Shown one piece after another: positions 1-64,000 of a DNA stretch of 64,000 nucleotides. The translations under genes and the position numbers were made by a program. Numbering within the stretch: position 1 is the stretch's first letter; every line of letters starts with the position of its first letter. The stretch lies in the NCBI RefSeq assembly GCF_020520425.1, contig NC_079491.1, positions 3,534,001 to 3,598,000 on the forward strand. Direction: 5' to 3'. The stretch comes from Spinacia oleracea (taxonomy: Eukaryota > Streptophyta > Magnoliopsida > Caryophyllales > Amaranthaceae). The notes under the pieces are model-generated. The model had not been told where the DNA came from. It saw only the letters and a program-made list of their open reading frames with translations, and did no database searches.

Positions 1-117
1 ACTTACAACATAAACAAAAACATCTCAAATGAATTACTACCCAACTCTGCATGTTGTGGGGGGTAAAGTGGTAATTTCCAACGTAGTAACAAAAATTCCC
101 ATGCCTAGCGAACAAAA

Positions 118-3100
118 TCATCCCCACCTTGACCCCGACGCCGCCGCAGCCGCCGTGGTAGGTGGCTCAGCCGCTGCAGCAAAACCGAAGCCGCCATCAA
201 CTTGTTGATGATGATGTTGTTGTTGTTGTTGATGATGAACAAGAGACTGTTGCTGCTGTTGCTGTTGTTGTTGCTGAGTTTTCAACATGGATGAAGATGA
301 TGAGTTGTCTCGATCATATGGACCTGTCATCCCATACTGTAAACCACTCGTGAACTTTAGCATATTCCCTACCACCTCATCATCACCGTCAAACCCTCCT
401 CCACCACCACCACCACCACCACCCACATTGGTGTTGTAATCCACATTGGTAAGCCCTAGGAAGTCACGTGTCATACCATCGTTGTTCTTCCTCCACGTGG
501 CCAGCATGGCGGAGAAGTGATCATCCGAAGGGGTGGTGGTTGTATTGTTTGTTGAATTCGTGTTTGTTGATGAGGATGGTTGTGGTGGTGGTAAAACGGT
601 GGACATGTCGTTGGTGGTGGTGGTGGTGGCGGACCCTAAGTGGTGGGATGGTAATGCACCTAGCTCGTCGTATCCGTTCATTAATGCTGACATGGTGGCA
701 TTGTTTCCTACCGCCCCTATTGTGGTAGCTTTTTGGAGGAGGGCGGTGGCGGAGAGGAAGTGGGATGATGACATGGCGGAGGTGTCCGACGACGAGAAGG
801 GTGGCATTGAGGTTAGGTAGCTTTTGGAGTGGTTAGTGAAAATTGGGGGTGGATTGAAGAATAATGGGTGGGGTGGTGATGAGAAGTGGGAGTTTTCAGT
901 CTTGATGTGCATCATGAGAGGGTTGGAATTAGGGTTAGGGTTTTGAGGGGTTGGGTCCCACGGCGAGGAGGAGAGAGACATCGAGGAAGGGGTGGAGAAA
1001 GGGAAGAGAGAGGCGTTAACGTTAGGGTTTTGGGAGGAGGAAAGGGCGGAGAAAGGCGGCGGTTGTGGTGGTGGAAGGGTGGGATGGTTTGAAAATGGGT
1101 TTGTTGATAGTCTTGCACTTTCTTCAGCTAATGCATCACAAAATGCTCTATGTGTTATGAAGCTATCTTTCCTGCATAACAAAAGTGTTTACAAATGCCT
1201 AATTAGTATTGAGAGAAAACTATCATAATTTTTGTGTATTTTTCATTTACAAAAAAGGTAAAAGTAAAATAACTCCAAGATATTTAATTTGCATTCCTAA
1301 GATATTTCATAAAAAAAACACAATACGAAAATAAAACGCGTAAAAAATGTAAGATTTAGTGTATACAATAATACACTAACATGCATGTGATCTTCCGTTT
1401 GAAACTAATGACACTTTGATAGCGCAATTTGAACCAACATTGTGTTATACTCTAAAAAAACAACGTGAATACAAACAATCAATCCAATCCAATCATAGAA
1501 GGATGATAATTAAGGAACCTCAATTGATTTATTGAATAATTTCTATGAAATGTTTTTATTAACTATAAATGTATTAATTTGAACCAATGTAAAAATTGAA
1601 GATTTTTAATGTCAAGTTGGACTATGAAATTTGTCAAATTGGTGCATGTTCAAATAGGGAAAGTTAACAATTAAAAGAGGGTGAAGGAAATAAGAATTCC
1701 AAATTGATAATACAGCTAATTAAAACTCTACAAATTTACAAAAAGAATAATAGTGTAACATCCGTTTAACACTACCTTAAACAAACTGAAAGTAACTTTA
1801 ATGGAGATGCAATATGCAAACACAATGTCATGTATATAGCCATTGTCAAAAAATGACTGTAAAAGTTATTATATATATAAAAATCCCAAACCGTACAATA
1901 ATTTCTAATAACTCCACTAGAAATAGCATCTTACTACTAAAAATACGTCAATTAGGTCATGACCTAATGATTAAGGCCGAATGTATGTGTACGATAAATC
2001 TTAGGTTCGAATCTTCCATCCCTATTTAAAATTTGTGTTGTCGTTCTGACTCATTAGCACTAACAAAAAAAACCTACTAAATATAGTAATAGTTGAAATC
2101 AACCCCTATCTTCATTAGTAAAAATTTCAGCTAATTAAAGAAAGGGGACAAGGATCCAAAGCATATTTTCTAGGATGTCATTGACCTAGATTTGAAAATG
2201 TTTTGACTACTCACATTATTACACACACATGAGCTTTATTTTTTTTATTTATATTCTTATTTAGAGCTTGACTAAACATGTGATTGTTGTTTTGTTGTTA
2301 CCAAAAAAATTAGTCACAAAAAAAGTTAACACATTGAAATTAGAGCTCAAAAAGTGAATTTTAATCCAAACGTATAGCTATCTAGCATGCAAATTGCAGC
2401 ATATAGGGGGCCAACAAGCTAAAACAGACCAATATTCAGATCATATGTTTTTGCAGGTTAAAATTTCAGATTTTCCACTATGATGTGATGAACAACTGAA
2501 ATTGTTTTTGCAGGTGAATTACTCAGTTTTTCCACTATGAGAAAATCTTGTAAAAGATTATAACCTTTGGAATTTCACTTTTTTTTTATGAAAAATATTT
2601 TTAAAATTTTAAAATGACTTTTGATCTCATTTTATACATGAACATACTCACATAACAGTGACCCATCATTGTTATTTTTGGGGACTAGCAGCCTGCATTA
2701 CAAAAAGGAAAACCAAAAGCCTGTTTGTGTTTGTGTTGAGTGTATTTGTGATTAGCTTCAACTGTTTAAAGATCTTCTTTATAGAGAGATATAGTAATCT
2801 ACTGTAAATCGTGTTTAAGCCGTCTCTAAACACGATTTAAGACTAATACATTACAAATCCAAAGATCACAGCTTTTTTCGTGTTTAAGCCGTCTTTAATC
2901 ACGATTCTAAGACGGGTTTTGACTGATGTCAGTCAAAAACCGTCTCTCTTTCAGAAAACTAATACATTACAAATCCAAAGATCACAGTTTTTTTCGTGTT
3001 TAAGTCGTCTTTAAACACGATTTTAAGACGGGTTTTGACTGATGTCAGTCAAAACCCGTCTCTCTTTCAGAAAACCAATGCATTACAAATCCAAAGATCA

Positions 3101-5515
3101 CAGCTTTTTTGTGTGTTTAAGTCGTCTTTAATCACGATTCTAAGACGGGTTTTGACTGATATCAGTCAAAATCCGTCTCTCTTTTTGAAAACTAATGCAT
3201 TAAATTGGTTTTTTCTTTCCCCTTCTATATTTGAGGGTCTGTGAAGTTTGTAAGCTGTGAAATGGGATTAGCAAATTATAGGAAAATCATGTTATTTGAA
3301 TTAATCAGTAGTGAGAAATTGAGGACAAAAATAGACAGCAAATTGAATCACTGGACAGAACATTAAATAAAACAAAAGACAGCCTGTTTTTGATTGTTCT
3401 TTGTTTGTGTAATACAGTAGTGTGTAGTGTGAGTAGTGTGTAGTGTTGTGTTGTTACATAGAACTTGGAAATATAAAAGGTACAGATTTCAAACAGATAA
3501 AATTCTCTTACCAATTTGCCATTTTATTTATTATTATTCTCACACTTGCATTATTTCATGCATAAACTTACCATCATAATGTTACAAAATATTCTCTCAT
3601 GTTTTGTTCTTCTTTCTTTTGATTCTATTAGATTGGTCTCATGTCAAACGGTATGGTATTTTGTTGTTCGGGGTTGAACAAGTGTGGGTTAATCACAGTC
3701 CAGTAAAAACAAATGTAACAACATATTCACCACAAAACTTACCATCATAATGTAAAAAAATATTCTCTCATGTTTAATTTGTTCTTCTTTCTTTTGAGTC
3801 TACTCAATGGTCTCATGTGAAACGGTATGGTATTTTGTTGTTCGGGGTTGAACAAGTGTGGTTTAATCATAGTCCACTAAAAACAAATGTAACAAAATAT
3901 TCACCACAAAACTTACTATCATAATGTAACAAAATATTATCCCATGTTTAATGTGTTCCTCTTCTTTTGATTCTATTTGATGGTCTCATGTGTAAAGGAA
4001 TGGTGTTTTATTGTTTGAGGTAGAACAAGTGTGGGTTAATCATAGTCCAGTTAATAAAAAAATGTAACAAAACATTCACCAGAAAACAAAAGGCATATTT
4101 CAGAAAACCAAGTTCCTTAAATTCAAAATATCTGAATTAATAATCAATCAAAATAAATCCCACATAAAAAATCAATCAAAAAATTGCAAATCACACAGTA
4201 AAAAATTCTTGTAAAAAATTCTTGTAAAAAATTCTTGTAAAAAACCGTCTAACTATTTTTTATGAGTTAAAATTACCTGGAGAAAAGGGTGCCACAATCA
4301 CATCTATACTCTCTAGTACCACAAGTTTTAGAGTGAGCCTTCCAATCCGATTGAACAGCATAAATCTTTGAACATTTCTCACATTTATATTTCTTTTCAC
4401 CATGTTTTCTACAAAAATGCTTCTTAATTCCAGTAAGATCACCAAGTGCTCTTGAAGGATGATGATGAACACAACTTGGTTCTGGACAAACATAAGCTTT
4501 CTTCCTAATTACTTCTGTTTTACTCCTTTGTTTAAGCTTCCATGGTAGATTATGACCTCTTCTATGAAGTTGAAGATTTTGATCTCTTTGAAATCCTTTG
4601 TTACAGATCTCACATATAAACCTGTTTGTTGCTAGAAGTGCTTTTGGTGATAGTGCAATTACCTCAGCATCTGGGTCTGAAAATTAACACAAACATAAAC
4701 ATCAAAAAATTATTAGGTGTGATAAAATATTTAATTAGGGTTTTTTATTACTCGGGTGGGTGATTATGTTACTCGGACTCTTCATTTTAACTATATCGAA
4801 ATCTATCATTGATCAATATTAAAAAAAGTTTGAAACTTTTTCTATATTTTTCACCCAAAAAAATAATCATAATTTGATGGGTTTTTGACTGATGTTACTC
4901 TTCACTTCAACCACATCAATCTATCATCAAATCAATATAAGTAATAAAGTTTGAAACTTTTTTCTAAATTTACAACAAAATAAAAATCCAGGGCAGGTAT
5001 AATTTGCCGGGTTTTTTTTAATACATGAGTGATGATGTTACTCGAACTCTTCGTTTCAACCATATTCAAATATATCATCAATCAATATAAGTAATAAAGT
5101 TTGAAACTTTTTCAATATTTATAACAAAAAAAATCCAAGGCATGTATAATTTGCCGGGTTTTTAACTATTCGAGTGATGATGTTACTCGAACTCTTCATT
5201 TCAGTCATATTCAAATCTATTTCAACCCTATTCAAATCTATCATCAATCAAAGTAATAAAAATTGAATCTTTTTCTATTTTTATAACAAAAATAAAATCT
5301 AGGGCATGTATAATTTTCCGGGTTTTTGACTATTTGTTACTTGGACTCTTCATTTCAACAATATCGATATGATATATACTCCATATCTATCAACCAATAT
5401 TATAAAAAAGATTGAAACTTTTTGCAAAATTATAAAAAAGATTGAAACTTTTTGCAAAATTACCTGGGTTTCCGGGAAGATTTCTCTTTTTCTTGACCTT
5501 TTTAGGAAGAGGAGG

Positions 5516-5556
<41 letters not shown>

Positions 5557-5668
5557 GATGAGAAGTGATGATATTAGTAGTGTTTTGTAGTAACAAAGGG
5601 TTAAAGCTAGAAAGACTACTAGCTTCTTCAGTAGACAAAGTTGAATTGGACATAGCTGCTTGGAACAT
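118..5668 (-). CDS. INDETERMINATE-DOMAIN (IDD) C2H2 zinc-finger transcription factor
   Basis: Nuclear DNA-binding regulator of the plant IDD family, which acts in development and hormone or sugar signalling, often with GRAS/DELLA partners (family knowledge). Three exons, 5668-5464, 4676-4277 and 1171-118, join in frame to 552 residues. The ID domain is complete: a basic KKVKKKRNLPG stretch, then DAEVIALSPK, then four fingers. Finger 1 is about residues 90-110 (CEIC...HRRGH). Finger 2 has CPEPSC and KKHFCRKH. Finger 3 is CEKC...HSKTC. Finger 4 (CDCGTLFSRKDSFITHRAFC, 194-213) is split by intron 2. The C-terminal half has the family motifs SATALLQKA (near 345) and MTRDFLGL (near 435), plus Gly, Asn, Gln and His runs. 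The start at 5668 (MFQAAMSNS) fits family N termini. The subfamily member is not settled. Intron 2 is long (3.1 kb). The 3' UTR runs off the left edge. Confidence 0.93.
1949..2072 (+). mobile_element. tRNA-derived SINE-like element in IDD intron 2
   Basis: Shows a Pol III box A-like stretch (TGACCTAATGATTAAGG) and, about 35 bp on, a box B-like stretch (GGTTCGAATCTTCC), then an A-rich tail. This is the layout of plant tRNA-derived SINEs. No target-site duplication was confirmed. Confidence 0.5.
2842..3190. repeat. Tandem array (116-bp unit) with internal hairpin in IDD intron 2
   Basis: Three copies of a 116-bp unit start near 2842, 2958 and 3075; a partial fourth begins near 3189. Each has a palindrome: 3027-3060 is a perfect 34-nt inverted repeat, arms GACGGGTTTTGACTGA and TCAGTCAAAACCCGTC around a 2-nt centre. 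Each also has a second inverted pair built on GTGTTTAA/TTAAACAC. The open frame seen across it is a by-product of the repeat. Confidence 0.88.
3560..4085. repeat. Tandem array (~172-bp unit) in IDD intron 2
   Basis: Three copies begin near 3560, 3731 and 3905 (spacing 171 and 174 bp). They share CTTACCATCATAATG, GGTATGGTATTTTGTTG and GGTTGAACAAGTGTGG. This array is unrelated in sequence to the 116-bp array just downstream on the plus strand. Confidence 0.85.
4735..5400. repeat. Tandem array (~140-bp unit) in IDD intron 1
   Basis: Five diverged copies of a 138-157 bp unit fill nearly all of intron 1. Each carries a GATGTTACTCGAACTCTTC-like core, at about 4751, 4889, 5029, 5170 and 5327, followed by an AAGTTTGAAACTTTTTC-like tract. 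A separate 28-bp direct duplication (about 5403-5460) abuts the exon 1 splice donor. Confidence 0.85.
5516..5557 (-). repeat. (CAA)14 polyglutamine microsatellite in IDD exon 1
   Basis: A perfect run of 14 TTG units on the plus strand encodes 14 consecutive Gln residues by CAA codons in the IDD protein, just before its basic region. An uninterrupted codon repeat of this kind is expected to vary in length between individuals. Confidence 0.95.
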
Positions 5669-6002
5669 TGTCTTTCTTCAACAAACCTCCAAGATAAGTA
5701 AAACAAAAACACAATTTTTTTTAAAAAAAAATGGGAACTTTTTTTTTTTCTTTTTTGCAAAGTCTTGTTTGTTTGATATCAAAATCAAATCTTAAATAAG
5801 TTAAACATCACCCACTATACTAAAAAAAAAAAAAAATCCCATCTTTAATTTCCCTCTTTTTTGGGGTGCCCTTTGGAACAAGGGGTTGTGTATTTTTTTT
5901 AGAGAGAGAAGTTGAAGAATGTAGAGAGAGAAAGAGAGTAGCTAGCAAGCTAAGCAAAGGAGTGATTTGTTTTCAATAAAAACAGGGCCACAGGTGGCAG
6001 TG

Positions 6003-6015
6003 ACATATATATAAA
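6003..6015 (-). promoter_or_regulatory. TATA-like box for the IDD gene
   Basis: Read on the minus strand this is TTTATATATATG, about 340 bp upstream of the IDD start. It would place transcription start near 5975. The implied leader has GA-rich tracts at 5895-5940 and two short upstream ORFs, one opening at 5808 with 7 codons. Inference from position and composition only. Confidence 0.4.
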
Positions 6016-6019
6016 GAAA

Positions 6020-7531
6020 AATAATTAAATAAAGTTGGGGAAAATTCAAAGAGAATCAGACAAAATTTATTATTTATTTATTTATTTTTAAATAGATTTT
6101 TTGAAAAAATAAAAATGAAAAAAAATCACTAAAATTTTCCCGTGAAGAGTTGATGATGATTATTTATGGGTGTTTCTCAAAAAAAAGTCACAATCTTTAA
6201 CCCCCATGGATTACTTGTCTGAGCTTTGCTCTGCTGCAAAATTTCAGAAATTCAGAATATTTTTTCCTTTAACTTTTTTTTTTGGGATTTTTCTTTTTTT
6301 TTGTTTTTTAATAAAATGTAGTACGTAGAAAAGAAGTTTAAATAAACAAATTGAAAGAAATTTCTTTTGGGAATAAGTTAAGAATTCTGAAATGTGGAAA
6401 GAGAATTGTGGATGAAGCCAAAGTTGGAAAAGACCAGGAAAAATCCTATCCCTACCCTCCTCTAGTCCTCTACCCAAAAAATATATAAATATATTTAAAA
6501 AAAATTAACTGAAAATAATTAAATTTGAGAATAATTTTAACAATATTTTCTTGTAATTTTGTGTAATTATTCTGAGTTTGATGTTGGCATTTTCCTGTCT
6601 TTTCCAAATCCTGTTACATAATACCCAAACCCTAGAGAGGACCTTTGATTTGAACGGAATGTTATGTTATTTTACAACATTTATTTATTTTATTTTATTT
6701 ACTATTTTAACTTTAATTTTAATTTGCTTTTATAGTTTAAGAGAATGAGTTATGAGACCCTCATAATTGGGAAATTAAAGGTTATAAAAATTGAAAAATA
6801 AAATAAAAAAATAGATTAAAAAAAGTTAGTGAGACCACAAATGTTACTTAATATAGTCACAATCATGATGCATGGGGAAAATATACTCAATAATTGACTC
6901 TTTTAGCTCAAAGTCTTACTGCTTTCTTCTCTGAATCTCTCAACAGTCAAAAGTCAATTAATTACGTCTTCTTTTTTTAATCCATGTCATAATTATCTAT
7001 GCATGTTAATGCAAGATCGAATTGTTCATTTTTAACATGTATTGCACGGATGGGGAGAAATACTTCAAAATTCAAATTCTGACTTGTTCTATTCACTTGA
7101 TCTGGTATGATTTTTTTAGTTTCTGGTTTGATTTATTCTTGATGTTTTCTGTGAGTGTTTTTGTTTTTTTATTGTACTTTTTTTGTTTGGTCTAGTTTAT
7201 TGATATTTTCTAATTTCTCTGGATTTGTCTAATAAGCAGCAAGAATAAGGTGAAAAAAACAAAACCTTAGTTAAACCATCTTAATCGTAGTTTACCTTAT
7301 ACTTGTAACTTTTAAGTTTTAATATGAAATAATAAGTTAACGTATGTACGAAGCTTCGCTTAAGCGACTTCATACCTTTTATGTGGAAAGAATTTCGTAG
7401 AAGTGGTAGAATTATTCCAAGTATTTCAGCTGGAACAGCTATGTACGTTTTCGATTTTCTATTCACTCATGATCTGGCCTGGTCGACCCGATCATGATAT
7501 TTTATCCATCTTATGAGAAACTTTTTTACAA
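6020..7531. other. AT-rich intergenic stretch, nothing recognised
   Basis: Upstream of the IDD gene. Poly-A/T tracts and low-complexity sequence; the small open frames here show no recognisable protein features. Confidence 0.6.
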
Positions 7532-7914
7532 TCTATACCTAGTATTTAAAAAGCGAAATCACATTTGATTAGATGACACGTGTCATCCATTCTTTCCTCC
7601 ATTGGTTTTTTATTTTATTTTTTCTTTGTTGTTTGATATATTATACAACTCCAATCGCCTCTTTCACTCCATCTTCCTCATACAACATCAATTCACCAAT
7701 CTATTCATTTAACGTCTTCCACTCAATTTTTCAATTAACACTCAATATTGATACACTATTTAATTTATGTATTTTTTCAACTTTCAAAATTAATTTACCT
7801 CTATGAATCACATATTCCCTCTAAAATCACAAGCTCAATAAAATTAGAACTTAAAAATATAGACTAAATAATCAGTATACAAACGTCCGTTCTTTGAACG
7901 GGCTCAAAAGCTAA
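7532..7914 (+). mobile_element. Non-autonomous Helitron
   Basis: Begins after an A with TCTATACCTAGTATTTAAAA and carries the near-terminal GACACGTGTCATC palindrome seen in related elements. It ends with a hairpin (CCGTTCTTTGAACGG), then CTCAAAAGCTAA before a T. Helitrons start with TC, have a 3' hairpin shortly before CTRR and sit between A and T; the last base here is A rather than G. It is too short to encode Rep/helicase. Confidence 0.65.
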
Positions 7915-8379
7915 TTGAATGTAAAGAATCAAACCGTGCTAACGTTTGTTTCTAATTTTTTTTATTTTTTTATTTTTTTGACATTGGATTGTTTCTAATT
8001 TGTTACTACTACATTGTTTGATTTTGACAACATTTGTTGGAGTATCAAGATCTGATAATACTACGTATCAAAGTCTAACTTTGCGAATATATAAGGAGGT
8101 TTTTTGAGTGATTCAAAGTCTATTTATTGTTCATATATCATTATCATTATGGTGATAAATTGATAATACTCCCAATCCATTGTAATAGGTCGGCATTAGT
8201 AAGTTTATATAATTAGAAATCGATGCTAATCAAATTCATTTTACGAGCACTAAATTAAATTGATTAAGTAAAATAAAAGTCGGCAAATACATTGTGTAAG
8301 AGTACACACTAGAAAAAGAACTCTGATCAATATATATTTTCAAAGCCTCGTTTCCACGTATCTTAATTTTCTGAGATAT

Positions 8380-8636
8380 CACTACAAGAATTTGTATCTT
8401 TAACGACAACCTAATTACGACGGGTTAAAAATCCCGTCGCAAAAGCCTTTTGCGACGGGGCTAACAACCAAACAATGACGGGAATAACCGTCGCAAATGT
8501 CTTTTACGACGGGATTTCTATTAACGACGACCCCCTTTTATGACGGGTTCGCGACAGAAAATCCCGTCGTTAATCAACGATTATTGACCTTTCACGACGG
8601 GATTTCCTGTCGTTAATAGTACATTTTCTTGTAGTG
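8380..8636. mobile_element. CACTA-type MITE
   Basis: Termini CACTACAAGAA and TTCTTGTAGTG are the classic inverted ends of CACTA (En/Spm) transposons. The interior is made of repeated GCGACGGG/CCCGTCG motifs in both orientations, typical of transposase-binding subterminal repeats. Flanking triplets are TAT and TAC, a near-match for the expected 3-bp duplication. No coding capacity. Confidence 0.85.
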
Positions 8637-9859
8637 TACGAAGAATTTGTATATTATCCAACTCAGATAAAAGTGAATTGTGGGAGATGAAATTTCCGGG
8701 ATCGTATCATACATAAACTTAAGCTAGCTTGTCATATATGTCCATATATGGGTTTACAATGTAAACATGATTACATTAACACGTCCAAATTAAAGACCTA
8801 ACACGTCCAAATTAAAGACTAATTTAGGCAAAATGGTAACATATTGTTGACAACATCCGGCCCCACAATATAATACGGGTATTATTTTTTTTACAACAAA
8901 AATCAAATATGAATAGATGAATCACTATTACAATTTTTATTTTCTTTCTAGAGCACATAATGTATCTTGTACCCGGATATACTCTTTATGTAGAGTATTA
9001 TTTGAAAAGTTTATTTCATTTTAATTGATCTAAATGAGCAAAACTTTCAATAAGCAGAAAAAACCCTTAAATGTGATAATTATTTTTAGGGTGATGATAA
9101 AGGTCGCAAGTTGCGATAACATTTAGTTGTTATAATCTTACGTGTCGTAGTTTAATTGATATATATAGGCGTCACGTAGGCTATGTGTCGTCATAATATT
9201 TTTTTACTATCAATTTAATATTTTTACTATGAAAATATGTAAATAAGGTAGTCGATATAAAGAATGAAACAAATGAGAATATTAAGATTTTCTTACCTTT
9301 TTTGAAACATGTATAATAGAATTATATAAGTTAAATATTTTAGTTTCCAATTTAAATCATGACACATAATTACATAAGCATGTCATGTCATCATTGTGAG
9401 TTTGTGACACGACTTAAAGGTCGCATGCGACCTTTATCATTTTCGTTATTTTTATATGTATCTCAGTATCTGGGTACAAGATTGAGGTGGTCTCATACTG
9501 TTTGGTTTCGGGGTCGATGGAATACGGGATAATATTTTATCAATGAAATAATCAAATAATTCAAGAAGTCGAGTATGACAACAAAACTCCAGAAGCCTGC
9601 AAAAATTGACTCGAACCACTAACTCTATTATCCAAAATTGATTAAACTAATATTGCGTTGTTAGTATCTTAATTAAGTGGTCTTTTTTTGTCACTGTATT
9701 TTAGCTTAATAAAAAGGAATTTATTTTAGTTTGGAATTTGGAATTTGTATTTTATCTTAATTCGAACCAATGACTCTATTATCCAAAAATGAATATCTGA
9801 TTGATTTTGGCTTAGCAGTTCCAAATGAAGGATGTCACAAATTACAAATTATAAGGAAA
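8637..9859. other. AT-rich intergenic stretch, nothing recognised
   Basis: No supported gene. A short tandem repeat (ACACGTCCAAATTAAAGAC twice) lies near 8780-8818, and GGTCGCA-like motifs near 9100 and 9418 may mark the ends of a decayed element. Confidence 0.5.
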
Positions 9860-9884
9860 TATTGTACTTCTTACTAAAGATAGA

Positions 9885-10170
9885 TGTGGGCTGGATTGGG
9901 TTTTGGGTATGGGTCATGGATCCGACCCTTGCCAAGCCCTTTTATAACATGTCGGGTCAAAAAAATCAAATATGGGTCCAGGACCCCATGCCCTCGTGTC
10001 TAAGCATAATTTTACTAATTTAATGGATGTCGTTCCAGACCGGCCGAGCTTTGTCGTGTTTTTTTCCAATAAAATATGACCTAGACCCAGCCCACGAGTT
10101 TGTGACAGTATGGGCCAGACTTTTTTCGTGTCATGGTCAAGCCTCAAGTCGGACCGGCCCACAACTATCT
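9885..10170. repeat. Decayed GGGTC/GACCGGCC-rich repeat
   Basis: A GC-richer block of GGGTC, GACCC and CCGGCC motifs in both orientations within AT-rich DNA. It resembles the interior of the hAT-like MITEs at 19246-19690 and 36340-37225, but no terminal repeats were found. Confidence 0.4.
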
Positions 10171-10317
10171 TTATATCATACTAGTACCGAACTACCGGCA
10201 AAGCTCATCTCTTTCTATTATTATTTTTGGACTTACTTTTTGGCATTTTATTAATAACCTAAAAGAGTAAAAAACTTAAGCTTATTTTATGTACCCTATA
10301 AGTGTAGTTAGTAAAGA

Positions 10318-10440
10318 CTAATGATGCCTTAGTTTAATGGTTAAAACTATACAATAAATCACATGTTTGAATTCCTATTCGCGCTTCCCTTTAATTGTAA
10401 TTTGGATTGCTTTTGTGTTTGTACACACATGAAAAGAAAT
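10318..10440 (+). mobile_element. tRNA-derived SINE-like element
   Basis: Box A-like TAGTTTAATGGTTAAAA and box B-like TGTTTGAATTCCT are spaced as in plant SINEs. The same pair occurs at 1949, 17792 and 26752. Degenerate, and ends are uncertain. Confidence 0.45.
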
Positions 10441-11178
10441 ATGTGTAGAACTGTAGATTATCTAACTACTGATTGAACAATAGGTTCATCCATTAACTTA
10501 CACACCTAAAGCTAGGTCATCAATTATGATTCTAAGGTAATTAAGTATATAGTTTGATTAATTGTTTAATTTGTCTGATTTCATTTATCTGAATTCATAT
10601 CAACTTAGCTAAGTTTATACGAACTTATTTGATATTGTTATGCAGTAAATTATTTTAATTGTTTGTGTATCCGTTAGTTTTTAATTTAACTTATCAAATC
10701 TTAACTAAACCTATCAAAACTCAATTGAAGTTATTATTTTGATAAAGGAAAATAAAAGAAAATAAGGTGAACAAGTTTACTGAACAATTTGGCCGACGTG
10801 AATTAGCTCGAAAACAAATTATATTTTGTGTATTGTGGAGTTATTCAATCAATTTGCGGAGTAACATCTCCTTTCAATACTTAAAATGAGAAAGAAATCC
10901 AATCTAAAATCGGACATCTTCAAAAAAACAATGACATCGTTGTTGAAATTAACAAGCTTGTTTTGGAAGAAATCAAAATGTGTTTTTACCATTCATGACA
11001 AGCATAGTAAGAAGAAAAACAACACTTCAAATTTGTCACTTCACACACTATATAAGAAATCAAGGATAAATTTGTACAACTATAAATTAATCACGGAAAT
11101 TTTAAGTACCACTATGATACTACTATTTGCATGCCGACTTCTACGAGGTCGTCCGAGTTAATCTCATTTGTTTCTGAA

Positions 11179-12573
11179 CACTACAAGAAAAACTGGTTTT
11201 AGCGACTACATTTTGCGACTATATAAAATTTCAGTCGCAATAATATTTTTTGCGACTAAAAGAAAACAGGAGACTAAAATTTGCGACTGAAACTGCGGTA
11301 GTCGCTCCGTAGTCGCAAAATGGCGACCACCTATAACTATTGCGACTACTTGGCTAGCGCAATAAAATACAAATGATTTTGCGACCGATGTTGCGACGGA
11401 AATTGGTAGTCGCAATGTTGTTTTATAAAAAAAATAGAGTAAAATTCCGTGTACTAGGAAATTTCATCCTATCCGGATTTCCTCCCACGTGTTTTCACCC
11501 AAACCATTAAGTCATTAACACCCTTCTTCTACCTAACCCACCCATATAAACTAAAAACCCTAGAATTTTTACATTTACACCCGCCTCCCTCTTCTCTAAA
11601 GCATATACTAGTTTCTCTCTCTCCTTACAAATGGCAGCAACAAACCCACAAAGTAAAAAGCTCGTAATGCAACAAAATCACCAAAGGTAAACTACTTCAT
11701 TGAAGTCACGACCTCCTTCATCTGGTGAAGATGCTAAGAAGAAGATGTTAAGTTTTGCATCAGCATCTCGTTTTCCCTCCACCGAAAAACAAGAAGAAGC
11801 CCTGTCATTCTGTCAACCCCTCTACCATGGCCGACTCTTTTCTTCAGATCTGTCTAAAATGACAGATTAAGATCTCTTAATTCGTTATGTTAGCTCAAAT
11901 TGGTAACAGACTTATAGATTGTAAATGTTTTATTACTATTCTATAATCTAGTTATTTAATTTTGGTTTCGATATGTTATTGGTGTAATATCGTAGATCTA
12001 TAGTTCAATAAATTGTACTTCGTATAATTCAATATTGTAGATCTATAGTTTACATCTGCACTTAAGTTTATTTATGTTGTTTGTTGTTTTGTCTTCCCTT
12101 AATTATGATGTTTGATTTCTGTAAATTTTTCTAAGATACGAAATATAAAGTTTAAGTTTTGTTACAAGTTTATTCTATCATAAATTAATCTCATATTTTG
12201 TAAATGGTTGTATGATTATAACAAGAGATTAACAATGGTATTAGCTGTTGATTTCAATTTTTTTTTTATGTTTTTCCGAACAGAATTGCGACGGACATTT
12301 CACTCGCAAATTCAGTCGCAAAACTTTTGCGATGGATAGGCAATTAGTCGCAAAAATATAACTTCAGTCGCGAAAATGACAGTCGCAATGTAGTCGCACA
12401 GTAGTCGCAAAATTTGCGACAGCCAAAAAATAGTCGCGAAAATGGAATTGCGACAAGGGTTTTTGCGACTGACCTAAATTTGGTCGCGGCAGTCGCAAAA
12501 CCAATTTTGCGACGGTTTTTAGGGGTTTTGCGACTACTTTAGTCGGTCGCAAAAACGGATTTTTCTTGTAGTG
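11179..12573. mobile_element. Non-autonomous CACTA transposon carrying foreign DNA
   Basis: Terminal CACTACAAGAAAAA and TTTTTCTTGTAGTG are flanked by a perfect 3-bp duplication (GAA at 11176-11178 and 12574-12576), as expected for CACTA elements. About 260 bp at each end is packed with TGCGACT/AGTCGCA subterminal repeats. The middle (about 11460-12270) lacks these and looks like captured host-gene sequence. No transposase gene. Confidence 0.9.
11631..11870 (+). pseudogene. Captured host-gene fragment inside the CACTA element
   Basis: An ATG at 11631 follows a CT-rich leader-like stretch and opens MAATNPQSKKLVMQQNHQ, ending in a GT that could be a splice donor. A second open segment, about 11703-11870, includes SFASASRFPSTEK and GRLFSSDLSKMTD and ends at a TAA. 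Codon use looks protein-like, unlike the surrounding repeats. I do not recognise the source gene. It is probably a 5' gene fragment (promoter, leader, first exons) picked up by the transposon; whether it is expressed is unknown. Confidence 0.55.
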
Positions 12574-12974
12574 GAAGAATGAAAAAAATATTTGATTGCA
12601 TAGTGTCGACTTTTACCTATTAATTAATCGATAATATTAAAACAAATAAAAATATCCTCCTATAAAGCGCAATTTAGATGGTGTACAAGGGTGTAATGTA
12701 TCTTTAGTAACTGGTCGATCTAGTTGTGCATAGGAAGAGACATAACTCAATTTACAAGATCAGAAGAGATTACACCTTAATTAAAACCAATCACATGGTA
12801 ATAAAGGGAGTAATCTGTTAGCCTGATAAAGTGAAGGTCTCTCTTTACATATGGCCATTTTATGTATACACGATCTTTTACATAGTTAACGGGTGATGAC
12901 GGATTACCTATATTGTTTTATTAGACCCTTAACAATACTAGCTAGCTACCTTTGTTCCTTGAATATACAGAATT
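12574..12974. other. Intergenic stretch, nothing recognised
   Basis: AT-rich DNA between the CACTA element and the next MITE. No supported gene or repeat border. Confidence 0.5.
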
Positions 12975-13250
12975 TGTTTGGTTGATCGTAGGAAGTAGAA
13001 TTTTCTAAGAAGAAGGTTTTCCGATGTATAAGCATTTCCTGGAAGTAGGTGATATTGTTTGATTAAACATGAGAAATAAATTCCCACGAGAAGTTCCACT
13101 TACATGGGGAATCTAGGTAAGCAACTTTCTCCATTTTGTAAAAAGTGAAATTCCTAGGAAGTGTGACTTCTCATGTTTTTGTCACCAAACAATTCTACAA
13201 TCTTCCAGTAGAAAGTCATACTTCTCATGGTATTTCATGTCAACCAAACA
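12975..13250 (-). mobile_element. MITE with TGTTTGGTTGA ends (copy 1)
   Basis: Inverted ends TGTTTGGTTGA and TCAACCAAACA. Read on the minus strand it aligns along its length with the plus-strand copy at 20642-21200, so this is a dispersed family. Superfamily not determined. Confidence 0.7.
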
Positions 13251-13339
13251 TCACCACAATATCCATATGCATTACATGTGGATTCACCAATATATACGTT
13301 TGACCATTAACATCTATTACTATACGGTCTATACCTTGG

Positions 13340-13605
13340 AAATTACATAACATCATCACCGACATCAAGGCTCCTCTTCATCACTTCGACCACTGGGAAA
13401 TCAAACATATTTACAGAGAAGCAAACAAAACAGCAGATTGAAAAGCATACGTAGGATACTTAGTTAGCAATAGTGTGCTTATTATTCCTTGTAATAGTCC
13501 GCAGTTACTTTCTATTATTCGTGATGAGTACTTAGGAGTATCCCTCAAGTAGAGGGGTTCCTAATGTGTATTTTTCTTACCTTTCGAAAAAGAAAAAGTA
13601 AAAAT
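13340..13605 (+). mobile_element. LINE 3' end (RNase H C terminus and tail)
   Basis: The plus strand encodes HFDHWEIKHIYREANKTAD, the end of the RNase H domain found in plant L1-type LINEs, then a stop, further open sequence and an A-rich tail near 13590-13605. The element is truncated at its 5' end, close to the border of the adjacent MITE. Unlikely to be a host gene, given the tail and the lack of upstream exons. Confidence 0.65.
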
Positions 13606-14180
13606 CTATTACTGAGAAATATGTATAAGTATCATCAATATGAGCCGTTAACTGAGAAATGCACGTACGTTGGCTAATAACTTGATTTTGGCATGGTAGT
13701 GCGTGTCCTAATTCTTGTTTACTAACTACTGTATGAGGAAGTATTTTCTCATCTCAGATATGTTTTTACAAAAACATATCAGATAAAAATAAGTTAAAAA
13801 ATGATACTCATAAGTTTAAAAATGGTGTTTATTTCTCAAATATGGTACTCAAAAATTTCAAAATAATGGTGAAATTACCGCATAACCCTCAGATTTATGT
13901 TTGGAAACACATCTCTGAGATAGGTCTCTCCGTCCTCCTACTGTATACAACACTTAGAGCATGTGTACTGTGATTGAATAGAGCCAAGCTAAGCTAAGGG
14001 GAAGTAGCAACTAGCAAACAAGATAAGAACAACTGAATCATACAGGGGATGTTTCTTGTATAATTTACAGTAATTCATTTCATTTACTTTCTTTCCTAAA
14101 TTGTCTTATTCTTGACTTTGCCAAGTGGGACACGACACTTACAAATTTCAAAACTCTAAGGGAATTCACTAAAAAAAAAC
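13606..14180. other. Intergenic stretch, nothing recognised
   Basis: AT-rich DNA without a supported gene or a clear repeat border. Confidence 0.5.
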
Positions 14181-14522
14181 AGATTCTTATTTACAAGTGG
14201 TGTAAAATAAATATCATACAACAGAGTTAAAATTAATTCAAAATGCTTAAAAGTTATCCTTATATATGTTAAAGTTATTTATTTTTTGCGATAAATTTTT
14301 TTTTTAATAAAAAATATTTCTTCAAAATCACTAATAATGCTTAAATTAATCATTTAACCCTTTAAAATGTTTATCTATCAACTTTATTTTAATAAAATAA
14401 AAGTTAATTAAAAGATATTAAAAGTTATAAAAAAAAGTCGATAAAAGTTACAAAAAACTTGGTAAAAATTATCTTGGTATAAAATAAATTTATTGTACAA
14501 CTTGTGCGGCAACCTTTTGGAA
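14181..14522 (-). repeat. Diverged copy of the 328-bp repeat family
   Basis: On the minus strand it aligns with the twin repeats at 34299-34626 and 35121-35448. It shares the CTTGTGC end, the GTACAATAAATTTAT palindrome, the GGGTTAAATGATTAAT core and the TAAATAAGAAT end. It is clearly more diverged than the twins are from each other. Confidence 0.7.
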
Positions 14523-15787
14523 AAATAATTTAAAAAAACTAAAGGAAAAATAGCATACCATAACTATGCACATAAAATACCTTCCAACAGTATATCAGTG
14601 GGTAGAATTCTATCTTGTTCCCGAATTAACAATGCCTACTAAAATACCAACAATGATAGGGTTTGAGTGAAACTTCTTGGAAATTATGATGGATTTGAAT
14701 TGTGGTATTTTCCTATTGAAGTTTCCTTCTTACTAATTGACATGACATGCAAATTATTTGGTGGGTGAACAATGAACATGATAGTGTGGGGTTGGAGGGT
14801 AGCCTAAGCTAGCTTCAAATCTTCAATCAAAGTGTAACATACTAACATGTGATCATATATTTACAAGTACATAAAATCATCATTTATTCTATTCTATCTT
14901 GATGATTTTCAAGAAATTAAATTGGTAAATAGTTTAACTTAGCTTCAATGTTTTCGAGGTTGTCTACCCGACTTGAAATCATTTTTTTTTTGAAGGAACC
15001 AATTAAAAGAAGATTATATTAATAAATCAGGAGTAGTTACATCCAAAATACTAATCGAAAAGTTATTAACACACAATCTTTGCCCAACCTCCCAAGTAAA
15101 GACTTAAAATCAAATTCTAATCATACATGTAATTGTGTTAAACGTTAAACCCACTTTATAAATAATGAGTTTTTAAAAATGTAGCAACAAAAATGACGTG
15201 CGTCGTTGTAGACTTTATTGTTTAACTAATTTCTCCTTTCCGAAAAAATATTCTTTTCCCATTACATATATACCACTTTTCGATCTATCTTTTCCTTTCA
15301 ACGCCCACCTTCTTTAATCACTATCCTTCCTTCCTATATATCATCCCTTCAGATTTAATAAAAATCTAATGCATACGGAGTGATTAATAATATTCCGTAA
15401 AAAGAATTGATGCCACTTGTACGTATGTATCACCCACATATCAATGGGATAAGTAGGGTGTTAGGGAGAAGTGAAAGGTGTTTGAGGTGATAGAGACATA
15501 GTAGCAAGCAAGGCAATGGAAAATGATATCTTGTGTAAGAAGATGAGGGTGATAGGTCGATGGTGAAGACACATTGTCAATTTAACTTGTATTAGTTTAG
15601 ATTTTGGATACATTAATTAGTTAAAATTGTTGTAAATTGATACATACACAAATCATTAGGTCATATATTTTAATTACTCCCTTCCCCTACAAATAATCGT
15701 TAATCTTTACTCTGTATAACAAAGCGATATTTTTAATGACTACTAACATGCAAAAATAATAGCATGCAAAAGTGCGCAATTTAGAAG
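14523..15787. other. AT-rich intergenic stretch, nothing recognised
   Basis: No supported gene. A T-run followed by GAAGGAACCAATTAAAAG near 14982 might be the tail of an old retroposed element, but no coding part was seen. Confidence 0.5.
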
Positions 15788-16046
15788 GTGGACCATGGTG
15801 CACAGAGAGCATGGTGCACTTTAAGAACACTAGTATATAATTAAAAGAACATCTGGTTACGTGAAAAGAACATGGACAAATATTTTTTATAATTTTAATA
15901 AATAGTGAAATAATATGTTATTTATTATAACAAAAAAGTGAAACATTATATCGCATGTTCTTTTGTCGTAGTGTCATGTTATTTTGTTTATGCACGTGTA
16001 TTCTTTTGGTCCACATGGTGCACCATGCTCAATGTGCACCATGGTA
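15788..16046. mobile_element. Palindromic MITE with ACCATGGTGCAC ends
   Basis: Inverted ends: TGGACCATGGTGCAC on the left and GTGCACCATGGT on the right, each followed inward by a second GCATGGTGCAC/GTGCACCATGC pair. Foldback structure of about 260 bp with an AT-rich centre. No coding capacity. Confidence 0.6.
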
Positions 16047-17791
16047 TATAGTCTAAAGGGGTATTTGGTTAAGAAAGATTTAGAAAAATAAAATACGGAG
16101 TAGATGAATTAGAAGTTTGACTATTTAAAAAAATTATAGGAATGTTTGATTATGAGAGGTTTGGAATGAAAATTTCAATTTTTAAAAAGCTAAATATAAG
16201 AGCTTTTTGTATTAAATGTTCAAAGAAGTGAGTGTAAAATGATAAATTTGTCATAATATTGTCTAAAAGTACAACCCTTGCCAACTTACATAATTTTATA
16301 TCAATGTCTTTAATGGTCATTTTATACGTTAAACAACTACTGTGTAACAGTACGTTAATTACCAATCCATTAAATCAAACAGTTAGTCAACTCAACGTAC
16401 TAATACAAAATCTAACAGCTAGTCAACCCAACTATTACAAACAACTAACAACTAGTCAATTCAATTGATCGATACAAATAACTAACGGTTAATCAATGTA
16501 ATCATTTTCAATTTCCAGTTTTGTGTTTTTCCCAAAAGTAAAAACCAAAATATAAAAACCACAAAAAGTAGTTCCAGCTTTTTATTGTCGATCAATTTAC
16601 AAAATCAACCTGATTACTATAAATATGACCTTCTTTTATTCATAATTCTATATAAATCATATGACTTTCAAATCCAAAAATTTAAAACTGACAGTGATAC
16701 CGAACGAAGCTCTAACTTTATCATACAAAACCCAAATCTAATACAAGAAGCAACCTTGAGATGTTTAGGTAACAAGTTGTTGAAATTGAGAAAGTGATGG
16801 AGATGATGATGATGACCTTGTTTTAAAAGAAATTCATAGGGTTGCATCATTGATATTCTTTAGCTGAATTGCTTAGCTTTCATCGTGAAAAATGCAGAAG
16901 CAAATGCAGAAGAAGGGAAGGGGGGATAATATGCAAAAACTACTTAAGAGTGGGGCCCACCAGAAAATAAGCAAACAGTAAGATAGGTAGCTTCTTCAAA
17001 ATCGATCACGGGTTCCTCTATTTCTAGATTCTCTCATGCAGTCATCTTCTGTCCCTCTCTCTTTCTCTCTCTAAACTATAGGCCACCTACATTATTGGCT
17101 GCTCTTTTTTTTCTCACTCCTTTTTTTTTTTTTTTGTCTTCCACATGTGAAAATCTTCATGTACTAGTACCGTGTAGTTTTACATAGGGTGCTAATCCAG
17201 TTTAGCAGATCATGAACAACTCGTACTCGACTTGGTTAAAGCTCGACTCAAATCTTAGTTAACACGTCTAGCTCAACTTGATAAGTTAGTGAACAACTCG
17301 ATACTACTCTCTCCGTTACAAAATAATATTGTTCGTGTTCTCATTAGATTATTGCTTAACGAATCCACTTTCGCATCAAAAAGTGGAATTATTAAAGTTT
17401 AAGGCACTAAAGTGAAATTATGTCCAACTCTGAGGCATCAAAGTGAAAACTTTCTTTAACCATCTTGTGGCTCGCAAGCAACTTGAACATGACCCCGCCA
17501 CGATCAAACATTGAAACTTGGTCAATGAGTCCACTTGAAAACAACCTAAAGCGCACTCGACTAAAACCCCTGGTTATGCGCACACTTGATATTTTAAAAA
17601 AGATAACTTGAATGTAACGTTCATACTCTCATTAACTTATTAGGAACTTTCGAGTGCAAATAAGCCACACAACGACAACACGAATTACAAACGGGGACTG
17701 AGAATTTGAGTCGACAATCCATTATACACATACTTCGTTTTTAGCCACTAGGTCAAAATCTCATGGGTTCATTAGCTTATTGTTTACCATT
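16047..17791. other. Intergenic stretch without a supported gene
   Basis: Contains CT-rich tracts near 17045-17150 and one Stowaway-like left end (CTCTCTCCGTTACAAAAT, near 17308) without a matching right end. Small open frames here look random. Confidence 0.5.
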
Positions 17792-17905
17792 GGAGTATTG
17801 ACTTAATGGTTAAGTCTAAGTCAATACTAACGATCTATGTACGTTAGGTCTCAAATTCCTCCCACCCCTTTTGTAATTATATTGCTCTTGTTGCTCATTT
17901 GCCCT
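17792..17905 (+). mobile_element. tRNA-derived SINE-like element
   Basis: Box A-like TTGACTTAATGGTTAAG and box B-like AGGTCTCAAATTCC, arranged as in the other SINE-like elements in this window. Ends approximate. Confidence 0.45.
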
Positions 17906-17947
17906 AAAACAGTTACACTCTCATTAGTTATTTTCTTATAGCCAAGA

Positions 17948-18645
17948 ATTACAATTAGAGATGACAGCAAGTCCAAGACCCTGACTTGACCCTTTTAACC
18001 CTAACTTAATGTTAGTTTTCGGCCTTAACTTTTTAGACCATATAGAGTATAAGTATATGAAGTATTGGGTGTAGTAGAGTAAGGGTCCAACTTTTTTCAG
18101 ACCCTGACCCTACACATGGACCCTTAAGACCTATATCCTGCCAAACCCTAAACTAGCTCCACTCAAATTTTATTAAAAAAAAGAGCTAAAAACCCTAAAG
18201 CAATTCACAAAATCACATCTACGTCTCTAAAGACAGCTGAAATCACCACTATACTAGTTAAAGAAACCTCTAACATTGATGTGTAGAGGGACTTAAATTT
18301 TTTTTGTTTGCGAGCTTAGTACGTTATATTGTAATTTGTTTAAGGAAAGACAATGATTGTTTTTAGAGATTAGGTATTTATGTATTTAAAATGTCCTTAG
18401 TCTTGTATTATTTTTACGTATTACATATAATTATATTATAAAAGTTATAAAAAAAAATAGGCATTATGGATCCCGTCTCATCACCTAGACCCTATTCATA
18501 CCCTACCAACCTCATAGGGTTCGGGTAAGGATGTTGTAACTTAGATCCTGTAGGGTAAGGATAAAGTGACATAAGTAAAAAATTAGGGTCCGACTCCAGA
18601 TATTGCTAGGTTCTATCCATTGTCATCCATCCCCGATGACAAGTA
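17948..18645. repeat. Decayed hAT-like element rich in GACCC/GGGTC
   Basis: Begins near GAGATGACAGCAAG and ends near CCATTGTCATCCATCCCC, which are imperfect inverted ends. The interior has ACCCTGACCC and TAGGGTAAGGAT motifs like other hAT-type MITEs. No target duplication identified. Confidence 0.4.
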
Positions 18646-19245
18646 CTTCCATCCGAATCCAAAAATTTACAAAATCCAAGTATGAATAGTAAATGTGATA
18701 AGCCCAACCCAACATTTTTTTCAAAGATTAGGTTGTTCAAATCCGGGTTCATGTGTTACATATAATGGGCTTATTTGGGTGACACAAGATAATTCTTTTT
18801 TGGATCTGGTCAATTTGATGGGCCGGTCCAATAATTATTGAAGTTAGGCTGTTAGCCTGTTAACTTGTTAAGCTATTAGGATCAGCAATACCAACAACTT
18901 CAGCAAATCCACCAGTAGTTTCAAAAGCTCTTCATTGATTGCTATTATATTATGTGCTCCGTACTTCGTAGTAGTTTTTCTTGTTGGTAAAGTTATAGAA
19001 TAATTCCTCCGTTTCAAAATAACGGGGACACTTTCATTTTCACGTTTGCTAATGTAAATGTTTGGACATTAATATCTCTAAATTTATATTTGTAAAAATG
19101 ATAAAAAGTGGATTTTCCAAAAGTATGTATATCGAGACAAATCAAACAATATCTCACACGACTATATTTTCCTTACCCATAGATTACAAATAAGAGTCAA
19201 ATTGAAATTTGTGAATAGTGTTAAAAGTTAAAATATCCCTATTAT

Positions 19246-19690
19246 TAGGGGTGTTCATCGGTCCAAACCCGGACCGGACCGGAGGTCGGAATTATGATAA
19301 TTCAAGACCCGAAAACCGAAACGATGTGGACCGGTTGTAGACCTATTTATATATATTATAAAAATTATGATAAAAAGAAAAAAATATATATAAAAAACGA
19401 TTTGTTTGAGGCCATTCTTAGAAGCTAAAATAAAATATATCACAATATATTAATACTTACAATATATTAAAGGAGAGAATTAAATTTTTAAATAGGTTAT
19501 ATTAAGTATTTTATAGGAAAAATCGGTTCAGTTCAAAATCGGGTTTGGACTGGACCGGACCGGACAGGACCGAACCGAACCGAACCGAACCGAACCGAAC
19601 TGAAGAGCGAAATTTGATATTACTCGACCCGAAGGTTGGACCGATTGCTTTTGGTCCAGTCCGGTCCGGACCAATTTTTGTACACCCCTA
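19246..19690. mobile_element. hAT-like MITE with TAGGGGTGT ends
   Basis: Ends TAGGGGTGTTCA and TGTACACCCCTA are imperfect inverted repeats of a form common in plant hAT MITEs. The interior is made of CCGGACC/GGTCCGG blocks and a run of CCGAA pentamers (19569-19601). A clear 8-bp target duplication was not seen. Confidence 0.65.
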
Positions 19691-19897
19691 ACATATCTCC
19701 ATCTTAACTACCCGTACTAGTGTACTGTACTGCAAATATACATTGCATTGAACACCTAAATTGTGAAATAAAAGTAACATTTTTACCACAACATGAAACC
19801 TTATTGATACCATCCTGAACAAATTTAGGTAGTACATGAACCAACTCAGCCGTCTTCCAAGGAACTGAGCAAAAAATTTGAACTGAATTGATAATAA

Positions 19898-19986
19898 TAG
19901 AGGATACTAAGGGTATACTCGTAATTGTGCTACTGTATGATATTAGTAGTATAATTACGAGTATACCCTTAATATCCTCTATTAGA
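19898..19986. mobile_element. Short foldback element (copy 1)
   Basis: Arms of about 32 bp sharing AATAGAGGATA and AAGGGTATACTCGTAATT flank a short centre, so almost the whole element folds into one hairpin. A second copy with the same arms lies at 22139-22312. No coding capacity. Confidence 0.75.
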
Positions 19987-20641
19987 TAACAAGTAACTAA
20001 CTACGGAGTAGTATGTTATCATATATTCTCGATAAACATGTTACAAATACCCGAATCTAAAGCATGTTTTTTCTTCAATTCTATACGTAGTGCAAGATAA
20101 ATGTTGAATTCTGATTCCCATTGAGGAGGACGTTGTAGGAATGTAGGTGCTTGTTCCATCAGTCCTGAAGCTTTCTTTACCAAACAACCTTCATCTAGGA
20201 ATTTTTGTAAAGCTAGGGTCTCCTAGTAGTTCCTACTTCCTAGAGGGATGCACTTAGCATGGTGTGACTTTGAATTTCAAACACACAAGGAATGAAGGAC
20301 GCAATGCACAACCAACACAACGGACAACTGCTAAATTCAGAGAATATGAAATGGGTCTGAACAACTCAATAAGAAAGATAAAAATCCGTTCCACTTATAA
20401 GCCTAACGGATGTTCTACTCTAAAACTAATTGCCATTAATAGGGATTAGTATTTCTCTCTTTTTTTGTCCAATATGAGACAACTCTCAACAAAAATAAAA
20501 AATCAGAAACTCTTGTGCCATTGTTCAAGTTTTTGACTAAGTGAACAGTAAAAAACACTCATATTTCTTACATAAACGTGAAAAAACATCCTAAAATCAA
20601 TCGGTAATAGGTGAAGACGTGGAATAGCCCACCTAGATGAT

Positions 20642-21200
20642 GTTTGGTTGACATGAAAATGACTTCCTGGGAAGTGAAAGATTGTAGGACTGTCTAGTTG
20701 ACAAAAACATAAATAATGAAGTCACACTTTCACACACAGGCTCCCGTGACTTCTTCCAAAGAAGAGAAGAACTCTTGGAGGCGGATTACGTGGCAAAGAA
20801 GACCAAGGCCTGGTTGAGTCTGTTGGATCAAGGCGTTGAACTTTCTCCCCCCCCCCCAGTTTAGCTAATGATATCTCTAGTGACAATGAAACTTACTTTT
20901 TGGGAGCATGCTTGCTTCGTAATTATGCCATAAGTGGCTGTATTTTTGCCTCCGTAAGGAGTGGGGCGATATGAACAAAACATTACAACCTTTTGATGTT
21001 TATATTTAAATGAAGTGACTAGTTTTTAACCCAAAAAAAAAAAGTCACACTTTCTACAAAATGAACGAACTTGTTTAACCTAAATTCCCTAGATATGGAA
21101 CTTTCCATGGGAAGTAAGTTTAACCAAACAATATCACCCACTTATTAGGAAATGCTTATACATAGCAAAAGACCCTTCCTAACAAGTTCTACTTTCCCAA
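20642..21200 (+). mobile_element. MITE with TGTTTGGTTGA end (copy 2), split by a LINE
   Basis: Starts GATGTTTGGTTGACATGAAA and aligns with the reverse complement of 12975-13250, including AACCAAACAATATCACC and AGGAAATGCTTATACAT. Its middle is interrupted by the LINE end at 20732-21041. The right terminus is decayed. Confidence 0.7.
20732..21041 (+). mobile_element. 5'-truncated LINE inserted into a MITE
   Basis: Flanked by a perfect 13-bp target-site duplication AAGTCACACTTTC (20719-20731 and 21042-21054). It encodes ELLEADYVAKKTKAWLSLL, the C-terminal RNase H region of plant LINEs, and then, beyond a C-run in another frame, SLANDISSDNETYF. It ends in an A-tail (about 21033-21041). A dead-on-arrival insertion, younger than the MITE it splits. 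Confidence 0.85.
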
Positions 21201-22138
21201 GTTCTGCTAGGGGTTATATTACCAGTTAGTTTACCACTAAGTCAGTGACACTGACTAGATAATTAAACCATTGATTCAGATTTTAATTCAGAATGTTAAC
21301 AGTGCTTATTGTTGTGTTAGCTGCAAACATAGATATAAAGTACTGTAGTAACAAAACTAAACTATTTTGGTTCTCAAATCTAAACTAGTACAAAAGAGGA
21401 AAAAGGGTGTGGTTGGCTCGACAGGTTGGTAGGTTGGGCGGTTGACAGCGGCAGAGGGTGGTGGTTTAGAGTGGTTGTAGGTGGTGGAGGAAGGTGTTAG
21501 AAGTCTAATGAGGGTGGAGACAAGGTGGTACTTCCAATATACAAGGCGGTGGAATAAACATGATCCCCAGATGATAAGCTTTTTTCTGATAGCTGAACCA
21601 TGAACAGCTGAAAAAACTTGCAGAAAAAAATACTGTCAGCTGATAGAAGTTTTCAGACAACAATTAAACTACCATGTTTCTCAATCATGTTGATTTGTAG
21701 GGCAGCAAACTCTTTTCTTTTCGATTCGAACTTCAGATCATTTCCAATCAATCTACACATGTTGATACAAACAAACCAAAACCAATATTATTCGAGAATT
21801 TCATGTAATTTTGCGAAAAAACAGTAGTAATATTAATCAGTGTAAGAAATTGGAGTAACAACCTTTTGCACAATTTTTTGGTGCAAAAAAACTTCAACTT
21901 TGCCTGCATTCCTACAATAATGTAAACACAATTGGAAAAAAAGGAACATTTGAGTTTGACAACAAAAGGACTTCAATTAATCAGCAATGACTTGAAATAA
22001 AATAAAGCAGTTTAAATCTTCCTCATAAAACAGTCAACTTTGGCTGGTTTCTTGACTTTCTTGATCTCCTCCCTATTTCTGTGAATGAAACAAACACATT
22101 AAGCTACAAAAAAACATTGCAAGTTTTGTTAATGAAAC
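21201..22138. other. HSF 3' flank, no supported gene
   Basis: Holds a short coding-like stretch on the minus strand (about 22080-22014: EEIKKVKKPAKVDCFMRK, then a stop) preceded by an acceptor-like TTTCACAG. It could be a spliced 3' UTR or alternative last exon of the HSF gene, or chance. Nothing else recognised. Confidence 0.35.
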
Positions 22139-22312
22139 CAATAGAAGATACTAAGGGTATACTAGTAATTGTACTAGTGTACAATGTTATTATATATTAT
22201 GAGTCTCAGGCACCCATATTAGGGTAAGCATATGGGTACCTGAGACTCGTATATATAATAATATCGTACACTGGTACAATGACGAGTATACCCTTAATAT
22301 CCTCTATTAGAA
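22139..22312. mobile_element. Short foldback element (copy 2) with nested palindrome
   Basis: Outer arms AAGATACTAAGGGTATAC and GTATACCCTTAATATCCTCT match those of 19898-19986. The centre holds a second inverted pair, GAGTCTCAGGCACCCATA and TATGGGTACCTGAGACTC, so the whole 174 bp can fold. It lies 44 bp beyond the HSF stop codon and so probably within its 3' UTR. Confidence 0.75.
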
Positions 22313-22355
22313 ATGACCATCAAATACTCGAAATCCTACCATGGAAATGAACCTT

Positions 22356-25256
22356 CTACTTGGGGCTTGAACCTAAGTAACCCAACCTATCAGCTAACAC
22401 ATTCACATCCTCATGATCTTCACCTCCTTGATTACTTGAGGCGGCCTTAAACCTTTCGCTTAACAACTCCTCCCAAAATTCATCATCTAGTTCTTTATCA
22501 CCACCGCCTTCAAATTGCTCCAAACCACCACCACCACCACCGCGTTCATCCTCCCCCACCTCGGCCCCTCCCCTACCATGCCCTTGCATTTCAAGGGCTA
22601 ATACCTCAAGCTCAGAAACACAACCAAGATTATCATATTGATCATAACCATAAGAACCACCAAATTCTAAAGGCTCAGACTTAATGTAACCATCATTTCC
22701 TACACTTGTATAGGGTACACTGCTACTACACTCCCCTCTTTGTAAATGACCCTTTCGCCCTTGATCAATCGGCCTACGCCTTTTCTTGCTAAATTCTTCC
22801 TCAATTTCTTTCCTTTTCTCCTTTTGTTGGACTAATTGTTGGAGAAAAGTAGGGTTTTGCATTGCCCTTGCTAAAAAGTTCATCATTTGTTGTTGCTTCA
22901 TTTCAGTTGCTTGTAACCTTTGTTCCATAGCTTGTAAGAAGGCTCTTGTGTTCTGTTGTTGTTGTCTTATCTTCACTAATTCCATCATTAGTACTTGCTT
23001 ATCGCGCCTTAATCGGTCCACTTCACCATCAAGCCCAAATCTTCCTAGCTCTACAAGAGGGTCTATCCCTTCTTGTTGAGGAAATAACAAATGATTTGAT
23101 GATGAGTTTTTCCTTCTTCTTATGTTCTTGAGTAGTTGCTTTTGCCCTCTTAGAAACCCTTCATTGGCAAATTCCCATTTGTCTGGATCAATCTTTCTAA
23201 AACCCTGTCAATTTTTTCAAACAACAATTTTGCAAGTGTAAAACGTTTAAAATTCATTTCAAACTATATGACATTCCCTACTCAACAAGTAATATGAAAT
23301 GTAGGGAGTATATCATTCAAATTACAATTGAAAAACTGTCAAAAATCATTTCAGCTACTCCGTCCGTTCTTGAATGTTAGTCCCTCCTGGAATCCGAGAG
23401 AGAAATAGTTGAGGGGCTCAATTAAGAATAAACAAGTGGGATAATATATTTAGATATTTATGAGGGTATAATGGAGATAAATACTGGACAAATAAAGAAA
23501 GATTTTAATAAATAACTCAATACAGAAAGGAAACAAGACTAACATTCAAGAACGGAGGGGTATATCATTTTCGAGTCACCCAGTAATATGAAATGGAAGG
23601 AGCAATCGACATTACAAACAATATTACAAAACATTGATCATCTATACTAACATTTTAAAACACTAAGTTTTGCATACAATCATAACACGTGTCACCTTTT
23701 TTTTGTAATTTTTTACCTTTTTTTTATAAATCGTCATTAAATACGTCATTTTCGCTCCTCATAAATTAAATGTATTTTTCTCTTAAAACTAATTTTATTT
23801 GTTTCATATTTTAATTTCGATTACATTATATTACACTCTAAATAAGGAGCACAAGGTAAAAACTAGTTTCCCCTTAAAGAGAGGTCGGCAAGGGAGATTA
23901 ATCGAAAGTATTGAATTAATTACATAAGCCAAGTTGCAAAAAATTAAGTATATTAAACAATTAAAAGGACAAAATCTAAAAGAATCACTAGTAGATTTCA
24001 CATGATCAAGAAAGGAAAGTTGAATTAAAAGAATTCAACCACATTACTAAAAGTTATTGACAAGTTGCCGACTCATTTCATTAAAATAGTCTTCATTAAT
24101 TTTATTCTTTTATATAATTTTCTGACAAACATAACATTTCTACTTCCAGAATCAAAAACTAACACATGGATATCTCACCAAATCAAGAAAGAGGAAGACA
24201 AAGAGACAGGTGGCTTCTAGATAGTGGTTAATATTAATCAACTTTTGTTCCTGCTAATTATAATATTAATCAACTTTTGTCCCTACTAATTATAATATTA
24301 ATCAGCTTTTGCCACTTGCTAATTGTGTCATTGACTCTATTAAACTAGACATTTTGATTAGATATTGAAGTATTAAAAAACAAAACGGTCATGATATATG
24401 CCGTCCTAAAACGTATAAAATGGTATGGAGTACATTTTACGTTTCTAAATATTTGCTCCTTTTAATTAGAGAGAGGTTAATATTACTTACTCCTTAACTT
24501 TTATCCCTAACTATAATTATATAATTATATAATTATAATATTAATCAACTTTTGCCATAATTGTGTCATTGACTCTACTAAACTACGGCATTTGATTAGA
24601 TATCATTCGGAAAATAAAACGATTATGATATACGCAGTCCTAAATGCTAATTAAATAATTATAAAAATAAACTTGCTAATTTGCTAATTGTGTCATTGAC
24701 TCTACTAAATTAGACATTTGATTGGATATTATTCCAAAAATAGAACGGTTATGATATACGCAACCCTAAACACTAATTAAATGATTAGATAAAATGGACT
24801 TGCTAATTGTGTTATTGACTACTAAAACTAGACATTTGATTAATATTATACGAAAAATAAAACGGTTATAATATACGCAGTCCTAAAATACTAATTAAAT
24901 GGCAATTAAGATGCTAATTAGATGGTAAGATAAAATGGACTTACATAAGTATTAAGCTGCCTCACAAAGCTAGAGAAATTATTGTGCTTGAAATTTCTTG
25001 GAAGTAAACCAGAAGAAAAGGCATAAGGATCCCAAACTACAAAGCTTTGACCTTCTTTATTCCATGAAACTATGTTATCAGTAATTGGATCATCAATTAT
25101 CTCATAAGTCTTCGTTAAAAATGGAGGTGGGCCCATTTCATGTAATCCTTCTCTCGGTTGCGGCGCCGGAAAGTTCGAGGAACCCTCGCCGGAAAATGTC
25201 ACCGACGACCCTGATTCCGGGTACTCTTCTTTTACTTGTTGATATAAGGGATTCAT
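22356..25256 (-). CDS. Class A heat-shock transcription factor, HSFA6b/HSFA2 type
   Basis: Nuclear trimeric activator that binds heat-shock elements and drives heat and osmotic stress genes (family role). Exons 25256-24945 and 23204-22356 join to 386 residues. The DNA-binding domain (44-137) runs [16 protein letters not shown] to [20 protein letters not shown] and is split after RQLNTY, the conserved HSF intron site. The HR-A/B coiled coil follows ([20 protein letters not shown] to [12 protein letters not shown]), with the class A insert. Next come an NLS (KKRRR), an AHA activation motif ([13 protein letters not shown]) and a C-terminal NES ([11 protein letters not shown]). EKRKEIEE plus RRRPIDQG point to A6b rather than A1. 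The start is the ATG at 25256 ([14 protein letters not shown]); the upstream in-frame TTG is not a start. Confidence 0.93.
23358..23560. mobile_element. Stowaway (Tc1/mariner) MITE in the HSF intron
   Basis: Inverted ends CTCCGTCCGTTCTTGAATGT and ACATTCAAGAACGGAGGGG, flanked by the TA duplication typical of Stowaway. 203 bp, non-coding. Confidence 0.88.
23641..23866 (+). mobile_element. Small Helitron-like element in the HSF intron
   Basis: Follows an A, starts TCTATACTAACATTTTAAAA, has CACGTGTCACC near the 5' end as the element at 7532 does, and ends AAAACTAG before a T. No clear 3' hairpin, so confidence is moderate. Confidence 0.5.
24225..24930. repeat. Imperfect tandem repeats in the HSF intron
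   Basis: Four copies of a unit with GCTAATTGTGTCATTGACTC, CATTTGATTAGATAT and GATATACGCAGTCCTAAA start near 24320, 24561, 24682 and 24795. The TAAGATAAAATGGACTT motif closing the last unit lies within 15 bp of the exon 1 splice donor. Confidence 0.75.
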
Positions 25257-25475
25257 TTGATGAAAATTTATAAAATTCAAAGGTTGAATTTTTCTGGGGT
25301 TTTGATGATTGGTCTAAGAAAAAGCTTGATTTTTTGAAAGATTGAGTAACAATGTGACTGAAATTGAGCTTAATTGATTGAAATTGAAGGAAACCCAGAT
25401 GAGATTTTGATGAAATTTCTTCAATTATTCAAGTTAGAGATGAAATTAGTATAACCCCGGATGAAAATTTGATCA

Positions 25476-25483
25476 AATTTATA
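25476..25483 (-). promoter_or_regulatory. Candidate TATA box of the HSF gene
   Basis: GTATAAATTT on the minus strand, 220 bp upstream of the start codon, implying transcription start near 25450 and a leader of about 190 nt. Confidence 0.45.
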
Positions 25484-25821
25484 CACAAAAAGAAACAAAA
25501 TCCAAACAGGGGAGAAGAGGAGAGAGAAAATTGAGAAAAAGATTGAAACTTTGATTAGTATAAATAAAAGGGATTTTGGAAAAGATTTTGTAAAATTTTT
25601 GGTACAAAAAAGGAATGCAAAATTTGAGCTAAGAATTTGATTTTAAGAGGACAATAAAACATGCTCTGTTTCTGCTCTAAGGTAGGTTTTGGCAGTTATT
25701 GTGGATTTGTTATGGAAGATTTTGTGACTAATAAGATTGAGGAGGGTTGAGTGAGTGACATTTGGACCATTAAATAGAAATTATATTAACAAAATTAAAA
25801 TTTTAATTTTTTTTTTGAGTG

Positions 25822-25834
25822 GAAAGTTCTAGAG
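25822..25834. promoter_or_regulatory. Imperfect heat-shock element upstream of the HSF gene
   Basis: GAAAGTTCTAGAG matches the alternating nGAAn/nTTCn pattern in its first two units, with one mismatch in the third. About 340 bp upstream of the candidate TATA box. Confidence 0.4.
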
Positions 25835-26010
25835 TTTAGAAGGGAAGGATGAAGGAACCATCTAATATGGGGGGTCATTTTTATGTTTGTGGATTTGTAT
25901 AGGTGTCATGTTTTTATTTGTGGGTTTCATTTTTATTTCTTGGTTGATGTTTTTTAATTATTTATTTTTGATAGAAGATTTTGGTTGATATATTGGGATG
26001 AGGAGTTTTG

Positions 26011-26023
26011 GAAAGTTCTGGAA
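26011..26023. promoter_or_regulatory. Perfect three-unit heat-shock element
   Basis: GAAAGTTCTGGAA is a full nGAAnnTTCnnGAAn trimer site, the minimal high-affinity HSF-binding arrangement. About 530 bp upstream of the candidate TATA box; it could mediate auto- or cross-regulation by HSFs. Confidence 0.5.
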
Positions 26024-26121
26024 TTTATTGAGAAGGAGAGATTAAAAAAATGATTGTTGTAGTTTGCTGAGTCATGCTGATCTACTAATGATGAGGAGTG
26101 GCCGGATGGGGTTGATTATCT

Positions 26122-26530
26122 AACAATTAGAAAGAAAATGGAAAGATAAATAAATAAATAATTGTATTTTGAGTCCCTAAATAATGATTTAAAAAAAAAT
26201 TGTATTTTGAGCAATTTTGATTGGTGGAGAATATATGCCCCACTTGTTATTGGTCTTAGATTTATTTGTTTATTTAATATTTTTTATGGAGTTTGGTTAG
26301 ATTACCCTCAACAAAGGGTATCCAACAATTAGAAAGAAAATGGAAAGATAAATAAATAAATAAATAAATAATTGTAATTTGAGTCTCTAAATAATGATTT
26401 AAAAAATAATTGTTGAGCAATTTTGATTGGTGAAGAATACGCCCCACTTGTTATTGGTCTTAGATTTATTTGTTTGTTTTTTTTTTTTTTTTTATGGAGT
26501 TTCGTTAGATTACCCTCAACAAAGGGTAAT
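26122..26530. repeat. Tandem duplication (~202 bp) upstream of the HSF gene
   Basis: Two adjacent copies, 26122-26323 and 26324-26530, share AACAATTAGAAAGAAAATGG, CGCCCCACTTGTTATTGG (GCCCC... in copy 1) and ACCCTCAACAAAGGGTA. The second has a longer AAAT run and T-run. Confidence 0.85.
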
Positions 26531-26751
26531 TTGGAATTTTATTTTTTATTTTTAAAAAAATAGCCCATTTTAATGAGAAACAGATATTGATGAAAGCTGA
26601 ATTGCAGACTTGTCTTTGTCCGAGAGTTGTGGGCAAATTCCCGATTTTATCGATTGGTTTCTGCTTACAGTTTTTAAAATGGAGGATAAAAGTAGTACGG
26701 TAAAATGATTTTTACTCCGTATTATCATAGAACAAACAAATATAAGTAAAA

Positions 26752-26850
26752 TGAGTTACCGATTTGACTTAATGGTTAAGAATGTAGGTTTGTGCATGAT
26801 AGATCAAGTTTGAATCCCCAACTACCAAGATACAATAAGATACAAAAAGA
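26752..26850 (+). mobile_element. tRNA-derived SINE-like element
   Basis: Box A-like TTGACTTAATGGTTAAG, identical to that at 17792, and box B-like AAGTTTGAATCCCC. Right end uncertain. Confidence 0.45.
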
Positions 26851-27479
26851 TTCCATCGACCGCCATCAACCAAAGGCCAAAATATATAGACTGTAGAAAG
26901 ATATAAGCTTTTCTTTTTATCTATTCTTGTAAGCTGATGAGGTGTAGACATCTTAAGTGGGGGAGGATGTTATAATACAGTCTTTCTTTACTTGCATTTT
27001 TCTTACCTAATTATATAAAATTGTTATGTTACTGTCAATAATGTATTCACCGGTAGTTTGTAACTATTCAAAAATAATCTCTATGAGGGTATAAATGAAT
27101 AAATTCATACTTCTCACCAATTGTTTCCATTTCTTTATTGTTTGTGTTTTGTTATAGACCTTTATAAATATTGTGTTGCCACTCGTTTTAAAGCACCCCA
27201 AAGTCCCACAAACAGATACATTTTCGTTTGTCGGTCCCGCTTGGGTCTATTGTGCGCACACAAGCGCCCCGATTGACACTCGTCCCTCGCTCTTGTCGCC
27301 ACTAGGTAATAGTTCCCCTTTTTAGTCAAATGCTTGTGCGTGCCTCTACGAGCCGCAAGTCACTAATTACGCACAAGGCTTGCATCCTTGCACCAAAAAG
27401 GTAAGTGTGTGCCGCACGGATCCGGTGTCAGAACATTCGGATTGTGGCACATGGCTTAAAGAGGTACCAAGGGAGTAGT
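26851..27479. other. Intergenic stretch, nothing recognised
   Basis: A GC-richer block at 27220-27450 has no recognised coding content. Confidence 0.4.
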
Positions 27480-27865
27480 CTTGGTAAATGTGAAGGACAA
27501 AGTTAAATTTTTTTTTTTTTGAAGAATTACCAATTTGGCATTTCCTAAATACGAAGTAATAACTATTCAAGTCTAACCGGACCAAAATCGCCCGGTCCGA
27601 AATTATAAGGGACCGGTCCCTGCACCAAGGATTTCAAGGATTTTGGTTCCGGTCCATTTTGGTTTTGGGTCCGAATCATAACGATTTTGGACCGGTTCAC
27701 ACTCCAACTAGACGGTAAATTAGACGATTATAAAAGTTGTGATGTTTTTCTCCTCCAAAAAATTATTTCATATTGATAGTTAGAGAAAAGGGACATGATT
27801 TTAAAGTGACACAACCGAAATTTTGGTAGCTTTATATTCACATTAAATAGATAAATATATACAGA

Positions 27866-29465
27866 TTACTCTGAGTCTGCTTCAGTTGCTTCAACAATTG
27901 GGATAGCAGGTGCATCACAAGCTCGTGGGTTCTGTTTTCCAGTAAGAATAGGCTTAACAAATTTACACGTTGAAACCGCGGGACCATCTTTGCCATTGTA
28001 TGTCAAGTCTATTTCACTGAGTTCCACTTTGTCACAGGGCGCACCGCTGCTGCAAATCAGCTGCACAGCGTCCTTGGTACCTGATATTCCCTTCACGTTC
28101 TTGAATCGAATGTAAGCAATCTTAACTTTGGACGGGGTCTTTTTATTGCAATGATGTTGGGGGCAATATTCTTGATCAACAATGACAGGAAATGTAACAT
28201 TTTGGATAGTGATACCCTCAAAATGCAGCAAAGTGGCAGAGGATACATAAGAGTCGGGCCATGTTTTAACTCGAACACCATTCATAGTGTTCTTGAATGT
28301 ACAATCTCTTACAGTGATATTTGACACTGGCTCCTCATTGGGGTATCTACCTAGACTCCCCACGCTGATGCCGTGGCCAGGACCACAAGTGACATGCTCA
28401 ACAAGCATGTTCTTGGACCCATCACCAAAAGAGATACAATCATCTCCAGTGGCAATCTTGGCTCCTCTAATGGTAATGTCACTTGAACGTCCAATGTGAA
28501 TGCCGTCTGTGTTAGGGCTGTCTCCTGGGGCGATTATAGTCATGTAAGTCATTTCCACGTTCTTACACCCTTGGAGGGTCATGTGAAACAACTTGCTGTT
28601 TAGTGAAGTTATGCCACTAATTTTTGAATTCGTTAGCGAGTTGAATCTAAAGTTCTGCAATACAAAGCATAAAAAATTAGTCATTGTATCATTTTGCAAA
28701 CAATATTGGCATCCTAACATTCTCATGCCAAATATATTTTCATGATCTAAATTGGGCTTACATGAGGAAGGGAGTGGCAACTATTGTCATTCTTTACGCA
28801 ATGGTTACTTTTCCAACCTTCTTGTCCTTGGCCATCAAACACACCTGCTCCTTTTGGAGCTGTGATTGTTAGACTATCGACGTTATCTATCTCAAACCAT
28901 GCATCTTCCCCCTTAAATGATTCCAAATTTGGAGAGGCCTTAAAATTGCCTAAAATTTCTATTATAGTTTGTGTCTGGCATGGACCTTTAAGCGTAATAG
29001 GACCTAGCAAGTATTGTCCTTTAGGAACTAACACCTTGCTTCTTTTTTTTGATGCACATGCATCAGTCCACGCGCGCATAAAATCCTAAAAACGATCAAC
29101 AAACCAAATACTATCAATTAAAAAATGGAGTAAATAGATTCTATACGTAAGTATTTTTTTCAAATTATAGTATTAGACTGCATCATGTTATGTGATGGAA
29201 AAGGTCTCCTAATTTCTCAATAAAAGTCATCCCTTAAACCCTTACTTAGTTTCAAATATAGAAACTAGCTTCTCTTATGATTTTACATCGATTTCGTCGA
29301 GTATTCTATTACCTTTGCAACATCAGTATTAGGCTTAGCTCCATTCTTGGTTATGTCAAATACAATGGTATCACCCGCAGGAACGAGCACACCTTTTATT
29401 CCTAGGATGAGCAAATAAAATGTAAGGGAAAATAATGTACAAGTGTAATTTAATTTAGCAGCCAT
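27866..29465 (-). CDS. Exopolygalacturonase-like GH28 enzyme (copy 1)
   Basis: Secreted enzyme that hydrolyses alpha-1,4-galacturonan of cell-wall pectin. Exons 29465-29313, 29085-28762 and 28654-27866 join to 421 residues. A signal peptide is visible ([20 protein letters not shown]). GH28 motifs are intact: SPNTDGIH with Asp209, GDDCIS with Asp230/Asp231, [12 protein letters not shown] with His253, and RVKTW (287-291), a conservative form of the usual RIK. These, with the EYCPQ...C and CDAPA tail, fit the pollen-type exo-PG branch. An in-frame ATG exists at 29498, but the TATA box implies transcription starts at about that point, and the sister gene cannot use it, so MAAK at 29465 is preferred. 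No inactivating change seen. Confidence 0.92.
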
Positions 29466-29516
29466 TTTCTTCTTAGTTATAAATAGTTTTATGTGCATTT
29501 CTTTGTTAAAAAATGT

Positions 29517-29528
29517 GATTTATATATA
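29517..29528 (-). promoter_or_regulatory. TATA box of polygalacturonase 1
   Basis: CATTATATATAAATC on the minus strand, about 55-60 bp upstream of the chosen ATG; transcription would start near 29494 with a short leader. The sister gene has a slightly changed version (CATTATATATTAATC, 39603-39617). Confidence 0.5.
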
Positions 29529-29737
29529 ATGATCTAGGAAAGCATAAAATTAGGGGATAATTTATTTAATTTTCTAAATACGGAGTATATCACTGGATCT
29601 AAAACAGAAGTTAACAATAATCTATATTAAGATATTAATCTATTTGCAATGTCAAACATAAAGTCATTTGCAATTTTACATTCATCATTTACTATAGTAT
29701 CTGTGCGATGCTATCAATCTGTCCATGGATAGTACCC

Positions 29738-31450
29738 ATGCTATCTAGTATTACACCCGTGCAATGCACGATTTTTTTATATAAATATTTAGTTTTTACT
29801 AAAATATAACTGTACACAATTGTCACAAACATAGATCTTATAGATAATCTTCTTATTAAAACTAATTATGGATAGATCTGTTACTTCCCCATTCCGTGCC
29901 TCATATTTAACAAATTCAAAAATATAAAATAAGAGTAAATAGATAAATTTACGTTCTTCCCCTTTCATAACCCATGCATGTTAAACATAAATTTATTCTC
30001 ATCCACTATTTACTTCGACAGTCATACCCACTTAATACTCCTCTACCATTTACATCATTACCCGATCATATAACACCTACCCCCGCTATATATCTTATTC
30101 AGCTAGAGATAACTTCGAAGCGGGGGCTAGTCTCTGAACCCATGTACCTGCCTTAATTTCTCGTCCCCATTTCCGTCACCAAGATAAGTATGATACTCAT
30201 CATTGTCCTAATCCCCGTCTCGCTGGCGGAGAATAAAATGAACCCCGCTTCATCACCCGTCCGTGTATCCACACCCGCCTCAAACCAAGCCCTAGACGGT
30301 TGTACCCGACATTATTTTTTGATAAGCGAGTTTTGAATTTTAAAACTCTAAGAGTATTTGACAATTTGGTTTTCTGAGTACATTATACTTTGGATACATA
30401 TAGCTTATAGATATTTTCCTAATTAAAATTAATAATGAATAAATTTGTTATATATTTCCTCATTTGGTGTCTTATTTATTAAAAAAAACAAGTAAGGGTA
30501 CATAGACAAAATAAGTTTCCTTCCCATTCATCACATGTGTCGAATATAGCCCTAGGCGGCTAGGCCCGACATTATTTTCTTGTAAGAGAGTATTCTAGAA
30601 TATTTGACAATTTGGTTGTCTGATTAGATTATACTTTGGACACATATAGTTTAAAGATATTCTCCTAATTAAAACTAATGATGGATAAATGTGTTATTCC
30701 CCCTATCGATGTCTTATTTATTAAAAACAGAAAACAAATAAAGGTACATAGACAAATTTATTTTCATCCCACTCATCACATGTACGTGTCCAACCTAGCC
30801 ATAGACTGCTGGACCCGCCATTATTTTATGGTAAGAGAGTTCTGAATTTTAAAACTCTATTCACAATTTGGTTGTTTAATTACAATATATTTTGGACACA
30901 TGTGCCTTATAGATACTCTCATAATTAAAGTTAATGATGGATAAATTTGTTATTGCCCCATTTGGTGTCTTATTTATTAAAAAAAGAAAAATAAATAAAG
31001 GTACATAAACAAAATTGTTTTCATCTATTCATCACATGTGTCAATCATAGTGTTATTCTCATTCTCCCTTCACTTCGATAGTCATACCTACTTAATCATT
31101 TTATATTTACATCATTACCCGATCACTTAACACCTACTCCACTATTTCCTTAATTTATTCTGTTGGTCATGACTTTGAGGTTGGTCGGTGTCTCCACACT
31201 CGTACTCATCTAAAGTTCTCATCCATATCCATGTTACTCACGATAGGAAAGATACTCACCCCTCCCAATCTCCTTATTAACGGGTACAAAATAAAACTCA
31301 TCCCCGATCTATCACATACCCTTGTATCCACACTCGTCTCAAACCCACCCATGGACTAACATTTTTTATTTTGGTAAGAGAGTTTTGAATTTTAAAATTC
31401 TACTATAGAGTATTAAACAATTCCATTGTCTTATTAGAATAATTTAGTAA
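29738..31450 (-). repeat. Helitron-like 3' end with ~250-bp tandem array
   Basis: At the left edge the minus strand reads a hairpin (CGTGCATTGCACG) followed by GGTGTAATACTAG, the form of a Helitron 3' end. To the right lie units sharing CGACATTATTTT-TAAG-GAGAG, TTTGACAATTTGGTT, TTGGACACATA and GGTGTCTTATTTATTAAAAA, starting near 30307, 30567, 30816 and 31357. A diverged unit precedes them at about 29780. The 5' end was not found. Confidence 0.6.
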
Positions 31451-31477
31451 ATAAACAAAACATTATAATATGTACTC

Positions 31478-31560
31478 TCTCCGTCCAAAATTTATCGTTG
31501 CAATATTCTTTTCACGGAGTTTTATGGGATAAGTTATTGTAACCATATATATTATAATGT
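31478..31560. mobile_element. Truncated Stowaway-like end
   Basis: CTCTCTCCGTCCAAAATTTA matches the left end of plant Stowaway MITEs; no matching right end was found. Confidence 0.4.
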
Positions 31561-32074
31561 AACAGAAAATAGGTATGATAGGATATAGTGGATCTTTTTT
31601 TTAATATAGAATCAAGTATAAGAGAGGCAAATCAAAGAGCGACATAGCTCCACGTTGATTTTCGTTATCCAAAGTTGCGTGCAAAGATTTCTCAATAGTA
31701 CAATGTAAAATAAAGACAAATATATTAACCATCAAATAGTCAAAGAAAAAGAAACTAATAATATAAAATGAAACTATAGAACTCTTAAAATTGTTTTTCA
31801 TTTAAAAGATTAAGGAACTACTAAATAAAATGATAAGTAGAAATTATAAATTTGAGAAAGAAATACAAAGTTGTTTAACAAAAAAATTTCAATAATATTT
31901 TTTTACACAACCTTGATAAATACTACTTCGAATATTAAAGCAAAGGTAAATATTTGTTATATATATCCGCAGTCAATATAAGACACGTATTTGAAATAAA
32001 GATTGACAATTCATACAATTATTCATTAATAACTTTAAGTTAAATATGTTAATACATGCTAAGAGATGTTAAAA

Positions 32075-32545
32075 TCTATTACTATATACTAAAAGAGACA
32101 CCAGGAATGACACATGTCAGTTCCTGGTGAAAAAAAATTCCGCCAAAAACTCTTTCCTAAAAAGACATATTTACTTCTTTTTTTTTTTCTCTCCTTTTGT
32201 ATAATTGTTTATATATGAAAAAAAAATATAGGATTATGTAGTATGCCATTATTAAAATTTTGGTAATATTTTAGTCAAACTGTCATATCAATAATAGAAA
32301 ATATTCTTACTCAATATTTTGGCCGAATTAGCATATTAAATATATCAAATATTTTAGTCAGATCAATATATTAAACATATAAAATATGTAATACGTAGTA
32401 AGTTAAAATATGATAAAATGAATACATTCGAGATTATTAATTACGAAATAGATTAAAGGGATAAATAATTCAATTAAATTTTTTATAAAAAAGATAGTCA
32501 AATAATAATTTTCAAATATCCGTGCGTGCACGGGACCTAATCTAG
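32075..32545 (+). mobile_element. Non-autonomous Helitron with intact ends
   Basis: Preceded by A, starts TCTATTACTATATACTAAAA, followed by a CCAGGAA...TTCCTGG hairpin. It ends with the GC-rich hairpin CCGTGCGTGCACGG, then GACCTAATCTAG before a T. All Helitron end rules are met. 471 bp, AT-rich, no Rep/helicase. Confidence 0.85.
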
Positions 32546-34298
32546 TATTATAATAAAAAGATGTTCTAGACAACATTGTTAAAATATTTTTATTTTTATT
32601 TTAAACATATTATTGTCATATTGTAAATATTGTGATATTGAAGTAAATTCTTAGTATAATATTTTTTAGTCAATGATCTTGATGTATGCATAATATATCT
32701 CAAAAATTAGCCGTTATCAATCAATTGTTAGCATTTTTTAATACACTAACTCGGAAATAATGCATTTTCCATCAATTAGCCATTATCGATTAATTGTTAG
32801 CATTTTGTCAAAACAATCTCATAACCCATTCTAATACCACTTATTATTAGTATAGTATGAGTAAGAATTCAAAGAATATGTTATTATTATATCCGAAGTC
32901 AAAACATAAGAGATTAAGGTTGATGAATCATTGGCGATGTTGAAGATCATTATTTTGAATAAAACATAATATATAATACAAGTTGGGGGCAGATGTCCAA
33001 CATGGATACGACTAAGTAATACTTAAACAAATTATTCTCTCTTATTTGGATAAAGAATTATACTGGTATGTTATTATTTTCATTATTAAATTTATGAATA
33101 GGAATTTTGAATAATACTACGTAGAAGTCTGTACTATACCTAGGTGTAAAAAAAAAAAAAAAAAAAATCATTCTTCGCATATAAAACTTATTGCGATGAG
33201 ATTAAATACTTAGGCGCATGATTATTTTTTTTTTTAAAAAAAGTAGGGATACATAACATAATTGCAGTTAATGTTTTGACTAAAAGTATGTATATATATA
33301 TAAATAGAATAGATGTAGATATGCAAATTTACATTATATTCATTATACATATATAAAAAAAAAAATTTAAAAAATTTCTATATAAGTTAGTAAAAAAATT
33401 AATGAATTTTTAATTCTTTATGGATTTTTCCATATAAGTAATTGTTACCATAAAATTCATGAACTTAAATATGACAAAGAAATTATCTATTAATTAATTT
33501 TATATTAAAAGAGAGGTGAATCAATGAGTGACATTTGTCATCACTAGATTGATTTCCTCTCTTTTAACATATCTCCTTATATATGTTTATGTTTTAATTA
33601 AATTTTTACAAATTTTTCTTTTTATAATTTTTTTATACTTTGGTCTTTTTAAAACCCACATACATAGTGGTATTTTTAAAGCATAAGATACAACCATTAT
33701 ATACGGGGATTTTACAATGGTTGTATCTTATGTAGTTTAAAAATATCTAATAGATTTTTCTGAATGGATGTTATTTTGGTCGTTTGAAAATTTTAAATAG
33801 GAAAAACACTAATGAAAATATTCACTTTATATATGATGATTACGATCATATCTTAATTATTTATGTTATTTCTTCCAATAAAATAAAAATAATACTTCAT
33901 AAAGACGATATATACTTTTGCTCTGTAATAAAATAAAACATTAGATATACTTTGGGAGAAATATCTCACACCTTGGTAGAACTATTTTTGGAAGCAATTT
34001 ATCACTCATGGAAATTAAAAAAGATTTGTTTTAATTATTTTTATTTTAAGTTTAATTATTATATTAAAAGATAGGTCAATCAATGAGTGACTTTTGTCAT
34101 CACCATATTGGTTTCCCCTCTTTTAGTGTATTATATAGATTGATTTTTTTTTCTTGAATTAGTTATGATTTTATTAATTACTTTTAGTTATGTTTTGTAC
34201 TAATTTACCGCCTTACATGATACTCTGTACAAGTTTTAATTATTTAGGGTTGAAATTAATAAAGATAAGATGTAAATTAACAAAATTTTTTATTGTTA
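32546..34298. other. AT-rich spacer with two Helitron-5'-end-like hairpins
   Basis: Hairpin-forming blocks at about 33508-33562 and 34064-34125 share ATATTAAAAGA, TCAATGAGTGAC and CCTCTTTTA-type arms and resemble Helitron 5' regions. Matching 3' ends were not found. A near-perfect inverted pair (AAGATACAACCATT and AATGGTTGTATCTT) lies at 33685-33731. No gene seen. Confidence 0.45.
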
Positions 34299-34626
34299 AC
34301 AAAAGGTCTTGCGCGCACAAGGTGTACAATAAATTTATTGTACACCAAGATAACTTTTATGCAGTTTTTCGTAACTTTAACCTATTTTTCTGTAACTTTT
34401 ATATTATAAAATTAAAAAGTTGATAGATAAACATTTTAAAGGGTTAAATGATTAATTTATACATTATTAGTGATTTTGAAGAAATAATTTTTATTGAAAT
34501 GAAAAATTTTATCATTAAAAAATAGATAACTTTTACATATATAAACGTAACTTTTAAGTATTTTGAATCAACTTTTACTTCGGTGTACAATATTTATTGT
34601 ACACCCATTGTAAATAAGAATTTGTG
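34299..34626 (+). repeat. 328-bp repeat, twin copy A
   Basis: Starts ACAAAAGGTCTTGCGCGC and ends AAGAATTTGTG. Each end carries its own palindrome (GGTGTACAATAAATTTATTG... and GGTGTACAATATTTATTG...). Twin B at 35121-35448 has exactly the same length and differs at only a few positions. Non-coding; transposon class unknown. Confidence 0.85.
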
Positions 34627-34864
34627 TATTGTTAATTAGATTTTATCCTGTGTCGTGCACGTGTTATCACACGTTTTTTTATTTATTATTACTATTATAT
34701 TGTATATGTGATGATATAAAAATTACGAAATAACAGAACATGATGCATTTACATTTTTTTGAAATTGAAATTTAATGTGAAACAAAAAATAACAGTGTCA
34801 TAAAAGACATATAGTAACTTTTAAGGAGGAGAAAAGGGAAGGAAAATGATGATTTTACTTAAAA

Positions 34865-34887
34865 GGGGGGGGGGGGGGGGGGGGGGG
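34865..34887. repeat. (G)23 homopolymer
   Basis: Uninterrupted run of 23 G followed by AGGGG. Length may be affected by sequencing error. Confidence 0.9.
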
Positions 34888-34985
34888 AGGGGACATGTGA
34901 CATTATGTTACGCAAAATATTATGTTTTAACATGTTAGTATAGACTAGAAAAAATTATTTTTAAATTATGAATCTTGTAAAGATG

Positions 34986-34986
<1 letters not shown>

Positions 34987-35057
<71 letters not shown>

Positions 35058-35096
35058 TTAGACGCATCTTTACATATATATATATATATATATATA
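34987..35096. repeat. (TA)n microsatellite
   Basis: About 70 bp of pure TA repeat (34987-35056), then a short spacer and a second TA run (about 35074-35096) ending just before twin repeat B. Confidence 0.95.
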
Positions 35097-35120
35097 ACAT
35101 CTTTATATACATATATATAT

Positions 35121-35557
<437 letters not shown>

Positions 35558-35831
35558 CCCCGAACACATTGTTATAATTTTAATCGAACCAAAAAGAAAA
35601 AGTAACAACAACTTTTTTTCTTTAAAACTATTTTTATATAAATTAATTCAATGTTATTATTCCAAGAAATGCACATGATTAACAAATTGATAGGAGGTAG
35701 TTTTGCTAATTATTAAGCGCTTTTTTTCTCCCATTTCAATTCTTTTTTCGTCCTCGATCATTTTGCATTTTCTAGCTTATTTTTCTTAGTTTTGGATAAT
35801 TGTTGTAGTTGTAAATTTTAGTTAGATTATG

Positions 35832-36063
35832 TTCTGTTCACCTTATTTCCACTTATTTCAGGAACAATAAGTTCAGTTAAGTTCAGATAAGTTCAGTTAA
35901 GTTCAGATAAGTTCAGATAAGATAAGTTCAGGAAAAATAAGGGTTGACCAAGTATACTTTATAACTAAAATAAGTTTTGATAAGTTCTAATAAGTTTAGT
36001 TAATTTTAGATAAGTTCAGTTCAGATAAGTTCATGAAACATAAGTGAAAATCAGGTGAATAGA
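35832..36063. mobile_element. MITE with an internal GTTCAG[AT]TAA array
   Basis: Inverted ends TTCTGTTCACCTTATTT and AAAATCAGGTGAATAGAG. The interior repeats AAGTTCAGATAAG/AAGTTCAGTTAAG many times in a row. A related but diverged block is at 50775-51005. Confidence 0.65.
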
Positions 36064-36229
36064 GTGCGCCCTTATTTTTGTTACTTTTCTAGGATTTGAT
36101 TTTTGTTTTTGTTTTGGACAGTAAGATATACAAACGAAATAAACTAGTCCACCTTTTCCCTACGTGCTAAAATGTGGGCTTTGTGAACAAAGAATCTTGA
36201 AACTTTTAAACATAAACAAAAATCAAAAC

Positions 36230-37435
36230 TTATCTAACAATATGAACAATATCATAACTTGCTTGATCTGGGTTGATAATGACCGATATTGCGTCTGAAT
36301 AGTCAGGTTTTATGATAATGTTTCTTGACTGACCCACTATAGAGCTGTCAAAACAGGTCATCGGGTCGGGTTTGGGTCGGGTCATTCCGGGTCTCGGGTC
36401 ATGATCAGGTAGGGTCGTGTCGGGTTAATATTTCATCCGGGTTGAGTTCGGGTTCGGTCGGGTCGATTTCAGGTCGGGTCATGTCGGGTTTTTTCTTATC
36501 CCGGGTTCAGGTCGGGTTCGGGTCGAGTCACATTTCGGTCAGGTTTGATTTTGGGTTCGGGTCTTATCGGGTCGGGTTTAAGTCGGTTTGTAGCAGATAA
36601 TTTTGGGTTCGGGTCTTATCGAGTCGGGTTTAAGTCGGTTTGCAACACAGTTATTTTCGGGTCCGGGTCTTAGTTTGGATCGGATAATAATCAAATCAAA
36701 TAGAATTCAGGTCGGGTCACTCTCAGGGACTGGTCAAACTCGGGTCTGATAATTAACCTATACATTTTAATTATTTTATATTCTAAAAAAATTTGTTTAA
36801 CTTATTTTAGAGCTAAATTTTTCGGTATCTAGCAATAAATAATTAAAATAGATTTATCGTTGAAGTTAATATTTGATCGTGTCATTGATAACTCGGGTAA
36901 ATCGGGTAACGGTTGTCACAAGTCGGGTCAATAGCAGGTTTCATCGAGTTACAATCGGTTTCGGGTTGACATCGGGTCGGGTATCGAATTGAGTTCGGGT
37001 CATTGTTCGGTCGGGTCAGTTCGGTTATCGGTCATTTTCGGGTCGGGTGTCGGGTTCGGGTTCGGGTGTTACAACATCGGGTTAAAATCGGTTATCGGTT
37101 TTTCCGGGTCGGGTACAGGTCGGGTTTCGGGTTACCTATTTTACCGTAATTTCGGGTCATGGTCGGTTACGGGTTCGGTCGGTTCAGGTCGGGTTTTCAG
37201 GTCGGGTCAGTTTTTGACAGCTCTAACCCACTATCGATATCGTCTTGAGTCCTTCTAGGATAGCTTTACAGTCTGCTTGTTTTGTTGAATTTTCAAACAC
37301 CCTTAAAGCACCTTGAATGCTCTCATTTGACCTCCTGCCACCCATGCTATTGTGGCTCCCCATTCCTTTCTTTTTTCATCACTCTTCCATGCCGCATCTA
37401 AATGCACTGCTATAATATAGGAGCTAGACATTGTA
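36230..37435 (-). mobile_element. LINE RNase H remnant, split by a hAT MITE
   Basis: The minus strand encodes AVHLDAAWKSDEKRKEWGAT and ATIAWVAGGQMRAF, then in a shifted frame VFENSTKQADCKAILEGL, and beyond the MITE IIIKPDYSDAISVIIN. These match the RNase H (RVT_3-type) domain at the C end of plant L1-like LINEs, including the D...W...E core. One frameshift lies near 37306. A decayed host RNase H-domain gene is the alternative. Confidence 0.65.
36340..37225. mobile_element. hAT-type MITE inserted in the LINE remnant
   Basis: Inverted ends TAGAGCTGTCAAAA and TTTTGACAGCTCTA are flanked by a perfect 8-bp target duplication ACCCACTA (36332-36339 and 37226-37233). The 886-bp interior is built from GGGTCGGGT/TCGGGTC motifs on one strand. 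Small open frames here are artefacts of the repeat. Confidence 0.92.
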
Positions 37436-37499
37436 CCTATTATCCAGAAAATGGCATTCCTTTGCATGTAGGATTTGGTATATGTTGAGTAGTCTGGGT

Positions 37500-39730
37500 A
37501 AATGTTGAATAGTATTGGTAAATGTGAAGGAAGATTTTTTTTATTATTATTATTTTAAAGAATTCGAATTTGGAATTTCCTAAATACGAAGTAATAACTA
37601 TATATTCAAGTTTAACCGAACCAAAATCACCCGGTCCAAAATTATAAGGGATCGGTCTCTGCACCAAGAATTTCTAGGATTTCGCTTCCGGTCCATTTCG
37701 GTTTTCGGTCCGGATCATAACGATTTCTGGTCCGGTTCACACTCCAACTAACTCTACTGCGAGTCTTTTCTTAATTGGTAAATTAGACGGTTATAAAAGT
37801 TGTGATGTTTTTCTCCTCAAAAAAATTATTTCATATTGATAGTTAGAGAAAAGGGACATGATTTTAAAATGACACAATCGAAATTTTAGTAGCTTTATAT
37901 TCACATGAAATAGATAAATATATACAGATTACTCCGAGTCTGCTTCAGTTGCTTCAACAATTGGGGTAGCAGGTGCATCACAAGCTTGTGGGTTCTGTTT
38001 TCCAGTAAGAACAGGCTTAACAAATTTACACGTTGAAAGCGCTGGACCATCTTTGCCATTGTATGTTAAGTCTATTTCAGTGAGTTCCACTTTGTCACAG
38101 GGTGTGTTGCTGCTACAAATTAGTTGCACTGCATCCTTTGTGCCTGATATTCCCTTCACGTTCTTGAATCGAATGTCAGAAATCTTAACTTTGGACGGGG
38201 TCTTTTTGTTGCAATTATTTTGGGGGCAATATTCTTGATCAACAATGACAGGAAATTTAACATTTTGGATAGTGATACCCTCAAAATACAGCAAAGTGGC
38301 AGAGGATTCATAAGAGTCAGGCCATGTTTTAACTCGAACACCATTCATAGTGTTATTGAATGTACAATCTCTTACAGTGATATTTGACACTGGCTCCTCG
38401 TTGGGGTATCTACCTAGACTCCCCACGCTAATTCCGTGGCCAGGACCACAAGTGACATTCTCAACAAGCATGTTCTTTGACCCATCACCGAAGGAGATAC
38501 AATCATCTCCAGTGCCAATCTTGGCTCCTCTAATGGTAATATCATTTGAACGTCCAATGTGAATGCCGTCCGTGTTAGGGCTGTCTCCTGGGGCGATTAT
38601 AGTCATGTCAGTCATTTCCACGTTCTTACACCCTTGGAGGGTCATGTGAAACAACTTGCTATTTAGTGAAGTTATGCCACTAATTTTTGAATTCGTTAAC
38701 GAGTTGAACCTAAAGTTCTGTAATACAAAGCATAAACAATTAGTTATTGTATTATTTTGCAAAAAATATTGACAATTTAGCATCCTAACATTCCTCTACC
38801 AAACATATATATTTCCATGATCTAAATCGGGCTTACATGAGGAAAGGAGTGGCAGCTGGTGTCATTCTGGATGCAATGGTTATTTTTCCAACCTTCTTGT
38901 CCTTGACCATCAAACACACCTGCTCCTTTTGGAGCTGTGATTGTTAGACTATCGACGTTATCTATCTCAAACCATGCATCTTCCCCCTTAAATGATTCCA
39001 AATTTGGAGAGGCCTTAAAATTGCCTAAAATTTCTATTATGGTTGGTGTCTGACATGGACCTTTAAGCGTAATGGGACCTAGCAAGTATTCTCCTTTAGG
39101 AACTAACACCTTGCTTCGTTCTTTTGATGCACATGCATCAGTCCACGCTCGCACGAAATCCTAAAATGATCAACAAACCAAATACTATCAATTAAAAAAA
39201 CAGAGTTTATAGATCGTATACGTAAGTAGCATTTTTTCAAATTCTAGTATGTATTAGATTACATCATGTTATGTGATGAAAAATGTCGCCTCATTTCTCA
39301 ATAAAAGTCATCCCATAAACCCTTAATTAGTTTCAAATATAGAAATTAGCTTCTCTTATGATTTTACATCGATTTTGTCGAGTATTCTATTACCTTTGCA
39401 ACATCAGTATTAGGCTTAGCTCCATTCTTGGTTATGTCAAATACAATGGTATCACCCGCAGGAACGAGCACACCTTTTATTCCTAGGATGAGCAAATAAA
39501 ATGCAAGGAAAAACAATGTGCAAGTGTAATTTGATTTAGCAGCCATTTTCTTCTAGCTTAGTTATAAATAGTTTTATGTGCATTTCTTTGTTAAAAAATG
39601 CGATTAATATATAATGATCCAGGAAAGCATAAAATTAGGGGATAATTTATTTAATTTTCTAAATACGGAGTATATCACTGGATGTAGAACAGAAGTTAAC
39701 CATAATCTATATTAAGATATTAATCTATTA
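37500..39730. repeat. Segmental duplication, copy 2 (contains polygalacturonase 2)
   Basis: Partner of 27480-29645, about 10.05 kb away in the same orientation. Introns and flanks are nearly as similar as exons, which suggests a recent event or gene conversion. Confidence 0.92.
37929..39546 (-). CDS. Exopolygalacturonase-like GH28 enzyme (copy 2)
   Basis: Same role as copy 1: secreted pectin-degrading exo-acting hydrolase. Exons 39546-39394, 39160-38837 and 38717-37929 have exactly the same lengths as in copy 1 and give 421 residues. Signal peptide ([16 protein letters not shown]) and GH28 motifs [26 protein letters not shown] and RVKTW are intact. Differences are scattered conservative changes, for example Asp at 196 (Tyr in copy 1) and Gly at 227 (Ala in copy 1). 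A 4-bp insertion upstream puts the ATG at 39583 out of frame, so MAAK at 39546 must be the start. Both genes could be active and may differ only in expression. Confidence 0.92.
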
Positions 39731-39739
39731 TAATTAATT

Positions 39740-40880
39740 ACCGGGGGATTCAGTGAGTCATTACATGAAAAACCATATTATTGCCATTACATACAAAAAC
39801 ATGATTGAATGCTACTACTAATATATTTTTAACATGAAACAATAAAATGACTTGTGACATAGTGATTAGGATATGACATATACACACGAGGGGTCATTGC
39901 TTCGAAACGTGTATACAATTTTTGTTAGTATATCTTTTTTTTAGTTTATCGCTATTCGACGTCCGCGTACGCTAAGAATCCCCGCGTTATTTACATGAAA
40001 GGACATATTTACCCTTATAAAATCTACCCCACCCCTTCAATTTTCACCTCAAACTTCCACCCCCCTTCTCCAACAGTTCCCTTATTTTTACGGCGAACAT
40101 TAGGGTCGGAGCAGAGTGGTGGTCTGAGCAGCAGAGCAGAGCCCCCTTTAATCCCGCCCTGAAATGGTGGTCGGAGCAACAGAGCAGAGTGATGGCCGGA
40201 GCATAAATGCGTTGTCGGAGTCCAAAAGATATTTTTTATTAAGTTGAAAAGAGCTAGTCACACGATTTTTGCGGCCTAATCCATGGCCATCTGCATGACT
40301 TTTGCGGTCGAAACCATGGGCATCCATAGATTTTGTGCGGCTGGCTCGAAGTAGTAGAGTAGAGTGAACTGTGGAGCCAATGGGTGTTGCTTCGATGATT
40401 TTCGGTGGTGTTTGTTTGGTAAATGTAATTAAGTTAGCACTGAATATGTTGCGGTTTAATTTGCAGCACAATGGACAAAGTTTTAAATAAATATAGGGAT
40501 GTTGCGGTAAATCTATCGATGCTGGCGCATCAAAATCTCCCAGTGATCATGATCTTTAGATTCAAATGGTACAAGAACTTCTAATGGTTGAATTATGTTT
40601 GATTTATAAGCATAAAATGGTTTTTCTTTTGTATTTGATCAAATTTTAAGCCGGGGTCGTCAGTTTTTTGGCTGGTGGTTCGTGGGTGGTGGTTGTAGCT
40701 TTGCCGGAAAATCAGAGAGGCAGAGATGAAGATTGGGAGAGGTTACCATAAATATGCGAACATTTTTAACGAATGTGAACGTCAATTAAAAACCATTTTT
40801 TAACCGTTTTAGTAATACCCATTTTTTTTCCCACCTCATTTGTGCTCCAACAACAAATAGAAATGCCCAAGAAAGGAATA
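39740..40880. other. Intergenic stretch upstream of the PP2C-kinase gene
   Basis: No supported gene. A weak SINE-like box pair lies near 39850-39925. The GC-richer part at 40080-40400 has an open frame on the minus strand without recognisable features. Confidence 0.45.
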
Positions 40881-40892
40881 AAGGTCCTATAG

Positions 40893-40900
40893 CTATAAAT
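40893..40900 (+). promoter_or_regulatory. TATA box of the PP2C-kinase gene
   Basis: CTATAAAT, 195 bp upstream of the ATG; transcription would start near 40925, giving a leader of about 170 nt that includes a CT-rich tract. Confidence 0.5.
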
Positions 40901-40990
40901 AACACGAAATTCAATTTGATTTAAGTTGGCGTAATTTTCTTGTATGCTCAAACTTTTCAGATCCCTCCCTCCCCCCATTTTCTGTTGAAG

Positions 40991-41086
40991 ATGGAAATTC
41001 AAAAACCAATTCAACAAATAAATTTAATCCAAAGAGGAAAAACCCTAGAAATTCGCACGAAAATTGCATTCAAAAGCTTAATTTAG
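40991..41086 (+). promoter_or_regulatory. Upstream ORF in the PP2C-kinase leader
   Basis: ATG at 40991 opens 31 codons and stops with TAG at 41084-41086, only 8 nt before the main ATG. A shorter uORF opens at 40954. Such uORFs commonly lower translation of the main frame; whether this one does is untested. Confidence 0.5.
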
Positions 41087-41094
41087 CAGAAATA

Positions 41095-44000
41095 ATGGAT
41101 AAAACCCTAGAATTCCACGTATTGGGGCTTTGCTTATTCCTGTTAGTAATCACTTGTTATTCAGCTGAATCATCGACATGTTTGACAGTATATAAGGAAG
41201 GAGGAGCTCCGGCGGTGTTCAAATCCCCAAAATGCCCTCGCTGGAAGCTCTCCCATCACCAATCTCCGCCGGGAAGCTCCAGGTGTCATGTCGCCGTTCA
41301 TCAAGGTCGCCGGAGTTCGCAGGAGGATCGCATTTCATGTGCCCTCGATGTCAGAATTCCGTTCCCTGGTTCGTAATTCTGAAACTTATTTTTAATTTGC
41401 TTTCTTCGGTTAATATAGTCGGCCTCATCATCGGGATTAAGGCTTCGATATTGTTGTTGTTTTTGTTTCAATTTCACTTCTGATTTATCTGGGTAATGTG
41501 ATATTGATTGCAATTTTAAGCATGTGATTTCTTGTGTCTTGTGTTATTGTAAAATTTGAGGTGAAGAAGAGGTGGATTGTTGGCAATAGTTATACTACTC
41601 ACTCGGTTCCTAAATAAGTGTCCACTTTCAGAAAATTCACCGTAATTAAGAAATCTGTGGGTGTGTTTTTTGGGGAAGGGATAGAGTAGATAATTGTTTA
41701 TAGTACAAATAAAAGTGGACGTGGGGATGCAAAGTAGGAAAAATGTGGAATGTATAAGAAAAAACAATCATGATTTATGGAAAAGTGGAAAAAGTGTATG
41801 TCCAAAGATAGAAAGTGGACACTTATTAGGGAACGCCCGAGATAGAATAGTGGACACGTATTTAGGAATGGAGGGAGTAATAAAACTTTTAGGATAAGAC
41901 TGGTGTATACAATAACACATTTCCAAGATTCAAAGTATCCCGTTTTGAAAGAAAGAAGCTAACCAAATTGCTTTGAAATCACTGTTTTGCATAAGAAAAC
42001 TCGTGTGTATCAGTCGGAGGGAACAAAAGGCCGAACTTGTATGAATCAGTTGCTACTTGCTAGTGTTAATGATTCCTCCTAGTTTTTATTTTCTACATAG
42101 ATAGATGACTGTAAATATCTGAGATAATTCAGATGTTTTATGAGTACCGAAGTTTAATGATACCCCGTGGTTTCTAACTTACTTAAGTTGTGGAGCAGGT
42201 CCTAGTGGATTTACAGAGGTTGATGTGGGCATTGTGGCCGTTTTCGATGGTCATAATGGCTCCGAAGCTAGTGACATGGCTTCAAATCTTTTGTTGGAGT
42301 ACCTTATTCTGCACACTTACTTTCTTCTTGATGCAACATTTCCTTCCTTTTTAAAAAAATCCATGGGAAGATTGTCAAACAAGGAAATTGTTACATTTTC
42401 TTCTCAATTCTTCAAGGATAGAGAATGGATTCTGCATTTTATCGATCAGCAGAGGTATCGATTTGACATGTTCACATCCTGCTTTTATTTTTTCTTTTAT
42501 GTCTTATGTTCATGCATCTCTTGTTAATCTTCACCACCTTGCCTTTGTAATATGCTCCAGGATCTTTTTGTTCATGACGAGTACCCTATTGTACATTGAC
42601 TAACAAGGTTGATGAGTTATGTATGAGTGCCACCAATTTTTCATTAAATAGGGGGAAAAGATTTAATATGGACAATATTATGCTCTGAAGTTAGTTAGAA
42701 AGATACTATGTGAGTATATGCAGGCTCTGTTCTTCCTTCGAGGTTCCTTGTGTCTATTGGGTTAAAATTTAAGAGATAGATGCAAACTGTATTGCCTAGT
42801 CTTTCTACAGATACCTTAGCAAAAACCTATTTCTGTATAAAGAACATAATTGTAGATTAAAATCTTGGTTGTTTGGTATTGTTGGTCATAACTTTTAACA
42901 AGTAGAATAGGGACATGTTTGTGTAATTGTTGTTTTACGTAATGTTATGTGGTTTTAGGCATAAGTCTCGAGAAATGTTTGGGGAATCATTTCATTTGGA
43001 AATACTGAAGGAAGCATTGTTAAGAACAATCACTGACATTGACACCACATTTTCCAAGGCAAGTTTCATTATTATTCTTTTCTAAATTGAAGTTGCCTTT
43101 CCAGCATAAAATTCTGTTTATAGTTGACAATCATTTGATTGTGACATGAAGGAGGCCCTCAGGTTCCACCTTGATTCGGGTTCTACAGCCACAGTTGTTT
43201 TGATTGTAGATGGTCAGATATTGGTTGCAAATTTAGGAGACTCAAAAGCTCTTTTGTGCTCAGAGCAGTATCAGCCTCTTTCTGAAGCTAAAGGTAAGTT
43301 TATCTTTCCTGAAAGCACACTTTTTCTTTTGATATGTTTATAATACTCCGTAATGAGATAGAATTAACCATCTTGTTTAACCCATTGTCCTATGATGGTA
43401 TCTTGAGTGCAAGTAATATTATCCTTGCAGGCTATTTTGTTTTGCTTTGACCATATGCTGAAAGTCTATTTTGCTGGGACTTTGCAGCCACTGCTTTAAG
43501 GATATATAGGCAAAAAAGACGTAACGGTGCTGTATTGCGATTTAAGGATTGCGAAACATGTAAAATAGTGGCTTCCAAGGGATTAAAGCTTTTGGTTGTG
43601 AAAGAATTGACTAGAGATCATCGGCCAGACAGGGATGATGAGAAGTTCCGAGTTGAAAATGCTGGTGGTTATGTTGTTGAGTGGAGTGGAGTTCCTCGTG
43701 TTAATGGACGTCTTGCTGTGTCTAGGGCTATTGGGGATGTGCCTTTTAAAAGGTGGGGTTTACCTATGAAAGAAACTTAACTATGCAAGCACAATCCTGT
43801 TGATTTGGTGTACCTTTTTTTTTCCTCCGGTGGGAGGTTTCAAACTACTTCACAGTGACATTCTGAAATCTGGTTGATTGTGGTTTTTTAATTGTTGTAT
43901 ATGTTCTGGTCTGTGCATTTATTATTGACACTTCTCCAGAAAACTGTTAAGGATCATATATTATTTTTTAATGGTTGCCAGATATGGTGTTATAGCTGCT

Positions 44001-47000
44001 CCAGAGATTACAGGTTGGCAACTCCTGAATGACAATGATAGCTACCTCATAGCTGCTTCTGATGGTGTTTTTGAGGGGTTGGACACGCAGGATGTCTGTG
44101 ATCTGCTGTGGGAAGTCCAGAACGATGACCTCTCAGGATCACATGTCTCGCCAGCCTGCTCAGATTCTTTAGCTGATTGCATAATAAGCGCTGCCTTTGA
44201 GAGAGGGAGTGCAGATAATATGGCTGCTGCTGTGGTTCCATTAAGATTAATGAGTTTGTCGAATACCTCTCTGAATGGTAAGTTTTTTTTAAAAAAAGTA
44301 ATAAGAGGTATTTGATCACATTTTGAGGTCATTGTAACTGTGACAGACAGGTAATTTCCATATTGACATGGACTATGGATTACTCTTTCTATCGAAGAAT
44401 TAAGGAATTTGAGTTATAACTTGAATATGGTAGTGAGCTATGAGAATAGATAGAACTCAGTGAGATGGTAAATTTATCCTTTTCTTTGTTACGTTCTGCA
44501 TAACTTTTTCTTAGAGGAGCCTGTCTTCTTTGATCCATGCAATCTTCTGTCTCTATCTCTGTTTAAATAAGTCATTGTTCAGGAATTTAATATGAAACAC
44601 AACCTAGACAAGCGTGGCATGAGAAATTAAGTTGTTAGTTCATGGAGAAATCGTGGCTGAGATATATTTTTATTCAGTTAGCTTTCCAATATCAGATATC
44701 AATATTGTGCCTCATGCAGACTTTTTTGGTCATTGATTGGAAATAACTTCTTTCCACAGTATTGTGATTGGAAACAAGCCCAAATATTTCACATACAGTT
44801 ATTTCCAGTCAGGTTCTATTTGGACTTGTATTTCTTGGTTCTGGAAATTTCGTCAAAGTTTTCCGAGTAGCAAACGAGGCCAAATTGATGCATTTCACAA
44901 CTTTTAATACTTTTGTAATCTTCTGTAATGAGATATAGCGGACACGTTTATTGCCCATGTGCATTCCTTTCTTCAATCATACATTTTTATCTACCTATTC
45001 ATAGCATAATTCTTTAGCAATATTTTATCCTACCTTTTTTATGACAAACTTTCAATCCTCATTGGGGTTTCTTGAGCTCTATTCCAAGTTCATGCCATGG
45101 AGATGGTCTTTTGATATTTTCTGAAATTACTGATGTGAATACAAAATTTTAGAAGGTTTTCTCATTAAACTAGTGAGTAATGACTGATTATTTTGCTATG
45201 TTCTATAATCATTGTCCAATTTCCTGTGTAGCAATATATACTATGCTTGCTTTCTAGTGCTTTCTGTACTAGTGACCACTTGATGGCGCACATTTATTTG
45301 GGGAGTGAAAGGGTACTGTTACATGACCTATTAATTTATCCCTGTGTTTTTGTCATTCTTCCTAGTCTTACCATGATTGGTCTCTGAAAGTGACACAGAA
45401 ATTCTTCTTTTCTTTTGTCAATGGTTTAGCTGAAGAAGTTCCTATCAGCCTTGTTCAACTGAAACATGCTTATCCAGTTGTGGCAAAGTTTGCCAGATTA
45501 TTGGTAAGAATTAGGAACATGACTTTATTTTCTTTTAAGGTACCCAGAGTTCATTTTAAAAGTGAATATGGTCCTTGAAATAATAGAGGGATAAAGTCTG
45601 CATCTTCTAAAGGAATAAGTTATTAATTATCCAAAATGGAAGTTAGAATTTAGTTTAATCCGAGTTACAAAGGCTTATTTTCTATTTATCACTTTTTTGT
45701 TGTGCGGACTGCTTTTTCTAACTTCCCCTTTTATTTCTTATCAGAGTTCCCGTTCTAAAGTTTTGTAAACTTGCCTGATCCCTTTCCCGTTTAGAATTGT
45801 CATCCCCAACGAGTCCTTTTAATAAAACCTTTGATTTGTACAAATGACCATACTCTTAAATTCCTCTCCGAGCTTCTATTTTATTCTTTTCTCTTGGTTG
45901 CCCATTTCTGATCATACATACAACCTCTTATTTTCTACAAACTGAAAATGCTATTGGCCTTAGCTACCTTTCAGTTGATGTACACAGTATATACGAGTAT
46001 GTGACTTGAAATCTAATCTTTCTAATTAATCGTATTAGTGCAAAACATGGTCTATTAATGGGTGAATTCCAGAATATTCCCCAGTAACATGCTTTGACTA
46101 ACGGATACAGAACAAAAGTTGAGTTAGTAATCCTTCGATCATCTTGCATTTTATATCTCAGATGAACGGGTGGCAAAAAAAAAACTCATTTTCCTTTTGA
46201 TGTCTGGTCAATTTCTACAGTTCTACTCCTTTGAAATACATGGCTATTGAAGAAAGATGTATCTCCTGAGTCTACCTCTTTTGCTACTGTGATTTCACTT
46301 GGACAAACTCTAATACTGTAGCCTGTAGGTACTGGTTATATTTTAAATGCTACCATTTCCGAAGAACAAAAAGTAGCGTGTGTCTGTTTTCTCGAGTAAC
46401 ACAAAGTCATCGAAGTCTGTTTTTTCATGTCATTAAAATGATTAAACAAAAAGAAGTAATTTAAAGTTAGAGGATTTAAGTTTGGCCGGATTCCTTTGTC
46501 ATATGTGGCAGGTTTTCCAAATAAAGTATTGAATGTCATTTTTGCTTCAGGTGGAAAGCAAGGAAGATAATTTTGGCTGTTACTATTTGTACGAGAACCT
46601 TAAGGAAAATGAGGAGGATACATTTAGTCATCCAGAAGATGAAAAATCAGAAGATTTTTATGACATCCCTCCTGCTCTACCTGGGCGTCTCGATCATACC
46701 TGTGGTGAGTGGAGCTTCCCCCAGGTTTTGTGTCTGTATAACACTGAATACAATGTGTTCTCTTGCCTCCCATTATTCTTTTCTCTTCTGTTCTTAAGGT
46801 AGGAGGACAGAAAGGGACTGTTGTGGGAAATTTATCCTTATATACACTTTATCAAGCAAAAGTATTGTTTATTGCAAGTTTTACATAGTTCTAAAATATG
46901 TGAAGCATGGCTGTTTACCAATGGAATTAGGAGAATCTGTGAAATTAAATGTGGAGAACTCCTTTTGCTTTCATTTTGGGATGATCTCCGATGGAAGCAG

Positions 47001-50000
47001 AGATGAGAGCAGATATCCTGAAGATCTTTCCAGTTTCCTTGCTCTGCTTGAATCAATCCCTCTTCAGCATGCTGAATCGAGTTTTGGATCATTTGAGGAC
47101 GTGAAGCCTGAAATGAGGTATAATCTCTTTTTTTTTCCCACTCGTTGGAGTAGCCAATAATTTTTAGGAATCTGACAATCTGTGTATTTTTAATTTTCGA
47201 GCCCTCTGTTAAATTTACCTTTTAAGTGTACAAACCATTGAAATGGAATCAAAGACTACTTTTTCTTTTTCATAATGTCAACAAGGGGTGAAAAGGAACA
47301 CTAGCTTTTCTTCTTCAACTTTCTCTTTCTCTTTCTCTTTCTTGTTCCTGATTTTCTTATTTTTTTTAATGTTTCTGGAGCAATTGGTTTTCCCCTGAAT
47401 GGATTCAAATACTAATGTTCTTTGTAAAAGAGTTTAAACTATAAACTTTGAAGCCTTTTATTTGACAAGGTGATAGGCTTAGGATTAATTTAGAAGAACA
47501 TTTTCTTAACACTTGTATTAATGTAATTGTAGATCAAGAGATAGATTCTTGGAATTTCGGTTCATGTAGCCGAACCCATCTTTTGGCAACATTTTTTTTT
47601 TTTTTTGTTATTGTTAGTGACTTAGCGTAATTGTGGACTTGCGATATGGTGGAAATGTTTACGATCTAGTGCCAAATAATTGTACAATGTAGGACACCTT
47701 GGTGAAGTGACAGTGACGCATGCGCCCGCGGACACACACACTTCTGTTCTGTGGGGTATGGACTTGGAATGTAATATGGGATTGTTAATCAGCAGTACAA
47801 CACTATGCTTAGTAATTTTTTTTGGCAATATGCGTTAAAAGACAATTACCAAGCAGAGAAATTTAATTTTCCTCGTTATTAACTGGCTAAATTATGTGCT
47901 TCTCTAACTGCTGTCCTCGGAACTTTCTCAATGCAGCAAACCTTAAAATGGTCGCCAGAACCACAATCTCTTCGCAGAATTTTGACCTCAATTTCTTGCT
48001 TTGTTCGTAGTAGAGCTCAATTTCAGTTTTAAGTAAACTAGTGTTTCATTGCTTGTGGGTTTTTTAAGTTAGATGAAAGTTAGACAAATTTGTCAGAATA
48101 GTGATAACCAATCCCTTTTGACTTTTATATAAGGCAACTTACTACCTCCACTCTTCTTAGAGCTTGAGGTAATGTAGCTTGCTAGCATTGGTGAAGGAAC
48201 ATTGGATGATTCCATTGTCTCAAATGCGTGTTTTAAGGAGGGCTTGTATAAAGCTTTCCATGTAGAGGGTGCTTTTTTGGTAGCTAAATCATAGATGATC
48301 ATATTGCTGTTGGTTTTTCAAATAATAATCACAATGCTGCTCTTCCTTGAGGTGAAATTAATCTATTCTGATCCTTAATTTGATAGGTATATTCTAAGGA
48401 AAAGATTCGGCCAGGGAGCGTATGGCGAGGTTTGGTTGGCTTTTCGATGGAATTGTTCTCAACGAGATAATGCTCGTAACTGGAATCAGAATAATGGAAC
48501 TTTTTCCAGACACCATCTTAATATGGAGTCATTTGATGACATTTCAGGAAACTTTTCATCAAGTAATGATTGTCCTAATGGCTCCTCTGATGGTAACTTA
48601 TTCATTATAAAGCGCATAATGGTAGGTTTTACCGTCTGAGTACTTATGAATAATTTCTGTAACCTTAATTTAATGTCTTTGTTGTGATCCTTTCTCCTGC
48701 ATGCTGCTAAGTGCCCAATGTCATTCCACTCTTTTGACTTTAGCTTTGTGATCATACTTTTTTTTCCTTTTGTCATTCTTCAAAAAAAAATTCTTCCATG
48801 TGACGTGCTTGGTAAGTTGCAATGAATTTCTTTTTCCGAGTTCATTTGTTTGCAAGCTTGGTAGATGATATTATGTGTGCAATTTGAGTTAATCAAAGGC
48901 TTATCATCATGTACCATAAATGAATTGTCAGCTATCAGTTTCATTAGTGCCGTGTGATTGACCTGAATGTGACATTTAATGGATGTGACAATTTATCAGC
49001 TTAAATGCAAGTATTTAGTTGAATTCTGTTATAAACAGGTGGAGAGAGGATCTGCTGTTTACTTAAGTGGGTTGCGAGAGAAGTATTTTGGTGAAATATT
49101 CTTAAATGCTTCAACATCTCTTGGAGGGTTTGTATCATCTACTGTGTCAAGCTCTGTATTTAGAAAACCTGGAGCCAATCTATATGGTCCCTTTGGAACA
49201 GATAAAAATCATAAAATTGTTGTCCAGGAGAGTGAGGACTCTGAGAATCCTGAAGATATGTTCATTCAAGGAAATGGAACCCGGGCAGTGGTTTATGAAG
49301 AAGGCCTCGATCATATTGCAAGATATGTGGAATCCTTCGAGTCTCGTTCTAGTGAAATATGGCTTGTGTTTAGGCATGAAGGCATATCTTTGTCAAAGCT
49401 TATGTATACAACCGACGATATTGATGAAATTTCTTCAAAAAGAGCTGGACATGCTCAAGTATTGCACCCATCAAAATGGTGGCATTGGCTTAAGACCACA
49501 AAAGCAGGACAAGAGGAAATGCGAAGTCTTATCTGGCAATTGGTGCGTGCTTATAAATGTTTCAAACGCAACGCTGTTATTTGAGTTGTTTCATTCGGTT
49601 ATTCTATTCAGGTTGAACATACTCATTTCTTTTTTAAAATTTAAATAAAAAATGAAGTGGAACTTGCTTATGCTAGATAGTTGTCTGATACCCGAATGCT
49701 TGTCTTGTCTATACTTGAGTTCGTAACAGCAACTGGAGTTTCATGTATTGAGTTTGTGTGTGCATTTACAGAAGTCTTTAAAATTTATCTGTTTTTTACC
49801 TTAAGACTATAACCTTTATGGGCTTTCTGTTTGTTTCTTACTTGCAGTTTCTTATCATTATTACCTGCATTTCAGTTCTTGTGTTTCTGAGATAACTCCT
49901 TTGTCTTGTCTCAGTTGATGGCACTTAAGTCTTGTCATGACCGTAACATTACCCACAGAGATATTAAACCCGGTGAGTTTATAGATACCTTATCTGTGTG

Positions 50001-53000
50001 ACTACTGACTAGCCATTTTGAAAGGGTGATGCATAATCTCTCTATTATGTTTTTTTTATACTCCGTAATAACTAAAGAGAATATTTGAACATCATAGAAG
50101 GCTTCGAAATACTTATTGATAACTGTTTATAAACTATCCATCATTTATGAGATAAATATAGCATGTCAGGATGACATTGGGATTTATTTTATTTTATTTT
50201 TAAATTTTAATTTGTTATATTTTTTCTCTTTACCTACTAATGGGTTCTATTCGTATGGGTTATTCGGTTATTCCTGCAATGACATGGAAAAAGAGTTAGC
50301 TTAGTTTGCATGGATCTGTTTCTTTGGAGTTTGGACCTTATGAGTAAACTATGTGATTGGTAAATTAGCAATCTTCTTTGTCAAAGCTTTATTTCATATA
50401 CATTTGGATAAAAGTAATGTTGTGAATAATTACACTATGTGTGTAATTAAACTAGTATTCACTCCATTTCATTTTGATATTAGAGCCAAAACTCTGACCG
50501 TGAATTTTCACCAATATATAAGAAATTATATTATCATGTGGAATCTCGTTAGATTCCTCTTAATGTATAGTTATGAATATTAAATTTGTGTAATTTTCAT
50601 CTTAACACAGTTAAAGACTAAAGATATTAGTGGTTAGATATGTGCATTGAAAACTGTGGAAAAGCAAATGGGAGTTTAAAATGAAATGGGCGAAGTACTA
50701 TGTAGTGTTTAATAATATTCAAAAATAAAATTGTAGAATGATATTTTCCTCCCTTTCTGAACTCCTGCTATGTTAAGACCTTGTTTGTTTTCGCCTTAAA
50801 AAAAATCAGATAAAATAAGCTCAGATAAGGAACGATAAGTTTAGACTTTAGACAAAGTTCAGATAAGGGCCGGTAATTTAGGTAAAGGCTATTGGAGTTC
50901 AATTCACAACTAAAACAAGCTCAGATAAGAACCAATAATGCCATACTGGTTCAAATATGGGCTGGTAAGTTCAGAGAAGGGGCAATAGGGTGAGAAAAAC
51001 GAAGATGTGATGTTTAATCTTGTGACTGGCCTCTCACTGTTTTGTTTGTTATTTCTGTCTGCGTCTCCGAAATTGATACAGAGTGGAAAATGTTCATCCC
51101 CATTTCTTCCTTAACATTTTTGGTACCACTGGTTTTTTTTGGTTGATCTATGGAGGATGCCTATTTTGACACTTTTTGTGGATCCTCCCTCTAAGATCTT
51201 ATAATTCTTCCCTATCTTGTTTATTACGAAGTATGTTTTAATTCTAACAAGTGAACCAAGGGAAAACAACCTTATTTATGTATATTAAAATTCTTTCTGG
51301 GTGTCATTAAGTTCACATTTTGGGTATTGAATTTTGATCTCAAGTCATATACTTCGTATTTAGTTTTGGCTCTTGTATTTGAATTAGAATCCTGTAATGA
51401 TCTGTGAATGTGTTTGTGCAGAGAACATGGTAATCTGCATTGAAGATCAGGATACAGGAGAATGCTTTAAGGGAAAACCAAATGGAGAGCTCAAAGATGG
51501 GGGAAGAATGTATGCACCTCTTTCATAGTATTCCTTTTTCTTTCTTTTTTTTATTGAAGGTTTCTATTTATGAAAATGGAATTGTGCTCTGATGTGCATA
51601 GTTAGTGCTCCTGCTTCTTGTTCCATGTTAACCATGGATTGTAATTTGACTGGTTGGATGTATCGGTAAACCCTTTCCTTTGTTGATTTGAAAGTTCTAA
51701 TCCCATCCCACAGCACTGATCCATACTCTAGTAATGTCGAGTAATATTGTTTCAATATTGATTTTTATGTGGTATGTTCGATGTGACTTCGTTACAAGAT
51801 GATTTGTCTAATCTTTGTTTAGATTGCTCTTGGACGAACTCCGTCTTATATAATGAAATTTGACTTGCTTTGGTGGATGTTGGTCTGTCAGGCGTATTAT
51901 TGACTTTGGTAGTGCAATTGATGACTTCACCATAAGGCGTTTCTATGGGTTTCGAGGCCCGTCTAGGTACTTGTCAAACTTTAGAATTTAGATCTTTGTA
52001 TTTCTTCTTAATTATCGTTCATTTATAATCAGAATTGTTATTCACATTTCAATTTCACGTCTGGTTTAACTGTTGTATTTAGATCATATGAAGTATGATA
52101 TGATGCTGTGTTAGAGTTCATAGGCGTATGTTTTTAAGTTATTTCTTTATCCCCTTTTCTAAGTAGGGTCAATTATTATGATTTCTGTGGACTACTGAAA
52201 ATATGTTTCTTGTCCTAAATAAGTAAGTCCTTGTTTATGCTACTTAGCTTAGGGTAAATTCTTTGGAGGATGGGTCCCAAGAATGGGAACAGATATCATT
52301 TGTTTCTATGTGATTTTGAGATTTTCTTTTATGAAGCTCAGAGGCAGTTAGATCCTTGCTGTCTGCTTGAATGCTCATCACATGTCAGCATTTCGGCCAC
52401 AATCTAATACTGCACTAATTTTTTAATCACTTTTTCGACCCCTCAACCACTAAATGTGGGAATAGAAAATAGACAAGAGTCTAATCCTACTCTATCATTT
52501 CAAACTAAACATATTGAACTAGTAATTTTGGGAGAGCGAAAATAAAATTAAGGATCTCATCCAGATGCTATATCAAATTATGAATCCTATATTTGAAGGT
52601 TTTATGTGAATCCATAGTCAAAATATACTTTTCTCTCGTATTTTCTGGTGTTATGGCTTACAATTTTCAGTTTTCTCAAATACAGAGCTGAGCAGACATA
52701 TGAGTACACTCCCCCTGAAGCTTTATTGAATACTACTTGGTTTCAGGGACCAACAAGCAAAACTCTCAAGTATGTCAAGCTTCTGAACATTTTCTTCAAG
52801 TCACAAGCCCATGCCTTTTTGTTAATCACAAATACACAACACAATGTTGGAACAATCCAAATTTGAAGCACATAATTGCACTTTGCCCCATAGTGTTTTC
52901 CAGATACATCGGTTCTAAGTTCTTTGTTGACAGGTACGATATGTGGAGTGTTGGAGTAGTATTCTTGGAGATGGTATTGGGTTCACCAGATGTTTTCCAG

Positions 53001-56000
53001 ATTAGCTCTTTATCCCATGCCCTTCTGGATAAGCTTCTTGGAGGATGGAATGAAGACTTGAAGGAGCTTGCATATAGGTGAATTCCGTTGTAAATTTTGA
53101 TGGTTGTATTATCATGCATTTTCCACCTACCCTCACATGAATGATTCATTCTACTGATATGCAAATCCTGGGTTTCTGCCATCATCAAAATTCTGCATGG
53201 AGAAGGATTTCATCCCCATTAATGCTGACATGTTGTCCACTTGTCCTGCTAGCCTTGCTGTTAAAAATGTTTGCCTTTTCTTGATTATCATTTAACCACG
53301 TCAGATACTTAATGGGTGTTCTCTACCAATAATATATGTTGAATAATTTGCCCAGGAGATAGAAATGTCTGCTATGGTCAATTGTTAGTCTGTTACTCAC
53401 AAAAAGTCTCATGGAAAGTCCGAGATAGTTTTTTTATTTTTTTGTAATAGTGCTGCATGCTTCTGTATTAATACCATTTTGATGTCATGGTTTGTTTTAA
53501 CATACAAATGATACAGTTGAAGAACTGTGGATTAAGTTTGAAATGGAAATTTTGAGCATGTTGCTTGTGTGATTGTCTGACTTTAGGTGGGATTCTTGAG
53601 GATTAATAGTTGAATGGTAACCAGTGGGGAAGCATAAGAAATTTTCTTCAATATTTTTGAGTTTGTGTTTGCATGAGCTATTCTCCATTTCATTTCACGT
53701 GAACCCAGTAGCTGCACAAATATTACGTATGTTGTTGAATGATGCTAATTTATTGTTTTAACTAAGAATCATGTTAAGACCGTACTAGCAAGAAACATTT
53801 GCGGAGAAAGCTTTCATTGCTGATACGTTGCTACTTTTTTCCCCCTCTTGTCCAGGCTTAGGTCCTTCATGGAAATGTGCATATTAGTCCCTGGCCATTC
53901 CACTACACATCATCCTGGCAAGGGTCCACATGACCAGGTGAATATCTCATGCTTATGTAGAATTTGTTTTGGGTTAACCTCGTACCTCTTTTTTCCTTAT
54001 TGTACAATGATCAAGATAGTGATTGGTGACAGTGTACAAGTCTGTTTGCTCCTAGATTGTTCCAGAGTGCCTCATGCTCTTTATTTGATTTTATTTGGGC
54101 CCCACTACCTTTTTAAAAAGATTTTACTTGACATAATAATTTTTGGTGGGTCATGAACTCATGATTGCATGACTATTTTGGCTCACGTAGTTGTTGTGAT
54201 TTGCACGCTCAATGAGCCATCTCCCGTGGTTGGGAATTTGGCTCTCATCTCACCCTTAGTTTTAAAAAGCGCTCCTTGGGTGTGCCTAGGCTCAAGGCGC
54301 ATATCCTGGCGCCTAGCCATGACAGGGTCATGCACCCTACAAAAGGTGTGCGCCTTATGCGCCTTTCCCAGGCTCAAAGCGCAGCGCCTTATGTGCCTTA
54401 TGGTATAAGGCTCCAATTGCAGATAAGAGATAAGTAATAATTTTTTTTAAAAAGGCCAAAACCACATGACTTTATGGCTAACAGTTAGAAATAAAATACT
54501 ATATTGAAAGGAGGAGAGAGAAAATCCCAAATTTCTTCATTTTTTCTTGTCTCTAGACTACTCCTTTTTCTTTTTTTAAAGTAGCTGTGTTATATAAGGC
54601 GTGGTGCACTTCTTTTGAGAATTTAAATACAGAATCAATTATAAGAAAGTGACTAAAAAGTTACTTGAACCTTAATCCCCTTTTTGTTGTTTTTTTTCCC
54701 TCAAAAAGTTTTTAATTTTTCTATAATTACGATATTACCCCTTTGTAACAGCAAATAATACTATTTTGATTTTCTTCTACAGAAAATAAGTACCAAAAAA
54801 AAATAAAAAAAATTACTGTGCCTTGTGCCTAGGCTACAGGGACTTTTGCGCCTTTTAAACTAAGATCTCACCCCAACTTATGGGTTGGGTCGAATTCATT
54901 GTCATTCTACTGGATTTGGTATCTAGTTTCCAGCCTTATGGTTATTGGGGACTTCCTGTCTATTGGTTTCACCTGCTCGGTGCTCTTCCCCAAGAGCGAA
55001 CAGGGCTTGTCCTCTAGGGATGGTTAATTACCAGATTAGGTAAAATAAGGTTGTACTTGTGCTTGGAAATGGAAATGCCAATTTATTCAAATGTGCTGGC
55101 TCAGTCATGTACCACATGAATATCTGCAGGCTAAAGCTTCACCAGCTTCATGGAAATGCTCTGAAGAATTTTTCTCAAACCTTATAAAAAGTAAAGATCC
55201 TCTTAATATAGGGTACGCTACCGTTACTCATCATCATTTGGTAACATATTATGCACTTTTACATCATATTGATCAAGTTATAGACATTCGAGCTTAATTT
55301 ACAATGTCAGCAGGTTTCCGAATATCTGGGCCATGCGTCTAGTTCGACAGCTACTACGTTGGGACCCGGTAAGGTTCCGAAAGTGTTATTTTTTATATTA
55401 ATTTGGTAGTGTGATTTTCGTTTACTCATCACTCTACTGTAAGTGGATATAAGCACTTTCAAGCAAATATATTAAAGTCTCTATTCTGCTCCAAATATGC
55501 TTCAATTTTCTCTTTCAAAATTTCATTTCCATGAAATATAGAGCATGTATTTTTTTTTTTACTTCGGCAACTAAATAGAAAATTGAAGCATGAAAGAGTA
55601 GCTAAAAAGATTGAATAAAAGGGCGACATAATGCAGCTTTTTGCAGAAACTCCATGAGTTTCTAGGTTGAATGGTGTGCAACTTCATATAGCTATCTGGA
55701 CATCTGGTGATATTGATCTTATTTTCTGCATATTATCGTTTTTACGAACTTTTATATAAAACGGTCTTACGCAAAAGACCCTCTTGGTGTCATATATGTT
55801 AAGCAATTGAACCAATTAGTCAAGCAATAAAACCAATTAGTTAAGCAATGGAACCAATTACTTAATCGTTGGAACTAATGCACGGGAACCAATTAGTTAA
55901 ACAATGGAACTAATTAGTTAAGCACTGAAACTAATTAGGTACTGAAACCAATTAGGTAGCACTAAAACCAATTAGTTAAGCAATCAAATCGGTCTTTTTG

Positions 56001-56158
56001 GTATGGCGGTCTTACACAAAAGTTGCCGACTTTTAATTTTGGGTTATCAACTGTTTTATATTGTACAGGTTTTTATTCTCATGTTCTATGTACAGGATGA
56101 TCGATTGACTGTTGATGACGCTCTGCAGCATCCTTATTTTCAATCACCTCCCAGCTGA
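41095..56158 (+). CDS. PP2C phosphatase-protein kinase fusion with N-terminal signal sequence
   Basis: Twenty exons give one 1086-residue frame: 41095-41368, 42199-42454, 42959-43058, 43152-43293, 43488-43752, 43982-44277, 45430-45503, 46551-46704, 46889-47117, 48387-48621, 49039-49542, 49915-49972, 51422-51509, 51892-51966, 52686-52769, 52934-53077, 53856-53937, 55130-55212, 55314-55368, 56096-56158. Residues 8-21 are a hydrophobic signal-like segment, followed by a Cys-containing YKEGGAPAV module. The PP2C domain (65-432) keeps GRRSSQED (Asp78), VFDGHNG (Asp108), [34 protein letters not shown] (Asp373) and GSADN (Asp424). The kinase domain (597-1080) keeps the Gly loop GQGAYG, Lys672, THRDIKPEN (Asp859) and DFG (896-898), with PPE in place of APE. 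Resembles, from memory, Arabidopsis AT3G63340. Intron 3 is GC-AG. Exon 9's 5' edge is least certain. Confidence 0.88.
41598..41877. mobile_element. Stowaway MITE in intron 1 of the PP2C-kinase gene
   Basis: Inverted ends CTCACTCGGTTCCTAAATAA and TATTTAGGAATGGAGGGAG, flanked by TA on both sides. Non-coding. Confidence 0.88.
50775..51005. mobile_element. Diverged MITE in intron 12 of the PP2C-kinase gene
   Basis: Carries repeated AAGCTCAGATAAG/AAGTTCAGATAAG motifs like the MITE at 35832-36063, between TTGTTTGTTTTCGCC and GGTGAGAAAAACGAAG, which are imperfect inverted ends. Confidence 0.5.
54262..54857. mobile_element. MITE-like element with AAAAGGCGC-type ends in intron 17
   Basis: Imperfect inverted ends: AAAAAGCGCTCCTTGGGTGT... 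on the left and ...GACTTTTGCGCCTTTT on the right, each with a GCCTAGGCT motif. The interior is AT-rich and non-coding. Confidence 0.5.
55757..56024. mobile_element. Element with internal ~21-bp minisatellite in intron 19
   Basis: Between ACGGTCTTACGCAAAAG and GCGGTCTTACACAAAAG, about nine copies of an ACCAATTAGTTAAGCAATGG-like unit run in tandem (55801-55985). The two flanks are direct rather than inverted repeats, so the class is unclear. Confidence 0.6.
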
Positions 56159-57086
56159 TCATTGGAACTATAAAGTGCACTCTTTGGCGAAAAAGGAAAC
56201 AATTGGGACAGGGGTTGGGATGTTACGATTAGTAATGGGAAAGATAACTCGAGCTAAGACTCTTATTGCAGATTCTTATTCTTGATCATGGTTTCTTGGG
56301 ACATTGTACTTCAAGACCAAGAATCTAGGGTTCATTTTCTAAGTTTATGTCATCAAAGTTGCCAAAGTTGATGAATCCCAGGAGCTGTAACCTTCTCAAA
56401 TTCAAACACACATACAAAGAGGGGTGAAAAGTGACCTATTCTGCCCCCGTTCTTGACCGTTGTACATAAGTCATCCAGAGTTGTAGTACAAGTAGCTATA
56501 CTGTGTTTTCTGAAGATTAGAAGGGTCAATTTCACCATGTAAAAGCAGAGTTGTAAAAGATGTGTATTCTTGTAAGTTGTAAGCTGTAACTGTAATTATG
56601 TATCAGTTACCAGACTTCAGATACATTTTAGTGCTACGAGCTTATGACTGCTGTCGTATAACTATTGATTTAAGGTAATCTTAAATATCGTAACTCAGAT
56701 TTTCGGAAAAAACCCAGCTGATTCATTTGGAAATTTCATTTCAACGGGCCGCGCTTTACACAAAGACACATGCCCAAACCCATATATTTGCGGCTTTCAG
56801 GCTGAAATGGGTTTTTCTAGGTTTTTTGGGCCAAGCTTTTGTCTGAAAATACGTTTTTGAGGCTGTCCAAACCCATGCTTTTTCAGGCTGGATTGGGCCA
56901 GCGTGCCGGGTATAGATTATCAGGGCTACTTCTGAAGTACGGAGTATATTTTTTTTCTTGAAACACATAACCTGAATTGGAATGCAGGAGACGATAATAC
57001 AATGAAAAAAAACACAGTTTATGTTAATTTTGCAAACTAAATACAAAAGGAAGTCAGTTTTCAGTAAATGAGCTTCAAAGTAGATT
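56159..57086. other. Convergent 3' ends of the two PP2C-family genes
   Basis: Holds the 3' UTRs of both genes, 928 bp between stop codons. A GGGCC/AAACCC-rich repeat block sits at about 56745-56925. No further gene seen. Confidence 0.6.
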
Positions 57087-60000
57087 TCAAGTATTAACAT
57101 GAGTACTTAGTGGAAGTAGAACAACAGACAAGTTATCAGTGCTGCCTTTCTCATACGCCATATTCACTATACATTCGGCCAATGACGAGGATTGGCATTT
57201 AGATGATCTCCAATTCTTTCGGCCTTTACCCTGAGATCGTGCATCGTGTAAAAGACTGCAAACCTCTTGTGTGCTCAAACCCTCAAAGATGCCGTCAGAC
57301 GCAACCACCAGGAAGACTTTACTTGCATCCAAATGGTGCCAATCAACCTCTGGTTCTGCTATCACCCCATATCTGACAAGAAGTACAGCATAAAATTATT
57401 TATGTTACTTTCAGGTATGAGGAATTCAACCATTCATACATCTCACAAGTCACAAGATATAAAGTCCCTCCGTTTCGAAATAATGGGGACGGTTTCCTTA
57501 AATTGGTATTTCAAAAGAATCAAACTAGCATACACTCGAAGATGTGAATATCAGCTAGCCTAGTTTGTAAAGATTTAAGGGTTCCAAACTTGTCTACAAT
57601 TATATTTCTCTTTTTGTGTCATTATGAATTTTGTATGCAAAAACAAAAAAAGCATACTTAAAGCGGAGTACGGGAAGCAAAGTTTATGCCTATTTTAGAC
57701 AAGGACAGCAAATCTGTTGGATTTGGTCCTTCAAAGTGTTCCTAAACTCCTAAAGTTTAGGGACACATGTTAATTGTTAAGTAAACTAGTTAGTGGCAAG
57801 TTATTAGGTACTAGGAAGTCAGTTTAATTGTTTAGTTGAGTTAGTGGGTTATTAGTGGACTACCATGTAGGCCATGAGCAATTAGTTCCCAAGTTTCAGT
57901 TAGTTAATGCACTTAGAGCATGTTTGGTATAGTACTTTTCAAGTGTTGGAAATGGAAACAGTTAACTAATTCCATTACCTATTGTTTGGTATGAGAGATG
58001 GGTAACACACTCCATTTCTAAAGGGTAACCATTACCACCAATTTGTTACCTCTCCTAACCTTGTGGTAACAAAGTGTTACCCTCCTTATTCCCTAATTTG
58101 ATACAAGGGATTGTTTTCCTTAGGTATACCAAACAACAAATAATGATAACACTTAACATTACCATTTCTCCTTAAATGTTTCCAATCCATTTCCTTTCCT
58201 AGATTCATACCAAACTTGCACTTAGTCTATATAAAAGGCAATTTCTTGTATAGATTGGATTGAATGAAATATAGTATAATTTTGCTACATTCTTTCCCCT
58301 CTCTCATCTCTATTTTAATTTCAACAAAAGCTAGGGCTACCTTTTCTCAAGGCATTAGCGGAAAGGAAAGTGTGCAGATCAGTTACCTTTTCAAGTACAA
58401 GTCACCAATTGATCGGGATACAGCGAGAATGCCATTAACTCTAGGCACTCCCAATAGAGAAACAAACCCCCCCGAAGCTGTTATGCGGGCGTTTTCGTCA
58501 TCTCTATCAGGATGATGATCTTTAGTTAGGTCTATGACTTGTAACCTGGTCATGGGGGTACCTATAATAATTCAAGGTACTAAATCAAAAGGGTAAATTG
58601 TTTTTTAACACCTAAAAAAATTGACAAATTGTTTTTTACCACCTAAAATAAAATAAAAATTGTTTTTCACCACCTCTTAGCCGGAAAGATGGACGGAAAC
58701 GTTATGCGGATCCATTTCAACGACTATATTTTTTATTTTCTTCTCTTCTCCCACGATTTTCATGTATATAAGCTACCATTTTCCCTAACTTCCCATTAAT
58801 TCACATAACGTTTTCGCCCATCTTGTAGTTAAGAGGTGGTAAAAGACAATTTATATTTATCATCATCAATGACGGAATCATTATAACCAATTACCAAATA
58901 GCTAGAGATATGCAGTCCATCAGTGACGGAATCATTATAACCAATTACCTTGGTTGTGTTTATCATCATTATTTTGCATCACCTCTGAACATAAGAATGC
59001 CTTTGAATCACCAACATTTGCAACCAGTAGTTCATTATTCACGAGAACAGCTATGGTGGCTGTCGTTCCAGATATCAGATGTTTTCTTAAGGCCACCTGC
59101 AATGCCGGGTGAACAATGAAAATTATTTCTCATTTAGAAACCTTCATAAAGTATAATCAGGTTTCTAGATGAAGATAGTGATACAAACTTGAGAAAATGT
59201 TGAATCAATGTCGTGAATTGTCAGGGTAATTGCTTCCTGTATAATTTCCATTGTCTTCGATACATTCATGCGCCTGAAACGGAGTACAAAATGATCGCTT
59301 TATTCAGATACACCAAGTCATATTTTAAAGGAAAAGTGTAAGCGTACAAGATTTCAGCATATTCAATGCTGATGAAGACTCAAATCTACAGTGAAATCAT
59401 GAGAAAGTTCAGAGATGGAAAAGGCACACCCATAACAAAATCCGCAGTCAATAATTTCAGAAATGATAAGTTCATGTAAGGCCAATAATTCAGATTAACA
59501 GAGATTAGGAAAAATGAGTTAGATTAGGGCCAGTAAGCTCATATAAAGAAAATTAAGTTCATATAAGAGTTTTTCAGGACAAAAATGAAGCTCAAATTTT
59601 TTATAAAAAAAATAGGAAAACCCAGATGAAGGTATGTAAGCACTATAATGTAGAAACCAAGTAAAAAGTACAGCTTCCTGGTTTCTTGTCCTAAATTGAT
59701 CAGCATTAACCTTCTAAAATGCGTCTCCAAGGAATTGAACTCCGTTTCCAATGGGAAAGCCATGTTGTGCATCTCTTCAAAGAGATCCATTTCTTTTTTA
59801 CTTAAAAAACTAATGTGAAGTTGAAGATAGTGAGAAAGGAGTTGAACAGCCAATTCACTGGCTTCCTTACCACCATGACCATCAAATACAGCTGCTATAC
59901 CAATCTTCAGGTTTTCTTGACCTAAGTTGCCTGCGTTAAAGTCAAATCTTATGATTTCTTCTCCACAAATCAAATTCTTCTGTTTCTAGTCCTATCTCGA

Positions 60001-61107
60001 AATGAAAAACAGAATCTTTATCAAGTTTTATAGGTTCAAATTGATGCAAGCAGCAAATGTTTGAATTAAACTGACCATCATCTTAAATAATCATGCTATT
60101 GTCCAAATGTCAAAGATTCTGTTTTTGCATAGCTCACACTCATCAGCACGCTGATAATGAAAAGGAAAGCATAACATTCTGCTCATGAAGTAATAATGTA
60201 CAAAAGTCTCGAGCAGAAAACATCCAAGACGGAAGGCGAAGGCATCATATTGTAATTGTACTTCGTATTAATGCTCTGTTTGGTTGGCGTAAAACATTTT
60301 TAATAAAAAATGATTTTCCATGCAAAACTTTTTTCAAGGAAAAACACAGTTTCAAACTAGTTTTCCTTTGTTAGGTTCCTTACAAGAAAATTAATAGAAA
60401 AAGGAAAATGGTTGAAGATTGATGGGAAAAAGAAAGATGGGGGCAAGAGGAAAGATGGAAAAGTGGTTTCCCTTCCTTTTAAATGGAAAATATTTTTCCT
60501 CCTTCGAGGAAGTTATGGAAAATTGTTTCCATACCTTGTCAAACCAAACAACGGAAAATGATTTAAAAGGGGAAAATTGTTTTCCACGAAAATGTTTTAC
60601 ACCCTACCAAACGGAGCCTGAGTTGAAAATATATGAAAAAACCATGCATCGTTTGGTATTATAAAAGCAGAGAACATAAATTTGAGGTACCTATAACACA
60701 GTTCAACTAAAAAGTATACACTGTATTCACTAAACATTCTAGAAAACTGGAAAGGAAAGCATCCAAATGCAAGGGTACATGTGTGCAACAAAAAAAGAGG
60801 CAAACAACTGATGAAAAGAAAGGTAGCAGGATCAATTACCAAGAAGATCGATCTGCATATCGAGATCACATAAAACCCGATCTTCCTGATACTTCCTTCG
60901 TCCCTGAAGTGAAGCAAACTGGCATTTGGTTGTATGATTATGTTCCCTAGGAAGAATATACTGAAAGGAACATTCTGGGGAATGAAGAACAGCTGGAGCA
61001 CCACCTTCTTTGTATAGTCTGATACAGGATTCAGACCTGCCATAACATCCTACTATAATGCTGGAAAAAACTCCAACCAAACAGCACACAATCTTGAATT
61101 TTTCCAT
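57087..61107 (-). CDS. PP2C-type protein phosphatase with N-terminal signal sequence
   Basis: Metal-dependent Ser/Thr phosphatase, paralogous to the PP2C half of the convergent gene. Exons 61107-60840, 59930-59672, 59273-59189, 59096-58949, 58537-58387 and 57372-57087 give 398 residues. Residues 5-22 are hydrophobic (signal peptide or anchor), followed by [17 protein letters not shown], nearly the same module as in the neighbour. Metal-binding motifs are intact: QGRRKYQED (Asp76), VFDGHGG (Asp106), [27 protein letters not shown] and GSTDN. It has no kinase domain and lacks the ~45-residue loop before LT[KR]DH. The exon 4-5 junction is the least certain. The leader seems to contain an 802-bp intron (61139-61940). 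The true ATG is 61107; the preceding in-frame codon is TTG. Confidence 0.85.
57715..58326. mobile_element. Solo-LTR-like fossil in intron 5 of the PP2C gene
   Basis: Starts TGTTGG and ends CAACA, with a TATA-like CTATATAAAAGG near 58227. Flanking 5-mers are similar but not identical. No internal region or second LTR. Likely a Copia-type LTR-retrotransposon remnant of about 303 bp, enlarged by the MITE at 57917-58217. Confidence 0.5.
57917..58217. mobile_element. hAT-like MITE nested in the solo LTR
   Basis: Inverted ends AGCATGTTTGGTAT and ATACCAAACTT are flanked by a perfect 8-bp duplication GCACTTAG (57909-57916 and 58218-58225). 301 bp, non-coding. Confidence 0.8.
58659..58850. mobile_element. 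Foldback element in intron 4 of the PP2C gene
   Basis: Arms TTGTTTTTCACCACCTCTTA...GTTATG and CATAACG...AAGAGGTGGTAAAAGACAA are inverted; the centre is AT-rich. Non-coding. Confidence 0.7.
58864..58949. repeat. Direct duplication of the exon 4 splice donor region
   Basis: A 32-bp sequence (CATCA[AG]TGACGGAATCATTA...ATTACC) occurs at 58864-58895 and again at 58918-58949. The second copy ends at the inferred exon 4 border and contains its GTAATTGG donor, so two equivalent donors stand 54 bp apart. Confidence 0.85.
60273..60617. mobile_element. MITE in intron 1 of the PP2C gene
   Basis: Inverted ends GCTCTGTTTGGTTGGCGTAA and TTTTACACCCTACCAAACGG (then AGC), with GGAAAA/TTTTCC-rich interior. 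No target duplication seen. Non-coding. Confidence 0.7.
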
Positions 61108-61310
61108 CAAGACATCAACTATGATACGGCGAATCTATCTGCCACTAATCAGGTTCATTTTGATTATAAATCATAACATAAACACATCTAATCAATCACT
61201 CATTTATATATAAGTAAAAAGGGGGGAATTCGGGACAGGCCAAAATCATCAAACTAGTCAAACCCTACTGTTTCCAGTTTCCACAAACTTGTCTTTTCCT
61301 TTCATTTGTT

Positions 61311-61925
61311 GGGAAATTGTGAACAAAGATCTAATTCTCAGAAACTGTCAAGTTTACAGGTAAATTTACACACAAGAAAACCATATCATAATTCTTGTTA
61401 GAAGAGAAAATCAAAACATACAGCCTGTTTTATTACCAATTATCAACAATTACACGAAATCATAGAGTTTAGCTGATCCATCCCTGTCTAATTGTCCCAA
61501 CAAATTAATAAACTTTCTGTCTAAAATATTACTCAATAAACGAAAGGTTGTATGAATGCATTCAGGGTTCAGCATAGAGTAAGAAAATTGAAATAGTACT
61601 TGGCAAGAAATCAAAGCACATAATTGGGAAATTGTGAACAAAGATCTAATTCTCAGAAACTGTCAAAGTTTACAAGTAAATTTACACATAACAACAAAAA
61701 CCCACATCATAATTCTTGTTTGAAGAGCAAATTAGAACATAAACACACAGAGTATAGCCTGTTTAGCCGATCAATCCCAGTCTAATTGTCCCAACAAATT
61801 AATAAACTTTCTGTCCAAAAAATTCTCCATAAACGAAAGGTTGTATGAATGAATTAGGGTTCAGCATAAAGTAAGAAAATTGGGATGAAATCAAAGGCAC
61901 AATTGGGTAATGGGAAAGGGGTTAG
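61311..61925. repeat. Tandem duplication (315-bp period) in the PP2C leader intron
   Basis: 61311-61625 and 61626-61925 share GGGAAATTGTGAACAAAGAT, CTAATTGTCCCAACAAATTA and GAAAGGTTGTATGAATG. The second copy ends about 15 bp before the inferred leader-exon donor at 61941. Confidence 0.85.
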
Positions 61926-62210
61926 GTTATGAAATCTTACCCAGTTTGACGCTTTTTCATGTTCTCCAGGTACAATCTTCCGTCACCTTGGAGAGACGAG
62001 TTAGAGAAGGGGGAAAAAGTCCGCCCTTTCCAAAATTGTGAGAAATGGGTCGGGTTTATGTATCGGGTCGAATGAATGGCAACTAATTTAGCTTAATTAC
62101 TAGAACTAAATCTATAATTAGATTCAACACAAGGAAATCATGAAACAGTACATGACTCCATATTATTACAGAAGTTAACTTTCTTTCTTGGCTAACTTGA
62201 AACCTCTAAC

Positions 62211-62452
62211 GTGGGGAACAAATCATTAATTAAGCCATACATCATTCATGTTTTTATATTTGAAAAGTACAAACACATCAATTCAATTAGTGAACATAAG
62301 TCATATGACATTCATATTCTCGTCTTTGAACGTGGGGAACAAATCATTAATTAAGCCATGCATCATTCATGTTCTTATATTTGAAAAGTACAAACACATC
62401 AATTCAATTAGTGAACATAAGTCATACGACATTCCTGTTCTCGTCATTGGCA
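62211..62452. repeat. Tandem duplication (121-bp period)
   Basis: 62211-62331 and 62332-62452 are almost identical (GTGGGGAACAAATCATTAAT ... GAACATAAGTCATA[TC]GACAT), lying upstream of the PP2C gene. The open frame across them is a repeat artefact. Confidence 0.9.
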
Positions 62453-62999
62453 AGACCAGTTGACGCATGTTGACTGTTTCTTGTCATTATTTCTTCTAAT
62501 TTATGAGGTTGTATTGCTCGTGTATAAGGGGTTGTGCTTGTAATATCTAAAATAAAGTTTCAGACCGGTTAAATCAGTAGCGAGATAAAGTTTTAACAAA
62601 TGCATAAAGTTAATTGCATTGGATGGCAAATGCATCAAGTTGGCTCAGGTTCGGATGAATTTGTTCATATCAATTGTCAAGGCTAATGGATGATCGGTTT
62701 ACAAGGGTAGACATACACACATGCAACAAGATATGCATGCCTAGGTTAAGGTACACAAAATCAACATTAACACCAATGAACCCATTCACCTTGTTCCCAA
62801 CAAGGCAAAAAAAACCAATTCATATGCATTTATGTTAACATTAATGTCTCATAGGACATAGGATCGCAAAATAACCACTCTTGAAAATTGGAAATGAGAA
62901 ACGTCACATCCGAGATTGATTTTGCATTAAACCTTGTTTTCAAGCAAAATTTATAGGCTTGCAAAATATGTCATTTACCTACATAACATAGATTTATGA
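62453..62999. other. Intergenic stretch, nothing recognised
   Basis: Between the PP2C promoter region and the MITE at 63000. No supported gene. Confidence 0.5.
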
Positions 63000-63205
63000 G
63001 TTTTTTTTCCTGAGATACCTTCGAGATTTCGCGAAATGCACCAAATACGCTCCAAGTTTTCAAAATACATAAACTACCCCTGGTTTTTCAGGAATGCACC
63101 AAATACCTAAATATTAGACGCCTAGACGGTTGTTTATGTATTTTGAAAACTTTGAGGTTATTTGTTGCATTTTACAAAACGTAAGGGCATTTCATGAAAA
63201 AACCG
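63000..63205. mobile_element. Palindromic MITE
   Basis: Arms AGTTTTCAAAATACATAAAC and GTTTATGTATTTTGAAAACT are inverted. Outward lie GAAATGCACCAAATA and TATTTGTTGCATTTT. Non-coding. Confidence 0.65.
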
Positions 63206-63571
63206 TAAGATCTATAATCATCATCTACACCAAGGAACTGGATTGAGCTCCGAGGTGCAATCTAAGACGCATTATTGGACGCTTTTCAGTATGTGTGTGA
63301 ATGCATACATGAGATTAATGAGAAGGGGAAGTTCTTGTAGAAGCTACTTCATAAGATTTCTTCATTTTTCTGTTCACTGTAACTTTAAATACACTACACT
63401 GAACATAAAAAGGTTACAAAACTTGAGGTGAGAAAAATAATAACACCTCATTAGAATACATGATATATAACTCGGGATCGAATTTACAAGAAATGAGCAT
63501 GCAAATTGGTGCATTAATAATCCTTTTTTCATTCTTGTATGACAAAATGCATCCATAATCTGAATGAATGA

Positions 63572-63792
63572 TCAGGGCTCATGGCTGTTCACCCTACTGT
63601 GAAGCTCCAGCATCTCTTGATGGTTCGGATCAACAGAAAGTGCGGCTCTGCAATCCCGAAGTGCGCCCATGACATCACCGATGTGTTCATGGAAAGCTGC
63701 TCGTAGGTGAAGAAGGTGTACATCGGCTTTGAATGAAATCGCCCTTGAGAGTTCTTCAATGGCTTCCTTCTCCTTGTGGCTGTCCATCAAAA
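63572..63792 (-). CDS. C-terminal exon of a TPR protein resembling ETO1/EOL
   Basis: Last exon only. It starts after the acceptor TTTTTTTGGGGCAG at 63793 and encodes LMDSHKEKEAIEELSRAISF, LHLRAAFHEHIGDVMGALRD and LSVDPNHQEMLELHSRVNSH before the stop. The Leu/Ala spacing with DPNHQ is a tetratricopeptide repeat. From memory it resembles the C terminus of ETO1/EOL proteins, BTB-TPR adaptors that target type-2 ACC synthases for degradation and so limit ethylene; other TPR co-chaperone families remain possible. The upstream exons lie beyond the right edge of the window. About 200 bp of the preceding intron is visible, part of it filled by a repeat. Confidence 0.65.
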
Positions 63793-63859
63793 CTGCCCCA
63801 AAAAAACAGAATTCAGTATTGCATATTGACTAGATTGTAGCATCAAAGTATGTCTTGAA

Positions 63860-64000
63860 GACCCGCTATTGACCCGCAACCCGTTTTGACCCACCCATTA
63901 TTGACCCGCTAAAAATGACCAGCTCTTTAACCGACCCACTTTGACCCACACCGACCCAGGCCCGACCCGCTTTTGACCTGCACCGACCCTGACCCAACCC
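63860..64000. repeat. GACCCG-rich repeat, cut by the window edge
   Basis: Repeats of TTGACCC, GACCCGC and ACCGACCC on the plus strand, like the reverse complement of the MITE interior at 36340-37225. Probably the edge of a hAT-type MITE in the intron of the TPR gene. Confidence 0.5.

Follow-up and report, generated by a model that had tools for sequence, protein, structure and literature searches.

The locus analysed here raises the question of whether a plant gene encodes, in one chain and behind a secretory signal, both a PP2C-type protein phosphatase and a protein kinase, or whether the two enzymes are separate products or lie on the cytosolic side of a membrane. To our knowledge, the phosphorylation of secreted proteins in plants has largely not been assigned to particular enzymes, and a kinase with an intact active site behind a signal, seemingly present in a single copy and coupled with a phosphatase, would be a concrete, testable candidate for this role. 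Should the gene give two products or a cytosolic protein, it would be an ordinary PP2C locus of a little-studied kind; the point that deserves testing is whether such a pair of kinase and phosphatase, both intact, has a secretory location. The DNA under study (hereafter, the window: 64,000 nucleotides, contig C5, positions 3534001-3598000) comes from the genome of Spinacia oleracea (894 Mb in 242 contigs). Our preferred reading, to which we give an even chance, is a single protein of roughly 1086 aa that combines PP2C and kinase, is of the rice Os11g37540 kind and related to Arabidopsis AT3G63340 by locus layout, and would be routed to the secretory pathway.

Gene model and catalytic domains

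Exon-by-exon rebuilding of the gene gave a single frame of 20 joined exons (41095-56158, plus strand) with a 1086-aa product that comprises, from N to C terminus, a hydrophobic N-terminus, a complete PP2C domain, a linker and a kinase (Table 1). The continuous 20-exon frame claimed in the first-pass annotation was thereby reproduced, with splice phases and frame intact throughout. GT-AG boundaries are found in 18 of the 19 introns, intron 3 being GC-AG (donor 43059). For exon 9, an acceptor at 47003 (yielding 1048 aa) was dropped for one at 46889, which has the better context by eye and adds 38 residues that carry no coding score; with this choice the previously claimed numbers of Lys672, HRD Asp859 and DFG Asp896 were recovered exactly.

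Table 1. Positions in the window of the exons of the PP2C-kinase gene and of the neighboring PP2C-only gene
Feature	Position	Strand	Content
Exon 1	41095..41368	+	ATG, hydrophobic signal (aa 1 to ~24), N-terminal extension with Cys29/47/64/82, PP2C motif GRRSSQEDR
Exon 2	42199..42454	+	PP2C DGHNG motif, Asp108
Exon 3	42959..43058	+	PP2C; GC donor after it
Exon 4	43152..43293	+	PP2C, GDSKA
Exon 5	43488..43752	+	PP2C; ~27 aa with CxxC, missing in paralogue
Exon 6	43982..44277	+	PP2C, Asp373 and Asp424; phosphatase domain ends
Exon 7	45430..45503	+	Linker; coding score weak
Exon 8	46551..46704	+	Acidic linker; coding score clear; in-frame ATG 46533 just upstream
Exon 9	46889..47117	+	Linker; core 47003-47117 coding by score, 5' extension 46889-47002 not
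Exon 10	48387..48621	+	Kinase Gly loop (605-610), insert with four sequons, Lys672
Exon 11	49039..49542	+	Kinase N-lobe, second insert, hinge region
Exon 12	49915..49972	+	HRDIKP, Asp859
Exon 13	51422..51509	+	Kinase
Exon 14	51892..51966	+	DFG, Asp896
Exon 15	52686..52769	+	PPEA (APE-like)
Exon 16	52934..53077	+	YDMWSVG
Exon 17	53856..53937	+	Kinase
Exon 18	55130..55212	+	Kinase
Exon 19	55314..55368	+	Kinase
Exon 20	56096..56158	+	C-terminal residues, stop
PP2C-only paralogue	57087..61107	-	6 exons, 393 aa, convergent (tail-to-tail), hydrophobic N-terminus
Paralogue exons	61107-60840, 59930-59711, 59273-59189, 59096-58949, 58561-58387, 57372-57087	-	Intron phases as in the main gene

Both catalytic residue sets noted earlier, phosphatase first and kinase second, are present by motif and by profile match. 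The phosphatase part matched PF00481 (PP2C) with 144.8 bits against a cut-off of 20.3 (4.9e-42; Pfam, 1048-aa form) and contains the motifs GRRSSQEDR (71), DGHNG (108; DGHGG in the paralogue), ASDG (371) and GSADN (421), including the acidic residues (E77/D78, D108, D373 and D424) expected to bind the metals in PP2Cs. Its closest solved structures by sequence are PPM1K (4.7e-27) and Protein phosphatase 2C 16 (7.3e-27), and that of the kinase is CLK4 (4.2e-14). In the kinase part, the Gly loop, Lys672, HRD Asp859, DFG Asp896 and an APE-like motif were found, and long extra loops lie within the domain. The intact sequence matched PF00069 (Pkinase) over profile positions 87-263 only (89.2 bits, 3.7e-25; Pfam, 1048-aa form), and after excision of five loop stretches (196 of 491 residues, leaving 295; three N-terminal and two C-terminal to the catalytic loop) the match covered positions 3-263 of 263 with 128.5 bits (3.9e-37). 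As far as sequence can tell, the phosphatase and kinase active sites both look intact. No Fam20C- or VLK-type secreted kinase was named in the top 60 of the 877 solved structures matched by the kinase, and PF00027 (cNMP-binding) had no match in the 1048-aa model (E<=0.001) or in the 153-aa linker (E<=10).

The same features bear on a highly improbable alternative, by which the gene product is made with one of its domains catalytically dead or dispensable and acting as a scaffold. The long extra loops of the spinach kinase would fit it, as would a precedent in PMC11775391, where the kinase domain of PP2C19 is dispensable for phototropism; the presence of the main catalytic residues of both the phosphatase and the kinase argues against it.

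Upstream of the gene, a 31-codon ORF (window 40991-41086) stops 8 bases 5' of the main ATG, and a second upstream ATG at 40944 opens a 14-codon frame; these are possible uORFs, provided that the transcript starts before them.

One product or two

Support for the linker was sought with a codon score in which the tested exon was left out and the null consisted of overlapping open windows from introns of the same gene; because these windows overlap, the proportions given below are not proportions of independent trials. About 400 codons of a PP2C-like frame at another locus (L025), which we take to be POLTERGEIST-like, were added to the training. By this score exon 8 and the exon 9 core are coding (0 of 207 and 0 of 646 null windows as high, respectively). 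For exon 7, 17.6% of 1874 null windows were as high, and for the exon 9 extension 41.6% of 646, which is intron level, so that both pieces depend on frame and splice signals. Three undisputed short exons failed as well (exon 3, 17%; exon 12, 25.5%; exon 17, 11.7%), and the score consequently has little power on short exons; for exons 1, 2, 5, 6 and 11, the introns hold no open window of that length.

Overall, the continuity of the frame favours a single PP2C-kinase protein, which would be translated as one chain. The competing possibility, a rather unlikely but live one, is that of two products: exons 1-6, perhaps with part of the linker, would give a secreted PP2C, and an internal start would give a kinase of its own in the cytosol. 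It could draw on retention of intron 6, after which the PP2C would stop within about 12 further residues (ORF 43929-44315), on the ATG just upstream of exon 8, which is in frame, directly 3' of an in-frame stop and 18 nt 5' of the exon, on Met596 just N-terminal to the kinase Gly loop, and on the lack of a clear coding score in exon 7. Against this possibility stand the frame and splice phases, unbroken across PP2C, linker and kinase, and the linker itself, coding by score in exon 8 (flanked by good splice sites) and in the exon 9 core.

Published gene models point both ways. In the accessible part of a 2008 survey (PMC2612031), three PP2Cs hold a kinase domain, including rice Os11g37540 (OsPP2C76), and the architecture is not new since this rice protein is already in print as a PP2C with a kinase. 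It resembles the spinach protein in having PP2C and kinase domains and in length (1116 vs. 1086 aa), and its fused model comes without full-length cDNA evidence, whereas AT3G63340 is given as a 528-aa model with a full-length cDNA, outside the three kinase-bearing PP2Cs (PMC2612031). The naming of AT3G63340 as a protein of this architecture in the first-pass annotation is thus at odds with the survey, which lists the kinase domain for Os11g37540, and a PP2C-only product stays a live rival. The survey, in the same part, judges AT3G63320/AT3G63340 (AtPP2C50/AtPP2C51) a tandem duplication; they form a PP2C pair like that in the window, to which they are presumably orthologous judging from layout, but AT3G63340 differs from the spinach gene in its length and in having no kinase domain listed there. 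On the other hand, fusion in the rice model speaks against two products, and survey models can be short: AT2G20050 (AtPP2C19) appears at 514 aa without a kinase (PMC2612031), and a kinase domain was later reported for PP2C19 (PMC11775391).

PP2C19 and rice PKG resemble the spinach protein in having the PP2C N-terminal and the kinase C-terminal, but differ from it by two cNMP-binding domains and a plasma membrane location; for rice PKG, phosphatase and kinase activity have both been reported (PMC11775391). A search of the spinach genome for its PP2C19/PKG gene, intended as a control, was given up: the best 2 of 20 cNMP hits look like potassium channels, and loci L038 and L039 were left out. In AT2G40860/Os01g36080, the kinase probably precedes the PP2C. 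We also take Os11g0586001 to be the same gene as Os11g37540. The AT2G40860/Os01g36080 proteins likewise unite PP2C and kinase in one chain but are much shorter (658 aa; PMC2612031), and Os11g37540 is named again in a Brachypodium survey (PMC4776448). Other papers give a LogFC of AT3G63340 of 7.7 (4 C) and 6.7 (10 C) (PMC11597575), roles of At3G63320 and At3G63340 in stomatal opening/closing (a peanut paper citing Pang et al. 2020), the PP2C gene Os11g0586001 as no more than a candidate in pre-harvest sprouting (a rice QTL paper) and PP2Cs with a Pkinase domain in bacteria, the last three statements being found among PMC9911800, PMC7391406, PMC9138534, PMC12222183 and PMC12088040. Titles and opening lines of abstracts among the matches listed give neither location nor activity of the PP2C-kinase protein; within the literature searched, no paper names At3g63330 and none brings together PP2C, extracellular, Fam20C and plant.

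N-terminal signal, topology and sequons

Hydropathy was evaluated by simple sliding values for both paralogues and one control from the same window, a set of secreted-polygalacturonase-like reading frames with a signal-like N-terminus (37929-39552, minus strand). The best 12 N-terminal residues averaged 3.01 in the main protein (2.60 in the paralogue, 2.72 in polygalacturonase) and the best 19 residues 1.92 (2.08 and 2.30, respectively). Beyond residue 40 no second membrane-like stretch was found by hydropathy, the 19-residue maximum being 1.44 (1.40 in the paralogue). The signal-like N-terminus that had been proposed holds up in these values: it is hydrophobic, is mirrored in the paralogue and is followed by no further membrane-like stretch, so that both enzyme domains would end up luminal or outside.

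Sequons were compared with shuffles of one sequence in six segments, without correction of the P values. They are in excess in the mature protein (11 vs. 5.52 expected, uncorrected P=0.016) and in the kinase part (8 vs. 3.23, uncorrected P=0.0094), and not in the PP2C part (3 vs. 1.77, P=0.26), the linker (0 vs. 0.51) or the paralogue (3 vs. 2.50, P=0.47). Six of the eight kinase sequons fall within the two N-lobe inserts or at their margins; the first insert is borderline by itself (4 vs. 1.71, P=0.057). Sequon NIT854 abuts the catalytic HRD, an awkward position for a glycan. The alignment of the main PP2C part with the paralogue contains no sequon common to both. Among the PP2C loci L001-L008 intended as controls, only L004 (1 vs. 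0.69 expected) was kept, its frame having the length of its hit; the other seven were dropped because the longest frame had been taken rather than the frame of the PP2C hit. The PP2C-like frame of L025 had 3 vs. 3.9 expected.

Taken together, the signal, the hydropathy and the sequon excess of the kinase provide moderate evidence, drawn from one sequence, that the enzyme is luminal or secreted. Charge at the N-terminus of the main protein is close to neutral, which makes its orientation uncertain, and an uncleaved anchor with N outside and C inside would leave both domains in the cytosol as a membrane-tethered phospho-switch. The positive-inside rule gives no decision here for the main protein; two lysines precede the hydrophobic stretch in the paralogue (vs. 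one in the main protein), favouring a C-terminus outside, and with the sequon excess of the kinase part this leaves the anchored form improbable.

If the PP2C-kinase protein is indeed secretory, its N-terminal signal would route it into the pathway and both domains would face the lumen or the exterior and could there add phosphate to cargo and take it off; the phosphatase would probably act on its own kinase as well. We hypothesize, in other words, a self-contained phospho-switch. More tentatively, and with somewhat less than even confidence, plants may possess a conserved luminal or apoplastic kinase with an opposing PP2C in the same chain and a PP2C-only partner adjoining. Such a luminal kinase-phosphatase would be a plant counterpart of the kinases in the animal secretory pathway, one that carries its own eraser.

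The PP2C-only paralogue, copy number and a captured gene fragment

The adjoining PP2C-only gene shares with the main gene the intron phases 0,1,2,0,1,2 and one motif. The two proteins are 47.1% identical in the aligned mature part (171/363) and 36.8% in the signal (7/19), and four post-signal cysteines correspond (29/47/64/82 in the main protein, 28/46/62/80 in the paralogue). Genome-wide, scoring of the best 49 candidates gave 10 kinase matches at E<=0.001, every one of them in the PP2C-kinase locus, a count that leaves distant kinases outside; the kinase part is apparently single copy within reach of this search. Close matches of the PP2C part elsewhere (81-89% identity) are gene pieces on a mobile element, the next gene in the list being the paralogue. 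In viral contigs, two pattern matches to relatives were obtained and none was confirmed.

The captured fragment (window 43688-44291) covers the end of exon 5, intron 5, exon 6 and the start of intron 6, and is carried at loci L032-L035. A DNA search with it listed 11 further matches, three of them near full length (87-88% identity), five being pieces of intron and one measuring 68 bases, with one locus occupying two rows. The four element copies are about 5.5 kb long (6.9 kb in one copy with an extra insertion) and mostly 96.7-99.2% alike, apart from one 250-base stretch of L032 at 89-91%. In each of the three copies examined at both ends, CACTA stands at the start of the element and CTACTAGTG at its end, with a 3-base target duplication; we read it as a putative CACTA-type mobile element carrying a captured gene fragment including an intron. 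Within the main gene, a stretch of intron 1 (about 41597-41882) has cctaaataagtgtccac and its near reverse complement at its two ends, and looks like a miniature inverted-repeat element. Elsewhere in the window, positions 32001-36000 are very AT-rich (GC 0.22-0.23), with self-complementary repeats near 34978-35063 and 35513-35559.
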